Assembly: GCA_030123625.1 (NCBI GenBank)
Contig: CP126121.1
Span: 4,504,179 to 4,568,178 of the forward strand
DNA length: 64,000 nucleotides
Direction: 5' to 3'
Origin: Nitrospira sp.
GTDB taxonomy: Bacteria; Nitrospirota; Nitrospiria; Nitrospirales; Nitrospiraceae
Part shown: piece after piece, positions 1 to 64,000 of the stretch
Layout: each line of letters starts with the position of its first letter
How positions within the stretch are numbered: position 1 is the stretch's first letter
Made by a program: the position numbers and the translations under genes
Notes under the pieces: model-generated
Database searches by the model: none
What the model was told of the DNA's origin: nothing
The model's input: only the letters and a program-made list of their open reading frames with translations

Positions 1-51
1 ACTACGTTCGCAACGTAGGGGTCGGGGGTTCAACTCCCCTGCCCTCCACCA
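1..51 (+). tRNA. tRNA-Ala (anticodon CGC), 3' part only
   Basis: The window opens inside a tRNA. Positions 2-6 and 14-18 form a perfect 5-bp anticodon stem around the loop TTCGCAA, giving anticodon CGC at 9-11. A five-base variable loop (19-23), a T stem with loop TTCAACT (24-40), the acceptor 3' strand (41-47), discriminator A48 and an encoded CCA (49-51) follow. CGC reads GCG, an alanine codon. The acceptor has U at position 70, as needed for the G3:U70 identity pair of tRNA-Ala, which supports the assignment. The D arm and 5' acceptor strand lie before the window. Confidence 0.85.
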
Positions 52-197
52 AACATCTTACTTCCCAATAGTCTCACTCCAGCGATTTGCGGGTGGTGAA
101 CCGCGACGAGGTTCTCCCGAGAAGGCAGGCGGTCCTACGGTCGCGCTGCGAAGTTGTGAGCTTAAGTCAGGCGGTAAATCTCATTAAAGGAGGCAAG

Positions 198-413
198 ATG
201 ACTAGCCTATTCTACCGTGGTGCTCTCATTGGCGTTGTACTGGGAGCGTTCGCTAGTGCGCCTATACTGAACGCTCAGCCGTCCCCAGCCGGTAACGTCA
301 GGGACGCCGTTACGCACGCAAAGGAAGCGGTGGACCATGGTAAACAGGGTCATGCCGATGCGGCCACACAGCATGCCGAAACTGCTCTGACGCATCTGAC
401 TGAAGTGAAATAA
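198..413 (+). CDS. SmbP-like small exported metal-binding protein
   Basis: Exported protein of 71 residues. The N-terminus (about residues 1-26) is a signal peptide ending near LNAQP. The mature part is a short helix-forming sequence with His at regular spacing (HAKEAVDHGKQGHADAATQHAETALTH), the pattern of the small metal-binding protein SmbP known from nitrifying bacteria. A longer frame begins at 87, but ATG 198 follows AAAGGAGGCAAG and opens directly into the signal peptide, so I chose it. A strong terminator follows at 448-479, so it is probably a single-gene unit. Periplasmic binding of copper or another divalent metal is inferred from the family resemblance. Confidence 0.7.
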   Translation: MTSLFYRGALIGVVLGAFASAPILNAQPSPAGNVRDAVTHAKEAVDHGKQGHADAATQHAETALTHLTEVK

Positions 414-447
414 GGTATCAAAAGCCTACGGCGAAAGAACTGTACGA

Positions 448-479
448 CGGGCAGGGAAGGATATCCCTGCCCGTTTTTT
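448..479 (+). terminator. Rho-independent terminator
   Basis: A perfect 10-bp stem (CGGGCAGGGA at 448-457, TCCCTGCCCG at 464-473) with a six-base loop is followed by six T. It lies 35 bases after the stop codon of the SmbP-like gene. Confidence 0.9.
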
Positions 480-600
480 CGCGAGTTGTTGAAACCATGA
501 GATCCCCATTATTATACCTTCCGATAAAGAACCGCTAACGCTTCAAGATTCCACGATCATTCTAGTTTCTTTCTCTTATCTTCAGTACAATCGCGCTCTC

Positions 601-1506
601 ATGCTTCTCTCTTCCTTGATTCGATTCGGTACTTCAACATGGACCTATGAAGGCTGGCAAGGCCAGATCTATCAGCGCACGTACGCCAAGACGACCTTTG
701 CGCGGGAATGTTTAGGCGAATATTGCCAATACCGGTATAACGGCGAACCGCTCTTTCGCACCGTCGGAAACGATTCCACGTTCTATCGTCCACCAACTAC
801 AAGCCAACTTCGTCACTACCTGGATCAAATCCCCGAAGGCTTCGAGATGTGCTTCAAGGTTTGGGAGGAGATCACGATTTCCAGGTTTGCCACACAGGCT
901 CGCTATGGCCTCAAGGCCGGGCAACCCAATCCTCGCTTTTTGGATCCAAAGTTGTTTATTGACCTCGTACTGGCACCCTACCAGGAAGCGAAATTTGAAC
1001 CACATATGGGTCCTCTGCTTTTCGAATTCCAACAACACGGGCTGTCCGCAAGCGATTTTTGCGCCAGACTGGATCGTTTCTTCGGCCAGTTGCCTCGGAA
1101 CCTTCGTTATGCCGTAGAGATCAGAAATGGGGGACTGTTGGGCTCAGATTATCGAAAGGTCCTAGAGAACCATGCTGTGGCGCATGTCTATAACCACTGG
1201 TCCTACATGCCGCCGTTGGCGCAGCAACATCGGCGGATGCAAGAGCGCTTCACCGCTCCGTTCACCGTGATCCGACTGCTTACGCCGCTCAACATGCCGT
1301 ACGAAGTCGCGAAAACGCGAGCCGCGCCTTATAACAAGATCGTGAGAGTGTTGCCGCAGATGCGGAAAGAAACTATAACCCTCATCAAGCAGGCCGTTGG
1401 CGAGAATCGTCAGGCCTATGTGTTGGTGAACAATCGCTCGGAGGGGAATGCACCGCTGACGGTGCAGGCACTCGCAAGTTCCCTACGCCATGAAGAAGAA
1501 CGGTGA
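601..1506 (+). CDS. DUF72 (YecE-like) family protein
   Basis: Protein of 301 residues, full length for the DUF72 family of TIM-barrel-like proteins of unknown reaction. It has the N-terminal family motif in the form RFGTSTWTYEGWQG (about residues 8-21), a central segment RYAVEIRNGG matching the family E-F-R strand, and the C-terminal YVLVNNRSEGNAPLTVQAL that matches the conserved NN..G.AP.N segment. The ATG at 601 follows a spacer without an obvious ribosome site. It ends 11 bases before the purN stop on the other strand, so the two genes converge. Family membership is clear; the function is not known. Confidence 0.85.
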   Translation: MLLSSLIRFGTSTWTYEGWQGQIYQRTYAKTTFARECLGEYCQYRYNGEPLFRTVGNDSTFYRPPTTSQLRHYLDQIPEGFEMCFKVWEEITISRFATQARYGLKAGQPNPRFLDPKLFIDLVLAPYQEAKFEPHMGPLLFEFQQHGLSASDFCARLDRFFGQLPRNLRYAVEIRNGGLLGSDYRKVLENHAVAHVYNHWSYMPPLAQQHRRMQERFTAPFTVIRLLTPLNMPYEVAKTRAAPYNKIVRVLPQMRKETITLIKQAVGENRQAYVLVNNRSEGNAPLTVQALASSLRHEEER

Positions 1507-1517
1507 TGTGAGATCCA

Positions 1518-2192
1518 TTATGTCGGACTGATGATCGCCTCGTCGCTCGGCCTCGCATCGTCAATCAATACCCGCCGGCCGTCGATGCGCAGTCGCCCCT
1601 CGGCAAAAAGCTGCACGGCGCGGGGATAGATCGTGTGTTCTTGCACGAGAATTCTCCCGGCGAGGGTTTCGGGTGTGTCGTCGTCTAAGATCGGCACAGC
1701 GGCTTGGATGATGATCGGTCCTTCGTCCACGCCTTCCGTCACGAAATGCACGGTACAGCCCGCCAGCTTGCACCCCCAATCGATGGCCTTCTTCTGTACA
1801 TCCAATCCCGGAAATGACGGCAACAACGAAGGATGAATATTCATCATGCGATTGGCGTAGGCATTGACCAATACCTCCGTGACGATTTTCATGTACCCGG
1901 CGAGCAAGACAAGTTCGGCGCCATGCTGCTGAAGGATGTCCAAAAGTGACCGATCGTATGCTTCACGACTGTCCGGCCGTCCGGCATAGGCCTTCGGATC
2001 GACGAACAGATCCTTGAGCCCGTGTTTCCGAGCCCGTTCCAGCGCGACCGCATCCTTCTTATTGCTGATGACAGCCACAATTTGAGCCTGCACCTGCCCC
2101 GCTTCGATTGCATCGATGATGGCTTGTAAGTTGGAGCCTCGTCCGGATGCCAGGACCGCCACGCGCAATGGAGTCGTTCGGCTAACCGACAT
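1518..2192 (-). CDS. purN: Phosphoribosylglycinamide formyltransferase PurN
   Basis: PurN transfers a formyl group from 10-formyltetrahydrofolate to GAR in purine synthesis. Visible signatures are [18 protein letters not shown] near the N-terminus (phosphate binding), the catalytic stretch [14 protein letters not shown] with its His, and [17 protein letters not shown] with the conserved Asp. The longest frame starts at 2210, but ATG 2192 lies six bases after GGAGG, which is embedded in the end of purM, so 224 residues is preferred. It overlaps purM by 11 bases, so the two are translationally coupled. Confidence 0.95.
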
Positions 2193-3219
2193 ACTCGACC
2201 TCCGGTTCATCCCCGGTGGAAGAAACGATTTCCCCGATCTGCCAACTTCGATCTCCCAGCGCTGTGGCTCGTGCCAGCACTCCGGATGCTGATTCAGGCG
2301 GTACCACGAGAATCAACCCAATGCCCATATTGAACACTCGGTACATTTCTTCACGATCGACCCGTCCTAAACGACCCATCACGTCGAAGATCGGCGGCAC
2401 CGACCAGGCTGCGCGATTAATCCTCGCCCGTACGCCCTTAGGGAACACGCGTGGCAAATTCTCCGTAATGCCTCCTCCAGTAATATGTGCGATACCGTTG
2501 ATCGGGCAGTGCTCGACAAGCGCCAAAATCTGCTTCGCGTAAATTCTGGTGGGTGTCAGGAGAATCTCGCCGATGGTTCCATCAAGCTCCGGTAGGCGGC
2601 TGGTAACGGTCAACTTGGCTTGTTCAAACAGCACTCGCCGGGCCAAGGAGTAGCCGTTACTATGGAGGCCTGAAGAAGCCAAGCCGATGACCGCATCCCC
2701 GGACATAATGTTTCGACCATCGATGATCTTCGGGCGATCGACGGCGCCGACGGCAAAACCGGCCAGGTCATATTCTCCATCAGGATAGAATGACGGCATC
2801 TCGGCGGTTTCACCCCCGATCAGCGCACATCCGGCTTGGCGGCAACCTTCGGCGATGCCGGCGACCACTTCCTGAGCCTTCGATACGGATAACTTCCCGG
2901 TTGCAAAGTAATCCAAAAAAAACAGCGGCTCCGCACCGCTCACCGCAATATCATTGACACACATCGCCACCAAATCGATTCCGACGGTGTCGTGCTTATC
3001 CATCATGAAAGCGATCTTCAGTTTGGTCCCCACCCCGTCGGTTCCGGAGACGAGCACGGGTTCTTTGTATTTGCCGGCTTGGAGGCCGAAGAGGCCGCCG
3101 AAGCCTCCTAAGTCGGTCAGAACTTCTGGGCGAAACGTCGATCGAACAAGAGGCTTGATGCGATCGACAAGCTCATCGCCGGCATCGATATCGACTCCGG
3201 CTTCGCGGTAGGTGGTCAT
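2182..3219 (-). CDS. purM: Phosphoribosylformylglycinamidine cyclo-ligase PurM
   Basis: PurM (AIR synthetase) closes the imidazole ring of the purine precursor using ATP. The 345 residues match the usual length. The sequence carries the glycine-rich loop (GGFGGLFG), [14 protein letters not shown], the conserved [20 protein letters not shown] block and the [13 protein letters not shown] segment typical of the family. It is first in a two-gene unit with purN, which begins inside its last codons. A hexamer-repeat hairpin lies just upstream at 3239-3310. Confidence 0.96.
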
Positions 3220-3238
3220 AGAGGAAATGTCTCGAATA

Positions 3239-3310
3239 GGTTAAGGTCGAGATTAAGGTTGAGCGAGAGCACTTCTGCGAGGTGTCTTCGGTCTAAACTA
3301 GACCTTAGCC
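3239..3310. repeat. Hexamer-repeat hairpin, copy 1
   Basis: GGTTAAGGTCGAG (3239-3251) can pair with CTAGACCTTAGCC (3298-3310) with two mismatches. Both arms consist of degenerate hexamers (GGTTAA, GGTCGA, GATTAA, GGTTGA; on the other strand GGCTGA, GGCTAA, GGTCTA). The same units recur at 19172-19234 and in part at 49634-49651. Here it sits between the divergent genes purM and the response regulator. Confidence 0.7.
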
Positions 3311-3394
3311 TCAGCCTTTCTTCGGAGGGCGCATCTTAACGGAGGGTCCGACGGAGGTCAATGCACGTCATCCATCTTCTGTTCCGCTTTTTTC

Positions 3395-3422
3395 TTGCCG
3401 CCATGGGAATAAGTCCTATACT
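3395..3422 (+). promoter_or_regulatory. Possible sigma-70 promoter of the response regulator
   Basis: TTGCCG (3395-3400), a 16-base spacer and TATACT (3417-3422) lie 58 bases before the GTG start at 3480. The -10 box is good and the -35 box moderate. No transcription start can be seen from sequence. Confidence 0.4.
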
Positions 3423-3479
3423 GTTATACGTATCTTCCTGAAATTCCTCGAGCGCACAAGCCTGCGAAGGAGAATCTGA

Positions 3480-4097
3480 GTGGCTATTTTGATCGTCGAC
3501 GACTCCCCCGATGAGCGCCTCCTGCTGCATCATATCCTCAAGACTGCCGGCTATCGTGACTTGATCACCGTTTCTTCCGCCCGCGACGCCTTCACGCAAT
3601 TGGATCTGGATCATGCCGGTGCCAACGGGGTCAAGATCGACGTCATTTTGCTGGATATCAAAATGCCGGACATGGACGGGGTTCAGGCCTGTCGCCGCAT
3701 CAAGGCCATCGATGCGTTTGCAGGGATTCCAATCATCATCGTGACGGCACGAAACCAAAAGGACTGGCTCCAGGCGGCATTCGACGCCGGGGCGATGGAC
3801 TACATCAGAAAACCGGTCGAACAAGTAGAACTCCTCGCACGAGTGAAATCTGCGTTCAAGCTCAAGCAAGAAACGGACGCAAGAAGGAGTTGGGAACAAG
3901 AGGTTACGAAAACCATCACTGACCTCGATAGCACGCTGCGCGACATCGCTGCATTACAACAACTGATACCCGTGTGCCCATCGTGTAGAAAATCTCATCC
4001 CGCCCACATGTCCGAAACCGCGCTGAACGAGTACGTGCAGGCCCACCCCGAGATGAAGTTTCAGGATCTCGTTTGCTCCACGTGCGCAGGGCGTTGA
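3480..4097 (+). CDS. Response regulator with C-terminal cysteine-pair tail
   Basis: Single receiver protein of 205 residues starting at GTG behind AAGGAGAATCTGA. The receiver (about 1-130) is complete: acidic pair D7-D8, phospho-acceptor D59 (ILLDIKMPDMDG), T89 and K111 with a following Pro. A charged linker, probably a coiled coil (131-162), leads to CPSC (166-169) and CSTC (199-202), a spacing that could form a small zinc-binding tail. There is no HTH or enzymatic output domain. Stand-alone regulators of this kind usually act through protein contact; the partner is not evident. Confidence 0.85.
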   Translation: MAILIVDDSPDERLLLHHILKTAGYRDLITVSSARDAFTQLDLDHAGANGVKIDVILLDIKMPDMDGVQACRRIKAIDAFAGIPIIIVTARNQKDWLQAAFDAGAMDYIRKPVEQVELLARVKSAFKLKQETDARRSWEQEVTKTITDLDSTLRDIAALQQLIPVCPSCRKSHPAHMSETALNEYVQAHPEMKFQDLVCSTCAGR

Positions 4098-4193
4098 TCC
4101 TGCTCTGTCTCCTCCAACAGGTTGTTGAAAAGCTATTTTAGTGCTCCACTCCTAAGCGACGAAGAATAGTCTTGGATAACCTACCAATCCCCG

Positions 4194-4315
4194 CAGGATG
4201 GTCAAAAAGTCCGTCCAGCGCGGCCGCAGCAAGCGAAGAGGCGAGGCGTACGCTTCGGTACGTTGAGCCTCTGAGCGATGCGAGAACAAAGCTGGCGGAT
4301 TTTTTCAACATCCTG
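4194..4315. repeat. Inverted-repeat element A (122 bp, CAGGATG ends)
   Basis: The left end begins CAGGATGGTCAAAAAGTCCG (4194 onward). The right end read on the other strand begins CAGGATGTTGAAAAAATCCG (from 4315). The two ends pair over about 25 bases with an indel. Internal sequence includes CTTCGGTACG and encodes no protein. The right end touches the stop codon of the sigma-54 regulator at 4316-4318. A truncated relative of the end (CAGGTTGTTGAAAAG) occurs at 4119. A larger relative is at 24108-24471. It looks like a MITE or REP-like element that could also fold as a terminator. Confidence 0.8.
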
Positions 4316-5707
4316 CTAACTCTCCGGGCGCATCTCCACATCGAGCAACTTGATCTTCCGATGAAGATGACTACGCTCGATCTTGAGATCTTCGGCGGTC
4401 CGTGAAATATTCCAGTGGTGTTCGCGAAGTTTACGACTGATGTATTCTTTTTCGAAGGCATTCCGGGCATCTCGAAGCGACTCGTATGATTTCGCAAGAA
4501 GCGAGTGCTGCGCCTGATTGCCCGTCGGTACTACACCGGCGGTTCGCCCCTGTAACGACAGAGTAGCCTGGGAAGCGTCGATCACAAACCCCGGCACCAT
4601 GATCATGAGCCTCTCGATCAAATTCCTCAATTCCCGAATGTTCCCCGGCCATTCGTATTGCTGGAACACGGCCATCGCCTCCGGCGAGACGTCCTTCATC
4701 CGCAACCCTTGCTCCTCGACATGCGTCTTCATGAAATGTCGAACCAGGGCCGGAATATCTTCCCTCCTCTCCCGCAGTGGAGGCACAACGATCGGGACGA
4801 CGTTGAGGCGATAGTACAGATCCTCCCGAAATTGTCCCTTGCCGATTTCTTTTTCCAAGTCCTTATTGGAAGCCGCCAGCACGCGCACGTCGACCTTCAT
4901 CAGCTTGGTTCCGCCGACTCGCGTGAACTGCTGTTCCTGCAAAGCCCGCAACACTTTCGCCTGCGTACTGAGGCTCATGTCGCCGATTTCATCCAAAAAC
5001 AGCGTGCCTCCATCGGCTTGCTCGAACTGACCGCGCTTCATGGATGTGGCTCCGGTGAAGGAGCCTCTTTCGTGACCGAACAATTCGCTCTCAATCAATG
5101 TCTCGGGGATGGCCGCACAATTGACCGCCACGAACGGATGATCCGCTCTGGTGCTGTGCATATGGATGGCTCGAGCGACCAACTCCTTCCCCGTTCCATT
5201 CTCACCCCCGATCAAGACCCGACTGTTCGTGGGGCCTGCCGTTTCGATGAGCTCCCGTAGCCGCTGCATGGCCGGAGATTGCCCGACCAATTCAAACTTT
5301 TGCTGAACTTTGGTCCGCAGCGACCGATTCTCTTGCGCCAAGCGGAACTGCTCCAACGCGTGCTTGACGCGGAGCGTGACATTTTCCAGCGACAAGGGTT
5401 TCTCAATGTAGTCATAGGCACCCAGTTTGATGGCTTTCACGGCCGTTTCGATGGAGCCATGCCCGGAGATCATCATGACCTGCGTCGTGGGTACAAATTC
5501 TTTCACTCGCCGTAAGGTTTCCAGCCCGTCCATCTCCGGCATCCAGATGTCCAGAATCATGAGATCCGGCGGGTCGGTGCCATATATTTTCAGCGCCTCG
5601 ACCCCATTGGCGGCTACCGATACGTCATACCCTTCATCTTCCAGGATGCTTCGCAGTGATGTGCGAATCGCTTCTTCATCATCCACCACTAGAATCGATG
5701 CCGACAT
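4316..5707 (-). CDS. Sigma-54-dependent response regulator, NtrX type
   Basis: Transcription activator of 463 residues. The receiver (1-120) has the phospho-acceptor D53 in ILDIWMPEMDG. The AAA+ domain (about 140-375) has Walker A GGENGTGKE (167-175) and GGTLFLDEIG (233-242); the sigma-54 contact loop reads GSFTGA (215-220) rather than GAFTGA, a variant I recall from NtrX-type proteins. The C-terminus carries a Fis-type HTH (NISRTAEDLKIERSHLHRKI). It lies 44 bases downstream of its probable sensor (5752-8085). Its stop codon is followed at once by repeat element A. Confidence 0.92.
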   Translation of the reverse strand: MSASILVVDDEEAIRTSLRSILEDEGYDVSVAANGVEALKIYGTDPPDLMILDIWMPEMDGLETLRRVKEFVPTTQVMMISGHGSIETAVKAIKLGAYDYIEKPLSLENVTLRVKHALEQFRLAQENRSLRTKVQQKFELVGQSPAMQRLRELIETAGPTNSRVLIGGENGTGKELVARAIHMHSTRADHPFVAVNCAAIPETLIESELFGHERGSFTGATSMKRGQFEQADGGTLFLDEIGDMSLSTQAKVLRALQEQQFTRVGGTKLMKVDVRVLAASNKDLEKEIGKGQFREDLYYRLNVVPIVVPPLRERREDIPALVRHFMKTHVEEQGLRMKDVSPEAMAVFQQYEWPGNIRELRNLIERLMIMVPGFVIDASQATLSLQGRTAGVVPTGNQAQHSLLAKSYESLRDARNAFEKEYISRKLREHHWNISRTAEDLKIERSHLHRKIKLLDVEMRPES

Positions 5708-5751
5708 AACCCCTTTCTCCTTACCGCGTCCCCTTCACCGCGCTATCGTAC

Positions 5752-8085
5752 TTACACCGGCAAATCGAACGTAAAGACGGCCCCCTTCGGGTGATTGTTC
5801 CCCACATGGATCTGTCCTTCGTGGTCTGTGATAATCCGGCGGACGATGGCCAACCCCAACCCGGTTCCCGTCTTCTTACGAGTAAAATACGGCACAAACA
5901 ACCGTTCCTGATCCTCAGGCGCAATGCCGGGCCCTTCATCCGCCACGGTGACGACCACGCGACGGCGTTTCATATCATACTTCGTCCCGACCCACAGCCG
6001 CCCTTTCTGATTCATCGCTTGGACCGCGTTGTCGAAGAGATTGACGAACACACGTCTCAGTTGTTCCCGGTCGAAATTGATGGACGACAAATCCTCGTCC
6101 AAGTCCACGATCAGTTCAATATCCTTCTGGGCTTCACGATAGAGCGTGACCACTTCCCGTACCACATCGTGCAGGGATTGCCGCGTCATTTGCGGAGCAG
6201 GCAGGCGGGCAAATTTGGAAAATTCGTCCAGCATCTGTTTCAGGCTTCCGACTTCATTGATGATCACATTGGTCGCATCGTCGAACACCCGGTCAAGGTC
6301 GGGAGACTTCTCGAAGAACTTCTTGCGTAATCGTTGAGCCGATAATTGAATAGGGGTCAGCGGATTTTTGATTTCATGGGCGACGCGTTTCGCGACTTCC
6401 TGCCAAGCCGCAACCTTCTGCGCCTTGATCAACTCCGTCAGATCTTCAAAGACCAACACAAACCCCAAGTCTTTATTCGCCTCATCCCGCATCCGAGACC
6501 CTTTCAAACCGATCGTAATCAACATCCCTTGGATATCCAATTGTCCTTCCAGGTCCAAATCGTCGCGCTCATCGGCCAGCATACGGTCATAGGCGGTCTG
6601 GAATAAGTCGAGACCGAATTCCTTGAACACCTCATTGGCCGACCGTCCTCTGAACCGATCGGCAGCCAAACCAAGGATGCGCTCGGCCGATGGGTTGAAG
6701 GTGGTGATCGTTCCACTCCGATCGATCGACAACAGCCCGGCGGCGATCGTATCAACGACCGTTTCGATATAGGCGCGGCGGCGATCCAGCTCGACATTGG
6801 TGTTCCACAGAGTCAGGTTGGCCTCCTCAAGCTTCGATTTACTCCCCTGCAGATCTTGCGTCATCCGATTGAACGACTCGATGAGCGTGCCGATTTCATC
6901 GGTCGCTTTGGCATCGATCTGCACCGACAGATCGCCCTGGGCGACCGCTTCCGTCGCTTCAGCCAACCGTTGAATCGGAACGGTGATCCCGCGCGCCACA
7001 TAGAAGCCGAACCACGTCGCGCTGAAGAGAATCAACACCGCCACGACGGCCACAAAAAGATACGCCCCGGCTTTAATAGGGTTTTTCATCGCTTTGATTT
7101 GCTTGTACGCCGTGTATTGGCGCCCGATCCCTTCCATCTTGGTCAACAGCGATTCAGGGACGTAGGTTTCCACGACCACGACCCCCTCGATCTCACCGCG
7201 TCGGCTTCCGGAGGCCACCGGAATAGCGGCGCGCACCAGCCTCCCCGTCTGAGCCTCTTGGACGGAGGTAAACTCTTGTTTGCCGTTAATGACTTGTAAA
7301 ACCAGCTGACTGATCGGCAGATCCAACACCCCGGACGGAATGTCACTATCGAGGGCTTTTGTGAGGGTCTCCATCCTGCTCGAAAACACCTCGATCCCGG
7401 CGACGCCGTATTCCATCCGTTTTCGTGCCATCGCGGCGATCAAGAGATCGCGCTGTACCGGAGTCAGCAGGTCTTCGCGGAACAGTTCCTGGGAGATGGC
7501 TCGTGCGCTGTTGACCGCAAGCGCGACATGCCCCGCATGTTGCATACGAGCCACCTCATACGAGTCCTTCATGACACGCTCGATGTGCTCGCTGAACCAT
7601 ACATCGACTGCCTTATTGACCAGCCCACTTGCTACGAAGGCCAGGAGCAGCGTCGGAATCAATGAGAAACCGATAAACGCAGCGATGAGTTTGGTACGAA
7701 ATCCTGATCCAACGAGACGGTGCCGGCGTTCGAAATAGGCCTTGATCAGATTCCTGGACAATAGGAGCACCAACACCACGAAGCCGATCAGGTCCAAATT
7801 GACCAGCAGGAGAACCAGCGCATAGCTGGTCGTCGGCAGGAAGGAGCCGTTCTCTTCAGAGCCAGGCGCAACAACTTGTGAGTAATAGAGCGTGAGGGCC
7901 ACGCAGGGAACCAGGAGGATGAGCACGATCCAGACAGGGCGAAGATGAGGTGGTTTTCGCTCCGGTTTCTTGGATGGATCAGGGGGAGCCGTACGAACGT
8001 GTCTCCCCATCAGGACGGGTTGAACTTCCGCAAGTCCTCCGGAAGCCGGTCTTAACGCACCTGTGGGAGGATTGAGATCCGGCAT
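5752..8085 (-). CDS. Membrane sensor histidine kinase, NtrY type
   Basis: Sensor of 777 residues. Hydrophobic segments at about 50-72, 88-113, 133-156 and 340-366 frame a periplasmic loop (about 157-339). A HAMP region, a PAS domain (about 440-545), a dimerisation domain with AHEIKNPLTPIQLSAQRL (the His is near residue 569), and an ATPase domain with DNAVQAM, DEGPGIAPED and GTGLGLAI follow. This architecture is that of NtrY, which phosphorylates NtrX in response to nitrogen or envelope and redox state. It is transcribed with the regulator 44 bases downstream. The stimulus cannot be read from sequence. Confidence 0.92.
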   Translation of the reverse strand: MPDLNPPTGALRPASGGLAEVQPVLMGRHVRTAPPDPSKKPERKPPHLRPVWIVLILLVPCVALTLYYSQVVAPGSEENGSFLPTTSYALVLLLVNLDLIGFVVLVLLLSRNLIKAYFERRHRLVGSGFRTKLIAAFIGFSLIPTLLLAFVASGLVNKAVDVWFSEHIERVMKDSYEVARMQHAGHVALAVNSARAISQELFREDLLTPVQRDLLIAAMARKRMEYGVAGIEVFSSRMETLTKALDSDIPSGVLDLPISQLVLQVINGKQEFTSVQEAQTGRLVRAAIPVASGSRRGEIEGVVVVETYVPESLLTKMEGIGRQYTAYKQIKAMKNPIKAGAYLFVAVVAVLILFSATWFGFYVARGITVPIQRLAEATEAVAQGDLSVQIDAKATDEIGTLIESFNRMTQDLQGSKSKLEEANLTLWNTNVELDRRRAYIETVVDTIAAGLLSIDRSGTITTFNPSAERILGLAADRFRGRSANEVFKEFGLDLFQTAYDRMLADERDDLDLEGQLDIQGMLITIGLKGSRMRDEANKDLGFVLVFEDLTELIKAQKVAAWQEVAKRVAHEIKNPLTPIQLSAQRLRKKFFEKSPDLDRVFDDATNVIINEVGSLKQMLDEFSKFARLPAPQMTRQSLHDVVREVVTLYREAQKDIELIVDLDEDLSSINFDREQLRRVFVNLFDNAVQAMNQKGRLWVGTKYDMKRRRVVVTVADEGPGIAPEDQERLFVPYFTRKKTGTGLGLAIVRRIITDHEGQIHVGNNHPKGAVFTFDLPV

Positions 8086-8227
8086 TCACTTGTCCTCTAG
8101 GCCAGTCAACACAAGGAACAGCTGCCGCCTGTCTCACTATAGCCGACTTACAAGGCAGTCTCAAAGCTTGCCGCACAACGTGCAGCGTCCAGAGACCCGG
8201 CGGTACTCAGAACCGAAAGATGGGATA

Positions 8228-8617
8228 CTACTTCGGTGATGCCAGCGTGACATACTTCATGCGAAGGGCATACAGCATATCACGCAGGACCGTTTGCTCA
8301 TCAGAGGTCAGATTGCCTTTTGTCTTGTCTTCCAAGACAGACAACAAATCGATGATTTCCTTGGCTTGAGGCAGGTTGACGGGTATCGGTGCTTGGTGGG
8401 GGTCCAGTTGCTCACCCATAAACATGAGCGCCGACGAGCCCAGTGAGATGACAAAGGACGAGAACGTGACCGGAAGTGACGGAGGCGTTTGGGATGGTTC
8501 AGTCGGCGCGGCGGCCGAAGGCTTCGCCTCTGTTGAGGGTGATGCGGCTGCAGCGGCTTCGGCCCCTCCGCTTGCCCGCCGATCACGAATGACAAATCCT
8601 TGCTCTTCTCCCGCCAT
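8228..8617 (-). CDS. DUF1844 domain protein
   Basis: Protein of 129 residues. An Ala/Pro-rich N-terminal segment (about 17-50) leads to the DUF1844 domain (51-125), recognisable from TFSSFVISLGSSALMFMGE and the NLPQAKEIIDLLSVLEDKTKGNLT helix pair. The longer frame begins at 8725, but ATG 8617 follows GGGGAGAGGGAAC and opens into MAGEEQGFVIRDRR, the usual family start. The function of DUF1844 is unknown. The gene precedes the sensor kinase in the same direction after a 142-base gap. Confidence 0.8.
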   Translation of the reverse strand: MAGEEQGFVIRDRRASGGAEAAAAASPSTEAKPSAAAPTEPSQTPPSLPVTFSSFVISLGSSALMFMGEQLDPHQAPIPVNLPQAKEIIDLLSVLEDKTKGNLTSDEQTVLRDMLYALRMKYVTLASPK

Positions 8618-9034
8618 GTTCCCCTCTCCCCCGCATTCCGACGTGTGTGTTGCGTACCCTACCATAGGGTCTATCCGGTCGCAAGCCGTTGCTATTGAGG
8701 TTATTCTGCCCCCGCGCCGGCTCAAACTTTGTGCTCTTGACGAGCACGCCTATGGACGAGATATTCGGTGCACCGCCGCCTTGGTACCTCTGTAGGCAAT
8801 TGCACGAAGATATGCGACGGCGATCAGCGTTGGAACACTGCATGAGACGCTATATTGAAAATCAGCGCGAGAGGTATTTTCATCCTTCTTTGCCCAACGG
8901 CCTGCAATTCCCGCACAGGGTTACCGGAATAAGCTGACCGGATGGAAGGCTACCAAAGAGAAGAGCCAGCGACGAGCCGCTGCCCGGACTGCTCTTAGGA
9001 GGAGATCCCGAGAGGCGCAATGTCTTGAAAGACT
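8618..9034. other. Gene-free stretch
   Basis: I see no supported gene, RNA or repeat here. A rightward frame of 61 codons from 8752 has no ribosome site and no recognisable motif. Confidence 0.5.
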
Positions 9035-9535
9035 TCAAACGGAAGGGGCGTCGGGTTGCGGTGGTGTTCGATCTTGCGGGATCGGCATGGGCTTGCTGTA
9101 GTGGCTGCGCGGCTCCTGCGGCAGTGCTTTGGTCAACGGGTGAGTCGATTTTGCGTAGAACCAAAATAGCTCCGGTCCACGAGCTTCAGGCTCCGGCTGG
9201 GTGGTGAAGAAACAGATGCGGCAATCATAGCCAATTCGCGGATTAGGCCAATACCACACGCGGCACCAGTTTAGGTCTCGCCAGTATACAACGTGCATGT
9301 GCACATTCGTCTCCGGGTCGTCTTCGTGGCGCCGAGTTGCATCCAGGGGTTCGATCACATCCTCTTCGTCGGGTCTACCGAGAAAGAAGCGCGCTACGTG
9401 AAACGGTCCGTCGATATTGATCGAAGCCTTTACGTTGCTCCGCTCAACCATGATGGTTAGCAATAGGTCATGCCCAGGAACAAAAACGTTCTGAGCAAAC
9501 CAATCGGCTGTCTCCTTGGCAACTAGATTCTTCAT
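9035..9535 (-). CDS. Conserved-looking hypothetical protein
   Basis: Soluble protein of 166 residues that I do not recognise. It is rich in aromatic residues and His in its central part (VHMHVVYWRDLNWCRVWYW) and has two Cys in DCRICFF; the C-terminal 25 residues are Pro-rich and probably disordered. There is no signal peptide or membrane segment. The start at 9535 lacks a clear ribosome site, so the true start may lie further in. Amino acid composition looks coding. No functional context. Confidence 0.5.
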   Translation of the reverse strand: MKNLVAKETADWFAQNVFVPGHDLLLTIMVERSNVKASINIDGPFHVARFFLGRPDEEDVIEPLDATRRHEDDPETNVHMHVVYWRDLNWCRVWYWPNPRIGYDCRICFFTTQPEPEARGPELFWFYAKSTHPLTKALPQEPRSHYSKPMPIPQDRTPPQPDAPSV

Positions 9536-10178
9536 GGAGGTGATTCTACCAGCGAGTTGCTACGCGCTCAAGCGGGCTCACGTAGTAATCTCTTCTGTTT
9601 GCGACTTCTCGGACTGCAGAGACGACAGTGAAGGAGCTTGCCAGGAGCCGAAGTCCTTCGGACTATCTCAAGATCAGGCTCTGACGGGCACTGAGCAAAA
9701 ACGCCGTGCCTGGGCGCAGGGCGCGGGAGGTTTTTATGCGAAGATGATCCGCTTTGCGTGACAGTCAGGACCAGATTTACGACTGACCCTAACGAGGACG
9801 TTCTGTCGCGGCTGCGGACGCACGCACGGTGCAACGCGTTCTTAATCGCAACGATCCCTGTGTTGGTCGTAGTATTCGAGCACAATCGACAGGGAGCTTG
9901 CGGTCCGCCTAACATGTGTAGGCCGATTCGCATACGAGCCGGATTCGCTCACTTCTGTCCGTGTAAGATGTCATCGCATTTTCTAGAAATAACGACATTA
10001 CATTGTAATTTCAGTGATCCAAATCGGATCGGCCGGCAATATAAGTATCCGTCGTACGCAATGTTCATACGATGCAAGAACAAACCGGGCGCATCTTCTA
10101 CCGATTCATGCCCACCGTCAAGTTGTGTTGTACTGAGACAGCCGCCGCCATTGAAGCAGCAGCCGTTCTCGGTATAGA
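9536..10178. other. Gene-free stretch before mazG
   Basis: No reading frame here has a ribosome site or recognisable motif. The part around 9960-10020 is AT-richer than its surroundings and could carry the mazG promoter, but no convincing -35/-10 pair is visible. Confidence 0.4.
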
Positions 10179-11123
10179 GTGACAGTCACTGATCCTCTTC
10201 GACGATTATTGGATCTCTCGGCAACATCGATGTCAGAACGATTTACCAAGCTGGTTGATCTCATGGCCGCGCTTCGCGCGCAAAACGGATGTCCGTGGGA
10301 TCGGAAGCAGACGCACGAGTCACTGAAACCCTATCTTCTCGAAGAGGCGTACGAAGTCATTGAGACCATTGATCAACGTGACGAGCAGAAGCTTCGGGAA
10401 GAACTTGGAGACGTGCTCTTACAGGTCCTCTTCCACAGCCAGATCGCCACCGAGGCCGGCTCCTTTACGGTTGAGGACGTGATCGAGACGCTCGCCACGA
10501 AACTGATCCGCAGACATCCTCATGTGTTCCGTACCGGCGACCAGGCCGGACAGGCGTCGAATAGTGAACAGGTCTTGGCTCAATGGGAAGACATCAAACG
10601 TGCGGAGCGAGAAGCCGCCGGCAACGCACAATCGGCTCTTGCCGGAGTGCCGAAGACCTTGCCGGCATTGCTGCGAGCGTATCAAATTCAGGCAAGGGCG
10701 GCCCGAGTCGGCTTCGATTGGCCGCAGAGTGACGCCGGTCTGGAACAGGTCTTCGCAAAGATCACTGAAGAAATCGGAGAGCTGCGCCAGGCGCTGATCT
10801 TAGATCAGGCAAGGCAAGCAAGGATGGAATCGGAATCCATCAACCGGCCCGGTGCCCGTGAGGAGATCGAGAACGAGTTGGGTGATCTTCTATTCTCCCT
10901 GGTCAACCTCGCCCGCTTTCTCAAGGCCAATCCTGAAGACGTGCTGCGCCGAGCTACGAACCGTTTCATCGATCGCTTTCATCTGGTGGAGGCACAAGCC
11001 TCAGAGAAAGGCCGGTCGTTGAGAGATATGACGCTGGTCGAAATGGACGAACTGTGGGACGAAGCCAAACGACAGTTACGGAGATCAGCCATCACCCCGC
11101 ACGTCGGAGATCGTATTCCATGA
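10179..11123 (+). CDS. mazG: Nucleoside triphosphate pyrophosphohydrolase MazG
   Basis: MazG hydrolyses (d)NTPs to the monophosphate and pyrophosphate and helps clear damaged nucleotides and lower ppGpp. The 314 residues hold two all-alpha MazG domains. The first has GCPWDRKQTHESL (37-49), the Mg-binding EE..E at 55-59 and EELGD at 74-78. The second, near 195-265, has EEIGEL and ENELGDLLFSLVNLARFL. The start is GTG 10179; ATG 10230 is an alternative and would remove 17 residues not typical of the family. Neither has a clear ribosome site. The next gene overlaps its stop by four bases. Confidence 0.93.
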   Translation: MTVTDPLRRLLDLSATSMSERFTKLVDLMAALRAQNGCPWDRKQTHESLKPYLLEEAYEVIETIDQRDEQKLREELGDVLLQVLFHSQIATEAGSFTVEDVIETLATKLIRRHPHVFRTGDQAGQASNSEQVLAQWEDIKRAEREAAGNAQSALAGVPKTLPALLRAYQIQARAARVGFDWPQSDAGLEQVFAKITEEIGELRQALILDQARQARMESESINRPGAREEIENELGDLLFSLVNLARFLKANPEDVLRRATNRFIDRFHLVEAQASEKGRSLRDMTLVEMDELWDEAKRQLRRSAITPHVGDRIP

Positions 11124-11737
11124 CGAAGAACCAAGAGCCTTACGAAGAAGGAAAACGTGCCGGGGCCCATCCGCTGGTGGTGGTATTCGGCATCCTTATC
11201 GGACTATGGTTGTTCGTCGCCCTGATCGTCCCCAGTTCGAGGAACAAACAGGCGACCGGCACTGAAGGTCCCACTGTTTCAGTCATTGAGGACCCGGAAG
11301 CCGCCCCTGTCATGTTCCAGGTCCAGACGACCATCCTGGATATGAACACCCTGGGGCTGGTCGTTCCCCCTCAAGCGACGGATAGCCAGATTGTTGCCCT
11401 TTTGAAACGTCTCAAGCAGGCTCGCTTGGACGGCACACTCGGTGAACAGCTCCCCTCGACCACACCCGGTCACAAACTCGGCGATCATGCCATCGCCGAC
11501 ATCTTTATCTTTTCAGACAAGCCCTACGCGGAAGCGGATACCATTCGTACGCTGGCGCAAGGAGCCCATGCGCCCGGAACGCTGTACCCGAATGCCGTTC
11601 CATTTGAGACGGCCATGGAGCACGTTCGTGGCCATTACCGTATCGACTTGAATGATACCGGCAGCCCGGACAAAGGGTCGCTTGGGTTCGCAGACGAGTC
11701 AGGCATCCATTCGAAACACTACAAACGAATCTTTTAA
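11120..11737 (+). CDS. Membrane-anchored hypothetical protein
   Basis: Protein of 205 residues. The start ATG overlaps the mazG stop (ATGA), which points to coupled translation. A single transmembrane segment (about 18-37, PLVVVFGILIGLWLFVALIV) is followed by an extracytoplasmic domain without a motif I recognise; it includes HKLGDHAIADIFIFSDKPYAE. The longer frame from 11054 lies inside mazG and is not preferred. Possibly envelope-located; no function can be assigned. Confidence 0.65.
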   Translation: MTKNQEPYEEGKRAGAHPLVVVFGILIGLWLFVALIVPSSRNKQATGTEGPTVSVIEDPEAAPVMFQVQTTILDMNTLGLVVPPQATDSQIVALLKRLKQARLDGTLGEQLPSTTPGHKLGDHAIADIFIFSDKPYAEADTIRTLAQGAHAPGTLYPNAVPFETAMEHVRGHYRIDLNDTGSPDKGSLGFADESGIHSKHYKRIF

Positions 11738-11767
11738 AAGCTCGCTAGGTGTCTTTTCCTGAAAAAA

Positions 11768-12184
11768 TCAGATGCCGATACGCCTCCTCACTTCTTCCCG
11801 GATAGCCGATTGATCCGCCTCGATTAATATCTCCAACTTCGGGAATAGATGGGCCAGCGGCCCGATAAATGGCGCCAGCATCGTATCACGGCGTTCCGCC
11901 AACATACCCTCCTCTTCTGCCACCCGCATCTTCCGATCGGCAATCGTTTTGGAAAGTATGTTGCTCATCATCAATTGCTGACCAGGCGAGCCGACAACCA
12001 TCCCGAAGAGACGACGCTTAAATACGTCCAGTTCATCGGGTATTGAGACCTTCACCCGCACACCATGGGGCGTCGCCCACGTAGACCGTTGAATCGAATA
12101 GTCGTAGGAGAAAACTTGCTCTCGCGGCTCACGAAAGGGACCGTTGATGTCCACGATCGTGAAGGTATGTTCAATTGATGGCAT
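11768..12184 (-). CDS. Hypothetical protein
   Basis: Protein of 138 residues with no membrane segment. The first half is beta-rich (HTFTIVDINGPFREPREQVFSYDYSIQRS). The second half is helical and charged (ISKTIADRKMRVAEEE type), ending in EEVRRRIGI. I do not recognise a family. It converges with the upstream rightward gene, with 30 bases between the stops. Composition and the ATG start at 12184 look coding. Confidence 0.55.
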   Translation of the reverse strand: MPSIEHTFTIVDINGPFREPREQVFSYDYSIQRSTWATPHGVRVKVSIPDELDVFKRRLFGMVVGSPGQQLMMSNILSKTIADRKMRVAEEEGMLAERRDTMLAPFIGPLAHLFPKLEILIEADQSAIREEVRRRIGI

Positions 12185-12436
12185 GGTTCGCTCGCTTTCC
12201 CGGATGACAATGACGTTCTATAGCGATCTACTATAAGAGCTTGAAGTTCTGAAGGACAAGAGGCTATTTATGATGGCAGCGCAACCCGTTGATACAAGGA
12301 AAGGGGGCGCTTGTTTGGTTCAGCATGACAGAACTCCGTGGTTTCTCCACCGCTGCAGCAGCGTGGAGATCTAGAGCACGAGACAGCTTTTTGACACACT
12401 GATATACTCCGACCGAGAGTTTCTTCGGGAGAAGGC

Positions 12437-13273
12437 ATGGCCAAGAAAGGCTATCCTGGGCTCGTTTTGGTGCCACCCAGCGATCGAACGATCCTGAGAC
12501 GCCGGTTACTTCGTGGGGCTTTGTTCATCATCGGGCTGATCTGGTGCGCATCGATCCTGCCCCTATGGCCACCCGCCTCCGACGACAGGGCGAACTGTCA
12601 AGCTGGTGTCAGGGATAAAAACTCGGACAGCTCCGTTGAAAACTGTGGTCAGCCGCAAGCAGTCACGGAGCCGCTCCCGCATCAGAAGAGCGAGTTCAGT
12701 TTTACGCCGATCTCACAGGCTGAAGGTTTGAGCGAATCCACGAATCCCCTGCCTGCACCTCCCCCTGATCCCGATCAGCTTGCAACTCAGAACAATCGCG
12801 CCCAAGACTCACAGCCGAAACCTTCCGGTTGGACCGACCATCCCTCTGACGAGAACGTAGCACCTTCGGGAAACGAGAAATCACCATCAAGTCTACCGGC
12901 CACAAAATCTTCCCAAAATCCGGATATCGACGTTCGCTTAGCCCAACAGGGCGATGCATTCGCCCAATATCGCCTCGGACGTTATTACGCACGACGGGAC
13001 GGGCGACAGACGCCGGAGTCAGTCAGCTGGTACAAGAAAGCTTCTCCCGGTCTGCACCGCCTGGCGGAGACCGGTAATGGACAAGCGATGTACGTCCTGG
13101 GAGTCATGTACGCATATGGACGCGGTGTTGCGAGAGATACAAAGCAAGCGCGACGCTGGCTGACGCAAGCCGTGGAGCAGAAGGTCACAGCGGCTCAGCC
13201 CGTTCTCGCAAATCTTCAGGTTCTGTCTAGTACCGATCCTAAATCGAAGGCGAATGAAGAAGGCAGGAGATGA
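12437..13273 (+). CDS. Membrane-anchored Sel1-repeat protein
   Basis: Protein of 278 residues. A positively charged N-terminus and a transmembrane segment (about 24-44) anchor it. A long Pro/Ser/Asn-rich spacer (about 48-175) follows. The C-terminal domain (about 176-265) contains Sel1-type helical repeats, seen in DAFAQYRLGRYYARRDGR and QAMYVLGVMYAYGRGVARD followed by ARRWLTQAVEQ. Sel1 repeats are protein-protein scaffolds, often in the envelope. The partner is unknown. The ATG at 12437 follows GGGAGAAGGC. Confidence 0.75.
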   Translation: MAKKGYPGLVLVPPSDRTILRRRLLRGALFIIGLIWCASILPLWPPASDDRANCQAGVRDKNSDSSVENCGQPQAVTEPLPHQKSEFSFTPISQAEGLSESTNPLPAPPPDPDQLATQNNRAQDSQPKPSGWTDHPSDENVAPSGNEKSPSSLPATKSSQNPDIDVRLAQQGDAFAQYRLGRYYARRDGRQTPESVSWYKKASPGLHRLAETGNGQAMYVLGVMYAYGRGVARDTKQARRWLTQAVEQKVTAAQPVLANLQVLSSTDPKSKANEEGRR

Positions 13274-13416
13274 TCCTGAAAGGATCTCCCTAATCCTCCG
13301 AGTTCCCTGTGGGCATCCACCAGTTGAACCGGCAGTTTACGGACGTCCGTGCTGCCTCGCTTTGACCCAGACCGAACCAGCCATACACACCAATACGCCG
13401 GTGGGATTTAGTGAAG

Positions 13417-16400
13417 TTATGCGGAAGACGCAGCGCCCTTCTCTTTTTTTGATGAAGTGAGCACTTGCGAGAAAGCGCCCAAGAGTGCGGGCAGCGCGCC
13501 CAGGAAGGCGAGCGTAATGGCCCGATATTGTTCCTGCGTCAACACTAAAAATACCATGATGAGCACCAAGCCGACTCCAATGGGTCTCCACACTTGGAAC
13601 CACGCACTCGCCTTATCTTGCGCGATGCCTTCATCAAGACGTTCTTTCACGCCTGTCCGGAGAATGAAACGCCGGAAACTTTCATTCATGGGGCGTAGAT
13701 TCAGATCCGCGACGATCAACCCGGTTTCCAATAAGGATTCGATATCCGGATTTTTGGTGTGCAGGAAGCCATCCCGTGCCAGATTGAACAATGACCGGCG
13801 CTGAGACTCTGTGCATTTGTTCCATATCTGCACATAATACTGTGTGACCTTCTCCAGGATTTCTTCAATGATTCGCTCCTTCACCCTGTCAACATCATCA
13901 TTGGTCTCCTGTTTCAACATTTTCTCGCGAAAGGTCGGTTCGTCCGTCAAGCACAGTGTGTTGCGCAAGGCGGACATTTCTTTGGCGAATACGTTCCATG
14001 AGCCCGATGAGTCTCCGTCAGGTGGCTGAGAATCCCCGAGTATTCCGGCTTTCGAGCCGATTGAAGGGTGAGAAAAATCCAACAATAGGAGGCGCTGAGC
14101 GGCAAACGTCGGCAAGGCGTAATAGGCTCCGTAGAGTAAAAGACTGACTCCCAAAACTGCCAACGCTTCTCCGAGCAATCCGAACCAAAGAAACCCGCCA
14201 AGCACACAGACAGCGGCCGCGAATAGATGGATGTGTTTGACCTGGAACGCCACCAATGGAGCCAAGCCGCCAAGAACCACCAGCGAATAGAGCCATTGCG
14301 GGATGGGGGGAGGAAATCGTGATTGCAAGCTGATTGGAGACGTGGATCCCTCGGCCTTGTCTTCAAGCCGCTGCGTTCCCCATGGCTGTTCGTGCCACAG
14401 TTCAGGAGTTTCTAGGAACATATCGGTCTCGTATCCGCTCTGACCGATGCGAGGTATTAAAGCATGTACTGCTGCTCCTAACGAAGATAAGGTGTGGGGC
14501 TCGGTCCGGCTCTGGCCGATGCCGAGCTGATCGATGATTTGAGACAACCATCGAAGCAACGGTTCATTCCCTCGCCGGACTGCATTATCGAAAGGCGAGT
14601 CGCGATCCCGTTCTTCTCTCCAGCGGCTTTCAAACGGGAAATCGGCATAGACATGGTTTTGATCTGAAAATTTCCGGAAGAATTCTGATTGAATTTCACT
14701 CCTGTGGTGTATGTCATGGAATAACGTCGGACGATGGGATTTCCGAACCCCTTGGGCCTGAATCGCGCGGTCATGAACGAGATCAAACTGGGCAAATCTG
14801 ACCAACAGACGCCATTCCATTTCGATCGCCACTCGAAAGATCACCAGTGTCGGCGTCACCACAAAAACCAGTAATACCAGTGTCATCACCAACATATAGG
14901 TCCGGCGATACATCTGCCGGGCCGACGGATCCGGCTTGTTGTTGTCGGCAGAATCAGCCTTTGTGTGAGTGACGGACAGCACCACCGCCGCCGCGGCAAG
15001 CGCCGGCAGCAGCCCCCACAACAACATATCGGGGTAAGGATGCGGACGGAGGTACCACATGCCCACTGCGACCAACGAGACCACCAGCAACCCGATGACG
15101 AGCCGATAGCGATGCAGATGCTCGGACTGCGGCCATACCCATCGAGGAGCCGACCCATTCGCACGCGAATACGTCCACCATCCCACGATTCCGATACTCA
15201 CGACCATGAGCACATAGACCAAAAAAAGGGCGCCGCTCGAATAAAGGGAACGAAAATTTAAAGCACGCAGCATATCCGCGTCCCAGTAAGTCACCAGCGA
15301 CCAGTGAACATCCGGAGATTCGACAATGGGTCCGGATCTTTTTCCGATGCTTGGTTCCAGAATCTCTGCCGGGAAAAGAGGAGCGATATGGAAATGCCGA
15401 TCCTTTCCCCAATAGCGTCCATCGAATTCCGCGGTCGCGCGCGCAAACACCGCCTGTCGCAAGCGCTCGCCTCGATCAGTCTCCTCGAATAGATTCTCGC
15501 GCAGATTCCTTCGTGAATCCGAGTGGAACAGAACCTCGCCCTTCTGATCGATCACGGCAAACCCCAGCCCAGGAGGTACGCCGGCATCCGTCACCGACGG
15601 CAGCTTGACTTCCAGCGCCGCCACGATGGGTCGAACGAGATGTTGTCCCTCAAAGGCCGCGCTTTTCATCGAAAGCACGGCGGAGTTCTCGCCACTGGTC
15701 AAAGAGTAAATAGGCTGAACCCAAAATCTTTGCTGACCGCGTGTGAATGTTTCATCTTCCCACACACGACCGACATACTGTCGCTCTTTGAGATTCGCGT
15801 ATTTCCATGGATCCGGCTCCCGTGACCGAAGGACCTTCATCTCTCCATTCGATCCGACCCAAAACATGGTCTTGACATCGCGATAGACGACGTCGGTAAG
15901 ACTATGCTTGTGTTTATCATCCGAGCAATTGTCCGATTTCGTCGAGAAGAAAGAAAACCCTTTCTCTATACCGCCCTCATTCACCCCTATGCACAAGCGC
16001 TCCGACAAATGATAGGGACTGGAATCTTTCAAGCGATTCGAGCACTCCTCATCGTTCCGGCACGATTGATCGAACATCGCGAGTTGCTCTAAGCCCAATT
16101 GCACATTGTCATTGAACCGCTCCCGAATTTCTTCCGAGACAACTTTTAATTGCCGATTCAGGTGTTGCTCCACATTGTGGTACGTCGCAATATCGGCCAG
16201 ACCGAACGTCAGCAAAGCGGTTCCAAAGACAGTCGAAATGATCAGAACAGCGACGGAAATGGGAGTCAGTCGTTCAGTAAACATGTTGGTTTGCAGCTTG
16301 ACGTACGGGTGCACGAAGAAGAGGATGAGCAAGATCCCCGCTATGAGCAGAAGATAATTGAGCGGTATGGCGCGAGCTTCTGCATAGAATTTCCCGGCGG

Positions 16401-17208
16401 GAACGATACCGACGAGAATTAATGTTTGAGCTGTCCCCCCTTCAGCAAGGATGTCCGTCGCCTGGGCAAATACCGTATGAGATATCCCGCCGATCGGCGC
16501 CTCGTTGAACAGCGGAAGTCTTGAAACCAAATTGTCTTTTCTTCCTGTCTCAGCTTCATCCGTGACGCCGTCTTTCGACTCCGGATCATTGTGCCTCTGC
16601 AGAAGAAGTGAGACATCCACGAACTCGAACCCGAAAGGATCGTCGGCGGACTGATAATGATAAAGAACTCTGCCCATGCGATCCGCCAACAAGACATCTG
16701 AAAAAATGTCCTCGGTCACCAATTGCCGCATGATCCTGCTGAGATCAACGACCGCTGTCACCTTCCATCTGCTCTTTGTCATTGCGCGATCTTGATGCAC
16801 GTACGTCAATTTGATGGCGGAGGTACCGTTTTGAGTGACAAACCTCACTGCGAATCCATCAAGATCCTCCATCGCTTCGGCAACCCTCACGTGCTTAAGG
16901 CCGGGAAGCGCCTCGATAGCATCCTTATAGGCTTGGCTGCGAGTGACCTTGTCCGAACAGGATGGCCCGCCCTCCATGCTGCAGGGTGGTTCGCCCTCGA
17001 TCACTGACTTGAAGACGGTCGCATAATTGGCCACCATCGCTCCTAACGCGCGACTGGTGACCGTCAGCACACGAAAATTGCGCTCTTGCAAGTGCAGGCT
17101 CTGTGTTGCAACATGTTTCCAATACAAGATTCCGCAGAATCCCAGCGCAAGAAGAACCGCTCCAAACACAACAGTCGTCGAAGGCAATTTGTTGAGTGCT
17201 CGCATCAT
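13417..17208 (-). CDS. Very large multi-pass membrane protein, sensor-like but without output domain
   Basis: Protein of 1263 residues that I cannot place in a family. A first membrane segment (11-30) precedes a periplasmic domain of about 240 residues resembling the double-Cache layout of chemoreceptors. Two segments (LLLIAGILLILFFVHPYV and ISVAVLIISTVFGTALLTFG), a second periplasmic domain, then several more segments (FLVYVLMVVSIGIVGWWT, LVIGLLVVSLVAVGMWYL, MLVMTLVLLVFVVTPTLV) follow. After a further loop come more hydrophobic stretches, a cytoplasmic helical region and a final pair of segments near the C-terminus. No kinase, cyclase, EAL or methyl-accepting region is present. It stands alone between genes on the other strand. 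Confidence 0.8.
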   Translation of the reverse strand: MMRALNKLPSTTVVFGAVLLALGFCGILYWKHVATQSLHLQERNFRVLTVTSRALGAMVANYATVFKSVIEGEPPCSMEGGPSCSDKVTRSQAYKDAIEALPGLKHVRVAEAMEDLDGFAVRFVTQNGTSAIKLTYVHQDRAMTKSRWKVTAVVDLSRIMRQLVTEDIFSDVLLADRMGRVLYHYQSADDPFGFEFVDVSLLLQRHNDPESKDGVTDEAETGRKDNLVSRLPLFNEAPIGGISHTVFAQATDILAEGGTAQTLILVGIVPAGKFYAEARAIPLNYLLLIAGILLILFFVHPYVKLQTNMFTERLTPISVAVLIISTVFGTALLTFGLADIATYHNVEQHLNRQLKVVSEEIRERFNDNVQLGLEQLAMFDQSCRNDEECSNRLKDSSPYHLSERLCIGVNEGGIEKGFSFFSTKSDNCSDDKHKHSLTDVVYRDVKTMFWVGSNGEMKVLRSREPDPWKYANLKERQYVGRVWEDETFTRGQQRFWVQPIYSLTSGENSAVLSMKSAAFEGQHLVRPIVAALEVKLPSVTDAGVPPGLGFAVIDQKGEVLFHSDSRRNLRENLFEETDRGERLRQAVFARATAEFDGRYWGKDRHFHIAPLFPAEILEPSIGKRSGPIVESPDVHWSLVTYWDADMLRALNFRSLYSSGALFLVYVLMVVSIGIVGWWTYSRANGSAPRWVWPQSEHLHRYRLVIGLLVVSLVAVGMWYLRPHPYPDMLLWGLLPALAAAAVVLSVTHTKADSADNNKPDPSARQMYRRTYMLVMTLVLLVFVVTPTLVIFRVAIEMEWRLLVRFAQFDLVHDRAIQAQGVRKSHRPTLFHDIHHRSEIQSEFFRKFSDQNHVYADFPFESRWREERDRDSPFDNAVRRGNEPLLRWLSQIIDQLGIGQSRTEPHTLSSLGAAVHALIPRIGQSGYETDMFLETPELWHEQPWGTQRLEDKAEGSTSPISLQSRFPPPIPQWLYSLVVLGGLAPLVAFQVKHIHLFAAAVCVLGGFLWFGLLGEALAVLGVSLLLYGAYYALPTFAAQRLLLLDFSHPSIGSKAGILGDSQPPDGDSSGSWNVFAKEMSALRNTLCLTDEPTFREKMLKQETNDDVDRVKERIIEEILEKVTQYYVQIWNKCTESQRRSLFNLARDGFLHTKNPDIESLLETGLIVADLNLRPMNESFRRFILRTGVKERLDEGIAQDKASAWFQVWRPIGVGLVLIMVFLVLTQEQYRAITLAFLGALPALLGAFSQVLTSSKKEKGAASSA

Positions 17209-17895
17209 ACGCCGCTTCGCTTATTATGTATGTGGCCCTAGTGGAGCGATCGATAGGATGGTGCTAAGGGCAATTCTTATACCACGTTGAACTACGTAGG
17301 GATAGACGTGGAAAATACAGAATTTCACGCAGGTGCAGTCTCTATCCGACAAACGAAGCGTCTCAGCCTATTGTGCTGTATCGGTTCCGATACCATCTGT
17401 ATCACTTCTGATTCACCTTTTTGGCTCCCATCCCCATGTTGCAGCTGTGCCGCCATCTTCCCGCTCCGACTCCCGACACCTGCATTTTTATCTGCGGCCC
17501 TCCGCCGATGGTCGAGCCATTGGAAGGCGTGCTGAAAGAACTCGGCTATCCCACCAAGCCATCATTCTCCCCCTGAGGAACCTCCTAGTTCTTCCCTCGC
17601 CGTTATCCGATTATTTTAAATTTCACAGATCTGTAGTGGATTGAATGGATATATTCTGCATAGTACTCGAAGAACGTACAGCGGTATTGTCGCGTGCGCT
17701 GCATGGTCCCCTCGACAATACCCGCGTAAAAGGACGAACGAAAAAATAATACTTCGCACCTCTTTGGCATAAAGATATTTTCGGCGCTCGCTTGAACCGA
17801 ATCCATGGAAAGGCTGTAGGTATTCTAAGGCGCAGCCTCCAACGAATACCTGCATTCAAGCAAGAATCGCAGGTTCCAACCCAAAGGAGGGTGAC
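17209..17895. other. Gene-free stretch before cfa
   Basis: No supported gene. A TTG frame at 17287 reads MNYVGIDVE, which recalls the first residues of IS110 transposases, but the resemblance ends after nine residues. The 3' part (17600-17700) is AT-richer and probably carries the cfa promoter. Confidence 0.4.
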
Positions 17896-19158
17896 ATGTC
17901 TCAGGGCAGTCTCGTCTCGCAGGCATCGCGACAGATTGCGGGTACGGTGCTGAATCATGGCATTCGACGGCTGGCGGAAAGAGTCCGATCAAACGGCGGC
18001 CAACCCCTTGACCTCATTCTTCCCGACGGTTCGCGCCTCAATTTCGGCCAGGAACCTCGTGTGGTACTCGCAATCCGCGATCCAACCTTGCTGCCGGCAT
18101 TAACCCATCCCACGCTCGGATCGCTCGGAGAGGCATTCGTCGATGGGCGCATCGATATCGACGGCGATATCATATCCGTGATCGCCAGCGCTGAGCGCCT
18201 CGTGGAGGCAGGTGGCTCACCGGCGACGGCTCGAATCCCCGCGTCGTCGGCATGCCACACTCCCCAACAGGATCTCGACGATATTAAACATCACTACGAC
18301 GTCAGCAACGATTTTTACCGGCTCTGGCTGGATGAACGTATGATCTATTCTTGCGCGTATTTCCAAACCGGAGAGGAAACGATCGATGCCGCGCAAGAAG
18401 CCAAGCTTGATCATATCTGCCGCAAGCTCCGCCTTAAACCCGGTGAACGGTTCCTCGACATCGGCTGCGGCTGGGGTGGGCTGATTGTTCATGCCGCCCG
18501 ACGCTACGGGGTCCATGCGGTCGGGATCACGCTCTCGGACAATCAGTTCGCGTTGGCCAAGGAGCGTGTCAAGGCGGCAGGCCTTGAACGACAGATCGAG
18601 GTACTCCTGCTGGATTATCGCGACGCGCCGGAAAGATTAGGGGAGAGCACCTTCGACAAAATTTCCAGTATCGGCATGTTCGAACATGTCGGCCGGAACA
18701 ATTTCCACCTCTACTTCGGCACTGTTCGGCGCCTATTGCGCGATCGAGGGTTGTTTATGAACCACGGCATCACCTCACCCGATGCCGACGGGCGCACGGT
18801 CGGCTCCGGAGTGAGCGAGTTTATGGACAAGTACGTGTTCCCGCATACCGAACTTCCCCATCTCCATGTGGTGATCGCAGAGATGGCGAGACAGAACTTT
18901 GAAATCTATGACGTCGAAAGTCTACGGCCGCACTATGCTCGGACGCTCGCACACTGGTCACGCAGACTGGAAAGAGAACTCGTCGCAGCTCGTAACATGG
19001 TCGGTGAACGGACGCTCCGTATATGGCGCACCTATCTCGCAGGTTCCTCTCTGGCGTTTTCGCAAGGCTGGCTGACCGTCTATCAGGTGTTGGCCAGCCG
19101 CCAAGAAGCCGGCGGCCCGACCGAACTCCCGTTGACCCGGGCATGGATGTATCACTGA
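17896..19158 (+). CDS. cfa: Cyclopropane-fatty-acyl-phospholipid synthase
   Basis: The enzyme adds a methylene bridge from S-adenosylmethionine to unsaturated acyl chains of membrane lipids. The 420 residues include an N-terminal lipid-facing domain (1-120), HHYDVSNDFYRLWLD (132-146), YSCAYF (151-156), the SAM-binding motif FLDIGCGWGG (186-195) and the later SIGMFEHVG segment with its conserved Glu. The ATG follows AAAGGAGGGTGAC. It is monocistronic and converges with hemY. A desaturase that could supply substrate double bonds lies at 23052-24107. Confidence 0.95.
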   Translation: MSQGSLVSQASRQIAGTVLNHGIRRLAERVRSNGGQPLDLILPDGSRLNFGQEPRVVLAIRDPTLLPALTHPTLGSLGEAFVDGRIDIDGDIISVIASAERLVEAGGSPATARIPASSACHTPQQDLDDIKHHYDVSNDFYRLWLDERMIYSCAYFQTGEETIDAAQEAKLDHICRKLRLKPGERFLDIGCGWGGLIVHAARRYGVHAVGITLSDNQFALAKERVKAAGLERQIEVLLLDYRDAPERLGESTFDKISSIGMFEHVGRNNFHLYFGTVRRLLRDRGLFMNHGITSPDADGRTVGSGVSEFMDKYVFPHTELPHLHVVIAEMARQNFEIYDVESLRPHYARTLAHWSRRLERELVAARNMVGERTLRIWRTYLAGSSLAFSQGWLTVYQVLASRQEAGGPTELPLTRAWMYH

Positions 19159-19171
19159 TTAGGATTTTAGA

Positions 19172-19234
19172 GGTCAAGGCTAAGGTTGAGGTGAAGGCTG
19201 AAGAGTTCACTGTCTCTCGACCTTAACCTCAGCC
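19172..19234. repeat. Hexamer-repeat hairpin, copy 2
   Basis: GGTCAAGGCTAAGGTTGAG (19172-19190) pairs with CTCGACCTTAACCTCAGCC (19216-19234), allowing G-T pairs. Both arms are runs of degenerate hexamers (GGTCAA, GGCTAA, GGTTGA, GGTGAA, GGCTGA) as at 3239-3310. The right arm lies inside the last codons of hemY, so the repeat codes for its C-terminal tail. It may serve as a bidirectional terminator between convergent cfa and hemY. Confidence 0.7.
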
Positions 19235-20682
19235 TGTCTTTCCCTAGTGCCCAAAAGATACTGCATGACCCGCTCGCCTGCCACAGATCCGTTACAAATG
19301 CAGTCGGGTATGCCGACTCCGCGATAACCAGCCCCGGTTAGAACGAGTCCCGGATAGCGGCTCACGGCCGTTTCCAGTTGTGCCAATCGATCCAGATGGC
19401 CGAGCGTGTACTGCGGCATTGCTTTCCACCATCGATTCACTTCCGCATACCTGGGTTCGACTCTGATACCGCATACAGCGGCAAGTTCCTCTCTGACTGT
19501 TACCGTCAGCGCATCATCATCCAGCTGGAGAATGTTCTCTCGCCCTACTCCACCGACATAGCAGCGTACCAACAGCTGATCCGCCGGAGCGCGATACGGC
19601 CACTTGAGCGACGTCCACGTTGCGGCTATCAGCTGACGCTGCTCCGTTCGCGGCACGACAAATCCGAATCCTTCGATGGCACTCGTCAGAGTTCGTGGAA
19701 ACGCCATTGCAACGGTGGCAGTCGACGCATAGGGAATCATGTCCAGGAGTCCACCGGCTATCGGCGTCAATGGACGCAACAGCCCTGCTGAAACATACGC
19801 CGGTGTGGCAAGCACGACGCCGTCAGCGGAAAGCGCCGACCCATCTTGCAAAATAAGATCGTACATCCAGCGGCCGAGCTCATGAGACCTCACTCTGAGG
19901 GCCTCGGCTCGAGCACCCACACGGAGCTCGACCCCCTGCTGCGACAGCCGATTCGTCAGGGCGGTCACCAAATCACCGAGACCATTCTTTAAACTGACGA
20001 ACATCGTCCGTCTTGGTTGAACGGTCGAAAGCTGCGAGGCGGCTTTCTTCGCGGCCATCATGCCGCGAACGATGCTGCCATGCTGTTGCTCCAACTCAAA
20101 AAACCGCGGGAACGTGGCTCGTAGGCTCATCTGCTCGGCATCTCCCGCGTAAATTCCGGCCATCAGCGGTTCCAAGACTCGCTCAAATGCTTGCACTCCA
20201 AACCGACGGCGAAGAAAGGCCGCCAGCGATTCATCACTCGTTGCGGGGCCTGGTGGAACAGCCGTCTCCAGCCCCATCCGAGCCAGGCCTGTCCAGGTAA
20301 GCAGACCACTCCGAAAGAAAGACCCCAGTTGTTTCGGAACAAAGGAGAGCAGTCCTTCGGGTAAATCGTGCAGTCGTCCCTTATACAGCACACAGGCCTT
20401 CTTGCCTGTTTCATTGGTATTGATGAGCTGATCGGCAAGGCCGAGCTTCACGCAGAGATCGAGGCCGGCCTGTTTTTGGGAAAGGAAGGAGTCCGGTCCG
20501 GCTTCAGTCACCATCCCGCCGACTCGGTGCGTGACGATCTTTCCTCCCCAGGACGAGTCGGATTCGAGAATCGTGCAGCGAACGGGAAGACCGGCCTTGG
20601 TCGCCTTCTCTTGGAGTGAAAAAGCTGCGACCAGGCCGGAAATGCCTCCCCCCACTATCACGACTGTAGGGGGTCGAGTCAC
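19207..20682 (-). CDS. hemG: Oxygen-dependent protoporphyrinogen oxidase (HemG/HemY type)
   Basis: FAD enzyme of 491 residues that oxidises protoporphyrinogen IX to protoporphyrin IX. It begins with the dinucleotide-binding motif VVIVGGGISGL (7-17), has GGKIVTHRVGGMVTEAGPDSF after it, and ends with the conserved FAD segment LTGAGYRGVGIPDCICNG. This is the soluble-type enzyme named HemY in Bacillus and HemG in many annotations, unrelated to E. coli HemG flavodoxin. It overlaps hemH by four bases. The final residues (RQAEVKVERQ) come from a hexamer repeat and are probably not functional. Confidence 0.92.
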   Translation of the reverse strand: MTRPPTVVIVGGGISGLVAAFSLQEKATKAGLPVRCTILESDSSWGGKIVTHRVGGMVTEAGPDSFLSQKQAGLDLCVKLGLADQLINTNETGKKACVLYKGRLHDLPEGLLSFVPKQLGSFFRSGLLTWTGLARMGLETAVPPGPATSDESLAAFLRRRFGVQAFERVLEPLMAGIYAGDAEQMSLRATFPRFFELEQQHGSIVRGMMAAKKAASQLSTVQPRRTMFVSLKNGLGDLVTALTNRLSQQGVELRVGARAEALRVRSHELGRWMYDLILQDGSALSADGVVLATPAYVSAGLLRPLTPIAGGLLDMIPYASTATVAMAFPRTLTSAIEGFGFVVPRTEQRQLIAATWTSLKWPYRAPADQLLVRCYVGGVGRENILQLDDDALTVTVREELAAVCGIRVEPRYAEVNRWWKAMPQYTLGHLDRLAQLETAVSRYPGLVLTGAGYRGVGIPDCICNGSVAGERVMQYLLGTRERQAEVKVERQ

Positions 20683-21635
20683 GGCTGAATGCAGAAAGAG
20701 GATTCGTGTGTCGTCAAGACGTCGAGCAACGTCTCGATGAGTGCAGGCGAGTCATTCAGCATGGCAATACGCTCAAGGCGCATGCCTTTACCGGCAGCCA
20801 ATTGCTTGAGTTCTATATCGATATCAAAGAGGGTTTCCACGTGGTCGCAAAGAAACCCAATGGGCGCCACCAGCACATGCCGGTGTCCAGCCTGCTGAAT
20901 GGTTTCCAACATGGATTCCACGGCGGGTCCCAGCCATGGCTCGTTTGATCGTCCCTGACTTTGGTAGGCAAAGTAGATCGGTTGGTTGCCTAGAAACCGT
21001 GTCACCTCTTCGACCGTACCGTTTACTTCGTCAGGATAGGGATCCTTCATGGCTACGATCCGTTCCGGCAGACTATGCGCAGTAAACAACACCGCCACCG
21101 TTGCGCGCACGTCGGACGGAAACGCGAGGAGCCCTAATCGGATATTATCCACGAGAGCGGCAATCAATCGAGGATGCCGGTTCCAACTGCCGACATATGT
21201 CACATCGGTCCGATCTCCACATTCGGCACGGGCTTCTTCGACTTTTCTCCGATAGGCTCCCGTACTCAGAGAGGATTGTTGGGGAGCCATACAGACCCCG
21301 ATGATCTGTTCCGGTGATTCTTTCAACAGTTCGGCGTATGTTTCTTTGATGAAGGGATGCCAATGCCGCAAACCGACGTACACCTTATAGCGATAGCGTC
21401 TGTGAGTTGCTACATTCAATCGTCGCTCGAGTTTCTTCGCGACCTCCTGCGTAATGGAGACAGCCGGTGATTTGCCACCGGTGACTCGGTATCGCTCACG
21501 AATCTCGTCCACGAGCGCTGGAGGTGTCGGTCGGCCTCCTCGAACATCGCGCAAAAACGGCTCGACGTTCTCCAGGCAATCGGGTCCTCCCATGGCCATG
21601 AGCAGCACCGCAGTATGACGTTGCGATTCAGGCAT
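20679..21635 (-). CDS. hemH: Ferrochelatase HemH
   Basis: Inserts ferrous iron into protoporphyrin IX, the last haem step. The 318 residues show the family start LLMAMGGPDCLENVEPFLRD, the APQQSSLSTGAYR segment, the active-site His in FTAHSLPERI and the C-terminal PIGFLCDHVETLFDIDIE with the conserved His and Glu residues. The stop overlaps the hemY start by four bases. hemE lies 113 bases upstream. The gap contains a run of short ATGGT/GATGG direct repeats but no gene. Confidence 0.95.
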   Translation of the reverse strand: MPESQRHTAVLLMAMGGPDCLENVEPFLRDVRGGRPTPPALVDEIRERYRVTGGKSPAVSITQEVAKKLERRLNVATHRRYRYKVYVGLRHWHPFIKETYAELLKESPEQIIGVCMAPQQSSLSTGAYRRKVEEARAECGDRTDVTYVGSWNRHPRLIAALVDNIRLGLLAFPSDVRATVAVLFTAHSLPERIVAMKDPYPDEVNGTVEEVTRFLGNQPIYFAYQSQGRSNEPWLGPAVESMLETIQQAGHRHVLVAPIGFLCDHVETLFDIDIELKQLAAGKGMRLERIAMLNDSPALIETLLDVLTTHESSFCIQP

Positions 21636-21748
21636 AGGTTCATGGAAACTGATGGTCGATGGTTGATGGTGGATGACTAGAAAAACAATGCCGCTGACCG
21701 GATGTCTTTCCCATTAACCATATGCCCCATTTACCATGCGCGTTTGTT

Positions 21749-22774
21749 CTAGCGTTGGCTGAGCTTATGCACCATGTCGATCGCCGCGGCCACGTGTTCG
21801 ACCGGTGTCGTGGGCAGAATACCGTGACCGAGGTTGAAGATGTGTCCGGGACGTCTACCGGCTCGTCGCAAGATATCTTCCACGCGGCGCTCGATTTCAT
21901 GGAGCGGCGCAAACAATACGAGCGGATCGAGGTTGCCTTGCACGGCGCGATCATGTCCGACCATGGTCCATGCCTCATCCAGGTGAACCCGCCAGTCGAT
22001 TCCAATGACATCCCCGCCTGCCTCGCGCATCTGCCGCAGAATGGCCGTGGTGCCGGTGCCGAAATGAATCATCGGCACCCCTTCCCGCTTGAGCCCATCG
22101 AAAATCCGCTGGACGTGCGGCATCACATATTCGGCATAATCACCGGCCGAGAGGCAGCCGACCCAGCTATCAAAGAGTTGAATCGCCTGAGCTCCCGCCT
22201 GGATCTGCCGCCGAAGATATCCGGTGAGCACCCGCGCAAACTTGTCCATGAGACGATGCCAAGCAGTGGGGTCGCCATACATCATCTGCTTGGTGTGCAG
22301 ATAGTTGCGTGATCCTCCGCCCTCAATGGCGTAGCTTGCGAGCGTGAACGGCGCACCGGCAAACCCGATCAGCGGTACTCGTCCGTCAAGAGCACGTCGA
22401 GCGTGGCGGATAGCCTCGGCCACATACTCCAGTTCGTCACCGTCAATCACTTTCAGGCGATCCACCGCAGCTCGGTCGCGGACCGGATTGTGAATGACGG
22501 GTCCCTCCCCTGCGGCAAACTCAAGACTGATCCCCATTGGTTCCAATGGCAACAGGATGTCGGCAAAAATAATGGCGGCATCCAACGGAAATCGGTGAAT
22601 CGGCTGAAGAGTCACTTGAGCTGCAAGCTCAGGCGTCTTGCACATTTCGAGGATCGAATGTTTTGCACGCAATGTCCGATATTCGGACATGTAGCGTCCT
22701 GCCTGGCGCATAAACCACACGGGCGTGCAATCGACGGGTTCGCGGCGACAGGCTCGGAGGAATCGGTCGTTCAT
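21749..22774 (-). CDS. hemE: Uroporphyrinogen decarboxylase HemE
   Basis: Removes four carboxyl groups from uroporphyrinogen III to give coproporphyrinogen III. The 341 residues match the family length. The N-terminal signature PVWFMRQAGRYM and the later GFAGAPFTLASYAIEGG are present, as is the C-terminal NLGHGILPTTPVEHV. It is the first gene of the leftward hemE-hemH-hemG set. A coproporphyrinogen oxidase, needed between these steps, is not in the window. Confidence 0.96.
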   Translation of the reverse strand: MNDRFLRACRREPVDCTPVWFMRQAGRYMSEYRTLRAKHSILEMCKTPELAAQVTLQPIHRFPLDAAIIFADILLPLEPMGISLEFAAGEGPVIHNPVRDRAAVDRLKVIDGDELEYVAEAIRHARRALDGRVPLIGFAGAPFTLASYAIEGGGSRNYLHTKQMMYGDPTAWHRLMDKFARVLTGYLRRQIQAGAQAIQLFDSWVGCLSAGDYAEYVMPHVQRIFDGLKREGVPMIHFGTGTTAILRQMREAGGDVIGIDWRVHLDEAWTMVGHDRAVQGNLDPLVLFAPLHEIERRVEDILRRAGRRPGHIFNLGHGILPTTPVEHVAAAIDMVHKLSQR

Positions 22775-22859
22775 CGTAGCGGCATTCTAGAGACGCACCG
22801 GAGCCCTGTCAAACAGGCACGCGAATGTCCGCTCTATTCTGGAAACTCGTTTAAATGAA

Positions 22860-22887
22860 TGGACAGCAGACGCCTGTTCGGTATAAT
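22860..22887 (+). promoter_or_regulatory. Probable sigma-70 promoter of the desaturase gene
   Basis: TGGACA (22860-22865), a 16-base spacer and a consensus TATAAT (22882-22887) lie 165 bases before the desaturase start. A second TATAAT at 22941-22946 has only a weak -35 (TTTCAC at 22918) with a 17-base spacer. Either or both may drive the gene. Confidence 0.5.
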
Positions 22888-23051
22888 CAAGCCGCAGGGG
22901 CCATGCAAAAAATCAAGTTTCACTTTCCCGCCGTTCTCTGTATAATGACGACCCAGCCTATTCTGCACGAGCAATCAGCTTAATCGGGACCCCGGCTCCC
23001 TGTCCCCCACCACAGTGACTTTGCCGATCCCCTGACTTAGAGGAGAATTGT

Positions 23052-24107
23052 ATGTCCGACGTGCCAACGATGAGCCAGACAAAAGCCCAGGACTTTTGGT
23101 ATTCATTTCTTCGCTGGTTTGACTCCTGGGCAGGCCTTGAACACACGAAAATAGAAGGGCCTCCCAAGGTAGACTGGGTTCGGAGTGTCCCCTTTATTGT
23201 TGTGCATCTGATGTGTTTGGGCGTGTTGTGGGTAGGATGGAGCTGGACTGCTGTCGCCGTCGCGATCGCCTTCTATTTCATCCGCATGTTCGCGATTACC
23301 GGATGGTACCATCGCTACTTCTCGCACCGCACGTTCAAAACTTCGCGCACCGTCCAATTCCTCTTTGCATTGTTAGGCAGTTCCTGCGCTCAACGTGGCC
23401 CCTTATGGTGGGCGGGCCATCATCGTCATCACCACATCGCATCCGACACGCCGGACGATGTGCATTCCCCGCGTCAAGGGGGATTCCTCTGGTCACACAT
23501 GGGCTGGGTCATGTCGCAAACGCATTATGCTCCACGACTCAAAGGGATTGCCGATTTCGCGAAGTTTCCTGAGCTGCGGTTTCTCGACCGATTTGATGTC
23601 CTCGTTCCCACCGTAACCGGGTTCGGAATGTTCGGATTCGGCAAGCTGCTGGAAGCCTACGCACCAGAGCTCGGCACCAACGGCCCCCAGATGCTGATTT
23701 GGGGATTTTTCATCTCGACGGTGGCATTGTTCCATGGAACCTGCACCATCAATTCCTTGTCCCATGTCTATGGCTCACAACGGTACGAGACCGGTGACGA
23801 TAGCCGAAACAACTTTTTCTTGGCCCTCGTGACTATGGGAGAAGGGTGGCACAATAACCACCATTATTATCCAGCCGCGACCAGGCAAGGCTTCTATTGG
23901 TGGGAAATCGATATGACCTATTATTGCCTGAAAGGGCTCGAATGGATGGGATTGGTGTGGGATATCCGTGGAGTCCCCGGGTATGTGCGTGAGGGAAAAA
24001 CCAAGCATGATTCAGACCGCAGCGTCCTCAAAAAGAAGATTGAAGCAGCGGTGAAAGCGACGGAACTGCCAGCGCCTCAGCCTCAACTTGAGCTGACCCC
24101 TCCCTAA
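23052..24107 (+). CDS. Membrane fatty acid (acyl-CoA, delta-9 type) desaturase
   Basis: Di-iron membrane enzyme of 351 residues that introduces a double bond into acyl chains with O2. All three histidine boxes are visible: HRYFSH (87-92), HHRHHH (123-128) and HNNHH (about 266-270). Hydrophobic segments at about 45-84 and 190-240 give the usual paired-helix topology. The ATG follows TTAGAGGAGAATTGT. Its stop TAA is directly followed by repeat element B. The product could feed Cfa (17896-19158). The C-terminal 40 residues are charged and probably cytoplasmic. Confidence 0.93.
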   Translation: MSDVPTMSQTKAQDFWYSFLRWFDSWAGLEHTKIEGPPKVDWVRSVPFIVVHLMCLGVLWVGWSWTAVAVAIAFYFIRMFAITGWYHRYFSHRTFKTSRTVQFLFALLGSSCAQRGPLWWAGHHRHHHIASDTPDDVHSPRQGGFLWSHMGWVMSQTHYAPRLKGIADFAKFPELRFLDRFDVLVPTVTGFGMFGFGKLLEAYAPELGTNGPQMLIWGFFISTVALFHGTCTINSLSHVYGSQRYETGDDSRNNFFLALVTMGEGWHNNHHYYPAATRQGFYWWEIDMTYYCLKGLEWMGLVWDIRGVPGYVREGKTKHDSDRSVLKKKIEAAVKATELPAPQPQLELTPP

Positions 24108-24471
24108 CAGGATGTTGAAAAAGTCCGCCAGCGGCGTTCTCGCATCGCGCAACGGCTCAACGTACCACCGGGTAAGAGCTGCGAGAGCAGCTCAGGGCGG
24201 GTGGGTAAGAAAAGTTTACGCCTCCCTCTAGGACACAGGGCGCTCACCGACCCGCTCGCCTCGCGGCGAAGCCGAGGGCACCCGTCCGCAAACGTGAAGA
24301 GAGTCGGACACCGCCGGCTCACCGACTCGCCGGCGCGCACAAACGTGGTGCTCTTTATTCATCGCACCGTGCGCCTCATTATTCTTCGCGTCGCGGACCT
24401 CGCTGTGGCCTTGCTGGACGGGCTTTTTGAACATCCTGAGGCGTCCTGTTCGAAATAGTTTTGACATCCTG
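24108..24471. repeat. Inverted-repeat element B with a second end unit (CAGGATG ends)
   Basis: The left end CAGGATGTTGAAAAAGTCCG starts at the base after the desaturase stop codon. The matching right end, read on the other strand, begins CAGGATGTTCAAAAAGCCCG and sits at 24438. Between them are about 290 bases with no gene, longer than in element A (4194-4315). A further end unit (CAGGATGTCAAAAC on the other strand, from 24471) touches the stop codon of the leftward gene at 24472. The block fills the space between two convergent genes. Confidence 0.75.
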
Positions 24472-24942
24472 CTAAACCCACTCTGAATCATCGTCAGACC
24501 TTGGCCGATCGATTACGCGATCGGCCAAGGTCTCCCTGATTCGTCGACTTTCCCCATCGATCGTCTTTCGCTCCTCATCGGACAGTACCCACGCATCGCC
24601 AGGACTCAGCTCGAAGCGATAGTGATCCTTGCTGAATGTAAACCACTCAACGTAGGGGTGCGGCTCAAGGTTCGGGTGCGGATCCAGCGAAATGAGATTC
24701 ACCGTTCCGACCTGCGGATTTGCCATGTCGCCGATGACTTGTCCGGCCATGTCGTCATCTTCAAACCGGCTGTTGCGGAATCGAATCACCTCTCCTGCGA
24801 TATCCGGCTTGAAATTACCGCGTAAATAAAAATCCACCGGCCCGATCACGGCAAAGACGACCTGCCCCACCACCGTTCCATCGACGCGATTATCCAAAAA
24901 TCCTTCATGCACCCACCGTCCATTGCCGAACTTCTGCGCCAT
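24472..24942 (-). CDS. Hypothetical protein
   Basis: Protein of 156 residues, soluble, unrecognised. It has a beta-rich stretch (GTVVGQVVFAVIGPVDFYLRG), NPQVGTVNLISLDPHPNLEPHPYVEWF in the middle and a charged C-terminal helix. The frame is open far upstream to 25284, but ATG 24942 lies behind GGAGGAATTCT, and the upstream part overlaps the transporter gene, so this start is firm. It is the second gene after the EamA transporter (23-base gap). Its stop abuts a CAGGATG repeat end. Confidence 0.7.
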   Translation of the reverse strand: MAQKFGNGRWVHEGFLDNRVDGTVVGQVVFAVIGPVDFYLRGNFKPDIAGEVIRFRNSRFEDDDMAGQVIGDMANPQVGTVNLISLDPHPNLEPHPYVEWFTFSKDHYRFELSPGDAWVLSDEERKTIDGESRRIRETLADRVIDRPRSDDDSEWV

Positions 24943-24965
24943 AGAATTCCTCCGTATGAGAATGA

Positions 24966-25790
24966 TCAACCGCCGAACGCGCCGATCATCACTGCCAATA
25001 GGATCAACGCGCTCCCGATCCATCCTTGCACATCCAACGTCTCCCCAAGAAAGTACCAGGACAACCAGGCCGCGTGGGCCGGTTCGGATGCAAACAATAA
25101 CGCCACCTGTTGAGCAGGCACCAGCCGCTGAGCCCACATCTGGATGGCAAATGCCAGCGTGGCCAGAACGCCCGTCACGCCAAGGCCGATCAGCAAGACG
25201 GTCGTCGGCAAAAAGTCGCTCAGAATCGTCTCTTCCCACCATGGAGCCGGAAGAAACAACACCGTCATCGCCACCATTTGCCACACCAATAGCGACGGAG
25301 CATCGACCCGCCTGGTGAACCGCTCAAGACAAATGATATGCCCGGCAAATGCCACGGCGCACCCGAGCGTCATGACATCTCCCATATTCATAGAGGTGTC
25401 GGGTTTGACCAATAGCCAGAGTCCAACCACTGCAATCGCCGTAGCCGACACCACCCGCCTGTCGACCCGCATGAGAATCATCGGCACAAAGATCACGTAC
25501 AAGGCGGTCAGAAAGGCTGAGTTGGAGGCACTCGTATGGCTGAGCCCAACCGTTTGCAACAGATATCCGAGAAAGAGGAAGACGGTCGTAAGCGCGCTCG
25601 CTCCCAATACGGCACGATCATGGTGCAGCCGACGGCGGCACATGACAAACCACAGAAGCACCAGCAGCGTGCCGAGGAGGAACCGAAGCAACAAGAAAGA
25701 GAGCGGGGGGATCTGCTCAAGCGCTGCTTTAGTCGCGGGAAATGTCGCACCCCAGATGACCGTGGTCAGTAGAAGGGCGAGTCGGGGCAT
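24966..25790 (-). CDS. EamA/DMT-family transporter
   Basis: Integral membrane protein of 274 residues with about ten hydrophobic segments and two repeated EamA halves. The first half starts ALLLTTVIWGATFPATKAAL and the second around FAGHIICLERF. FASEPAHAAWLSWYFLGE near the C-terminus is the typical EamA end motif. Members export metabolites or amino acids; the substrate cannot be inferred. A 16-bp perfect hairpin (25799-25861) lies directly upstream. Confidence 0.88.
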   Translation of the reverse strand: MPRLALLLTTVIWGATFPATKAALEQIPPLSFLLLRFLLGTLLVLLWFVMCRRRLHHDRAVLGASALTTVFLFLGYLLQTVGLSHTSASNSAFLTALYVIFVPMILMRVDRRVVSATAIAVVGLWLLVKPDTSMNMGDVMTLGCAVAFAGHIICLERFTRRVDAPSLLVWQMVAMTVLFLPAPWWEETILSDFLPTTVLLIGLGVTGVLATLAFAIQMWAQRLVPAQQVALLFASEPAHAAWLSWYFLGETLDVQGWIGSALILLAVMIGAFGG

Positions 25791-25798
25791 GGGGGAAA

Positions 25799-25861
25799 AG
25801 TGCTCGGTGCTGAGCGTTGAGTTCTGAGTGAACCCAACCTAAAGCCTCAGCACCGAGCACT
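25799..25861. repeat. Long hairpin with perfect 16-bp arms
   Basis: AGTGCTCGGTGCTGAG (25799-25814) is the exact reverse complement of CTCAGCACCGAGCACT (25846-25861), with a 31-base loop. It lies between two leftward genes, just before the EamA transporter start and after the stop of a small gene. There is no U-tract, so it may be a repeat or attenuator rather than a simple terminator. Confidence 0.75.
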
Positions 25862-25876
25862 CAGCACTTCCTATTT

Positions 25877-26080
25877 CTAGGGTTTGCACAGTGGGCACAT
25901 CCGTTGCCGATCGACTCCGGCCTGTTCCATAGCACGGAGCGCCCGTTCCTTGTCCGGATAGTCGAACCATCCACCCTCCCAGAAATCGCTGGAGGTCGCA
26001 GTGGAGGGAACTTCTGAACACCGGTCTCGGTGAAGGGTCACACGATCAATCCCACGTGCAATGTGAAGCCAGTAAATCAT
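25877..26080 (-). CDS. Small hypothetical protein
   Basis: Protein of 67 residues starting at ATG 26080. It ends WFDYPDKERALRAMEQAGVDRQRMCPLCKP, a tail with a CPLC pair that looks genuinely coding, after an N-terminal WLHIARGIDRVTLHRDRC. There is no ribosome site of note. I do not recognise a family. It follows another small leftward gene (26173-26349). Confidence 0.5.
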   Translation of the reverse strand: MIYWLHIARGIDRVTLHRDRCSEVPSTATSSDFWEGGWFDYPDKERALRAMEQAGVDRQRMCPLCKP

Positions 26081-26172
26081 GGCAGACCGGTCAGGGTCGA
26101 ACGGACAGTGAAGGGCTATCGGAACAATGGCAGGTTATCCGGTTATCCTGCACTTGTCACTCCGTTACCGAT

Positions 26173-26349
26173 TCATGGGAGGAGTTGCCACTCATCCTTT
26201 TCAATAAAGACCTTCACGCCGGTCCCCAACTTTTTGACGTCGTCTTTTTCGAAGAGCCTCATGTAGCGCTCGATTCGATCATCGTCGTCGATTCGTTCTT
26301 CCTGCATCATACCGTTATTGCCTTTGTACCGCCGAATCAGCACTGGCAT
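26173..26349 (-). CDS. Small acidic hypothetical protein, 58 aa
   Basis: A 58-residue frame with ATG 26349 placed five bases after AGGAGGG. It begins MPVLIRRYKGNNGMM, has an acidic stretch (EERIDDDDRIERYMRLFEKDD, split here as EERIDDDDRIERY and MRLFEKDD), then VKKLGTGVKVFIEKDEWQLLP. Charge pattern and the strong ribosome site argue that it is real. It is short enough to be missed by length filters. The next small gene downstream (25877-26080) runs the same way. No family recognised. Confidence 0.6.
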   Translation of the reverse strand: MPVLIRRYKGNNGMMQEERIDDDDRIERYMRLFEKDDVKKLGTGVKVFIEKDEWQLLP

Positions 26350-26512
26350 CGAAACCCTCCTATAAAGCTGGCAGTTTAGTTGCGTCTGTTGCTAGAATAA
26401 ACGTATCGTTGCGAGCCGGTCAAGATCACTTGAGAAAGGTGGTCTTGTCAAGTCCCGAATCGAGTTGTGGATGACATCTCTGCAATAAGAGACACAGAAA
26501 GGAATCAATTCC

Positions 26513-26827
26513 GTGCCACTCTACGAGTACCGTTGTGGACAGTGCGAAAAACAATTCGAGATCAGTCAGTCCGTGTATGCCAGGGTCGAGGATACAGAAT
26601 GTCCATTTTGTCAGACCCGCCAGGCAACCCGACTCATGTCTTCGTTTTCGTCCAATGTCGTCGGTGATCGCAAACCCGGCTTTACTGAACTGAAAGCCAG
26701 GGCCATGGCTGAGGAACGGATGAAGAGCTTCGCTAAATTGCCGCCGCTGAACATCAGGCCCAACATGTCATCCCCGAATGTCACATCAGAATCAGAGCCT
26801 ATGTCGACAGAAGGATCGACCTCTTGA
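26513..26827 (+). CDS. FmdB-family zinc ribbon protein
   Basis: Protein of 104 residues with the FmdB putative regulatory zinc ribbon at the N-terminus: MPLYEYRCGQCEKQFE with CGQC, then CPFC about 24 residues later, giving the C-x2-C...C-x2-C site. The C-terminal half is low complexity (Ser/Pro/Thr-rich). Start is GTG 26513 after AAAGGAATCAATTCC. The frame could open earlier but the family always begins MPLYEY or similar. The role of FmdB is not settled. Confidence 0.85.
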   Translation: MPLYEYRCGQCEKQFEISQSVYARVEDTECPFCQTRQATRLMSSFSSNVVGDRKPGFTELKARAMAEERMKSFAKLPPLNIRPNMSSPNVTSESEPMSTEGSTS

Positions 26828-26864
26828 GCGCCCAATACCGGTATCAGCTCGGCCGTGACCTCCT

Positions 26865-27704
26865 GTGGGAACAGGCCCTTCGATGACCCTGGGACGGTTC
26901 GTAACCAGGCTGCTCGTCGGACTGGCCCTTTGTGTTTCCCATACCGACATCTTGGCTCAAACAGCCGGAAGCCTGGTCATTGTCGGTAATGGGCCGGAGC
27001 AAACAACTATCGAAGCCTTGGCTCGAGCCTTTGAAAAGGCCAATCCCCGTGCCTATGTCGACATCATGTGGGATGAGGATTCCAATCCTATCCAATCGGT
27101 CAAAACAGGCCAGGCTCAGATCGCCATCACAGGGGCTGAAGATCCGGCTTTATCGCAGACGCAGATAGGGTGGGATGGAATCGGCATTGTGGTCCATTTA
27201 TCCAACTTCACCAAAGAAGTGACCAAGCAGCAAGCCGCCGACATTTTTTCGGGAAAGATCAAGGAGTGGTCGGATTTAGGCGGGCCCGAGACAAAGATTC
27301 TCCTGATCGATAGGCCGCGTAACCAGAACGTTCGTGAAGCCTTTGAAACCCAACTCGGGATAGCGGGCAAAATTCCAGATTCCGCCAAAGTGATCGGCCT
27401 TGATGAGGCCGTCGTGAAGACTGTTGTCGGTACCCTGCCACCCCTCTCCGCAACGTCCTATATTTCATTGAGTACCGGCCTCTCAGCCGTCTCGGGCGGC
27501 GTCGCCGTCCGCTTATTGCCGGTGGATAAGGTCGAACCGGAAGTGCCGACCGTGAAGGACGGCCGCTACAGCCTCCGTCGCCCTCTGTTGCTCCTTTCGA
27601 AAAATGAACCGAACACGCTGGTTGAGGCCTTTGCAAAGTTTGCGCTCTCCCCTCCCGGACAAGCGATTATCGGAGAAATCTATGTTCCAATGCCGAACCA
27701 GTAA
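26865..27704 (+). CDS. PstS-like periplasmic binding protein
   Basis: Exported protein of 279 residues. A signal peptide (to about LAQ, residue 32) precedes a type II binding-protein fold of the PBP-like-2 or phosphate-binding type: GSLVIVGNGPEQTTIEALARAFE, then KTGQAQIAITGAE and FTKEVTKQQAADIFSGKIKEW, which is the typical PstS-family block. The phosphate-binding Ser/Asp set is not clear, so phosphate as ligand is unproven. Start is GTG 26865; ATG 26883 is possible. No permease or ATPase is adjacent. Two further exported proteins follow. Confidence 0.8.
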   Translation: MGTGPSMTLGRFVTRLLVGLALCVSHTDILAQTAGSLVIVGNGPEQTTIEALARAFEKANPRAYVDIMWDEDSNPIQSVKTGQAQIAITGAEDPALSQTQIGWDGIGIVVHLSNFTKEVTKQQAADIFSGKIKEWSDLGGPETKILLIDRPRNQNVREAFETQLGIAGKIPDSAKVIGLDEAVVKTVVGTLPPLSATSYISLSTGLSAVSGGVAVRLLPVDKVEPEVPTVKDGRYSLRRPLLLLSKNEPNTLVEAFAKFALSPPGQAIIGEIYVPMPNQ

Positions 27705-27726
27705 TTCTCCATCGAAGGAGGTCATG

Positions 27727-28179
27727 ATGTCTCCCCGATTCCTGTTGTTCTTTCTCATGGTCTCATTATCCGGACTCGCTTGCTTTCCCTTACACTCGGC
27801 TGCCGAAGAGGGACTGATCGTCGACGGAGCGGGCTACACACTGCACGACACAGAATCGATCAAAGGCCACGATGAACAGAAAGTTGCCAAAGACCCCGTT
27901 TGCGACAACAGCAGAAGACCAAAGATTGTGCAGGTGGAACCGGACGAGGCCAAGCCTGGTCGCACGATCATCGTCAAGGGAGAGAATTTTGGCACGAAAG
28001 ATTGCTTCCGCGGTGTGGCATTCAGCGCGGCCGGCCCTGCCAAGATCGACTACAAGTTCGTAAACGACACCACCATCGAAGTGATCGTTCCCGATGTCCA
28101 GCCCGGCATGTCATTCATTGATGTCGTCGCCGCCGGCGGCAATGCCCGCTCAAAAGCCTTTTTGGTGCAGACGAAATAG
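27727..28179 (+). CDS. Exported IPT/TIG-domain protein
   Basis: Exported protein of 150 residues. A signal peptide (to about residue 26) leads to a short linker and one immunoglobulin-like IPT/TIG domain (about 63-148), recognised from PKIVQVEPDEAKPGRTIIVKGENFG and IEVIVPDVQPGMSFIDVVAAGG. There are two Cys in the domain (DNSRR follows the first). Two ATGs in a row occur at 27724 and 27727 after GAAGGAGG; the second has the better spacing. It is 22 bases after the binding protein gene and probably co-transcribed. Confidence 0.75.
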   Translation: MSPRFLLFFLMVSLSGLACFPLHSAAEEGLIVDGAGYTLHDTESIKGHDEQKVAKDPVCDNSRRPKIVQVEPDEAKPGRTIIVKGENFGTKDCFRGVAFSAAGPAKIDYKFVNDTTIEVIVPDVQPGMSFIDVVAAGGNARSKAFLVQTK

Positions 28180-28252
28180 CGACTCGACAATAGTATCTCG
28201 CATCATGTACTTTATGGGCGGCATACATTTCCTTCTCTTGGGAGTTCATTTC

Positions 28253-28627
28253 ATGCAAACACTCCGGTGCCGACGAGCTGTTCCGGTCGTACTCATGATC
28301 GTGAGTCTTTCCGTTTCCCTCCCGGCTTCAGCAAACCCACCCACCAAAGAACGACTTCCCTTGATGCTCAGCGGATCCGGCTGCGTCACCAAGGAAGTTG
28401 AGATGAACAATGTCTTGCAAGCCATTCCGGGCGTGACCGGCGTCTACTTCAACCGTATCCCTGACCATGTGCTCGTGGATATTACCACCGGCGCCGTGAA
28501 GCCGGCGGATGTGGTCCACCGTGTCAACGACGCGGCTATCTCGTGGCAATGCAAAGTTGAACTCATGCAGTCCTGCATCACCGCGGACATGCCGTCCGCA
28601 TCGACAGCCCCGCATCATAGTGAATAA
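28253..28627 (+). CDS. Exported HMA-like domain protein lacking CxxC
   Basis: Exported protein of 124 residues. Signal peptide MQTLRCRRAVPVVLMIVSLS to about residue 30. The remainder has the shape of a heavy-metal-associated domain (LMLSGSGCVTKEVEMNNVLQ, then IPGVTGVYFN, then VLVDITTGAVKPADVVHRVNDA), but the usual metal-binding CxxC loop has a single Cys (SGCVTK). Start ATG 28253 follows GGGAG; longer frames add a hydrophobic tail before the signal. Third gene of the exported trio. Metal binding is uncertain. Confidence 0.6.
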   Translation: MQTLRCRRAVPVVLMIVSLSVSLPASANPPTKERLPLMLSGSGCVTKEVEMNNVLQAIPGVTGVYFNRIPDHVLVDITTGAVKPADVVHRVNDAAISWQCKVELMQSCITADMPSASTAPHHSE

Positions 28628-28721
28628 TAGCGTATGTGCGATTAAGTCCACCTTCATTGTTTGGATACGCCTCCAATAAGATTTCGTAATGGCCTGACCT
28701 TGGATCTCACCTCCGGTAGCG

Positions 28722-29795
28722 TTACGACTGCGGTATTTTGAAAACCTGCTGGTGCCTCGGATGTACAAACACGACGTCGCCTTCGCGAAGAATAAGCTCT
28801 CGATACCGCTCCTTGGTCAGTTCGACCTCGATGGTCTTGGAGTCTTGGGCCATCAATTCGACTCGCACTCGCGACCCGGCGGTGAGAACATATTGCACAG
28901 TGGCCTCAAACTGCTCGGGATTTGTCCGGAATCGATTGAGTTCTAAGTCATGAGGACGAACGAACGTGACTTCGTGTTCATCCATCGCGTCTGCCGATAC
29001 AATAGGATCTACCTCCGGCAACGGCGGTATGTCCGCGAAGGTCCGGTCCTGTACCGCACGTCCATGAAACACATTGACGTCGCCAAGAAATTGATACACG
29101 AACGGGGACGCAGGATGTTCATAGACTTCTTCCGGCGTACCGACCTGCTCAATATTTCCCTGATGCATCACCACCACACAATCAGCCACTTCTAACGCCT
29201 CTTCCTGGTCATGGGTGACGAGAATGCCGGTAATGTGCAACTCGTCATGGAGCCGCCGCAGCCAGCGGCGGAGCTCTTTGCGGACTTTTGCGTCCAATGC
29301 CCCAAAAGGCTCATCCAACAATAGAAGCTTCGGTTCCACCGCCAACGCTCTGGCCAGCGCCACCCGCTGTCGCTGCCCCCCCGACAGCTGGCTGGGATAG
29401 CGATCAGCCATCGCCTGCAACTGCACCAGCCTGAGCAGTTCATGAACTTTCTCCTGTATGCACACGGCAGAAGGGCGTTGTGCTCGGGGCAGCACGTTCA
29501 GTCCGAACGCCACATTATCCGCCACGGTCATATGGCGGAACAGTGCGTAATGTTGAAAGACGAATCCCACGCGGCGTTCGGTGATTCGCCGATCCGTCAC
29601 CTCCGTGCCATGTAGAAAGATGCGCCCCTGGTCTGGCCGTTCCAATCCGGCGAGAATTCTCAGCAACGTCGTCTTGCCGCACCCCGACGGGCCGAGGAGC
29701 GCAACGAGTTCCCCCGACTCGACCTGGAGATTGACATCGTTCAATACCGTGAACGTTCCGAACCGTTTGGTGACATGTTCAACGTGAATGCTCAT
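28722..29795 (-). CDS. cysA: Sulfate/thiosulfate ABC transporter ATPase CysA
   Basis: ATPase of 357 residues energising sulfate import. Walker A GPSGCGKT (35-42), signature [15 protein letters not shown], Walker [13 protein letters not shown] and the switch His in [10 protein letters not shown] are all present. The C-terminal regulatory part contains the [12 protein letters not shown] segment typical of CysA. It is the last gene of the leftward sulfur operon, 13 bases after cysW. Confidence 0.95.
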
Positions 29796-29808
29796 GATGA
29801 ACTCCTCG

Positions 29809-30708
29809 TTATTTGCCCTGACCCACTTGCCGCTGGCTCCTGAGCTGAATAGCCGAGGCGGTTTTCCGTTCGATCAGCGTCTTCGCCGAGAGCGTCACGA
29901 TCGCCAGCAAGGTCAGGAGCGAGGCCACGGCGAATGCCGACACGGCGTTGTACTCGTTGTAGAGAATTTCCACATGCAGCGGCAGCGTATTCGTCAGTCC
30001 GCGGATATGGCCGGAGACGACCGACACCGCACCGAACTCTCCCATCGCACGCGCATTGCACAGGATCACTCCATAGAGGAGGCTCCATTTGATATTCGGC
30101 AGCGTCACACGCACGAACATCTGCCAGCCCGAGGCTCCGAGTGTGATAGCCGCTTCCTCCTCCTCCCGTCCTTGCGATTGCATCAGGGGAATGAGTTCAC
30201 GGGCGACAAACGGAACAGTGACAAAGATCGTCGCGAGGAGGATGCCGGGCAATGCAAAAATAATCTTGATGTCATGTTCCGCCAGCCATGGGCCCAGCCA
30301 GCCTTGAGCTCCGAACAGCAGCACGTAGATCAATCCCGAGATCACCGGAGAGACGGCCAACGGCATATCGATCAGAGTAATAAGCGCCTGTTTGCCCACG
30401 AACTCGAACTTGGCGATGGCCCAAGCTGCCGCCACTCCAAACACGGCATTCAGCGGCACAGCCACCGCCGCAACGAGGAGGGTCAAACGAATAGCTGCGA
30501 GGGCATCTTCATTGAGAAACGAATCGATGTAACCGGATAATCCGTGTTTCAACGCCTCGGTAAAGATGGCGACAAGAGGAATGAACAAAAAGAGCGTGAG
30601 GTACAACAAAGCGGCGGAAAGAAGCAATCGGCGGACAAGCGCGCTTTCAGTGGTGAGCGATTCTTTCCACTGTACATCCTTATCGGCGATAATTGTGACG
30701 GAGTCCAT
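29809..30708 (-). CDS. cysW: Sulfate ABC transporter permease CysW
   Basis: Membrane permease of 299 residues with six hydrophobic segments. The coupling loop that contacts CysA is visible as [29 protein letters not shown], split here as [14 protein letters not shown] and [35 protein letters not shown] follows, a CysW hallmark. It lies six bases after cysT and forms the heterodimeric channel with it. Confidence 0.94.
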
Positions 30709-30714
30709 ACGTTC

Positions 30715-31551
30715 CTATTGATGCATGTGGCGGGTACTGCTCCACCACTGAAGGAGGTTGATCGCCAAGGCCAGGACGAACGATACCACCAGCATCACAA
30801 CGCCCAGCGCCGTGGCTCCCGAATAATCGTACTGCTCCAACTTCGTCATGATCAGGAGTGGGGTAATTTCCGATTTCAGCGGCATATTACCCGCGATGAA
30901 AATGACCGACCCGTATTCCCCGACGGCACGCGCGAATGCCATCGCGATCCCGGTCAGAAGGGCTGGCCAGAGTTCTGGGACGATGACCGCTCGAAACGTT
31001 TGCCATCGATTAGCCCCCAGCGTGGTGGCGGCCTCTTCAACTTCTTTATCCAAATCCTGCAACACGGGCTGCACGGTACGGACGACGAACGGCAACCCGA
31101 TGAAGGTCAATGCGATAAGGACTCCCAACGGGGTGAAGGCCACCTTGATACCCAACGGCTCCAGATATCGCCCGATCCACCCGTTCGGCGCATAGATTGC
31201 CGTCAACGTAATACCGGCGACCGCAGTCGGCAGGGCAAACGGAAGATCGACGAGCGCATCAATAAGAGAACGGCCCGAGAAACGGTACCGCACCAATACC
31301 CACGCAATGATCGACCCAAACACCCCATTGACGAGCGCTCCGACCAACGAAGCACCGAACGTCAGCTGGTAGGAGGCCATCGCCCGTGGATTGGTGACGA
31401 TGTCCCAGAATTGTTCCCACGATAAGGTACTGGTCTTCACAAAGAGCCCGCTGAGAGGAATCAGCACGATGAGACTGAAATAAAAGAGAGCAAACCCTAA
31501 AGTCAGGCCGAATCCGGGAAGAACGCTGGGCTGTTTCAGCAAAAGGTGCAT
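30715..31551 (-). CDS. cysT: Sulfate ABC transporter permease CysT
   Basis: Membrane permease of 278 residues (also called CysU). The N-terminus is [20 protein letters not shown], followed by six hydrophobic segments. The coupling loop reads [18 protein letters not shown] and is followed by [19 protein letters not shown], the CysT form of the motif. It lies 89 bases after sbp. Confidence 0.94.
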
Positions 31552-31640
31552 CCTGTTCCTGTCCCTATCAGGCTGTCGTCAACATTCGACATTTCGACGA
31601 TGCGAAATGCGGATTGGTCTCCATTGTTCCCCGACATGTC

Positions 31641-32675
31641 TCATCGAGGGGTCTTACTGAGCTGCAAATAGACCTGATCGAAGGTCCCCCCATCGGCGAA
31701 ATGAATCTTATTCGCCTTCTGCCAATCCCCGAAAAACTCCTGCAATGTGAACAGTTCCAACTTTGGGAACTTGGTGTGTCGCGTGGCAACCGACGAAAGG
31801 CGAGGGCGATAATAATGCCTCGCGGCAATTTCCTGACCTTCTTCTGAATACAGATACTCGAGGTACGCTTGAGCGACGGTCCGAGTGCCTCTCTTGTCGA
31901 CAACCTTATCGACGAGGCTCACGGTGGGTTCCGCCAGGATACTGATGGGCGGTACCACAATATCGAACTTGTCTTTTCCGAGATCTTCCCCGCCCAACAA
32001 AATTTCATTTTCCCAATTGATCAGGACATCACCGATGCCACGCTCCACGAACGTCGTCGTCGCACCGCGTGCTCCCGAATCGAGAACCGGCACGTTCTTG
32101 AACAGCTGAGTGATAAACTCCTTGGCTTTGGCGTCGCCGCCGCCTGATTGCTTCAGTGCGTACCCCCACGCTGCCAAATAATTCCAACGCGCGACTCCCG
32201 ACGTCTTGGGATTCGGAGTGATGACCGAAACTCCCGGTTTGATCAAATCGCCCCAATCCGTGATGTTTTTTGGATTGCCTTTGCGGACCAGGAATGCAAT
32301 CGTCGATGTGTAGGGCGCGCTGTTATGGGGAAACCGTGTTTGCCAGGCTGCCGGCAGAAGCGACGTTTTTTCGGAGATCGCATCGATATCATACGCCAAG
32401 GCCAATGTCACCACATCCGCTTCCAAGCCGTCGATGACTGCGCGAGCCTGCTTGCTCGACCCTCCATGAGACTGCTTAATCGTCACCTGTTGACCGGTCT
32501 TCGCCAACCAATGTCTGGCAAATGCCGCGTTGAACTCCTGATACAGTTCCCGCGTCGGATCATATGACACATTGAGAATGACCACCGGCTCAGCGGCATG
32601 GGTCGACGAAACCCACCAAAGGAAGCCGGTCAACAATACCGTTATAGATACGGAAGCCACCTGTTTTATTCTCAC
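31641..32675 (-). CDS. sbp: Periplasmic sulfate-binding protein
   Basis: Exported protein of 344 residues that delivers sulfate to CysTWA. Family blocks are [37 protein letters not shown] (sulfate-contact Ser residues) and the [11 protein letters not shown] segment. The chosen start is GTG 32675, behind AAGGAG with six-base spacing, because it opens directly into the signal peptide. ATG 32705 is an alternative; it overlaps the stop of the upstream gene (ATGA) and adds ten charged residues. Confidence 0.92.
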
Positions 32676-32701
32676 AACATGCTCCTTTCCCTTCTCTCTG
32701 C

Positions 32702-33499
32702 TCATGACCGATAGACATCATTGGTATCCACCAACGCGGTTGTTGGCCCGAGGGTCCATGCTTCGTCGGCTTCTTGAGGAATTCCCGAATTCGGCGTTCG
32801 CTCCCGAGGATGGTCCAGCGCGGCCTGCGCCAACAGGCTCGTCGAGCTCAACAGCGGAAGCGCCGCCTGTTCCTCGGAGAGAAGCAGAGGGAGTTCAGTG
32901 CAACCGAGAATCACCACCTCCACTCCGTCCGCCGCCATCTCTGCAATCACGTTCTGCAGAAACCGCCGAGATTGGGCTGTGAACAGTCCCGCGATAAGTT
33001 CGGCTCTGATGATGTGTTGAATCCGAACGCGGTCATCCTTCCCCGGAATCACCGCATTGATGCCCGACCGCTTCAACCTCAGAGAATAGATCGATCCCTC
33101 CATAACGACCTGTGTTCCGAGAATTCCGACTCGCCGCCATCCGCGCCGCGCAATTTCTTTCACAACCGGCTCGGCGATATGCAGCCATGGAACCGATGAC
33201 TCAACGAGATCGAAGGCTTTGTGTAGCGTATTATTCGGGCAAACAATGACGTCAGCGCCCGCTCGTACCAGCTTGGCTGCCGAATGAGACATTAAAGCGG
33301 CGACACTCGCCCAGTCATCCAGGTCGATCGCATCCAGATACAAGCGAAGTGGGAGCGCGTGCAACGTGATTTCGGGATGCATGTTGTGCCCTATGACTTC
33401 ATCTGCCTTTCGACACAAGGTTCGGTAGCACAGCGCCGCGCCTTCGGACGTGCCGGCCACGATACCGATGTGGAAAGCTCTCAAGTCATCTGTCGTCAT
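32702..33499 (-). CDS. Aspartate/glutamate racemase family protein
   Basis: Protein of 265 residues of the Asp/Glu/hydantoin racemase superfamily. Both catalytic Cys regions are visible: [14 protein letters not shown] (first Cys) and [13 protein letters not shown] (second Cys), so a two-base racemase mechanism is possible. The frame is open to 33598, but ATG 33499 follows GGAGG with four-base spacing. It overlaps DUF2325 upstream by 14 bases and the longer sbp frame downstream by four. Its place in a sulfate operon is unusual; the substrate is unknown. Confidence 0.85.
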
Positions 33500-33803
33500 A
33501 CGTCCTCCGAAACCGAAATGGATACAGCGAGCCTGGTACAGTCTGAGCGCCTGCATCAATCCGGCGGCCTCGTTTCCGGTAATAGACGGGAAGACCACGT
33601 CGTGAGGCTTCTCTCCCTACCCTTTTCATCAATGCATGATTCACCTGGTCCAATACCACTATGATTGCCTCGGTGGCTTTGGGAATGGACCGTACCAAAT
33701 CACGAGGCTTGCGCCCCGTCCAATGTTCCACATGTATTCGAGCTTTGGCAGCCCGCCGCCGGAATATTTCCGCCGAGTCACCGCCCACAACTAGAATGGC
33801 CAT
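33486..33803 (-). CDS. DUF2325 domain protein
   Basis: Protein of 105 residues. The domain core is MAILVVGGDSAEIFRRRAAK, VEHWTGRK and IIVVLDQVNHALMKRV, followed by SRRGLPVYYRKRGRR, which matches the DUF2325 layout (GGxxx, dGxR, vvxxDxvsH, kr.gkP). The function is unknown, though the fold resembles nucleotide- or sugar-binding Rossmann types. It overlaps the racemase-like gene by 14 bases, so translation is coupled. Confidence 0.8.
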   Translation of the reverse strand: MAILVVGGDSAEIFRRRAAKARIHVEHWTGRKPRDLVRSIPKATEAIIVVLDQVNHALMKRVGREASRRGLPVYYRKRGRRIDAGAQTVPGSLYPFRFRRTYDDR

Positions 33804-33865
33804 ACATCACCTCAAGCTTCGATAACCGGCGACGACAATCTGCTCATGGCCGGCGGACTGTTCAT

Positions 33866-34564
33866 TCACGACCTCGGCGCTTTTGTCAGTGCCTCCAGCG
33901 CGTCACGATACCGAATCTGGAGTTCCTCTCGTTGGTTGGTCGTGAATAGCTTCCAACCGGAACGTACTCTGTGTAGGTACTCTTCCGGCTCAAACGTCGC
34001 ATGAAAGGAGGGAGCCTCTTCCGGCACATTGGGCATCTCACGGTCGTACTTGCTGATGTCCGGCCCGGGACCATGCCGATCATGGACCTCGCTCAAGTCG
34101 AGATAAAGCAGATTGCCCCTAATGGACAGCCACCCGGTCGTGGTTTCCTCCTGTCCATAGTCAGTCACGTGACTCAGGTGAAAAGACACTCGCTGGTCAG
34201 CTGAGGCGATTTCCAAGGCTTTTGAAAGTACCGGCGCAAGCTCGGCCACCTCCTCATTACGAAATGCCCTCGTCCTCTCAGGCTCGCCGGAATAGAGCCG
34301 GTGAAAAATATTGCGGTGTTTCCAAACACGAACCCCTCGTAGCAACGAACCGATCTCGCTCGGCGTCAATTGTGTCGGATGGTCGTTTGAGCTTGAATCA
34401 GGATCTGTCTCAAGATACACATGGTTTAATCCTGACTTATAAATCGTGGTTTGCGGTCCAACCGGAGTACTGGCGCAACCGATCGTCAAACCAAGGCCTA
34501 AAACAAGCACTGCACGGACAGACCATGCGACCGACTGATTGTCGGTGATATTTCGTCGGTTCAT
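33866..34564 (-). CDS. Lipoprotein of unknown function
   Basis: Protein of 232 residues. The signal peptide has a lipobox (LTIGC, Cys near residue 30), so the mature protein is lipid-anchored. The mature part is hydrophilic and has no recognised domain. It contains GSLLRGVRVWKHRNIFHRLY and GWLSIRGNLLYLDLSEVHDRHG. Its start overlaps the stop of the upstream ModA-type gene by four bases, and DUF2325 follows after 62 bases, placing it in the sulfur operon. Confidence 0.75.
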   Translation of the reverse strand: MNRRNITDNQSVAWSVRAVLVLGLGLTIGCASTPVGPQTTIYKSGLNHVYLETDPDSSSNDHPTQLTPSEIGSLLRGVRVWKHRNIFHRLYSGEPERTRAFRNEEVAELAPVLSKALEIASADQRVSFHLSHVTDYGQEETTTGWLSIRGNLLYLDLSEVHDRHGPGPDISKYDREMPNVPEEAPSFHATFEPEEYLHRVRSGWKLFTTNQREELQIRYRDALEALTKAPRS

Positions 34565-35385
34565 GGCTGGACCTCCCGCCGCTGCGTGAAGCTGACATCG
34601 GAGCTTGCTCGCTCAAATCCATATTTCTTCAGTTCTGTTTGAACCGGGGCGGACATCAAGAAGGAAATCAATTCTCGGGCCCCCGCAATGTTTTGCGCGG
34701 TCCATGGAGCCGCAATTCCGTAGGCCATCGGCCTATGGTTGTCGGCAGGAGCCGTATCGACGATGCGTACACGTTTTGCCGTGAGCGCATCGGTTTGATA
34801 GACAATTCCGAGTTCCGCTTCCCCCTTTGAAACGAGATCAAGTACCGCCCGGGAATGTTCCCCATAGATGAACTGCGATCTCAGTCGAGGTTCGAGTTTT
34901 TCCTGTCTCAGGAATTGAATCGTATCTTTTCCGACCGCGGAAGCCGCGGGATCCCCGATGGCAATGCGCCTGACCGGAGTGGTCTCAAGATCCTGAATCG
35001 AGCCGACCGATGCAGGGAAAGCGGCATTGGTGATCAAGACGAGGGTGGTGCGAGCGTAGATGCGTTTCGTGTCTTGAAGGATGAGCCCATTCTTTTCCAG
35101 TTGGTCGATATCCTCGAATTGTGCAGGAAGCAACACATCCACCGGCGCACCTTCCTCGATTTGTTTGACGAGTGTTTTAGGTTGGGCATAGATGACCCGC
35201 ACGGAAATATCGGGGTTTTGCGCTTCAAAGAGCGGCAATATTTTTCGGAACACGTCTTTTAGGCTGCTGGCCGCCGCGACAGTGAGGACTTCGGATTGGG
35301 CATGGGCGGAAGGAACCGCCGATCCTGTGAAAACGACGATACCGGCTAAAACAATCATGCGGCTAACAGTTTGCGTGAATATCAT
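34561..35385 (-). CDS. ModA-type periplasmic oxyanion-binding protein (sulfur operon copy)
   Basis: Exported protein of 274 residues with a signal peptide to about AHA (residue 29). The mature part begins LTVAAASSLKDVFRKILPLFE, the ModA family start, and has GAPVDVLLPAQFEDIDQLEKNG and LVSKGEAELGIVYQTDA. The sequence matches the molybdate-binding family, but the gene sits after a porin inside a sulfate operon with no ModBC next to it, so the ligand may be another oxyanion. It resembles the product of 40613-41374 only at family level. Confidence 0.85.
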   Translation of the reverse strand: MIFTQTVSRMIVLAGIVVFTGSAVPSAHAQSEVLTVAAASSLKDVFRKILPLFEAQNPDISVRVIYAQPKTLVKQIEEGAPVDVLLPAQFEDIDQLEKNGLILQDTKRIYARTTLVLITNAAFPASVGSIQDLETTPVRRIAIGDPAASAVGKDTIQFLRQEKLEPRLRSQFIYGEHSRAVLDLVSKGEAELGIVYQTDALTAKRVRIVDTAPADNHRPMAYGIAAPWTAQNIAGARELISFLMSAPVQTELKKYGFERASSDVSFTQRREVQP

Positions 35386-35421
35386 GGGAACCTCCTTGTG
35401 TCTCTACCGTTCCATGTACGG

Positions 35422-37059
35422 TTAGAAGAAAAACTGGTACTGCACGTTGAACCGGTTTTCGACGAGGTCCAGACCGAACCCCGGCAAGTTCTCGAAGGGG
35501 AACCGATCCGGGGCCCGCCCGCCACTTCCCATTGTGATATTCGAGTAATCGATAATGAGTCGATTATTGTAGGTGCCATCGAAGCTGTAGCTGACCGCAA
35601 CGCCTAGTTCCTTGGTCAAGTCCTGTTTTTGTCTGATCGAAGGATCAAGGATGCCGTATCGCACCGCAACTTCGAGTTTGCGTGGAATCACGTACTTTCC
35701 CACTTGCACATACCAACCCCACGCATCACCCAGCGACACTGGGGGACCGACGGCGAGCGGACTCGTCGGGATGGTTCCCAGATCGAACGGCTTGGTTTGG
35801 CTATCCCCGTTCCGTACAATTTGGTCCCTAAAAAATCCTTCGACTTGAATCGACCAACCGCGGTATTTCGCGATGAAATCCAGTTCGTAGGTGTGAAAGT
35901 CATAGATACCGCCTCCGAGCAACCGGCCGTTATAGGCCTTGACCACTCGCTGGCGGAATGCCCGATCGACGATGTCGGATCGAATCGAGCTCAGATAGTT
36001 TTGAGCCGGATCGTAGGCATAGCCGAACGCGACGGCTGCCTGCGGAGTACGTGAATTGAGAATATCTCCCTGACCGTACCCAGGATTACCCGCGATTTTA
36101 TAGAGCAATCTGATCGTGTACATCATTTCGCCCGTCAGGAAACGGGTATCATAGTTGTATGTTCTTGTGGTTCCGGCATTTGGACCTCCCCCGCCGGTGG
36201 GAGGCAACACATTCTGACTGACTGCCGTACCCTCTCTCGTCAGATTTGCGCCGACTCCTCCCCAAATGCCGAAGGCATAGTTGAACCTGTATTTCTCCTC
36301 ATCGCTCAATATGGTGACTCCCACGTCGCGGCTACCCTGCAGGTTGGATGCAAACACACTTTGCACAACCATGGGGTCTGCAAAAGAAGTAGTGGCATTG
36401 GAACTGATCAGGGCACGATTGAACCAGACCCGCTGTTGGCCCGCCTGCACGGTCGCCCAGGGAATGTGCCACGAAGCGATGTAGGCATCGAGCAGGTTGG
36501 CTCGTCCGCTGCCGCCCTCTTGGTCCCATTCCGTCTGATTCAACGCCACGGAAACGTTGTAACGAAAATCAGGGTCGAAGGCATGGCCCATGAATTGGAG
36601 TTGAACACGGGGGGCTGAAAATGTACTCGAATCGCTCTGATGCCGGAACGCGCGATATTCTACTTGGCCACCGAGAATCTCAGGATTCCTGGAATCTCCA
36701 ATCGTTCCCCAGGCTTCGTTGTACCGGCTGTAGCTATACCGGACTTGCGTAAGGAGACGAAGTTTAAGCAGAAACTTTTCCCCGACACGGAAGTTCAATC
36801 CATTGTTCACATCGATGGTGAAGTTGGGCTTCGTGAGCCGCTCCTTGGTTTCGATGACTTTCAGGCCTTTGCTGTACTCTTCTTCGGTGATCAATCCTTT
36901 CAGGTAGAGATACTTCAAGCCGGGGTCTTCCCCTGAATAGAATTCCCACTTGCCATCCTTCTTAACGAATTGTCCCTCCTCTACAGCCCAAGCAGACGAA
37001 ATGTATGTAAGGGAGATCATCATGATCGCAAACAAGACACTTGAACCGGAAATTCTCAT
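35422..37059 (-). CDS. OprP/OprO-type outer membrane porin
   Basis: Outer membrane beta-barrel of 545 residues. A signal peptide ends at about residue 23 (SSAWA). The mature N-terminus (EEGQFVKKDGKWEFYSGEDPG, then a KGLITEEEY segment) matches phosphate/anion-selective porins. Alternating hydrophobic strands follow, and the chain ends in FNVQYQFFF with the C-terminal Phe needed for assembly. The frame opens at 37074, but ATG 37059 follows GGAGGAATGCGAC. It lies 36 bases before the ModA-type gene and presumably admits the same anion. Confidence 0.88.
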   Translation of the reverse strand: MRISGSSVLFAIMMISLTYISSAWAVEEGQFVKKDGKWEFYSGEDPGLKYLYLKGLITEEEYSKGLKVIETKERLTKPNFTIDVNNGLNFRVGEKFLLKLRLLTQVRYSYSRYNEAWGTIGDSRNPEILGGQVEYRAFRHQSDSSTFSAPRVQLQFMGHAFDPDFRYNVSVALNQTEWDQEGGSGRANLLDAYIASWHIPWATVQAGQQRVWFNRALISSNATTSFADPMVVQSVFASNLQGSRDVGVTILSDEEKYRFNYAFGIWGGVGANLTREGTAVSQNVLPPTGGGGPNAGTTRTYNYDTRFLTGEMMYTIRLLYKIAGNPGYGQGDILNSRTPQAAVAFGYAYDPAQNYLSSIRSDIVDRAFRQRVVKAYNGRLLGGGIYDFHTYELDFIAKYRGWSIQVEGFFRDQIVRNGDSQTKPFDLGTIPTSPLAVGPPVSLGDAWGWYVQVGKYVIPRKLEVAVRYGILDPSIRQKQDLTKELGVAVSYSFDGTYNNRLIIDYSNITMGSGGRAPDRFPFENLPGFGLDLVENRFNVQYQFFF

Positions 37060-37211
37060 GTCGCATTCCTCCATGACATGGGAACTTCCGGTAGCCCGGT
37101 CAGTTCTTAGTTGAACAGGTTAAGAGAACTCTCGCACGTCCAGTCGTCTGGACGACTCAGGTCATCATGTGAATACTCCCGTCACAATACTTCTGAGCCG
37201 CTGTCGCCGAC

Positions 37212-37391
37212 TCATCGAATTGGACGGGAAAGTGTGCCGTCAAAGCGCGTCTTTTCTTTTCGTTCAATCTGCACCACTTTGGAGTCGTGAACGATGATCT
37301 CGACGGACCCAAATCGAATCCCTTTCAGCGCGAGCAAGATGGCTTGCTCGACAATTCGATCTAAGGAGGGATTTGCTATGCCTTGATTCAT
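37212..37391 (-). CDS. yezD: YezD family protein (DUF2292), 59 aa
   Basis: Short protein of 59 residues. It reads MNQGIANPSLDRIVEQAILL, then ALKGIRFGSVEIIVHDSKVV and QIERKEKTRFDGT. This is the DUF2292 pattern (helix, LKGIRFGSVEI strand, hDgxVvQIErxEKxR). In Bacillus and other bacteria YezD genes sit with sulfur assimilation genes, and the context fits here. ATG 37391 follows AGAAGGG with eight-base spacing. It is 152 bases ahead of the porin and is the likely first gene of the operon. Its role is not known. Confidence 0.85.
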   Translation of the reverse strand: MNQGIANPSLDRIVEQAILLALKGIRFGSVEIIVHDSKVVQIERKEKTRFDGTLSRPIR

Positions 37392-37442
37392 CTAGACATC
37401 CCTTCTGACTCCTACTTTGCAATGGTTCAACTAATCTTTACA

Positions 37443-37457
37443 TTACCGATCGTAATT
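37443..37457. promoter_or_regulatory. Palindrome in the AT-rich region ahead of yezD
   Basis: ATTACCGATCGTAAT is a near-palindrome (ATTAC...GTAAT) in a strongly AT-rich stretch (about 37435-37535) upstream of the sulfur operon. It could be an operator, but there is no second copy to support it. The AT-rich stretch is the obvious place for the operon promoter, although no clear -35/-10 pair stands out. Confidence 0.3.
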
Positions 37458-37558
37458 AATAATTCATTTTATACTAAAACTTAAGTTTATTTGTCAACAA
37501 AATAAAATTGGAGTTTACATAACCATTTTTAATTAGGGCTGGCTGGTGAGCTGGTGAG

Positions 37559-37771
37559 ATGGAAGCCGACGAGAGTTACTTTGGTGGCGTACGCCAAGGC
37601 CGCAGGGGGCCACGGCGCAACGGGGAAAGCGTCCATCTTTGGCTTATTCAAGCGAGGCGGTGTATACGGCCATTATTCCGGACGCCATCTGCGGCGCTTC
37701 AATGGCGGTGACCATAAAGCGCTGTTACAGCAGCTCAGAGTCTGGTATCACTTCAGAATCAACATGCCTTA
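37559..37771 (+). pseudogene. IS1595-family transposase remnant
   Basis: Three frames in turn give pieces of an IS1595-type transposase. The first reads MEADESYFGGVRQGRRG, with the DESYFGG catalytic motif. After a shift it gives GATGKASIFGLFKRGG, then VYTAIIPDA in a third frame and finally WYHFRIN. At least two frameshifts and a central deletion have occurred. Only about 70 codons of a gene that normally has some 220 remain. No terminal repeats are visible. Confidence 0.6.
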
Positions 37772-37901
37772 ACTATCCCCCGGCCCCATTTTATGAGCAC
37801 TATTTTGTAGTACATTGATAAATGTTATAAATTATAAATTACACATAACATTTTAAATTGATACACCGCCTCCGCGCGGACACAGGAGCCAATACAAACA
37901 C

Positions 37902-38485
37902 GTGGTTCAGTTTTCCAATCAGTTGAAATCGGCCCGTACGAAGCAAGGTTTCTCGCAAGGCGAACTCGCGAATTGGGCGGCATGATGCGGCAGGCCACCT
38001 CTGCCTTTGAATTCAACCTGTATTTGCCGACTACCGCCATTGCGCTCTGATTGGCTCCCGTCCTCGCGTGCCGCGTCGAGGATTTCCATCTTATCCCGGT
38101 AGAGACGTCATTGAAGGCACCTTGATCGGCTGGCTCCCTCGCGGCGATGCGCACCCGTCTCGATTCGCGTCAAGGTGTCGACCGTGGAAAGCGAACGATC
38201 GTGCGGCCGGTCGCCGATCTAGGGGAGCAGCTGTGCTTCGCCGTGCCGGCCGTGGCTCTGGGGCAAGACTCCTGCTCGATCAACGCTTGCGAGCCGCTGG
38301 AGTCGAGTCAACCCAGATTCATGGATACGACGGATTGTGTTTTCATATTTTGGAGTGGCACGAGCCATCCAGGGCTGGCAGCTGACGTGGGCCTGGGAAT
38401 CTGCTCGGCGGCGCAGCTATTTGACCTCGACTCCGTCCCCTGCAAGCCGCTCGCTACGATCTGGTCGTCCCGAAGCCGTATCTGA
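37902..38485 (+). pseudogene. Decayed XRE-type regulator with C-terminal binding domain
   Basis: The frame from GTG 37902 reads VVQFSNQLKSARTKQGFSQG, a typical XRE helix-turn-helix start, and stops after 26 codons. Continuing in other frames gives MMRQATSAFEFNLYLPTT, a second HTH half, then fragments such as CRVEDF, GTLIGWLPRGDA, VRPVADLGEQLCFAVPA, and near the 3' end DLVVPKPYLK. This is the layout of regulators with an HTH joined to a periplasmic-binding-protein-like domain. There are several frameshifts. It may have regulated the neighbouring molybdate genes; that is inference. Confidence 0.6.
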
Positions 38486-38599
38486 AATCTACCCGACATT
38501 ACCCCGCTTCTCCGCCCTCAAGAAAAACAGGGAGTATCAGGAACAGGCAGCCATCGACGATATCGTCAGAGCTATCAATGATTATGGGTTTTGCTATAA
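38486..38599 (+). pseudogene. 3' end of an IS630-family transposase
   Basis: This stretch matches the last part of the IS630 copy at 45600-46436: both contain the ALKK..REYQE segment, then a conserved Ile-Asp run, and both end with ATCAATGATTATGGGTTT followed by TATAA. The sequence stops matching exactly where the decayed porin/modA copy begins (38600), so 38599 is probably the right end of the insertion sequence. The rest of the element is missing. Confidence 0.7.
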
Positions 38600-38695
38600 G
38601 GCTCCTATTTCGACAGTCCCGCCATCCGGCCCAAATGCCGACCGGCGGGAACAAAAAGTGATTACTTCTATTTTCAAGTGCGAGTCCGAATTTAG
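38600..38695 (+). pseudogene. Decayed 3' end of an alginate-export-type porin gene
   Basis: GGCTCCTATTTCGACAG at 38600 is identical to 40502-40518 in the intact porin gene, and the similarity runs on through CAAATGCCGACCGGCGG to the stop codon. Substitutions and small indels break the frame. It represents the final 30 or so codons of a porin, cut off at its left side by the IS630 end. Confidence 0.8.
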
Positions 38696-38707
38696 AAAGG
38701 ATGGGTC

Positions 38708-39020
38708 ATGATACAAAGGCTTCTTCCATGATGGCCGTTATCATGGCGCATAGTTGTGGCGCCGGCTTTCGCCGGGCAAGTCTTCGTGGCCATCGTTGCC
38801 GATTTTGTCCCGCCGTTCCGCGAAGTGCGCTGGACTTCGAAAAGACAACCGGCATCTTGCTATCGCCTCCTCTGGAAATCTCTATTTTATAATCACAACG
38901 GCGGCCCCTTTGACGTATTATTTACGCCGAACGTCGAGCGTCCGAAATTGTTAGAAGAGGAAGGATCAGGAACCACATGTGCTGCCGGACATCTGGCTCT
39001 CTGTAGTTCCACTCCTGATC
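38708..39020 (+). pseudogene. Decayed modA copy
   Basis: From ATGATACAAAGGCTTCTT the sequence follows the intact modA (40613 onward) base by base with many substitutions and indels: GATTTTGTCCCGCCGTTCCG against GAATTTTGTTCCACCGTTTC, and TCTGGAAATCTCTATTT against TCCGGGAATTTCTATTC. Matching continues to about 39020, covering roughly the first 110 codons. The 3' part of the gene is absent and the intact porin gene begins 40 bases later. It is frameshifted and cannot give a working protein. Confidence 0.85.
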
Positions 39021-39061
39021 ACATAAGAAGAAGAACGCACGCTCAGCTCTAAGGAGTTTCG

Positions 39062-40600
39062 ATGTCGAAGAGAAATTGCGTCCTCTTGTGCGCTGCGCTC
39101 TTCCTTGCAGGAGCCGGTTCAGTGAATGCCGTCGAGTATGGGGAGGTGGTACAGAAGGACGGGAAATGGATGTTCAGGAATACGGAAGACCCAGTCTTTA
39201 AGCTCATGCGAGATGCTGGATGGATTACAAATGAGCGATATTTCCAAGTTTCGCAACGCACCGGACAGAACTGGATCGAGCCGGCCGATGCACTCCTCAA
39301 TCGACGACGGCAGATCGAATGGAATCGATACCTCAAAACCGGGCTGCACCTTCCTGACTGGATCGACCTGGGGCTCGAGCAACGCACACGATTCGAGTCG
39401 TATGACCATCCCTGGCGGTCGAATCAGGCAATCGGAAACGGGCGGACGGATGCACAAATTCTTATGCGGTCGAGGCTCCGTTTCGGGCTTGGCGGAAATG
39501 GTCCGTTAAGATTCTTCTTTGAAGGTCAGGACGCACGTGCCTTCCTAAATGGATCACCAGGCGCCTTCCGTGATAACACGACGGTCAATGAATTCGATAT
39601 TTTACAAGTATTCGGATCATTGACCTTAAAGAATGTCATGGGAACCGGGTTGCGAACCGATTTCCATTTCGGACGCATGACTATGGATGTCGGCAACCGA
39701 CGGCTCATTGGGCGAAATGATTTCCGAAACACCACCAATTCATTCGATGGGTTCGATTGGCAGATCAGTCAGGACAAGACCTGGCGGCTCAGGGCATTCA
39801 TTCTGGAGCCGGTTATCCGAGACGAGGAGAGACTCGATACACAGAGCAACAAATCGATCTTTTGGGGGACCTATTTTGAGAGTAAGCATTTCCCCTGGTT
39901 TCAGATAGACGCCTACTACCTGGGACTGAATGATCGGCATGTGGCCAATATGGCGAACCATCGTACCTATTCCACGTTCGGAGGCCGCCTCTTTAAAGAT
40001 CCCAGGCCGGGTAAACTGGAGTATGAGATTGAGACCACCTGGCAGATCGGGACCCGGGGCATGATCGACCACTTCGCCTATTTGCAGCATTTGGGTCTCG
40101 GATATACGTTCAACCTCCGCTGGACGCCAAGACTAATCTTCCAATACGACTATGCCAGCGGCGATCGGCAGCCCGGCGACAGTCAGGATGGGAGCTTCGA
40201 CACCTTGTTTGGATCCAGAAATTTCGAATACACGCGGACTAGCATTTGGGGTCCATTTTCCAGGACGAACCTTATCTCACCTGGTTGGCGAGTGATCGTC
40301 ACACCCACACCAGGCTTGACACTTGAAGTCAAACATCGAGTCTGGTATCTCGCGCAGAGCAAAGATTTCTTCAGCAGTTCCGGCCTCCGAGATCCCACAG
40401 GGAATGCCGGCACTTCGCTCGGGCATGACGTAGAACTTCGTGCGCTATGGGTAATCAACGCAAATTTGGACTTTGAAGCAGGATATGACCATTGGTTCAA
40501 GGGCTCCTATTTCGACAGCCCCGTCATTCTTGCTCAAATGCCGACCGGCGGAAACAAAGACAGTGATTATTTTTATGCTTCAGTGCGAGTCAGGATCTAG
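39062..40600 (+). CDS. Alginate-export-family outer membrane porin
   Basis: Beta-barrel protein of 512 residues with a signal peptide to about residue 23 (SVNA). The mature N-terminus has VVQKDGKWMFRNTEDP, similar in style to the porin at 35422-37059, but the barrel (WIDLGLEQRTRFESYDHPW, SRLRFGLGGNGPLRFFFEGQDAR, FHFGRMTMDVGNRRLIGRNDF) is of the alginate export (AlgE-like) family and ends in FYASVRVRI. ATG follows CTAAGGAGTTTCG. It is 12 bases before modA and probably provides the outer-membrane route for the same anion. Confidence 0.88.
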   Translation: MSKRNCVLLCAALFLAGAGSVNAVEYGEVVQKDGKWMFRNTEDPVFKLMRDAGWITNERYFQVSQRTGQNWIEPADALLNRRRQIEWNRYLKTGLHLPDWIDLGLEQRTRFESYDHPWRSNQAIGNGRTDAQILMRSRLRFGLGGNGPLRFFFEGQDARAFLNGSPGAFRDNTTVNEFDILQVFGSLTLKNVMGTGLRTDFHFGRMTMDVGNRRLIGRNDFRNTTNSFDGFDWQISQDKTWRLRAFILEPVIRDEERLDTQSNKSIFWGTYFESKHFPWFQIDAYYLGLNDRHVANMANHRTYSTFGGRLFKDPRPGKLEYEIETTWQIGTRGMIDHFAYLQHLGLGYTFNLRWTPRLIFQYDYASGDRQPGDSQDGSFDTLFGSRNFEYTRTSIWGPFSRTNLISPGWRVIVTPTPGLTLEVKHRVWYLAQSKDFFSSSGLRDPTGNAGTSLGHDVELRALWVINANLDFEAGYDHWFKGSYFDSPVILAQMPTGGNKDSDYFYASVRVRI

Positions 40601-40612
40601 AAAGGGTCAGCT

Positions 40613-41374
40613 ATGATACTGAGGCTTCTTATATCGTGTGTGTTTGTCCTTGTGACACTGGCGGTGACCCCGGTCTTTGCCGAGCCAGTGTTGGTGGCGG
40701 TGGCGGCGAATTTTGTTCCACCGTTTCGGGAAGTATCGATCGAGTTCGAAAAATCGACAGGACATCACGTACAGGTTACTGCGGGTTCCTCCGGGAATTT
40801 CTATTCACAAATCAAAAACGGCGCCCCGTTCGATGTGTTCTTCTCTGCCGATAGTGAACGACCCAGGAAATTGGAAGAGGAAGGGTTTGGGATCAAGAAC
40901 TCCCGCTTTACCTATGCCATTGGACGTCTCGTGCTCTGGAGTCCAAATGCCGATCTGGTCAAGGGAGAAGAGACGTTATACTCTAAAAATTACACACGCT
41001 TGGCCATTACGAACCCGAAAAACGCGCCTTATGGCCTTGCGGCGATGCAGGCCATGCAAAAACTGAAAATATGGGACAAGCTGCAGCCCCAGCACATCAT
41101 CATTATGGGGGAGAATATCGGCCAGACCATGGGATTTGTTGAGTCCGGTAAGGCCGAGTTGGGTTTCGTGGCCTTGTCTCAAATCATGGATCCGAAAATC
41201 CAAGGGAAGGGCAGTCGCTGGGATGTCCCGAACAATCTTCACGAACCGATCAAACAAGACGTGATCTTGCTGACGAAGGGAAAGGATAACGCGGGAGCCA
41301 AAGCCCTCTTGGAGTTCATGGGCGGCCCGCAAGCCAGGGCGATCATCGAACGCTATGGCTATGAGCTGAAGTAG
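40613..41374 (+). CDS. modA: Molybdate-binding protein ModA
   Basis: Exported protein of 253 residues. The signal peptide ends near residue 23. The mature protein has VAVAANFVPPFREVSIEFEKSTGH, split as VAVAANFVPPFREV and SIEFEKSTGH, then GSSGNFYSQIKNGAPFDVFFSAD and the later ENIGQTMGFVESGKAELGFVALSQI, all typical of ModA. It forms a unit with the porin upstream. modC is intact downstream, but the permease gene between them is truncated. The stop TAG is directly followed by CAGGATA, an end unit of the repeat family at 4194 and 24108. Confidence 0.92.
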   Translation: MILRLLISCVFVLVTLAVTPVFAEPVLVAVAANFVPPFREVSIEFEKSTGHHVQVTAGSSGNFYSQIKNGAPFDVFFSADSERPRKLEEEGFGIKNSRFTYAIGRLVLWSPNADLVKGEETLYSKNYTRLAITNPKNAPYGLAAMQAMQKLKIWDKLQPQHIIIMGENIGQTMGFVESGKAELGFVALSQIMDPKIQGKGSRWDVPNNLHEPIKQDVILLTKGKDNAGAKALLEFMGGPQARAIIERYGYELK

Positions 41375-41402
41375 CAGGATACCGGACTACCGTCTTGGAT
41401 CG

Positions 41403-41426
41403 CCTTCCGTGAAGGTGTTTTCTTTT
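41403..41426 (+). terminator. Weak terminator-like hairpin after modA
   Basis: CCTTC (41403-41407) pairs with GAAGG (41411-41415) and is followed by TGTTTTCTTTT. The stem is short, so activity is doubtful. It lies in the scar between modA and the truncated modB. Confidence 0.3.
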
Positions 41427-41538
41427 ACGAGACGGACTGTTGAAGAAGTCGGCAACCAATGTACGCGCCATACTCCATACCTATGGAGAAATGGCGTTCA
41501 CCGGAGAGCACACATGGAAGCTTTGACAGACTTGGATT

Positions 41539-41763
41539 GTGCTGGGGTTCGCACATACGATGGGTGAATTTGGGGTGGTGCTCATGGTCGGCGGCTCGAT
41601 TCCGGGACACACGCGTGTCTTGTCCACGACCATCTTTGAACATGTCGAGGCGATGGAATATGCGCAGGCGCATGCGATCTCGGCTTTCATGCTGCTCGCT
41701 TCGTTTCTGGTGTTGTTGACCGTGTATATCGTGAATCGCCGATTTCCCATCCATGCGTCATGA
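41539..41763 (+). pseudogene. modB: Truncated modB (molybdate permease), last third only
   Basis: The frame gives 74 residues matching the C-terminal part of ModB: GFAHTMGEFGVVLMVGGSIPGHTRVLSTTIF, shown here as GFAHTMGEFGVVLMVGG and SIPGHTRVLSTTIF, then two hydrophobic stretches. ModB normally has about 220 residues; roughly the first 150, with most membrane helices and the start of the ModC-coupling loop, are missing. The preceding 160 bases hold repeat-like scraps (GACTGTTGAAGAAGTCGGC near 41435) and no permease sequence. The stop overlaps the modC start (ATGA), the normal operon junction. Confidence 0.8.
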
Positions 41764-42830
41764 GCCGGTTGCGGGCCCGCTTTGCGGTGCGATTTCCGGC
41801 GTTTCATCTGAACGTTGAGATGGAGGTGCCCCTGTCGGGCATTACCGCCATCTTCGGACCATCGGGCTCGGGCAAGACGACGCTCTTGAGATGCCTGGCC
41901 GGCCTTGAGCGGGCTCCCCATGGCTTTCTCCAGGTCGGCGAGGAGGTCTGGCAGGACGAAGCGGTCGGTTTGTGCCGACCGCTCTCGCACCGTCCAATCG
42001 GCTATGTGTTCCATGAACCGCGCTTGTTTCCCCATTACAATGTCCGCGCGAATCTTCTGTACGGCTACAAACGCATTCCTGCGGAAGCACGCCGCCTGGC
42101 GCTGGAGCAGGTCGTGGAGATCTTAGGCATCGGCCATTTGCTTGCACGCCGCATTCACCACCTCTCCGGCGGGGAGCAACAGCGGGTCGCGATCGGGCGG
42201 GCGCTGCTGACCAGTCCCCAATTGCTCTTGCTGGACGAACCGCTCGCCTCGCTCGATGTGCACCGCAAACAAGAACTCCTTCCGTTCATCCGTCGCCTGC
42301 ATGAGGAGTTACACATTCCCGTGATGTACGTCAGCCATGCGGTCGCCGAAATTCTTCACCTGGCCGACCGTGTCGTGCTTCTACAAGAAGGCCAGGTCGT
42401 GGGCGTCGGTACGCTCAATGAAATGTTCACGTCTCTCACATTCCGCGGACAGTTCGGCGCCCATCGCATCGGCGCCATCTTGGATACTCATGTGACGGCG
42501 CATGACGCGGAATACGGCCTGACCCGACTGGAATTCAACGGCCACTCCCTCTTTGTGCCGCTTCAAGCTGTCGCGGTCGGACAGGGCCTGCGCGTCCACA
42601 TGCTTTCCAGCGACGTCAGTCTCGTCGGAGGGAACACCATGGCGCCGACCAGTGTGTTGAATGTTCTGGAGGCCACAATTAGAGAAATCCGGGAAGTGGA
42701 TCAGACGTCAGTAGACGTATTGTTGGATATCGGCGCGCCTCTCGTGGCTAGCATCACGCGCAAATCGCTGAGCATGCTGGGATTGACGCCGGGGCGCGAG
42801 TCTTCGCGCATATCAAAGCCCTCGCCCTGA
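41760..42830 (+). CDS. modC: Molybdate ABC transporter ATPase ModC
   Basis: ATPase of 356 residues. Walker A GPSGSGKT (33-40), signature LSGGEQQRVAIGRAL (about 137-151), Walker B LLLLDEPLASLD and the switch His in VSHAVAEILHLADR are intact. The C-terminal part (about 290-356) is the molybdate-binding MOP/TOBE domain. The ATG overlaps the stop of the modB remnant. With modB truncated, ModC must either pair with another permease or be idle. Confidence 0.93.
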   Translation: MSRLRARFAVRFPAFHLNVEMEVPLSGITAIFGPSGSGKTTLLRCLAGLERAPHGFLQVGEEVWQDEAVGLCRPLSHRPIGYVFHEPRLFPHYNVRANLLYGYKRIPAEARRLALEQVVEILGIGHLLARRIHHLSGGEQQRVAIGRALLTSPQLLLLDEPLASLDVHRKQELLPFIRRLHEELHIPVMYVSHAVAEILHLADRVVLLQEGQVVGVGTLNEMFTSLTFRGQFGAHRIGAILDTHVTAHDAEYGLTRLEFNGHSLFVPLQAVAVGQGLRVHMLSSDVSLVGGNTMAPTSVLNVLEATIREIREVDQTSVDVLLDIGAPLVASITRKSLSMLGLTPGRESSRISKPSP

Positions 42831-43135
42831 ATGAAGAGTTGACGGCATAGGAGGTACGGTGAAGAGCTGAGTTCAAATTCATTCTCCCCAGTTTCTGTGG
42901 ATAAATCTGTGCGCAACTCTCTTCCCAATGCGAAATTAGGTGAAATGCGCCTTGAGAGACCTTTTTGCCTATTTTTTAATCATTGCATAGGAATGATGAC
43001 GACGTACTACATCTAGTGGATTTTGATTCCTTCTAAGATGTTTACCTACCCTAACCGAGAATCTCCTTCCAGCTGAAAATTTATACACAGGCTTCTCACA
43101 TTACCCCCCAAATTCCATTGACAGACAACATCAAG

Positions 43136-43156
43136 AATGTTACCAATGGATACATT
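43136..43156. promoter_or_regulatory. Palindromic operator candidate touching the repressor start codon
   Basis: The 21 bases have the form AATGT-TA-CCA-A-TGG-AT-ACATT, in which AATGT/ACATT and CCA/TGG are exact inverted pairs (16 of 20 arm positions). The palindrome ends at the base before ATG 43157 of the LexA-like gene. Binding here would block translation start and probably transcription, the usual picture for an autoregulated repressor. Confidence 0.6.
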
Positions 43157-43702
43157 ATGAAATCGCATGACCTCAAACGCATTCGAGAAGAGCTACGCCT
43201 CACACAGCAACAACTTGCCGAAGCCTTACACACGACTCGGGTGTCTGTGGCACGTTATGAAGCCGGTATGCGAAGGATTCCCGGTGTCGTATCGGTGATG
43301 CTGAATCAATTACGACACAAGACTTCCATTCCAATGGCCGGCCTTGTTGCAGCCGGTTCCCCGATCGAGCCGGTACCGCAATCAGAACTCGTCGAGGTCC
43401 CTCCGAGCATGTTGCGAGGTGGAGATTCCTTTGCATTAAAGATCAAAGGGAAGTCGATGAAAGACGAGGGGATTTTGCCCGATGATCTTGTGGTGGTGCG
43501 CAAACAAGGCATGGCCAAAAATGGGCAGACCATCATTGCCCTGCTCAATGGCGAGGCCACGATCAAGACCTATTTCAAGAGGAATACACACATCGAACTT
43601 CGCCCAGCCAATGAAACGATGCAGCCGATTATCGTCCAGTCGTCGGACGAGTTCCATATCGAAGGAATTGTCATCGGTGTCATTCGTCATTGCGCTGTCT
43701 AA
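43157..43702 (+). CDS. LexA-like/XRE repressor with S24 self-cleavage domain
   Basis: Repressor of 181 residues. The N-terminus is an XRE HTH (LKRIREELRLTQQQLAEALH, residues 6-25, followed by a recognition helix TTRVSVARYEAG). The C-terminus is an S24 peptidase: cleavage site Ala66-Gly67, nucleophile S100 in GKSMKDEG and general base K137. It is the type that inactivates itself on RecA-ssDNA or another signal. The frame extends to a TTG at 43118, but that would run through the palindrome at 43136-43156, so ATG 43157 is preferred. It differs from classic LexA, which has a winged HTH. Confidence 0.88.
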   Translation: MKSHDLKRIREELRLTQQQLAEALHTTRVSVARYEAGMRRIPGVVSVMLNQLRHKTSIPMAGLVAAGSPIEPVPQSELVEVPPSMLRGGDSFALKIKGKSMKDEGILPDDLVVVRKQGMAKNGQTIIALLNGEATIKTYFKRNTHIELRPANETMQPIIVQSSDEFHIEGIVIGVIRHCAV

Positions 43703-43721
43703 CATTCGAAAGGAGAGAACG

Positions 43722-43967
43722 ATGATCGCGATGGAGCGAACCCTAACGAGAGACCGCTTGATGAATTTGGAAAGAATGGTGACAGCGCTGGACAACCGAT
43801 TGCAGAGCATCCAGTGGGGCTTGCAACGAATCGCTGGAGGTTCACTGGTGAAACGCGTTCGAAGCATAATGCGGTCCAAGCAGAGAAGCCGCTTCATGTC
43901 GACAGTCTGCAATCAACATATACGTTCAAATACAAAGCGGGCGAGTTATGGCGGTCCAAGAGCATAG
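43722..43967 (+). CDS. Small hypothetical protein downstream of the LexA-like gene
   Basis: Frame of 81 residues starting at ATG 43722 behind GAAAGGAGAGAACG, 19 bases after the repressor stop. The first 35 residues (MERTLTRDRLMNLERMVTAL and DNRLQSIQWGLQ) look like a coding helical segment. The rest is Arg/Ser-rich and could lie past a frameshift, because another frame is also open and more protein-like from about 43835. Probably an operon partner of the repressor, perhaps damaged. Confidence 0.45.
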   Translation: MIAMERTLTRDRLMNLERMVTALDNRLQSIQWGLQRIAGGSLVKRVRSIMRSKQRSRFMSTVCNQHIRSNTKRASYGGPRA

Positions 43968-44433
43968 TGCACCATCAGTGACAGCAGGCCCCTGTTCCGA
44001 TTGTGGCATAGTTGTCGAGCAGCGAATGAAATCGATCGACTGCTTTACGCACTCTACATTCACTTCTGCTCAGTTTGTTGGAATGCCTATCGCGACAAGT
44101 CTTCACTGGTGGATGCTGCGACTAGGCTACGGTATGGTGGGCACAGAAGGCGAGAAGCAACTAGCCAATTGTCGCTCTCAAGTATAGAGATTTTCAGCCG
44201 CAGGTCAGCTCCTTGGTCCCCCCTGAAAGAAGGAATGAAAGATTCGGCTCACCATATCGTTTCACTGAATTTATCTGATGGGCCTTCAGCACGCGGCAAT
44301 TGGAAAGCTGATGCCCAGTGTTGTCCGGCGTGATGTAGAATCGCTCACGGCACAATGCAAATCCCGGAAAGTTTGCGGCGTAATATTTTTACCGAAGTAG
44401 CAACTGTCATTTCCATTGCAGCCAGACGACTCT
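43968..44433. other. Stretch with possible decayed gene
   Basis: Two overlapping rightward frames (from 43948 and 44001) contain Cys-rich pieces (PCSDCGI; IHFCSVCWNAYRDK) that would join through a one-base shift. This may be a broken small gene, but I cannot name a family. Nothing else is seen up to 44433. Confidence 0.3.
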
Positions 44434-44937
44434 TCACCGTGGGTTGATCAACGAAAAGTCATTAGCAAAATCTTTGACCAAAGGCTCGACACCATCGGCG
44501 ATAATTTGGCCCACATTCGTCTCTCCCACCGCTCCGACGACACTCGCTGACCAGGTGGCCCCCCAGGCCTGCGTGCCCTTCTTCGACAACAACCTCACGA
44601 TTTGCTTGAAATCCACGTTTACCGCATAGACATACAGCCCTAGCTCTTCCTTCAGCGTATTGACATTGATGTAGAGATACGGTGTTGATCCCAAACGCGT
44701 TCTCTCTATGTTCGTGAGGATTCTAATCCCCTTGGAGCGGAGAATCACCTCAGCCGCCGCTCGGATCGCATCTTGCGAGAGACCATCCGTTGAGGCATCA
44801 GAACTGATGTCCTCTACGACTATCCCCACTCCTGAGATCCCTCGTAAGGATTCCCGGCTCCCGGCATCAAGCGCGTGGACCACCTCCATATTTCCCCAGA
44901 CCAAGGTCAAGACCATCAACTGCAGCACGTATCGCAT
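44434..44937 (-). CDS. Exported hypothetical protein
   Basis: Protein of 167 residues with a signal peptide to about VHA (residue 22). The mature part reads GISGVGIVVEDISSDAS, then helix and strand segments (AAAEVILRSKGIRILTNIER) and a conserved-looking YLYINVNTLKEELGLYVYAV. It resembles exported proteins of unknown function in which a GIxxVxVxVE strand starts the fold. No neighbour suggests a role. ATG 44937 follows AGGTCTT; no strong ribosome site. Confidence 0.65.
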   Translation of the reverse strand: MRYVLQLMVLTLVWGNMEVVHALDAGSRESLRGISGVGIVVEDISSDASTDGLSQDAIRAAAEVILRSKGIRILTNIERTRLGSTPYLYINVNTLKEELGLYVYAVNVDFKQIVRLLSKKGTQAWGATWSASVVGAVGETNVGQIIADGVEPLVKDFANDFSLINPR

Positions 44938-45599
44938 AAGACCTCCAGGTACACATCACCTACTCTTGCACTCCTCCGTCCTTCCTGACCGCTGGACCGG
45001 CCTTTGAGTCGGCCCACCACTGTTCTTGACTTCCTGTGCATCCTTTTCCAGTGCTTCGACCTCCATGCTTACGGTACCACCAGCGGCAACCCTCTTTCAC
45101 CATTCCTGATTGACACTGGTCCCCTATCCGCGAGTAGGACATCGGCAAGGATGTGTCCATACTTGTCTCAGCCATGGGAATCTGAGGCGTGACTTCAGCT
45201 CTCCAGCTGGAAATTATTCAACGCTGGCGACTGAAACCGTGAATTGAACGGGGTTGACAGGGAGCTCCTAAACCAACCAGAGATAAACGCCTCCTGTAAC
45301 CTTCAAGGGATTTTTATTGCCTCGCTAACTCGTAGTGGGTGGAGGTCTAGAGTCGCACACGGACACATTTACGGGAACAGTGGGAGGTGGCAACGTTGCG
45401 GTGTCCCAACTAAACCTCTTACAGGGTCGTCTAGTATTCCTCTCTATTCGATGACATGCCGGAACACAGGCCTTTTAGCCTATGCGCAGTAGTTGCATCA
45501 TTCATTTACCAGTAAGTCTCGCTTTATTGGTTATGGGGCTAAGTTCATAGTTACTGATAGACATCAGTGCGAGTCTGGGCGATCATGTGAGGAGATGCT
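44938..45599. other. Gene-free stretch before the IS630 remnant
   Basis: No supported gene. A leftward frame around 45004-45075 (MEVEALEKDAQEVKN) is protein-like but only 36 codons long and lacks a ribosome site. TTGACA at 45255 has no partner -10. The left end of the insertion sequence should be in or near the end of this stretch but is not recognisable. Confidence 0.4.
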
Positions 45600-46436
45600 C
45601 AGTAGATTGACGACAACGGGTGGTGGATTTTGTGCGAAGCGGTGGAAGCAAGGCAGCAGCGGCTCGGCGGTTCAAGGGGGGTGAGGCCAGCGTGTACCGC
45701 TGGCTCAACCCTGGTGGGCTGGCGCACAAGCGCCCCGGCCCTCACAAGCCCCGCACGCTGGATTGGGAACAATTACACCGTCAGGTTGAAGAACACAGCG
45801 ATATGACACAAGCCGAACGGGCCCAGCATTTCCACGTCTCCCGGCATGGCATCTGGCACGCACTGCATAAATTGGCGGTGACCCGTAAAAAGGATGAGCT
45901 ACCAATAACGCGACCCTCGGCAACGCCGACGGGTTCCTGTGCCTTCGCGAGCGGTTCGTTCGCCGCGGCAAACAGCCCGTCCATCTCGATGAATGCGGCG
46001 TTGTGCCTTCGACAGCGCGGCGGTATGGGTATGCCCCAAGGGCCGACGCGTGGACGGCCTGGTTTCCGGGCATCGGCGGCCACGCACCTCATTGATCGCC
46101 GCCCGCATGGACGGGCGACTCGAAGAACCGTTTCTGTTCGAAGGGACGTGCGATACGGAGGTGTTCAACTCCTGGCTCAGACCCAGGCTGTGCCCGCGGC
46201 TGACCAGCGACCACCTGGTCATCATGGACAATGCGGCCTTTCACAAATCATCGGAAATGGTCCCGCTCATTGAGGAAACCGGCGCGGCACTTCTCTTTCT
46301 ACCGCTGTATTCGCCCGACCTGAACCCCCATTGAGCACGACTTCGCTGCGCTCAAGAAACACCGGGAATATCAGGAAATCGCTTCCATCGACCAGATCGT
46401 GTAAGCCTATCAATGATTATGGGTTTGGCTTATAAC
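45600..46436 (+). pseudogene. IS630-family insertion sequence, frameshifted transposase
   Basis: From about 45617 one frame gives VDFVRSGGSKAAAARRFKGG and the HTH part, through QAERAQHFHVSRHGIWHALHKL. The frame then shifts; a second one (from 45993) carries the DDE core with HLVIMDNAAFHKSSEMVPLIEE and LLFLPLYSPDLNP. Another shift at NPxxEH follows, then ALKKHREYQE and the end near 46436 (GGGTTTGGCTTATAA). At least three breaks make the gene inactive. The right end is shared with the scrap at 38486-38599. Confidence 0.85.
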
Positions 46437-46574
46437 ACCGCAATAGCGTCGCTTAGGTGCTGTCCCTTCGTTGGCCATCCACCCCTCTTCCGACGTAGTT
46501 CTTTCAGATCTGGTCCGAATCGCCATCCCTGATACGATTCACTCAGACACGACGCAATCACCACATGGAGGACT

Positions 46575-46826
46575 ATGATGACAACCTGTTCACGCTGTCA
46601 GGGACTGATGCTGGAAGAGCACATGATCGATTTGGAAGCGGGCTATGGCGAGATGTGGAGTCGCAGCTGGCGTTGTTTCAATTGTGGCCACCGCGATGAC
46701 GCTGTTATCCAGCACCATCGTCAGGTACACGCCAGGTCGATGGCGGTCAGCCCCCAGACTGTGATGGTTCCCAAAACCGTGGAGCTGTCCTGGGAATCCG
46801 AGGAGGAGGCTCCGCTGGCGGCGTAA
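46575..46826 (+). CDS. Small zinc-ribbon-like protein
   Basis: Protein of 83 residues. CSRC near the N-terminus and CFNCGH about 32 residues later make a C-x2-C...C-x2-C site. The C-terminal third is low complexity and acidic (SWESEEEAPLAA). Two ATGs in a row follow ATGGAGGACT; the second (46578) has the better spacing. It is the first of three closely spaced rightward genes, followed by two regulators, which suggests an operon. The role is unknown. Confidence 0.65.
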   Translation: MMTTCSRCQGLMLEEHMIDLEAGYGEMWSRSWRCFNCGHRDDAVIQHHRQVHARSMAVSPQTVMVPKTVELSWESEEEAPLAA

Positions 46827-46874
46827 GAGGCGACCTCCTGAGGGGGATCTTTGAGTGAGAAAAGGGACAACTTG

Positions 46875-47237
46875 ATGAAGCCGCCCACTATCTTACTCAT
46901 TGAGGATCACACCTCAGTGCGCACGCTGCTGGCACGGGTGCTTGAAGATGCCGGGTATCAGGTCTTCGAGGCCGCCAATGGCCGACAGGGACTCGAACGG
47001 TTCTACGCCCAACTGGTGGATCTTGTCCTTACGGATCTGGAGATGCCGGAGATGAACGGGCTGGAGGTCATCTTGGAATTGACCCGTGCCTTCTTGGACG
47101 TGAAGGTCATTGCCATGAGCGGGCGTTCCGCCGACGAACTCCAGAAGGCCAAGCTCCTCGGGGCTCGGCGGACTTTACAGAAACCGATTAATCTGGACGA
47201 GTTGCTTCGAGCCATTCAGTATGAGTTGCAACATTAG
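46875..47237 (+). CDS. Stand-alone response regulator receiver protein
   Basis: CheY-like protein of 120 residues with a full set of receiver residues: E10-D11, phospho-acceptor D54 (LVLTDLEMPEMNG), S82 and K103 followed by Pro. There is no output domain. The frame is open to TTG 46851; ATG 46875 is preferred because it begins at the usual MKPPTILLIED. A DNA-binding regulator lies 14 bases downstream. Confidence 0.88.
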   Translation: MKPPTILLIEDHTSVRTLLARVLEDAGYQVFEAANGRQGLERFYAQLVDLVLTDLEMPEMNGLEVILELTRAFLDVKVIAMSGRSADELQKAKLLGARRTLQKPINLDELLRAIQYELQH

Positions 47238-47251
47238 CCATAAGGAGTCTC

Positions 47252-47926
47252 ATGCCACACAATGACGCCGCGATACCACATCTTACAATCGCGATTCTGA
47301 GCCATCAATGTTGCGTCTGGATAGGGTTGCAGAAAATACTCGTGAGCAGCACGACCCCTCCGATGATCGTGCACCCTTATCCCAGCAGACCCGCTGAGCT
47401 GCTCCGCTCTGACAGCCGACCCGACGTATTTATCCTAGATCTGGAGACCGTGCACGACGCCCTCGGCACCATCACTCAGATTCGGGAAGCGGCCTCGACC
47501 AGTAAGATTGTGTTGTTGTGCGGGTTCGAAGACCAGATCCGCACGCGTGAGGCGTTTGCCGCTGGTGTCGACGGCATCATCCTCAAGGTTCAACCGCCTG
47601 AAGTCGTGCTCGCGGTGATCGAGGCGCTATATACTTCCGCGATGCCTCAGATTCCCGTGGAACTGAATGCTACGAGCAGAATAGGCCTTACGAAAAAGGT
47701 GGAATCCCTCTCCTCGCCAGCGTGGCCGGAAGCCTTGACGGAACGGGAACGCGAGATTATCCGCTTGGTGGAGGAGGGGCTTTCTAATAAAGACATTGCG
47801 TACCGGTTGTCGATTAGTGACAGCACGGTCCGCCATCACATGACAAGCATTTTTGACAAGGTCGGCGTGCCGAATCGACAAAAGCTCCTGGTCCATGCAC
47901 ATCATTTCCGCTCCACAGCTGGCTAA
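47252..47926 (+). CDS. NarL/LuxR-type regulator with altered receiver
   Basis: DNA-binding regulator of 224 residues. The receiver-like domain (about 10-130) keeps D63 (VFILDLE) and K112 but has Ser17-His18 where the acidic metal-binding pair belongs, and Cys90 in place of Ser/Thr. The C-terminal LuxR HTH (about 158-222) is complete: LTEREREIIRLVEEGLSNKD followed by IAYRLSISDSTVRHHM. Without the acidic pair, normal phosphorylation is unlikely. ATG 47252 follows AAGGAGTCTC. Encoded with the receiver protein 14 bases upstream. Confidence 0.88.
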   Translation: MPHNDAAIPHLTIAILSHQCCVWIGLQKILVSSTTPPMIVHPYPSRPAELLRSDSRPDVFILDLETVHDALGTITQIREAASTSKIVLLCGFEDQIRTREAFAAGVDGIILKVQPPEVVLAVIEALYTSAMPQIPVELNATSRIGLTKKVESLSSPAWPEALTEREREIIRLVEEGLSNKDIAYRLSISDSTVRHHMTSIFDKVGVPNRQKLLVHAHHFRSTAG

Positions 47927-48770
47927 CTATCGAAAACAACGAAGCTGCGCCTCCATAGTTTGTTCCATCGCACCATTTGCATCAGCATCTCGCGATGTGA
48001 GACAGCGCGAGAAACCTCCATCACAGGTCTAGGCGGCAGGCGAACCGCCGTAGGTAGCGAAAGCTCTCGGAAAAGGGACGATGATGAACGAAGCGGGGCC
48101 ACAATTGATTCACTAAGCCAGAGATCATTCCCGCTATCGGCTTTTTATGCGAGAGACCCCAGCGCTTCACCGGCTGGCGAGCTGCAACATGGCGTACAAC
48201 ACTCCCAATATAGCGGCCACTATGCACACTTCAATAAGGAAAGTCATGATGCGTTAATTTAAATTATATTACCTAACTAATACACCTTTTTGTATAAAGG
48301 CGCTATGGAAAGATCGTGAAAAGCTCCTCATAAAATATGCTCTTCCCCTTATCATTTCGGCAGCTGAGCAACCCAACGAACTAGCATCTATTGAAGACTC
48401 GTCAAACGAACCACATTAAGTAGCCACACCAAGTTAAACCGTTACAAACCATCACATCACTTTCAACAGTTGCAGCGGACTTGAATGGGTGGATCGTTGA
48501 AGTGGATCGAAAACTATGGCAGAGGAATCTCAACCGCAAAAAACTATTTTACGAAGCCATCCTTCATTGATGTGTGGGAGCATTTATCAATCTCTTCTTA
48601 TCCCACCATTTCACAAATAACCCTTTAAGGCCCCCTCGGAAGCTTGCTCTTTGAAGCCAAGAGACTGTGCCGAATCTTCAGGCTTGAAGGATATGAAATG
48701 GCCCCTCTAGCAGGTGGATGTAGGTTTTTCAAGTCGAACGTTCAGGGCGATTCTTCAACTTTGCCGGTCT
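47927..48770. other. Gene-free, partly AT-rich stretch
   Basis: No reading frame with a ribosome site or a recognisable motif is present on either strand. 48240-48640 is clearly AT-richer than the flanks, which suggests foreign or decayed DNA. No repeats or tRNA seen. Confidence 0.4.
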
Positions 48771-48974
48771 TCATCCAGGAAGTCGGTAATATGTCACAAT
48801 TGAGCGCTGTCCGCATTTCTCGCACGTTCCTTCCTCACTGGTAGGACCATAGTCAGTGGCCGGTCGAGGTGCGAAGGTATAGGCATTAAGGAACTGTTTC
48901 TCTTTCTCCGTCTTCGCTGTCGCCGGAAATAACTTGTCCATGCATGCTTGGCAGTATTTGGCCGTTTCAATCAT
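48771..48974 (-). CDS. Small protein with two cysteine pairs
   Basis: Protein of 67 residues starting MIETAKYCQACMDKLFPATA. It has CQAC near the start and CEKC (in EEGTCEKCGQRSIVTYY) near the end, a likely single zinc site. The regular protein-like composition contrasts with the surrounding AT-rich DNA. The start at 48974 has only a weak ribosome site. No family recognised. Confidence 0.55.
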   Translation of the reverse strand: MIETAKYCQACMDKLFPATAKTEKEKQFLNAYTFAPRPATDYGPTSEEGTCEKCGQRSIVTYYRLPG

Positions 48975-49239
48975 GATAGATTCTCTTTTACGTTATCTGA
49001 AATTTCAGCCCATCGGGCTATAGCTTTAGTAGCGATGGGTACATCAATGGTTTTGTGCCCCAAGTTGTTGTGCAAAAAGTGAACAAATGATATAGCAGTA
49101 TTATTCATGGGTCTAGGGCAGCTCCGAACCGCCGCATCTTGACGGCATGACCGCCCCTTTCCGACGCTCCACAGATACGGTGACAATTCCAGCCGAAATA
49201 GCTGACACCACCCTTGTAAGTATGCGATAGTAGAGCCAT

Positions 49240-49316
49240 GCCCCCGTAGCTCAGTTGGATAGAGCAGCGGTTTCCTAAACCGCGGGTCGTACGTTCAATT
49301 CGTATCGGGGGCACCA
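49240..49316 (+). tRNA. tRNA-Arg (anticodon CCT)
   Basis: All 77 bases are visible. The acceptor stem GCCCCCG (49240-49246) pairs with CGGGGGC (49306-49312), followed by A and an encoded CCA. The D arm holds AGTTGGAT. The anticodon stem GCGGT/ACCGC encloses TTCCTAA, giving anticodon CCT, which reads AGG. The T arm contains GTTCAATTC. Such tRNA-Arg(CCT) genes are common integration sites, but no integrase is seen beside it. Confidence 0.97.
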
Positions 49317-50180
49317 TACCAAGCTCGCTCGTACCGGCGTCTCTTCAGGCAGAGCCTTTCTCTTTGTGCCGACGGTAAACATTTCAGCATTTTCGTTGTT
49401 GGATACTGCGCTTGTGCGTACCGCCGATTTTCTGAGTTTTTAAGTAATTGATGCCAGCGAATGAGCACCTCCCGTATTGTCCCTTTGAAATACCAATTTT
49501 TCGAATAGCGTGCGATCTTCATCGCCTTATAGTGATTATGGCGCATGGATAAACCTCAGAATGCTAGCTTGTGGACAATTGGCTTGCAGAGCATGGGAGA
49601 AGGCAGCGAGCACTCTTGATGAGCTACTGAGAAGGTCGAGGGCAAGGTTGATTCCGTATTTTTACACCATGTAGGATTCAGGATCCAATCCCAATAGTTT
49701 CCTGGTGTAGCTGAATATCGTATGGCCCGTCCACCTCTTATTTTGACTGTGAGACGAGTCCAATTCAGAAAAGTATTGTCCTGACTTCCAAAATCTCATC
49801 TGTCTTCCAGCACAGTGTCTGTCGTGTTTTTTATTGGTCTACCGACCATCTCTCGCAGGTCCAAAAAGAAATAATTATAATGGCGGTCCGGATCGCTAGC
49901 AAAGAACTACCAGAAGAGGTCGCACAAAAACTCCCAGTCAGTCAAGGGTCCAGATTACTATAAAAAAGATACAGGGCGGGATCCGCTACATGTGCTCTGC
50001 ACAAGGAAACGAAACTCCGTGGGGAGAATAATAGGTTTGTCATCACGTGCAGCTTCTGAGGAGCTATGATTCCCACGTCTACCTCGTTGAGCGGAGGAAT
50101 CGGAAAAATGATGGTATTGGCGTCAGGTTGGAGCGAAGTCCCCTACCCCCGTGCAGCCATGCCTCTACCTTATTGATGGG
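49317..50180. other. Gene-free stretch after tRNA-Arg
   Basis: No supported gene. A leftward 83-codon frame (49295-49546) overlaps the tRNA and has no motif. A part-copy of the hexamer repeat (GGTCGAGGGCAAGGTTGA, 49634-49651) is present. The region could be a remnant of an integrated element behind the tRNA, but there is no positive sign of that. Confidence 0.4.
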
Positions 50181-50639
50181 TCAACGGCTCAATTCCCTAA
50201 CCGATGGATCAGCACTCGGCGTCGTCGGAAACCCTCCATAAATGGTTTCACTGAAGGGCGCAGTCGGGGATCCAGACGATTCTTTCTGAAAGTAGTTTTC
50301 CGAGGGGTTGGGGCCATATCGACTTTCGTTGCCGGATGAACCAGACTTATACTCCCCTGTATGGCGAGATCGATCCTCTACTATGCCGGGGGCTGGGGGG
50401 GTGATGGGGAGGGGGCCCTGCCGGGGGTGCCCCAATGTCTGATACTCAGGGTCATGAGTGGGGGGGGCATCTGTGTCGCCCACAGTGTGGATCAACGGGT
50501 TCCACTCTACCCCCCCTCTGTCGACTCCATGTCGGTCGCTGGGGTCCAGCCGCCAAGCCACGGCAAAGCTCTTCGGAACGCTGACTGCTCCGGCTACTGC
50601 AATGATCGCCAAGGCTGTCAATACGTGTTTCTGCCTCAT
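50181..50639 (-). CDS. Exported Pro/Gly-rich hypothetical protein
   Basis: Protein of 152 residues with a signal peptide (MRQKHVLTALAIIAVAGAVS, to about FAVA). The mature part is hydrophilic and rich in Pro, Ser, Gly and His, without a recognisable domain; it has repeated short motifs such as DPSDRHGVDRGG and GYGGFPTT-like ends. ATG 50639 follows AAGGAGGATGTC; the longer frame starts at 50657. Probably disordered in the periplasm. Function unknown. Confidence 0.6.
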   Translation of the reverse strand: MRQKHVLTALAIIAVAGAVSVPKSFAVAWRLDPSDRHGVDRGGVEWNPLIHTVGDTDAPPTHDPEYQTLGHPRQGPLPITPPAPGIVEDRSRHTGEYKSGSSGNESRYGPNPSENYFQKESSGSPTAPFSETIYGGFPTTPSADPSVRELSR

Positions 50640-51664
50640 GACATCCTCCTTATCCACGTAACGTTATACTGCCTGCTTCTACCATGACAGCGTAACGCAC
50701 GATATTGCACGACTACAAGAGGGCGCATGGGCAACCTGCAGTTCACAGAGCCCTCTTAAACGGCTGTCGCATGAGCTGAAGCGCAGTGGTCCCAAGCACT
50801 TCGGAAACCGGCTTCATTTCCGGCGCACAGAACCCTGTGGACGCACCCTTGATCAGTGATGCCGATCACGCCAAGTACGAGTAACCAGGCAAGAGGGCAG
50901 GCCGATTCGCCAGTCTTGGCCGTGCCGGTCATGTTGTGAATCAGGCCAACTTACCAATTCATTCCCATCGGCGCCAAAACCAGTGTTTCTGACTCCCCTG
51001 CACATGAAAAGAATGTCAAATATAACAATTAGCAGGCTGTTGACAAATGGGTGTTTAAGCACGCTTTCTTTGTTGCGACTCCACCGCAGCAACGCATGGT
51101 GTCATTTTTTGTGGACCTCCTCAAGGGTTCGCTCCCGTGTTCCCTTCTGCCGGTTTCCCTGTCCCCGCATGACCACCCGCTACACAAGGCGGCCAGGACC
51201 TTCGCCAGCCGCTTCAGTAATGTCTGTCCGCCGTCCGTCTCTCGGAGGCCGAGCCTCGGAACGTCTCCACGTTGACCCCCATTGATGGTGTTGCTCCCAT
51301 CGCTGCCGTTTCATTCCCCCTTGTTCGTCAGCTTCGCATCGGGATCGGTCATCGAGGCATGCGTCTGTTGGACCGCCGCTCCCACGAAACGTCACCGTGG
51401 GACTGCCCGAATCCTGCGCCTGCTCCTCATCCGGATCCAGCGAGCGCATCCGCCGCCTGTACTTCTCTGGTTTAAGGTGCCATCCAGGGTCGTATGCTGG
51501 AAGACATGTGCCTCTATATCGGATTGGATACAGAGTAACTTGGAGGAATTAGAGGAATTATCAAGATTTCCTGCACTGCCCCACATAATCCTTCGACATG
51601 CAACGGTGTCAGCCGAGTATAGGAATCCCACCGAATTAATTCAAGCCCCCGTATTGCGCCGTGT
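50640..51664. other. Gene-free stretch before the insertion sequence
   Basis: No reading frame here has a ribosome site or a motif I recognise on either strand. At 51033 TTAGCAGGCTGTTGAC resembles the TTAGCAGGATGTTGAA end of the repeat family at 4194 and 24108. The rest looks like decayed sequence. Confidence 0.4.
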
Positions 51665-53134
51665 AAAATCTTACCCAGGGACAGATCGTTGCGTCATTTG
51701 CAAATCTTACCCTCCATCCCTGCATGGTGCGGGGCCGAAGGAGGGTGCGGATGGAGGCAAGTGGCATGGCGCGACGATCGAAGCATGAGTATCTCCAAAT
51801 CATGTGGCAGCGGTATCAGCACGCAGACCGAGCCGAGCGCTCGGCCCTCTTGGATGAAGTGACGCGGATGTGTGGGTATCACCGCAAGTACGCCATTGGG
51901 GTGTTGAATCAGCGGCATCCGCGGCGGCCTTGCCCACGGCGTGTGGCGCACCGGCGGCCGACCTACAGCGCGGAGGTCATCAGCGTGCTGGCCTGGATCT
52001 GGGAACAGGCCGGCTATCTGTGTGCGACGCGGTTGAAGGCGGCGGTGCCGATTTGGCTCCCATGGGTTCGGCAGCGGAGGCCCATGGGTCCAGCGGTGGA
52101 ACGTGCGCTCCGCACCATCAGTGCCCGACAGATCGATCGGCGACTGCAGGCACACAAACTTCGGCTGAAGCGGCGGCTCTATGGGACCACGCGGCCGGGC
52201 ACGTTGCTCAAACACCTGGTGCCCTTGAAGACGGACCATTGGGACGTGACCCAGCCGGGCTTTTTGGAGATTGATCTGGTCTCGCACTCGGGAGCCTCGG
52301 CGGCGGGCGAGTTCCTGCACACGCTAGATGTGGTGGACATTCACACCGGCTGGGTCGAGCGGCAAGCGGTCATGGGCAAAGGTCAGCACGGCATCCTGCA
52401 GGCCCTGACCACGATCGAGCAGCAGCTCCCCTTTGCCCTGCGTGGTCTGGATTCGGACAATGGGAGCGAGTTCATTAACCATCATCTGGTCGCATTCTGC
52501 GAGCGACGCCGCGTTCAGTTCACCCGCTCGCGCCCGTATAAGAAGGATGACAACGCCCATGTGGAGCAAAAGAACTGGACCCACGTGCGCAAGCTCGTGG
52601 GCTGGGATCGGTATGACACGCCGAAGGCGCAGGCCGCGCTCAACGCGCTCTATGCCGAGCTGCGGCTCTTCCAGAATCTCTTTCAGCCCTCGATGAAGCT
52701 GCTGCGCAAAGAACGGCGCGGCTCCCGACTCCTACGCCGCTACGACTGTCCGCAGACGCCCTTGGAACGGGTGCGGGCCTGTGCCGACGTCGATGCCGCC
52801 AAGGTGGCTGTCCTCAAGCGCCTCTTCCGGCGTACTGATCCCTTTGTCCTCGCACAGCGCATTGAGCAACACCTGGAGCGCCTGGCTCTCCTGCGGAGTC
52901 GGGCAGCACACCCCGCTTCCCGGCCAGGCATCCGGTGGCGCGACTGGACCTTCAGTCCACGAGCCTCCCAGGCACGGGCCATGTCCCACAGAAATTCGAC
53001 GCACACAGTTGGCGCAGGAACCACGATCGGCGCGATGGGCAAGTTGGCGGTAGGGGGGAATGTGGGCTCTCCGCCAGTGCCGCAACCTGGTAAGAATTTC
53101 AGATGACGCAACGATCAGGGCTCGGGTAAGAAAT
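51665..53134 (+). mobile_element. Complete IS481/rve-type insertion sequence
   Basis: About 1.47 kb. The left end (51665-51711) and the right end (53089-53134, read on the other strand) are imperfect inverted repeats. Both hold an outer TCTTACCC, an inner ATCGTTGCGTCAT and a second CTTACC box, the two boxes lying about 25 bases apart. One transposase gene (51751-53106) fills the element and its stop codon lies inside the right repeat. No clear target duplication could be identified. The element looks intact. Confidence 0.8.
51751..53106 (+). CDS. Transposase with rve integrase core
   Basis: DDE transposase of 451 residues. The N-terminal part (about 1-150) holds a basic HTH region. The rve core has D175 (FLEIDLVSHSG), D236 (GLDSDNGSEF) and E272 (DDNAHVEQKN), a complete DDE set. 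The C-terminal 150 residues are Arg-rich. The frame opens at 51724, but ATG 51751 lies six bases after GAAGGAGG. It fills an insertion sequence with inverted ends at 51665 and 53134. The gene shows no breaks, unlike the other transposase relics in the window. Confidence 0.9.
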   Translation: MEASGMARRSKHEYLQIMWQRYQHADRAERSALLDEVTRMCGYHRKYAIGVLNQRHPRRPCPRRVAHRRPTYSAEVISVLAWIWEQAGYLCATRLKAAVPIWLPWVRQRRPMGPAVERALRTISARQIDRRLQAHKLRLKRRLYGTTRPGTLLKHLVPLKTDHWDVTQPGFLEIDLVSHSGASAAGEFLHTLDVVDIHTGWVERQAVMGKGQHGILQALTTIEQQLPFALRGLDSDNGSEFINHHLVAFCERRRVQFTRSRPYKKDDNAHVEQKNWTHVRKLVGWDRYDTPKAQAALNALYAELRLFQNLFQPSMKLLRKERRGSRLLRRYDCPQTPLERVRACADVDAAKVAVLKRLFRRTDPFVLAQRIEQHLERLALLRSRAAHPASRPGIRWRDWTFSPRASQARAMSHRNSTHTVGAGTTIGAMGKLAVGGNVGSPPVPQPGKNFR

Positions 53135-53365
53135 TCGGATGGCTTGATAGGCCCCATCGCGCAGAAGAAGTCGGAAAGAATGGATGCCTCCGGCGTTCCC
53201 TTGTCCTGAATTAGCTGTGCTTATTTGTGCTGAAAACTGTCGCAGTATAATACTGCCCCATCTTGTAGGACTTGTGTCGGACAATCCGTGCACCGCCCCG
53301 TATTCCATGGCTCAAGAAAAGAGTGGTACTATAAAGAGCAAATTCTTCTGAAAGGAGCATCTCTC

Positions 53366-53551
53366 ATGAAAGGCTCTCATTCTCATAAGCATCTCCACAG
53401 CCATGCGCACATACATGGATCGGCTCAGACTCACAGCCACGAGCATGAGCACGAACATGCACATATTCACGACCATGGCTCCGACACCGGGCGCCATGAC
53501 CATCAGCATACTGACGAGCATGGTGAACATCAGCACCAACACTCAATGTAG
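53366..53551 (+). CDS. Histidine-rich small protein (22 His in 61 residues)
   Basis: The frame is open from 53288, but ATG 53366 follows GAAAGGAGCATCTCTC and gives 61 residues. It starts MKGSHSHKHLHSHAHIHG and continues with HSHEHEHEHAHIHDHG, then HDHQHTDEHGEHQHQHSM. Histidine alternates with another residue through most of the chain. Such peptides bind nickel, zinc or copper (compare Hpn-type proteins). There is no signal peptide, so it would act in the cytoplasm. It stands alone directly after the insertion sequence. Confidence 0.75.
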   Translation: MKGSHSHKHLHSHAHIHGSAQTHSHEHEHEHAHIHDHGSDTGRHDHQHTDEHGEHQHQHSM

Positions 53552-54383
53552 TCTTCTGTGGGTACGTACACCCGCACCGGTGAGGAGAGATGGCCATGAT
53601 CCGGCTTAGTCGCACGGGCAGCAGTGAGTTGTTCCAATTGCTTACTTCATCCACAGCAGTAGAAATCACATGCACGAACCCATAATTGACGTCATCGATA
53701 GCACGGCGTAGTATTCAACTCATGGTGCGGGTTTCTGTCTTTTTGACAGTTCTGCTTGTCGTTCTTACCTTCAATGCCTGCACTTGTGTTCTGCCGTTGT
53801 AAATAATCGACTGAGATGGACTGCACCTCCGGGATGGAGGAGTCTGTACGCGGGACATGCGATGCATTCCTCGAAATAGGCCCCTCACTTCCGGTTCTCT
53901 TTGAATGCTGACGTCAGCACATTCCATCTTGGATGTGCGTTGCCCAGTCCCCTTCTTCCCAATACGCTTGTTCCGCTTGTTCGAGTGACCGAACCACCAC
54001 GTATCGCCGATATCTCTATCCATCGCTCTATCCATACAACAGTCCTTCGGATTTGATATCCCCCTTCGTCTTATTTTCTACGATAGCCATTAGGCCTCTC
54101 ATCTGTTTCTGTGGTCCAGCCCCCATAAGCGGCGAGGACCATGAGCCACAGAAGGCGGGAAATAGCTATCCCACGCGCTCAGTCAATTCTTAATTCGTCT
54201 TCACGCGCATGCCGGTTCGTTCCTCACAGACTCATTGTTGTTTCCCATGTGGGTAATCCTCCACGCTGTGTCGAATGAATGCAAGACTGCGGATGTGAGC
54301 ACCTTGCGGGATTGGCCCATTCGTCAAAAGCGGTTGTTTTCTTGCCAGGTATACGAGCCTCGGCTAGACTTTTTCACACAGCC
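53552..54383. other. Gene-free stretch with a perfect 14-bp palindrome
   Basis: TGCTGACGTCAGCA (53906-53919) is a perfect palindrome. A 26-codon frame from 53721 has a lipobox-like TFNAC but no ribosome site. I see no supported gene. The palindrome could be an operator but has no partner copy. Confidence 0.4.
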
Positions 54384-55823
54384 ATGGCACGGACGCGCGC
54401 AGCGGAACATCAACGGTCCCGATCGAAAACCGCTCTCATCGAAGAGGTTACGCACCGAATCAACAAGTTCCATGAAGTTTTGGCGACAATCAATGACATC
54501 AGCCAAGAGGGGTTCCCTTACCGTGATGCGGCACAAAGCAAAGCCGAGCTGCAATTTCGTGAATGCCTGCGGCAGACATTCGGGGAGCGTTCTCACGAAT
54601 TCCAAACCTATCGGAACTTCAAGATTCGCACAGCAGACACGGCTGAGGTGACACAGACCCTTACCGTCATTAAAGATCTTATACAAATCTTGGAGGATCG
54701 GAAACTCGAACTTCAAGGACTCAAGCCGCCACCAAAAATCGAGCCATCACATGAGGCAACCATACACAACACCGCACGTCTGATGCTTGTCTCGCCTATG
54801 ACACCGACCACCGTGGCAACGCAGGCAGCTACGCCGATGACGCTCGCCATAGCCATGGCGACGGATGTGGGACCGTCGATTTCTCTTGCCACGCCTGCAC
54901 CCCCAATACAACCCGTTACACCAGCACCTCAAGTCCCGACTCCTATACTGGCTCCAACTCCGACTTCGGCCCCGGCGCCGATACTGTCCCCGCTCCCTAC
55001 AGTAGCTTCGGGGCCTCTTCCGATTCCTATATCTGTGACCTCGGAACCACATCCTCTTTCTATTCTTGCCCCAAGCACAAATCCATCCCCTCCACCGGAA
55101 TCGGCTCCATTCACTCAACCAATGCCATCAACACTCGACGAACCGAAACAGGTTGAGCCGTCACCCGCGGTGGTTCCGGCATCTCCTTCAATACCGGTCC
55201 AACATCACACCAATGCTTCAGCATCTGCATTGAATGCTCAGTCAATGGCGTCCGAGGCGGCTCCTTCTAGTGTGCCGGCTCCGCAAGCCCAGCCGTTAGA
55301 TAGACCGTCCATCGATCTGAGCCGTACTCGGCTGGTTGAATCGGCGCTCGATTCTGCACTTGACCAAGACCCGCTCCATCTCATTCGGAAAGTCTGTCAT
55401 CGATTTCACACCGTAGCTTGCCACCTCCGTCTTCGGAGAGACTACCGTCCGACACTTGAGGTCGACGACGATTACGACCTACAGGACCTTTTATGCGCGT
55501 TGTTGAAGGTCGAGTTCGACGAGGTCGCGACCGATGAATGGACACCCCCCTATTCAGCAGGCGCATCAAGAATGACGTTGCTTGTCAATCGGGACCGAAT
55601 CGCCGTGGTGGCGAAGAAGACCAGATCCGGATTGACTACAAAAGAACTCGCCGATCAGGTCGCGGTGGACTCCGCTTATTATAAGGCTCAAGGCAGATGC
55701 TCTACCTTGTTTTGCTTCATGTACGATCCGGAAGGCCGAATCGGAAGCCCGAAACGGCTGGAAACAACCTTAACAAGCGTCAGCGAGCACTGCCGGATCG
55801 AAGTGCTTGTTGCGCCAAAGTGA
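54384..55823 (+). CDS. Pseudo-nuclease: N-terminal helical domain, Pro-rich linker, inactive PD-(D/E)XK domain
   Basis: Protein of 479 residues in three parts. Residues 1-120 are helical and charged (ALIEEVTHRINKFHEVLATI, SKAELQFRECLRQTFGERS). Residues 120-310 are a Pro/Ala/Thr/Ser-rich linker. Residues 315-479 match the DpnII/MboI-like restriction endonuclease fold: LEVDDDYDLQDLLCALLKVE, then TPPYSAGASRM, CSTLFCFMYDPEGRI and RIEVLVAP. In active relatives a D and an E(V)K flank this core. Here D is T398 and E is V409 (AVVAKKTR), while the Lys is kept. ATG 54384 was chosen over 54279, which has no motif upstream. Confidence 0.75.
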   Translation: MARTRAAEHQRSRSKTALIEEVTHRINKFHEVLATINDISQEGFPYRDAAQSKAELQFRECLRQTFGERSHEFQTYRNFKIRTADTAEVTQTLTVIKDLIQILEDRKLELQGLKPPPKIEPSHEATIHNTARLMLVSPMTPTTVATQAATPMTLAIAMATDVGPSISLATPAPPIQPVTPAPQVPTPILAPTPTSAPAPILSPLPTVASGPLPIPISVTSEPHPLSILAPSTNPSPPPESAPFTQPMPSTLDEPKQVEPSPAVVPASPSIPVQHHTNASASALNAQSMASEAAPSSVPAPQAQPLDRPSIDLSRTRLVESALDSALDQDPLHLIRKVCHRFHTVACHLRLRRDYRPTLEVDDDYDLQDLLCALLKVEFDEVATDEWTPPYSAGASRMTLLVNRDRIAVVAKKTRSGLTTKELADQVAVDSAYYKAQGRCSTLFCFMYDPEGRIGSPKRLETTLTSVSEHCRIEVLVAPK

Positions 55824-55989
55824 GACCATGGCCAAACCAAATTTAAAAAGGATTCCTTCCATCATGTCGTCATCAAAATCCATGAAGGCCAAGCCGGAGT
55901 TGACAGCGCAAAATGACTTTGCTATAAAGCAGCCCACTTCCGGGGCAATTCCCTATATGATTCATGGCCCTGCTCCGGGAGATCAAGGT

Positions 55990-56244
55990 ATGTCGGACCG
56001 GGCATACGTGCTGATCAATGTTCTCCCTGGGCAAACAGCTGCGGTAGTCAAAGCGCTGGGTGAAATCAAAGAGATAAAAACGATTGATCCCTGTTGGGGC
56101 AAGCCGGACATCATCGCGATAGCAGACATACCGGACCAAGATGCCTTGACCCAACTGGTCTTGAGTCGCATCCATCGCATCGAAGGAGTGACGCAGACCG
56201 ATACTCACCTCGTATACCGTCTGAAGGAGGCCAGAACAAAATGA
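55990..56244 (+). CDS. Stand-alone Lrp/AsnC RAM domain protein
   Basis: Protein of 84 residues that is only the ligand-binding RAM (SAM-like ACT fold) domain: MSDRAYVLINVLPGQTAAVV, then KPDIIAIADIPDQDALTQLV and IHRIEGVTQTDTHLVYRL. No HTH is present. Such proteins act as small-molecule sensors or accessory subunits. The frame is open from 55807, but upstream residues are low complexity and the RAM start at ATG 55990, behind GGGAG, is typical. The next gene overlaps its stop (ATGA). Confidence 0.75.
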   Translation: MSDRAYVLINVLPGQTAAVVKALGEIKEIKTIDPCWGKPDIIAIADIPDQDALTQLVLSRIHRIEGVTQTDTHLVYRLKEARTK

Positions 56245-56726
56245 TCCGAAAGGACTATCTTGTCATCGTCGCCCTCACAGTCTTCACCTTTGGATGTGCC
56301 AGTGTTCAGCGTTCTGTCGAGCCTGATGTCGTCGAGGTAACATTGCCGGCCTCGGCAGACCGGGTGAAAGCGGCGGTGACGAAAGTCCTGGATGATGATG
56401 ACTACGACGTGGAGTGGAAAGACGGATCTCAGCTACAGACAGACTACAGGGATGAACAGCCCAGCATTTGGGATTGGATGTTGAAAGGACGGTTCGGTGT
56501 GGTTAAGAGCCGTGCTGAAGCGTCCGTGACACCAGAAACCGACCAGAGCTCCCGTCTTCGTCTGCAAATATCGTCGGAAGGTAAGCAAACAATGTTCCAA
56601 GGGTGGGGCCCCACCGCACCGCAAGTTCCTCAAAGTGCGGAAAACAAGCTACGCTTGATCAAGAACGAATTGAAAATCGTACAGGACACCTACACAACAC
56701 AGACCTTTTACGGATCGAAGCCTTAG
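56241..56726 (+). CDS. Lipoprotein of unknown function
   Basis: Protein of 161 residues. The signal peptide contains a lipobox TFGC (Cys near residue 19). The mature part has ASADRVKAAVTKVLDDDDYDVEW and a region QTTYRDEQPSIWD-like, then VPQSAENKLRLIKNELKIVQD, without a family I recognise. The start overlaps the RAM gene stop. Its stop TAG shares bases with the stop of the convergent regulator (TTAG at 56723-56726). Confidence 0.65.
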   Translation: MIRKDYLVIVALTVFTFGCASVQRSVEPDVVEVTLPASADRVKAAVTKVLDDDDYDVEWKDGSQLQTDYRDEQPSIWDWMLKGRFGVVKSRAEASVTPETDQSSRLRLQISSEGKQTMFQGWGPTAPQVPQSAENKLRLIKNELKIVQDTYTTQTFYGSKP

Positions 56727-58135
56727 ACGGGTTCTTTTTCCGCTCCTTCAGCCTCTTCTCCAAGATCCAGACCGAAACGCTCCGCCATACGGTAGAGCGT
56801 TCGCCTGTCGATGCCGAGAATTTTTGCGGCCTTGACCTTATTTCCTTTCGTTTCCTTGAGTACGCGAGTCAAATGACGTTTTTCCACTTCTTCTAAGGTC
56901 AAACACACCGCATCGAGCTGATCGGCTTGAGAAAGTCGTGCATCCGCTTCAGTCGTTGCGCTCTGGCGAATCACTTCAGGTAAATCATCCGGCGTCAGCA
57001 GAGGGCCGTGGCTTAATGACACGGCGCGTTCAATCGCATTTTCAAGCTCTCGGACGTTGCCGGGCCATCGATACTGGGTCAAGAGCACCATCGTTTCCGG
57101 CAGGACTCCCCGTACCGCATGGTCCGTACCTGCCGCGCACTTTTGTAAGAAGTGGTGCACCAGCATCGGAATGTCTTCCCGCCGATTGGCTAAGGACGGC
57201 AACGTGATCGGAACGACTTTCAGTCGGTAGAAGAGGTCGTCCCGAAATTTTCCTTCTTTCACCAGCTGTTCAAGATCTCGATTGGTCGCGGCGATGATTC
57301 GAACATCGACTCTCGTAGATGTCGTGCCGCCGACTCGGCGAACTTCCTGGTCCTGCATGACCCGCAACAACTTCACTTGCAATGCTTGTCCTAATTCACC
57401 GATCTCGTCGAGAAACAGCGTCCCTCCGTTGGCTGATTCAAAGAGCCCTACCTTGGTCCCTGCTGCACCGGTGAAGGCTCCTTTCTCATATCCGAACATT
57501 TCAGATTCCAGCAAGGTATCGGGCAACGCACCGCAATTGACCGGGATGAACGGCTTATCTCGGCGGGGGCCATTCGTGTGAATGGCCCGCGCAATAAGCT
57601 CTTTGCCGGTGCCGCTTTCCCCCTGGAGCAGTACCGTGCTCTTGCTTTCCGCTACGCGCGCGACCAATTTGTACACCTCCAACATCGCCGTGCTGCTTCC
57701 GACCAATGGAGACCACTCGTCCTTACTCTTCAACTCTTCTCGGAACCGCGCATTCTCCTGGAGCAATCGGCAGTGATCCAACCCCCTTTTGACTACCAGC
57801 TTGATGTCCTCCTTCTTGAACGGCTTCGCCAGGTAATCGTAAGCGCCTTGCTTAATCGCTTCGATCGCGCCTTCCAGAGAGCCGAACGCGGTGAGCACCA
57901 CCACGGCCGTATTCGGACTCACTCGTTTGAACTCCCGCAAGACCGTCAACCCATCCACCGCCCCCATGCGGATGTCCGTCAACACCAAATCGACTCTTCC
58001 TTGACGCCCACGCGCAATCACCTCTTCTCCGCCGGCAAAGGCCTCGACATGATATCCTTCCTTCCTAAGAGCTTCCGCCAACAACTCACGTGCAACCACA
58101 TCGTCGTCGGCCACCAGAATCGTCGCTGGTTGCAT
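56723..58135 (-). CDS. Sigma-54-dependent response regulator (NtrC family)
   Basis: Activator of 470 residues. Receiver 1-125 with D54 (VLTDIRMGAVDG). AAA+ domain (140-380) with Walker A GESGTGKE (172-179), the sigma-54 loop GAFTGA intact (219-224) and FLDE of Walker B (241-244). The Fis-type HTH at the C-terminus contains NKVKAAKILGIDRRTLYRM. It is translated right after the sensor kinase upstream, whose stop shares the A of its ATG (TAATG). Confidence 0.93.
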   Translation of the reverse strand: MQPATILVADDDVVARELLAEALRKEGYHVEAFAGGEEVIARGRQGRVDLVLTDIRMGAVDGLTVLREFKRVSPNTAVVVLTAFGSLEGAIEAIKQGAYDYLAKPFKKEDIKLVVKRGLDHCRLLQENARFREELKSKDEWSPLVGSSTAMLEVYKLVARVAESKSTVLLQGESGTGKELIARAIHTNGPRRDKPFIPVNCGALPDTLLESEMFGYEKGAFTGAAGTKVGLFESANGGTLFLDEIGELGQALQVKLLRVMQDQEVRRVGGTTSTRVDVRIIAATNRDLEQLVKEGKFRDDLFYRLKVVPITLPSLANRREDIPMLVHHFLQKCAAGTDHAVRGVLPETMVLLTQYRWPGNVRELENAIERAVSLSHGPLLTPDDLPEVIRQSATTEADARLSQADQLDAVCLTLEEVEKRHLTRVLKETKGNKVKAAKILGIDRRTLYRMAERFGLDLGEEAEGAEKEPV

Positions 58136-59307
58136 TACGCCTCCTCCCTCGTATGAATGGGTTCACGTCGCATCGCCGGTAACGTCATCGTCACAACCGT
58201 GCCACACCCGATCCCACTCGTCATCGCGAGGCTACCCCCATGAGCCACCACCGATTCGCGGCTCAAGAATAGCCCCAATCCCGTTCCCTTGCCAACCGCC
58301 TTCGTCGTAAAAAATGGCTCAAAAGCTTTCTGTACGTCTTCCTCCGGCATACCGCATCCTGTATCTTGCACCTCGATCGTCACCACTGACGACGACATAC
58401 CGTCTGCAATCAGCCGACCGCGGTCGAGTTCGGCTGACGACGCCTCGCGAGTTCCTGCCATGACGGTCACTTTCCCCTGTGCAGGTGTTGCGGCAAGCGC
58501 ATTGGTCAGAACGTTTACCAATGCCTGATGAATTTTTTCCTTGTCCGCCCAAACCAGAGGAAGGTCCTTTGGAACGTCGACAATCAGAGTGATCCCTTTC
58601 TCATGAAAAGCCGGTTCCATCAGAACCGCAGAGGGGCTGACCACTTCCTCGACGGGAAGCCATTGCGGCTCAGGCTGCCGTGGCCGGGTAGAAGACAGCA
58701 AATCCTGAATGATTCGAACCACCCGCGTGAGCTGATCATCGATGACGGCCACCCGCTTTCTCATCTCCGGCGTGGCACCAGGCTCCTCGGCCAGAGCCTG
58801 GACATGCCACGCAATCGAGTGAAGCGGCGTGCCCACCTCATGCGCCACAGACGCCACCAACTGACCCACCGCAGCCAACCGTTCCGACCGATTCAGCTGG
58901 TCTTTCGCCTGTACGAGTTGCGTGTTGGCTTTGAGCAGACTTTCGGTTTCTCGGGCGAGCGCCGCCCTCGCCGCCTCCTCTCTCGCCTTCCTCTCTTCCC
59001 AACTCACACCCAGGTAAGCCACCAACAGCAAGACGCCGACGACCACGCTCCGATTAATGACCGCCGATTGAAACCTGCCCGGCTTCGTCGGTTGGAGTAG
59101 ACCAGAATAGGTCGCAACGACACAGGCCAGCACCGTCACCACCATGATGGTTCTATTCCGGAGGGTGGTCACCAATAAGATAGGCAACACGTATCCATAC
59201 GCCCCGACGACATTGACCGGAGCAAATTCTTCAATGATCAGGATGATGAGAAAACAGGCAGCCGCGATGGCCAGCATGAGACGGTCACGATGCGTCATGG
59301 CAGTCAT
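58135..59307 (-). CDS. Membrane sensor histidine kinase
   Basis: Sensor of 390 residues. Three or four hydrophobic segments (about 10-28, 38-48, 53-70, 85-102) anchor it with hardly any periplasmic loop, so it probably senses within the membrane. The dimerisation domain has [17 protein letters not shown] (H156). The ATPase domain has [23 protein letters not shown] and [16 protein letters not shown] 59307 lies seven bases after GGAG. Longer frames start at 59355 (ATG) and 59394 (TTG). It is coupled to the regulator downstream and follows malQ. Confidence 0.85.
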
Positions 59308-59386
59308 CGACTCGCTCCGCTTGGCCGAGGATGACGACTTCTGAATTGAGAACATCGGTAACGAGTGGGTTCCTTCACAGAAGTAC

Positions 59387-61639
59387 TTACACAAGAGGGC
59401 GGGTCATACGCAACAGAGACGCGAGTCGCTCAAATCGCGAGTCTTGGACCAAATCCTCCACTGTCAGACTCAATTTCCGGCACCAATTCGGGTGCTGGTC
59501 CACCGTTCCCGGTAGATTAGTCTGGCATCGGGTGCCAATGATATCTTCAACATTGGCCAAGACGATGGACGCTGGTGTCCGGGCCAGATATTGATGAATA
59601 CCTTCCATCAACTCAGTCGTCATCCTCGGCACGTAGGTCGGATCATCGGATACCCCCATGGGCAGGAGTCCTTCCGACTTCAATGCAGCGAGGATTCCCT
59701 TCTTTTCTCGATGCCGCTCTTCCCACATCGCATTGCGAGCCTCCTCCGAAGCGAAGAACCCCAGCTCGGATCGAGTTTCGATATCCACACCTTCCCAATA
59801 TCCGCTCAATGGCGGAAGATCGTGGGTTGTGACGACGGCGAGAGATTGAGCGGGATAGTGAGCCGGAGGCTTCCAACTTCCCCGGTACTCTCGCTCAAAA
59901 TAGAAGACTCGATACGAGAAGACCCCTGCTGTTCCGAGCCGGTCGCGCACCCAATCCGGAACGGTTCCTAGATCTTCGCCGATCACCAGTGCCTTCGCCC
60001 GCATGCTTTCCAGCGCCAAAATCGCCAGCAGTTCATCATCCCGGTAATGCACGTACGTCCCCCTCGCGGGTGGGAGACCACGGGGAATCCAAAACAGTCG
60101 AAAGAGCGCCATGACATGATCGATCCGTATCGCCCCTCCATAGCGGAGATTATTGCGTAGCAATTCGATGAAATATCGATACCCGCTTGCGCGCAGACGC
60201 AATGGATCGAGTGGAGAAATTCCCCAATTCTGTCCCTCAGGACCAAGTGCATCGGGAGGCGCACCGCAATCAGCCTTGAACGCCAACACCTCTTGATTCA
60301 ACCATCCATCGGCGCCATAGCGTTCGCTGCCCAGTGCAAAGTCATGGTACAAACCGATCGGCATACCCGCCTCATGCGTCTTCTTCACCGCCCCGAGCAG
60401 CTGTTCCGCGACCAGCCATTGCAGATATTGAAAGAATCGTACACGCGGCATCTGCCGACGCCGAAACTCTTCCACGGCTTCCGAAGTGGGAGATCGGTAG
60501 GGTTCCGGCCAGTCTTCCCAGATCGTCGACGTCGAGGAGACGGACTGCCGCTCTTCCTCCAGAGCTTGAAATACCGCATAGCGCGCCAGGGACTCTCCTT
60601 CCCGCTCTGTGAAGTGAAGAAAGCTTTTCCCCCGATCAGTCTTTGGCTTCAACTCCGGTTCGAGGCCTTCGAAGTTCTCCCGCAAAAATACCCGATAGCA
60701 AAGCTCGAGGATCTCGCGTTTCGTTGACTTTACCGCGTCGTAATCCACAAACTCGGATCGTCGAGCCGCTTCGATCCTTGCACGAAATAGTGGATCGGCA
60801 AGCCGGCTTTGCACATCCGGACCCATCCAACACTCTGGAACCTGGGTGACGTCAATATACAAGTCGTTCAAAAACAGACGGCTGGTGGGCGCATAGGGAC
60901 TAATATGATAAGGCTTGGTATTTTTGAGAGCGTGGAGCGGGTTTAGCCCGATCACAGCAGCGCCCAGACGGTTTCCTGTCCATTCGATGACGGCGCCCAG
61001 ATCTCGAAAATCGCCGATGCCCCAATTATGATGGCTCCGCAATGAATAGAGCTGTAAGGCTACGCCCCACCATCGAACACCCTGCTGAAGTTCATCAGGA
61101 ATGTAACAGCGCTCCGGCGCGACAATGAGGCGGAACGTGGATTTCGTATCCATGCTGCCTCCCTTTGCGTTGGCTTTGGCTGTGTAATAGCCAAGCGGCA
61201 GGTCTTGTGGAAACATCATGGCGACACGAATAAACCTGCGTCCCTGAATCGTGCGAGTCTCTTCGACTCTCAGACCCGGCCCATCCGTTCGCTCACACTG
61301 CTTTTCTCCGTTCTCCGCATAGAGTGACCACTTAACATAAAGACCCGAATCCTCCGATCTCTCACATGGCCCATACCACGACCAGGTACCTACGTCTCGT
61401 CCCAACCGCAGTACATGGACAGGTTCACAGCCTTGCAACCACCAACGATTATCCCACCCCTCTAGCTCCGCAATGAGTTCCTCACGATTCGCAACCCGCA
61501 GATTCATGGCGGCCAGAATGGCCCGTCGTGTCTCGTCTGTCGTCACATGGCACATTCCGGCGATGTCATAGTAGTCGGCAGCAATCCCCGTCCGATCGGC
61601 CAACATACGCAAGAGATCACTTTCAGATCGATCGTACAT
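59387..61639 (-). CDS. malQ: 4-alpha-glucanotransferase MalQ (GH77)
   Basis: Enzyme of 750 residues that moves alpha-1,4-glucan segments between chains and releases glucose. Catalytic GH77 features are visible: the nucleophile Asp in GGAIRIDHVMALFRLFWIPRG (IRIDHVM), the acid/base Glu in LVIGEDLGTVP, and TTHDLPPLSGYW. The extra N-terminal part (about 1-190) is the beta-rich domain found in long MalQ forms. The frame opens at TTG 61669; ATG 61639 begins the usual MYDRSESDLL. The gene is followed within 80 bases by the sensor kinase and regulator, an unusual link between glucan handling and a two-component system. Confidence 0.9.
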   Translation of the reverse strand: MYDRSESDLLRMLADRTGIAADYYDIAGMCHVTTDETRRAILAAMNLRVANREELIAELEGWDNRWWLQGCEPVHVLRLGRDVGTWSWYGPCERSEDSGLYVKWSLYAENGEKQCERTDGPGLRVEETRTIQGRRFIRVAMMFPQDLPLGYYTAKANAKGGSMDTKSTFRLIVAPERCYIPDELQQGVRWWGVALQLYSLRSHHNWGIGDFRDLGAVIEWTGNRLGAAVIGLNPLHALKNTKPYHISPYAPTSRLFLNDLYIDVTQVPECWMGPDVQSRLADPLFRARIEAARRSEFVDYDAVKSTKREILELCYRVFLRENFEGLEPELKPKTDRGKSFLHFTEREGESLARYAVFQALEEERQSVSSTSTIWEDWPEPYRSPTSEAVEEFRRRQMPRVRFFQYLQWLVAEQLLGAVKKTHEAGMPIGLYHDFALGSERYGADGWLNQEVLAFKADCGAPPDALGPEGQNWGISPLDPLRLRASGYRYFIELLRNNLRYGGAIRIDHVMALFRLFWIPRGLPPARGTYVHYRDDELLAILALESMRAKALVIGEDLGTVPDWVRDRLGTAGVFSYRVFYFEREYRGSWKPPAHYPAQSLAVVTTHDLPPLSGYWEGVDIETRSELGFFASEEARNAMWEERHREKKGILAALKSEGLLPMGVSDDPTYVPRMTTELMEGIHQYLARTPASIVLANVEDIIGTRCQTNLPGTVDQHPNWCRKLSLTVEDLVQDSRFERLASLLRMTRPLV

Positions 61640-61760
61640 ACTGGGAGTCTGAGTGAATGGCAAGATCAAGTCAAGGTAATGCGAACTCTAAGTCCATGTA
61701 TTCGATCGGCTGGGAAGTGAACTATCGAATAGCTGACTGGGTGCTTTTACAAAACAGCTT

Positions 61761-63113
61761 TTAGTTCAGTGTATAGAGATTCCCCGTCGAGCGGGCGAGA
61801 TGAACTCGAGCGGCATTGAGCTGAAAGAGCGCGGTGATGAGGTTTTCTCTGGCACGGGTCAGTGATGAAAGCCCGTTGGTAAGTTCCAAGTGACTGGTGG
61901 AGGTAAGAATCGTGTAACGTTCCCGCGCAAGGTTCAGTTCCTTGGTCGCCATCTGTAAACCGGCCTGTGCGATATTCACTTGCTCTTGTGCCGCTGTGAG
62001 CGAAGCGAGGGCATCGTGCACTTCCATTTTGACTTGGTTGAGCACCGATCTCATGCGCAACGATTCTTGCTGCCACTGGCTTCTGGCTTGGGCGATGCGG
62101 CCTTCACGCTGGGCTCCGTCGAAGATGGGTATCTGGAGAATCAGTGCCATATTGTAAGTATCGAGGGTGTTGTTCCACCGATTGCCGACAAGTCCATAAT
62201 CTCCCTGGGCGACGAGCGATGGCACTCGTTCCCCCGTGATAGATGAATAGGCCAACTCAGAGGCTTTCACCCGAGTATGCTGTGCCTGAATCTCCGGCCG
62301 TTGACTCAATGCCTCTTCCATCGCCCCTTGCGGCGTTGGTATACTCCGCACATCCTTCACCCATTCATCGGTCAAAATAAGCGGTATCTCCGTAGGCAGC
62401 GCAAGTAGATTGATAAGACTCAGTTTGGCATGTTCAAGGTCATACCGCGCTGATGATCCCTGTTGCCTCTCAGCCGCTAATTGCGCTTCCAGTCGGGTGA
62501 TATCGAGGCCCGTGGCGATTCCTCCTCGTTGTCGCTGCCTGACAATCTCAAGTAATTCATTCATGACCTGCTGATTCGTCTCATGCATGTTGATCATGGC
62601 CATGGCCTTCAACCCTTCCATGTAGACCAAGGCCACCGTGGCCATCGCGTCGAACCGTTTGGCTTCCGATTCCTGTTCCGTCACGTGCAGAGATTCACGT
62701 GAAGCCCGCCAGCGCTGGATCAGGCTGAGACTGAACAGATTTTGTGTCGCGCTGATTCTGGTATCCAAAATACTGAATGGATCGGTACGCACTGGAGACA
62801 GGCCGATCGTTCCGAGAAATTGCGTTCGCCTGGTTTGCCTGACATCGGCCGAGATGTTGGGAAGCATCGCGCCCAATTGTGTCTGCACCTGGCCTTGGGC
62901 CTCTTGAATCCGCTCCTTGTACAGAAGCACGTCGGGGTTGTTGTTGATCGCCGCCGCCAATGCCCCTTTCAAGGTAAGATTGAGCGGCTGACGTGTCTGT
63001 GACTGAGCGAGGCGACCGGATTCTCCGGTTGAAATGCCGGCCTGCGCCAGATCCGGGTCGAGTACAGGGACGACAAGCAGACAGAGCCCAAGCAGCGCCC
63101 ATGATGGGACCAT
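61761..63113 (-). CDS. TolC-like outer membrane efflux protein
   Basis: Exported protein of 450 residues with a signal peptide to about AQA (residue 26). Two copies of the outer membrane efflux repeat are present. The first has LTLKGALAAAINNNPDVLLYKERIQEAQG and the second starts near PTPQGAMEEALSQRPEIQAQHTRVKASELAY, both in the coiled TolC style. It lies three bases after the HlyD-like gene, so the two form one secretion unit. Its cargo and the inner membrane ATPase lie beyond the window. Confidence 0.88.
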   Translation of the reverse strand: MVPSWALLGLCLLVVPVLDPDLAQAGISTGESGRLAQSQTRQPLNLTLKGALAAAINNNPDVLLYKERIQEAQGQVQTQLGAMLPNISADVRQTRRTQFLGTIGLSPVRTDPFSILDTRISATQNLFSLSLIQRWRASRESLHVTEQESEAKRFDAMATVALVYMEGLKAMAMINMHETNQQVMNELLEIVRQRQRGGIATGLDITRLEAQLAAERQQGSSARYDLEHAKLSLINLLALPTEIPLILTDEWVKDVRSIPTPQGAMEEALSQRPEIQAQHTRVKASELAYSSITGERVPSLVAQGDYGLVGNRWNNTLDTYNMALILQIPIFDGAQREGRIAQARSQWQQESLRMRSVLNQVKMEVHDALASLTAAQEQVNIAQAGLQMATKELNLARERYTILTSTSHLELTNGLSSLTRARENLITALFQLNAARVHLARSTGNLYTLN

Positions 63114-63116
63114 CCG

Positions 63117-64000
63117 TTACCGCTCCCTCAGGCTTTCTTTCATGGATTTGAGCAAAGGGCTCAGGAGATATTCGATGATGCGGCGCTGACCGGTCTTGAT
63201 CTCAACAGTGACCGCCATCCCAGGCGAAAGATTCACCGGCTTGCCATCGACCTGGATCGTCGATTGATCCATACTGACTCTGGTTGGGTAGACGAGTCCG
63301 ATCTTTTCAAGAGGAGCCGCGTCATCGGAAACCGTCAGCACATGACCCGGAATCGTGCCATACAACGTGAACTGGAATGTTTCGACTTTGATCTCAACCG
63401 GCTGTCCTTCCCGCACAAATCCCACATCTTTATTTTCGACTTGCGCCTCGACTTCGACCGGATGGTCTTGAGGCACGACAATGAGCAACTGTTGCGCCGG
63501 GGTAACGACGCCACCGACGGTATGCACCGCTAACTGCTGCACGACGCCGTCGATCGGCGAGGTCAGCCGCTGCAAACCAGCCTTTTGACCTGCCTTCGTG
63601 ACCTCTTGTGCAAGAGAGGCGGCTTTGGTTTCGAGAGCCGACAGTTCCGCCTGTTTGATCTGTTGAAACTCCGACGCCATGGCTCGGTAGTGCTTTTCGG
63701 CTTCCGCAAGCGCCGCCCGGTCCTGTTCGAGCTTCTTCTTTTGTCCGGCCAACTCTTGAGTCTTGTCAATCCGCTGCCCTTCGGCTTGCAGGAAGTCCAT
63801 CTTGGTGACCGCTTCGTGCTCAAGCAGTTTCTTGTAAGCTTCGGCACGTTCTATCTCCATCGGCACCGTGGTTTCCAAACGGAGGATGTTCTCTTTGGTT
63901 TGTTCGAGCGCAGCTTGACGTTGATCGACAAGATGCTGTGCTGCTGCGATCTTGGCTTGATACTCGGCCAATTGGTCACGCAGCAGATGCTGTTGCAACA
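63117..64000 (-). CDS. HlyD-family periplasmic adaptor, 5' part cut by window end
   Basis: The C-terminal 293 residues are visible; the gene continues past 64000. A long coiled coil (HLVDQRQAALEQTKENILRL, AEAYKKLLEHEAVTKMDFLQ, AALAEAEKHYRAMASEFQQI) runs into a lipoyl/barrel part with RLTSPIDGVVQQLAVHTVGGVV and ENKDVGFVREGQPVEIKVETF, the HlyD hallmark. It ends in a basic GMAVTVEIKTGQRRIIEYLLSPL. It pairs with the TolC-like protein downstream. Confidence 0.9.
   Translation of the reverse strand, partial: LQQHLLRDQLAEYQAKIAAAQHLVDQRQAALEQTKENILRLETTVPMEIERAEAYKKLLEHEAVTKMDFLQAEGQRIDKTQELAGQKKKLEQDRAALAEAEKHYRAMASEFQQIKQAELSALETKAASLAQEVTKAGQKAGLQRLTSPIDGVVQQLAVHTVGGVVTPAQQLLIVVPQDHPVEVEAQVENKDVGFVREGQPVEIKVETFQFTLYGTIPGHVLTVSDDAAPLEKIGLVYPTRVSMDQSTIQVDGKPVNLSPGMAVTVEIKTGQRRIIEYLLSPLLKSMKESLRER

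Follow-up and report, generated by a model that had tools for sequence, protein, structure and literature searches.

Two divergent importer operons, each with a porin gene and a ModA-type gene at its head, lie within a 64,000 nt window of the Nitrospira sp. chromosome (GCA_030123625.1, CP126121.1, 4,504,179-4,568,178; feature coordinates are window positions). The leftward operon runs from porin A through an extra ModA-type protein and a lipoprotein to a sulfate importer (CysPTW-CysA), and the rightward operon runs from an AlgE-like porin (porin B) through ModA and a truncated modB to modC (Table 1). Based on gene order, protein families, conservation and purifying selection, it is probable that both are oxyanion import operons headed by their own outer membrane channels, which would constitute dedicated entry layers for sulfate and molybdate that are swapped between importers. 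The arrangement points to private gates through which scarce oxyanions would enter these bacteria. Passage of sulfate and molybdate across the outer membrane is normally ascribed to general porins, and the key enzyme of the nitrite oxidizer Nitrospira is a molybdoenzyme. With a conserved porin encoded in the operon of each importer, such a bacterium would make selective outer membrane uptake of sulfate and molybdate directly testable.

An earlier note on this DNA had described three copies of one porin-ModA module. The leftward pair of porin A with a ModA-type protein and the rightward pair of an alginate-export-type porin with ModA were both confirmed, as was the ModA-like nature of both binding proteins. 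Instead of three copies of one kind, however, the region holds two different pairs, porin A with an extra ModA and an intact AlgE-like porin with its ModA, together with an operon remnant. The proposal that such an association was built twice holds in that two distinct associations exist (ModA1 and ModA2-type proteins are ~27% identical and the barrel families differ), but the porin-binding protein pair is not the unit. The right-hand porin is part of an ordinary molybdate ABC operon that includes a regulator, and the ModA there is the importer's own binding protein; the left pair belongs to a porin-extra binding protein-lipoprotein trio placed before an importer that already owns CysP. The truncated modB, modC, the cysPTW-cysA operon, the lipoprotein gene and a second intact operon went unmentioned in that description.

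Table 1. Features of the two divergent operons and of the remnant between them.
Feature	Position	Strand	Evidence
ATPase, CysA position	28722..29795	-	42% identity to ModC over 223 aa; directly after cysW
CysW sulfate permease	29809..30708	-	TIGR02140 403.7 bits, cut-off 329.1
CysT sulfate permease	30715..31551	-	TIGR02139 433.6 bits, cut-off 246.1
CysP/Sbp sulfate-binding protein, importer's own	31641..32705	-	NF008022 524.7 bits, cut-off 288
Lipoprotein, partner of porin A	33866..34564	-	lipobox TIG/C, Ala at +2; no Pfam/NCBIfam match
ModA1, extra ModA-type binding protein	34561..35385	-	NCBIfam modA (TIGR01256) 136.7 bits, cut-off 62.5; without own permease nearby
Porin A, distant Porin_O_P-like barrel	35422..37059	-	PF07396 19.7 bits, sub-threshold; orthologs found
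Shared N-terminal module in porin A	36841..36987	-	profile A2, E 1.8e-24
Decayed regulator (HTH_3 + PBP_like)	37900..38509	+	~430 bp missing inside
Remnant: porin 3' end fused to modA 5' end	38600..38852	+	modA-like frame runs on to ~39050
Porin B, AlgE-like barrel with shared N-terminal module	39062..40600	+	Alginate_exp (PF13372) 193.8 bits, gathering cut-off 25.2
Shared N-terminal module in porin B	39128..39274	+	profile A2, E 3.7e-29
ModA2 (ModA)	40613..41374	+	TIGR01256 214.6 bits, cut-off 62.5; 7t4z E 8.8e-75
Truncated modB, last 74 codons	41539..41763	+	TIGR02141 positions 142-208 only
ModC ATPase	41760..42830	+	TIGR02142 387.8 bits, cut-off 285

An AlgE-like porin in the molybdate operon

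Porin B exceeds the Alginate_exp gathering cut-off and is modeled with medium confidence (pLDDT 65.7) as a barrel of 18 strands, with AlgE (4b61, E 2.3e-14) as its nearest PDB fold. It resembles the alginate exporter in this predicted fold and in its top PDB match, but is only 11-14% identical to it and differs in its molybdate operon context and its proposed role as an importer. Good alignments were obtained between ModA2 and the structures 7t4z and 1atg. A search of relatives for a porin just upstream of a modA-like gene, the check that the earlier note had proposed, was strongly positive, with modA lying immediately 3' of the AlgE-like porin in 39 of 44 related loci (three others are contig ends and two are without modA). 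modB comes next in 32 of the 34 porin B loci with room for it, and an HTH + PBP_like regulator is located upstream of porin B in 34/37. Additionally, 14 Arg are invariant in the porin B family against 7.1 expected (17 homologs; p 0.005, uncorrected, 11 residues tested). Under the preferred reading, molybdate (perhaps also tungstate) would enter the periplasm through porin B, and periplasmic ModA would capture molybdate and pass it to ModBC.

Beyond the phylum, porin B homologs adjoin a TupA-like gene (L162; 234 bits vs a curated cut-off of 400), modA (L196) or modABC (L200). Four of six inspected plasmid homologs are not beside an oxyanion-binding protein gene; chromate genes accompany two of them, arsenic genes a third and RND efflux genes the fourth. 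No ModA was found within 1.5 kb of the five most distant in-phylum homologs (36-44%), and none was seen beside the genome's third PF13372 porin.

These porins could alternatively be general or export channels (AlgE-like polymer exporters or generic porins) that are merely co-regulated with the importers, as the closest solved structure is an alginate exporter and some homologs adjoin metal efflux or resistance genes. We regard this as very unlikely given that in dozens of loci the porin is the gene that separates the regulator from modABC and that different porins fill the same place before one importer type, although family scans covered a minority of the neighboring genes and polymer genes may be present in places.

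A second operon and a decayed remnant

An intact regulator-porin-modABC operon is also present at 766-772 kb of the same chromosome (L067). The decayed piece that had been placed at 38600-39020 is real, but it is not a pair alone; the decayed regulator forms part of it, and it is thus a remnant of a regulator-porin-modA operon (37900-38852). The decayed regulator matches both ends of the intact L067 regulator in DNA (88% and 83% identity), and the fused porin-modA piece has 76% DNA identity to the porin 3' end and modA start of the second operon (L067 8936-8677); it also matches modA2 with 42% over 100 aa. At the DNA level the truncated modB is 97% identical to the last part of modB in the second operon, and the window modC is 98% identical to its second copy. 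Since the window operon encodes only the 74 C-terminal residues of ModB, the porin B-ModA2 pair would have to rely on the intact ModBC of the second operon.

Duplication followed by decay would by itself account for the relics at 37900-39050 (regulator, porin end and modA start), the truncated modB and the intact paralogous operon elsewhere, and the sister genome G016 has the same truncated modB plus a porin B with a stop. By this account a copied molybdate operon has left behind an orphan pair without a role, and ModA1 was stranded when its permease was lost. This is quite unlikely, as it is weakened by purifying selection on porB and modA2 (dN/dS 0.09-0.15 and 0.15-0.19, respectively) even though modB is truncated. 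It is also at odds with the recurrence of porin-ModA pairs without modBC in three genomes (G012, G018, G030) and with the retention of ModA1 alongside porin A and the lipoprotein described below.

The porin A, ModA1 and lipoprotein trio before the sulfate importer

CysP, CysT and CysW of the sulfate importer score above their own cut-offs, and CysA is assigned by position and similarity only. The designation OprP-type, given earlier to porin A, is weak, since porin A does not reach the Porin_O_P (PF07396) gathering cut-off of 20.9 bits and a PF07396 search of its own genome gave no match; its paralog porAx (L080) does pass with 35.9 bits. Porin A also gave no match in NCBIfam and no meaningful match among PDB sequences. 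A fold from the predicted structure was dropped (7-row alignment, pLDDT 33.5), as was a pore chemistry based on invariant residues because the family exhibits no Arg excess (6 vs 4.6).

The extra ModA is found directly after porin A in all 13 distinct loci (15 rows, with L124 = L072 and L130 = L069). ModA1 (at least 57% identity) occurs in 14 of 59 relatives and the lipoprotein (at least 56%) in the same 14, 13 of which also have porin A; in the 14th, ModA1 begins at base 19 of a contig, so that the contig end cuts the locus. Located 3' of porin A-ModA1 is either the sulfate-binding CysP or an SsuA-family binding protein that scores above its cut-off (4/4 tested). The best PDB relatives of ModA1 are 4kd5 and 2h5y. 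Its orthologs vary (YAQPKT, YGPSQT) in a loop that carries a ligand serine in E. coli ModA, and for this reason no ligand is claimed from pocket residues.

Components of the trio also appear in other settings. In another Nitrospira clade, for example, the mod operons of six genomes begin with a rotated trio (modAx-lipoprotein-porAx), and in yet other genomes an ordinary PF07396 porin replaces porin A before the sulfate operon. The lipoprotein additionally adjoins phosphate-type porins at Pst operons. An exclusive tie of this protein to porins was rejected, as three other paralogs in its own genome (L218-L220) adjoin no recognized porin. The family of the lipoprotein is matched in neither Pfam nor NCBIfam, and it represents a new partner-protein family.

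We infer the ligands, the direction of flow, physical contact between components and the outer membrane location of the lipoprotein. Porin A, the extra soluble ModA-type protein and the lipoprotein would form an entry layer before CysPTWA, in which the anion passes through porin A and is bound close to the pore by the extra binding protein, with CysP supplying the permease. Layers of this kind would be swapped between importers, as with the related trio before modABC and the PF07396 porin in place of porin A.

Comparison with known systems

Porins in importer operons have precedent. Beyond the earlier note, the analysis adds the shared N-terminal module, the lipoprotein at Pst porins and the molybdate trio. 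The gene for FmdC of Methylophilus, for example, is located in an ABC operon, and we know of no extra binding protein or lipoprotein trio for FmdC. PMC5877670 describes FmdC as a porin for short-chain amides and urea, which is similarly tied to uptake of one small-solute class but differs in substrate. ExtI, the porin of a Geobacter selenite/tellurite cluster (PMC5877670), is likewise a PF07396-like porin linked to oxyanions, but its cluster is one of cytochromes rather than an ABC importer. Two related Nitrospira porins, porAx (25.3 bits) and porS (49.0 bits), both fall below the NF040900 (ExtI) cut-off of 150, and thus neither is ExtI. The Geobacter feoAB operon likewise contains a porin that is predicted to serve that importer (PMC545781); it differs in that the solute is ferrous iron and the porin is of the OprB type. 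Our search of PMC literature, outside of which lie subscription papers and preprints, returned nothing on a molybdate outer membrane porin or on a phosphate-selective porin in Nitrospira. For alginate export porins in connection with molybdate it gave a paper on an Azotobacter genome, and for porins of sulfate ABC transporters in Nitrospira one on an Arcobacter genome.

As with the phosphate porins OprP and OprO, PF07396 porins adjoin Pst genes in Nitrospirales, but porin A is under the PF07396 cut-off and is located at a sulfate operon. The rightward operon resembles ModABC systems with a ModE-like or PBP_like regulator in that ModA and ModC are above curated cut-offs in the window and that intact relatives have ModB and an HTH/PBP_like regulator at the head. 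It differs from them in that its transport genes begin with one for an outer membrane AlgE-like porin and that the window modB is truncated.

An N-terminal module shared by two unrelated barrels

The assignment of the two porins to different families stands for the barrels, but not for the ~49 residues after the signal peptide, which porin A and porin B have in common. A profile of this module gave 52 matches in 59 genomes, 44 of which coincide by coordinates with members of the porA, porB and porAx porin groups. A broader reading, which we consider unlikely, is that in Nitrospira and its relatives modular oxyanion entry complexes (porin, outer membrane lipoprotein and in some cases an extra ModA-type protein that is not the binding protein of the importer itself) serve ABC importers for phosphate, sulfate, organosulfur compounds and molybdate, with the module acting as a periplasmic dock for the binding protein, to which the pore would hand the ion with no free diffusion in between.

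A requirement of the module for ModA pairing was rejected, since one Nitrospira sub-clade and other genera have a porin B that is without the module and yet has ModA next door. This same observation favors the alternative that the module alone is a mere lineage-specific leader (for assembly, trimer or peptidoglycan contact) unrelated to binding proteins. Against it stand the concentration of profile matches on the three porin groups and the absence of the module from the PF07396 porins placed ahead of cysP where there is no extra ModA, and we judge its chances to be about even. The presence of one N-terminal module on two unrelated barrels provides a natural experiment.

Organization of the two operons

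The 4.69 Mb host genome, a single contig with Nitrospira as its close relatives, carries in the window two divergent operons that are transcribed away from each other. The left operon runs from 37059 through porin A, ModA1, a lipoprotein gene, an Asp/Glu-racemase-family gene, CysP, CysT and CysW to an ATPase in the CysA position. The earlier note had described pairs of a porin and a ModA-type binding protein. This association is genuine, but it forms part of a larger unit, an importer operon that brings its own channel for the outer membrane, and is not a bare pair. The racemase-family gene gives a weak cysteate-racemase match (102 bits versus a cut-off of 190), and a frame at 37554-37780, read by eye as MEADESYFGG-like, resembles an IS1595-type transposase fragment.

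Features of the two operons and of the decayed stretch between them
Feature	Position	Direction	Remark
Asp/Glu-racemase-family gene	32702-33598	leftward	inside sulfate operon
Lipoprotein gene	33866-34564	leftward	
ModA1	34561-35385	leftward	extra ModA-type SBP
Porin A	35422-37059	leftward	
HTH+PBP_like regulator	37900-38509	rightward	decayed; ~430 bp internal loss
Porin end and modA start	38600-38852	rightward	remnant
Porin B	39062-40600	rightward	intact
ModA (ModA2)	40613-41374	rightward	
modB remnant	41539-41763	rightward	last 74 codons
ModC	41760-42830	rightward	

Conservation of the porin B-ModA order

The porin-first order that the earlier note had proposed looking for in relatives is indeed present. 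Among the 44 loci recruited by porin B, modA directly follows the porin in 39, and is absent in two (L158 and L162); the contig stops too early in the other three. Further downstream, modB is present in 32 of the 34 loci with room for it, and a regulator precedes the porin in 34 of 37. A search of 198 genomes of the phylum gave matches in 31 and a total of 30 loci, some of which repeat species of the 44-locus set. At about 50% identity or more there are 25 loci (own locus counted); in 22 the first gene recognised downstream of the porin is ModA, in two the order is porin-modA-porin-modBC, and in one no ModA is in view. No ModA occurs within 1.5 kb of the porin in the five loci at 36-44% identity. 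Orphan porin-ModA pairs adjoin a full operon in three relatives (G012, G018 and G030). In another, G010, one contig stops inside a window-like porin just past modC, and a second contig opens with the remainder of such a porin followed by modA.

Origin of the right-hand locus

The decayed piece that had been placed at 38600-39020 is a genuine porin-modA remnant, but it is part of a decayed operon that includes a regulator from 37900. We read 37900-38852 as an operon remnant because both regulator ends (88% and 83% DNA identity) and then the porin-modA junction (76%) match, in order, the intact regulator-porin-modABC operon L067, which this chromosome carries at 766-772 kb. The locus beside it is a mosaic, in which an older porin-ModA pair adjoins a modB end and modC that were copied or converted recently, because porB and modA2 lie far from L067 (only 74-80% identity; dS 1.29 and 0.86) while the modB remnant and modC are near-identical to it (97% and 98% DNA identity; dS 0.12 and 0.05). 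The porin B gene shares 94% DNA identity with the porin of a related contig, L119, and 74% with that of L067. A sister genome (G016, locus L074) has the same modB truncation, and its porin B is interrupted by a stop codon.

The left-hand trio and its variants

Orthologues of ModA1 (at least 57%) occur in 14 of 59 relatives, and those of the lipoprotein (at least 56%) in exactly the same 14; outside these, G004 retains an 80-residue piece of the lipoprotein at 69%. Porin A (at least 70%, as split pieces in G027) accompanies them in 13, and in the fourteenth, G026, ModA1 starts at base 19 of its contig. In other loci a PF07396 porin, porS, heads cysP or an SsuA-family gene. It is found in seven genomes of the genus, none of them among the 14 trio genomes; for 35 genus genomes, a hand calculation that ignores phylogeny puts the probability of two such non-overlapping sets at about 0.017. 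In G022, G024, G025 and G029 the trio stands before an SsuA-family binding protein instead of CysP, and all four of these proteins exceed the TIGR01728 cut-off. A rotated paralogous set, regulator-modAx-lipoprotein-porAx-modA, heads the molybdate operon in six genomes (the same four plus G014 and G032; in G025 the end of the contig truncates the regulator). A pattern-based lipobox is found in four of the six modAx proteins, one of these a doubtful early match. Lipoprotein-porAx pairs without any ModA occur at L211, L212 and L216; in L211, where the neighbour was scanned, it is a 1433-residue protein with a TPS secretion domain.

A shared N-terminal module

The barrel families of porin A and porin B differ, and the search with porin B reached porin A (E 1.2e-5) solely through the N-terminus. 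Conversely, porin A reached orthologues of porin B with E values as good as 3.6e-10 and about 50% identity over about 50 residues. A profile of this module, A2, gave 52 matches in 31 of 59 genomes. By coordinates, 44 lie in porins of the genus that belong to the porA, porB or porAx groups, and seven are partial matches to homologues of porin A from another family; one (G015:C100) was left out of this sorting. The module is absent from the PF07396 porins heading cysP or ssuA. Porin B proteins from other genera and from a single sub-clade of Nitrospira are likewise without it. Low-confidence models suggest that it may form a hairpin and two helices.

The lipoprotein family

The lipoprotein has no match in Pfam or NCBIfam. 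Among 28 window-type sequences, which include overlapping copies of single loci, 27 have a lipobox and none has Asp at +2. In E. coli, lipoproteins without Asp at +2 are sorted to the outer membrane, and by this rule its absence points to a predicted outer-membrane location. The search with porin A also gave 17 porins with weaker matches, whose surroundings were then read over longer stretches; a family member lies within about 1.5 kb in 14, one is at a contig end and two are without an adjacent one. Pst phosphate-import genes lie alongside in ten (Pst families verified in L221, L222 and L224). The 14 PF07396-type porins with a neighbouring family member, often next to Pst genes, are those of L221-L224, L228-L235, L238 and L240, and L221 encodes at 999-3320 a PstC-type protein of 773 residues, part of which is WD40/beta-propeller-like. 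No recognised porin lies beside three further lipoprotein copies of the own genome.

Structural comparisons

The porin B model, built from 17 alignment rows (pLDDT 65.7, pTM 0.67), shows 18 strands, and its best structural match is AlgE (E 2.3e-14, TM 0.58/0.68). Invariant positions of its homologues hold 14 Arg versus 7.1 expected (p 0.005, uncorrected), an excess that an anion channel would allow. The closest solved structure to ModA2 is 7t4z (8.8e-75), the P. aeruginosa ModA; ModA1 is more distant than ModA2 from all solved ModAs (best 4kd5, 4.7e-30).

Precedents and occurrence outside Nitrospirota

There are precedents for such porins, namely FmdC and ExtI (PMC5877670) and feoAB operons with porins (PMC545781). 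In the literature searched we found no description of Nitrospira porins paired with importers of molybdate and sulfate, of this lipoprotein partner, or of the N-terminal module common to the two barrel families.

In L162, a Thiotrichaceae contig, a 34% porin is preceded by a ModE-domain-like gene below its own cut-off. The gene after the porin encodes a TupA-like protein, which scores 234 bits where the cut-off is 400. A plasmid search gave 15 records, six of which were read. Divergent from the porin are modA or modABC in two (Agarilytica and Methylosinus), while chromate genes adjoin it in two, arsenic genes in one and RND efflux in one. Outside Nitrospirota the porin-oxyanion link thus recurs without being universal. 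In the two chromate cases, on Sphingobium plasmids (L197 and L199), chrA and a ChrB-domain gene lie beside Alginate-export-family porins.

Follow-up and report, generated by a model that had tools for sequence, protein, structure and literature searches.

A predicted pseudonuclease of the DpnII/MboI family at the head of a RAM–lipoprotein operon in Nitrospira

The window analysed here is a stretch of 64,000 nucleotides from a Nitrospira genome of 4.69 Mb assembled in one contig, and it carries the gene of a three-part protein which ends in a DpnII/MboI-like nuclease domain lacking both catalytic acids. Loss of catalysis is strongly predicted from the sequence of the Nitrospira protein and, since evolution preserves the rest of the protein tightly, it probably does a new, non-cutting job. 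The reading that we favour, to which we give about an even chance, is that of a non-cutting binding module domesticated from a mobile defence-type nuclease. A literature search of partial coverage retrieved no description of the family, a conserved protein of undescribed role in ecologically important nitrifiers. The features discussed below are the following.

54342..54370, forward strand: predicted sigma-70-like promoter, TTGCCA-17 bp-TAGACT (sequence, recurrence in the genus)
54384..55823, forward strand: pseudonuclease gene, 479 residues, with a helical N-terminal domain, a Pro/Ala/Ser/Thr linker and an inactive DpnII/MboI-like domain
54384..54737, forward strand: all-helical N-terminal domain, residues 1–118 (alignments, four helices in the model, phylum-wide search)
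54738..55361, forward strand: Pro-rich, low-charge, fast-evolving linker, residues 119–326 (composition, dN/dS)
55362..55820, forward strand: inactive DpnII/MboI-like PD-(D/E)XK domain, residues 327–479 (PF18742 match, model)
55575..55577, forward strand: ACG codon of T398, at the position of the metal-binding Asp (alignment to active copies)
55608..55616, forward strand: codons of V409-A410-K411, at the position of the E-x-K motif, Glu being lost (GTG, 55608–55610) and Lys kept (AAG, 55614–55616)
55828..56244, forward strand: stand-alone RAM (Lrp/AsnC ligand-binding) protein, 138 residues, without HTH (PF01037 at 61–130)
56241..56726, forward strand: lipoprotein-like gene with a lipobox-like FGC, its first 4 bases shared with the RAM gene
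56723..58135, reverse strand: NtrC-type sigma-54 response regulator (convergent neighbour, synteny)
58135..59394, reverse strand: histidine kinase (convergent neighbour, synteny)

The reading frame is open from the ATG at 54384 to the stop codon at 55821–55823. The upstream ATG at 54279 was discarded as a start, because the promoter-like element is conserved upstream of the genus orthologues and their conservation begins at MARxRA. This element recurs upstream of nearly all of the 58 genus orthologues displayed, and its TAGACT ends 13 nt before the start codon, leaving a very short leader with no clear Shine-Dalgarno sequence; the region 54342–54383 is a putative strong, near-leaderless promoter.

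The layout of the original prediction, a helical domain followed by a Pro-rich linker and a nuclease-like domain, is retained, while the lengths had to be corrected to about 118, 208 and 153 residues (327–479 for the last). The N-terminal domain carries the invariant pattern GFPY..D..K.E...R......FG..S.E and was modelled as four helices (pLDDT 76.6), for which comparison with the PDB, by profile and by fold, returned generic helical bundles only. The linker, rich in Pro (21%), Ala (14%), Ser (13%) and Thr (10%), is present as a long spacer in all members of the genus. The assignment of the C-terminal domain to the DpnII/MboI-like family, initially proposed from motif patterns, is borne out by a Pfam PF18742 match over residues 333–479 (E=7.2e-49, 165.6 bits against a cut-off of 27). 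NCBIfam gave no meaningful match. An AlphaFold2 model of this domain, built from an alignment of 49 relatives, has a pLDDT of 90.7 and shows the helix-strand-strand-strand-helix-strand core expected of the PD-(D/E)XK fold, with residue 398 (77 of the domain) in the second strand and residues 409 and 411 (88 and 90) in the third. Among the best matches to this fold in the PDB are two restriction enzymes, BspD6I and PaqCI, and the Can2 nuclease, none of them strong (E>0.01). A single-sequence search of the PDB with the domain found no match, and the profile search gave sub-threshold matches only, the best being EcbAgaN (23wq, E=0.4).

With regard to the active site, the codons read directly confirm the lost Asp (T398), the lost Glu (V409) and the kept Lys (K411), and the alignment to genuine copies has no gaps at these columns (RVDLV..IVEVK in L073, RMDFL..VVELK in L200). 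Among 60 orthologues of the genus, position 398 is occupied by Thr (43), Ala (11) or Met (6) and never by Asp, and position 409 by Val (57), Ile (2) or Ala (1) and never by Glu, so that both acids are absent in all 60; K411 is kept in 58 and K412 in 60. In further loci, from other Nitrospiraceae genera, residue 398 is Thr, Ser, Met, Arg, Ala or Val, and residue 409 is Val, Ile or Leu. The Asp/Glu pair occurs in none of 80 loci from GTDB genomes (79 readable at both positions) and in none of about 100 loci family-wide, most of which have lost both acids. Five deep branches keep a single one, Asp in L165, L181, L183 and L204 and Glu in L182. The window's protein is therefore no isolated, frameshifted copy, as the tabulation of homologues at these positions makes clear. 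In a control set of PF18742 copies from outside the pseudonuclease lineage, seven from Nitrospirota (L073, L074, L200, L201, L202, L203, L206) and three from plasmids (L215, L216, L217), Asp, Glu and Lys are intact in 10 out of 10. In EcbAgaN, the nearest biochemically studied relative, the D298A and E309A-K311A mutants each abolish DNA cleavage (PMC10620215). Acids displaced within the active site were also considered: the model puts residues 398 and 409 on the two canonical strands, and comparison with the closest active copies shows just three conserved acids peculiar to the dead clade (353, 421 and 473), none at a catalytic position.

The full protein was found in single copy in 62 of the 117 genomes searched, all of one genus, that of the window, in which it is nearly universal and in fixed synteny. 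A search with the N-terminal domain through 296 genomes of the phylum gave matches almost only in Nitrospiraceae; those from outside the family (G086 and G321, E~1e-3) proved on reading to be unrelated proteins. The genus g18 of the same family lacks the pseudonuclease. Two contigs titled Phycisphaerales and Nitrosospira (L128 and L112) carry Nitrospira-type copies in expected tree positions and probably come from mislabelled or misbinned genomes. Pairwise Nei-Gojobori dN/dS ranges from 0.03 to 0.22 in the dead domain, from 0 to 0.53 (mostly <0.25) in the N-terminal domain, and from about 0.35 to 1.2 in the linker. The dead domain is under strong purifying selection, and the loss of catalytic residues in a fold so preserved is as expected of a pseudoenzyme.

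The two genes that follow are, as first proposed, a RAM-domain sensor (PF01037, E=1.6e-10) and a lipoprotein-like gene. The RAM gene adjoins the pseudonuclease across the family, and the RAM part of its product alone matches Pfam, unlike a complete Lrp/AsnC regulator, which combines HTH and RAM. The lipoprotein-like gene has no match in Pfam or PHROG. In 42 out of 44 mapped loci of the genus, the order is pseudonuclease, RAM, lipoprotein-like, convergent response regulator, histidine kinase and malQ, exceptions in the genus being mostly contig ends, and the two-component pair holds a conserved convergent position. The same arrangement extends through Nitrospiraceae, although the lipoprotein was undetected in some members. 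A cognate methyltransferase, expected beside a type II restriction enzyme, is not among these conserved neighbours. The upstream side of the operon varies between genomes; in the window it includes a 460-residue transposase/integrase-like ORF with an rve core (51724–53106) and a short His-rich ORF of about 87 residues with many HxH runs, possibly a metal-binding peptide (53288–53551).

Strict co-inheritance of the RAM gene and the pseudonuclease was rejected. In six genomes the RAM and lipoprotein genes occupy this locus but the pseudonuclease is missing, and one genome whose copy is half-dead has no RAM orthologue. A strict two-part machine is therefore unlikely, and the pseudonuclease seems to have joined a RAM–lipoprotein module that predates it. 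The reduced genome G046 (2.0 Mb) has lost both the pseudonuclease and RAM genes and kept a lipoprotein remnant, so the pseudonuclease is not essential everywhere. This remnant is disrupted (L090:3084-3587) and adjoins a peroxiredoxin gene.

The idea of a repurposed conflict protein, already present in the original prediction, gains support from mobile, intact relatives. By sequence, the gene heading the operon is related to mobile genes coding for a helical domain and a DpnII/MboI nuclease, which are found intact on plasmids and sporadically in Nitrospiraceae (L200 and L201). The proteins of these nearest intact relatives have two domains and a length of about 264 residues (range about 246–265); the genes are grouped as phrog_29450 in PHROGs and occur in 207 plasmid records, most of them of conjugative plasmids. 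An ORF that by eye resembles an integrase gene lies near L201. On an IncX4 plasmid, an intact copy (L216:2881-3678) adjoins an Abi family gene and an integrase. Many plasmid copies, including those of Enterobacteriaceae plasmids, are annotated 'malate dehydrogenase'. The operon copies have lost one or both catalytic acids, and most carry the long Pro-rich linker absent from the intact genes. A tree with distant active copies as its root unites intact, half-dead and fully dead forms in one family; the fully dead ones make up a clade of 36 rows (support 96/86), and the intact L200 and L201 fall among half-dead deep branches. Parsimony requires at least two changes for Asp and at least three for Glu, and the grouping of dead and half-dead forms as one clade apart from the active ones has a p-AU of 0.147. 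More than one independent loss of the acids is likely on this evidence, and the acids were probably lost in more than one lineage.

The ancestry of the helical domain is traced through a bridge sequence. In the genus g18, L180:5577-6563 (reverse strand) codes for the same type of N-terminal domain fused to Ymh-HEPN (PF09509). By hhalign this domain is homologous to that of the pseudonuclease (E=4e-17), and its resemblance to the domain of the active copies has an E-value of 1.3e-4 and a probability of 53%, whereas direct profile comparison of the pseudonuclease and active domains is not significant, so that L180 is the only link. The N-terminal domain of an active copy also matches the PADLOC candidate PDC-S35. 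Conflict systems are known to exchange such N-terminal domains between HEPN and REase effectors (PMC3710099); the present domain, found with both REase and Ymh-HEPN, fits the pattern of sensor domains of the AbiJ-NTD/DpnII-MboI-NTD type and has no Pfam match of its own.

We propose that a mobile gene for a helical domain and a DpnII/MboI nuclease was captured at the head of the RAM–lipoprotein operon in Nitrospiraceae. Its product would no longer cut. The cleft, with Thr and Val in place of the acids, would probably still bind nucleic acid, because its lysines persist and catalytic-acid mutants of restriction enzymes can keep binding; the catalytically deficient BamHI D94N/E113K still binds its site (PMC8845596). 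The helical domain, tethered by the flexible arm, may bind a partner. The RAM protein made from the same operon, its only link to the pseudonuclease, may act as small-molecule sensor and oligomeriser modulating the assembly, since amino-acid binding and the ability to enter mixed oligomers with full-length Lrp proteins are documented for stand-alone RAM proteins (PMC2995911). The whole could serve the older RAM–lipoprotein module as a regulator, roadblock or scaffold rather than as a defence nuclease. Weighing against a binding module are the net charge of the dead domain (about -1 to -2), the persistence of the RAM–lipoprotein pair alone and the loss of the gene in G046. A more specific version, a split Lrp-like regulator in which the dead REase domain would bind DNA and the co-encoded stand-alone RAM protein would sense the ligand, is unlikely, at roughly one chance in eight. 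If true, a nuclease captured from defence would now be a factor that binds DNA without cutting it and responds to nutrients, in a family that includes nitrite-oxidising and comammox Nitrospira.

The main rival to the binding module, appreciably less probable, is a protein-only scaffold, in which the REase fold would be off nucleic acid and the helical and dead domains would bind two partners through the Pro-rich spacer, for instance to hold together an assembly, in the cytoplasm or at the envelope, of which the RAM protein and the lipoprotein are part. The spacer kept throughout the genus, the lipoprotein gene in the operon of most members and the slightly acidic dead domain agree with it. Conserved Lys/Arg residues and the retention of the whole DpnII/MboI framework argue the other way, and reading of the sequence reveals neither a signal peptide nor a membrane segment, so that contact with a periplasmic lipoprotein is not obvious.

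A defence decoy or guard, which would mimic the mobile helical-REase effectors, bind to their target or helical domain and so serve as bait or antitoxin-like inhibitor against copies carried by plasmids and phages, is doubtful, somewhat more so than the split regulator. Conjugative plasmids and PHROGs do include intact relatives, which are also sporadic in the same family, and the helical domain is shared through L180. Fast evolution would nonetheless be expected at contact surfaces, yet both domains are under strong purifying selection; direct similarity of the N-terminal domains is weak, and the gene lies beside metabolic and regulatory genes, not in a defence island.

Still less credible is an enzyme that continues to cut, through a rearranged active site with a migrated acid, as in Cfr10I/NgoMIV, or with another metal or substrate. 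E421 and D424 (K+13) stand on the helix after K411, position 421 being acidic in 100% of the dead clade where the closest active copies have Ala, and position 363 in helix 1 remains acidic (D/E). The Cfr10I/NgoMIV swap, however, retains the first Asp, and a migrated-acid enzyme would here still be without it, that position being Thr, Ala, Met, Ser, Arg or Val in the large clade, which keeps the probability low. D424 is also present in active copies and thus not new, and the residues that replace the acids at 398 and 409 vary instead of settling on one new motif. Finally, a decaying pseudogene without function, for which the lost acids and the absence of the gene from some genomes might speak, is refuted by dN/dS far below 1 in both domains, and is at odds with a frame open in nearly all genomes, invariant residues and a conserved promoter-like element.

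Across the family, intact mobile nucleases, half-dead copies and fully dead ones fixed in a chromosomal operon form a series and, living intermediates being present, the transition from defence nuclease to housekeeping protein is testable. It is also a warning, as defence-finding pipelines could count the pseudonuclease as a nuclease effector in Nitrospira genomes.

Compared with known systems, the protein resembles the type II REase-like family PF18742 in profile match, framework motifs and predicted fold, but differs from its active members by the loss of Asp and Glu in its lineage and by neighbours that do not conserve a methyltransferase. The solo helical-REase genes (phrog_29450, plasmid genes, L200/L201) have a helical N-terminal domain and the same REase domain, with 46% identity over the latter; unlike the pseudonuclease, they keep D..ExK, lack the Pro-rich linker, and are mobile and sporadic. 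The long-B Argonaute-associated DNase bAgaN (Aga_Helical-REase; EcbAgaN) likewise has two domains, an unstructured link and a C-terminal PD-(D/E)XK domain of the same family, but its D-EVK is intact, its N-terminal domain is another one, and it works with Argonaute. Only residues 303–476 align with the Aga_Helical-REase (BPAN) profile, at positions 197–373 of 378, and the PADLOC label 'Aga_Helical-REase' is misleading here because the window's genome has no match to Piwi (PF02171) or Argonaute. A genuine pair exists in a relative of that genome (G003, L073:1706-5247), with intact D..EVK, PADLOC E-values of 1e-257 (pAgo_II) and 1.7e-106 (Aga), and restriction-system-like genes beside it. The Ymh-HEPN protein L180 (TIGR02391, PF09509) shares the homologous helical domain, but its effector is a predicted HEPN RNase (PMC3710099) instead of an REase. 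With Lrp/AsnC regulators, the operon has in common the RAM sensing half, coded by its second gene; as its product lacks an HTH, any part that binds DNA would need another source, which may be the dead REase. The best reading of these sequences is a domesticated pseudonuclease of the DpnII/MboI family, distinct from both restriction enzymes and Argonaute effectors.
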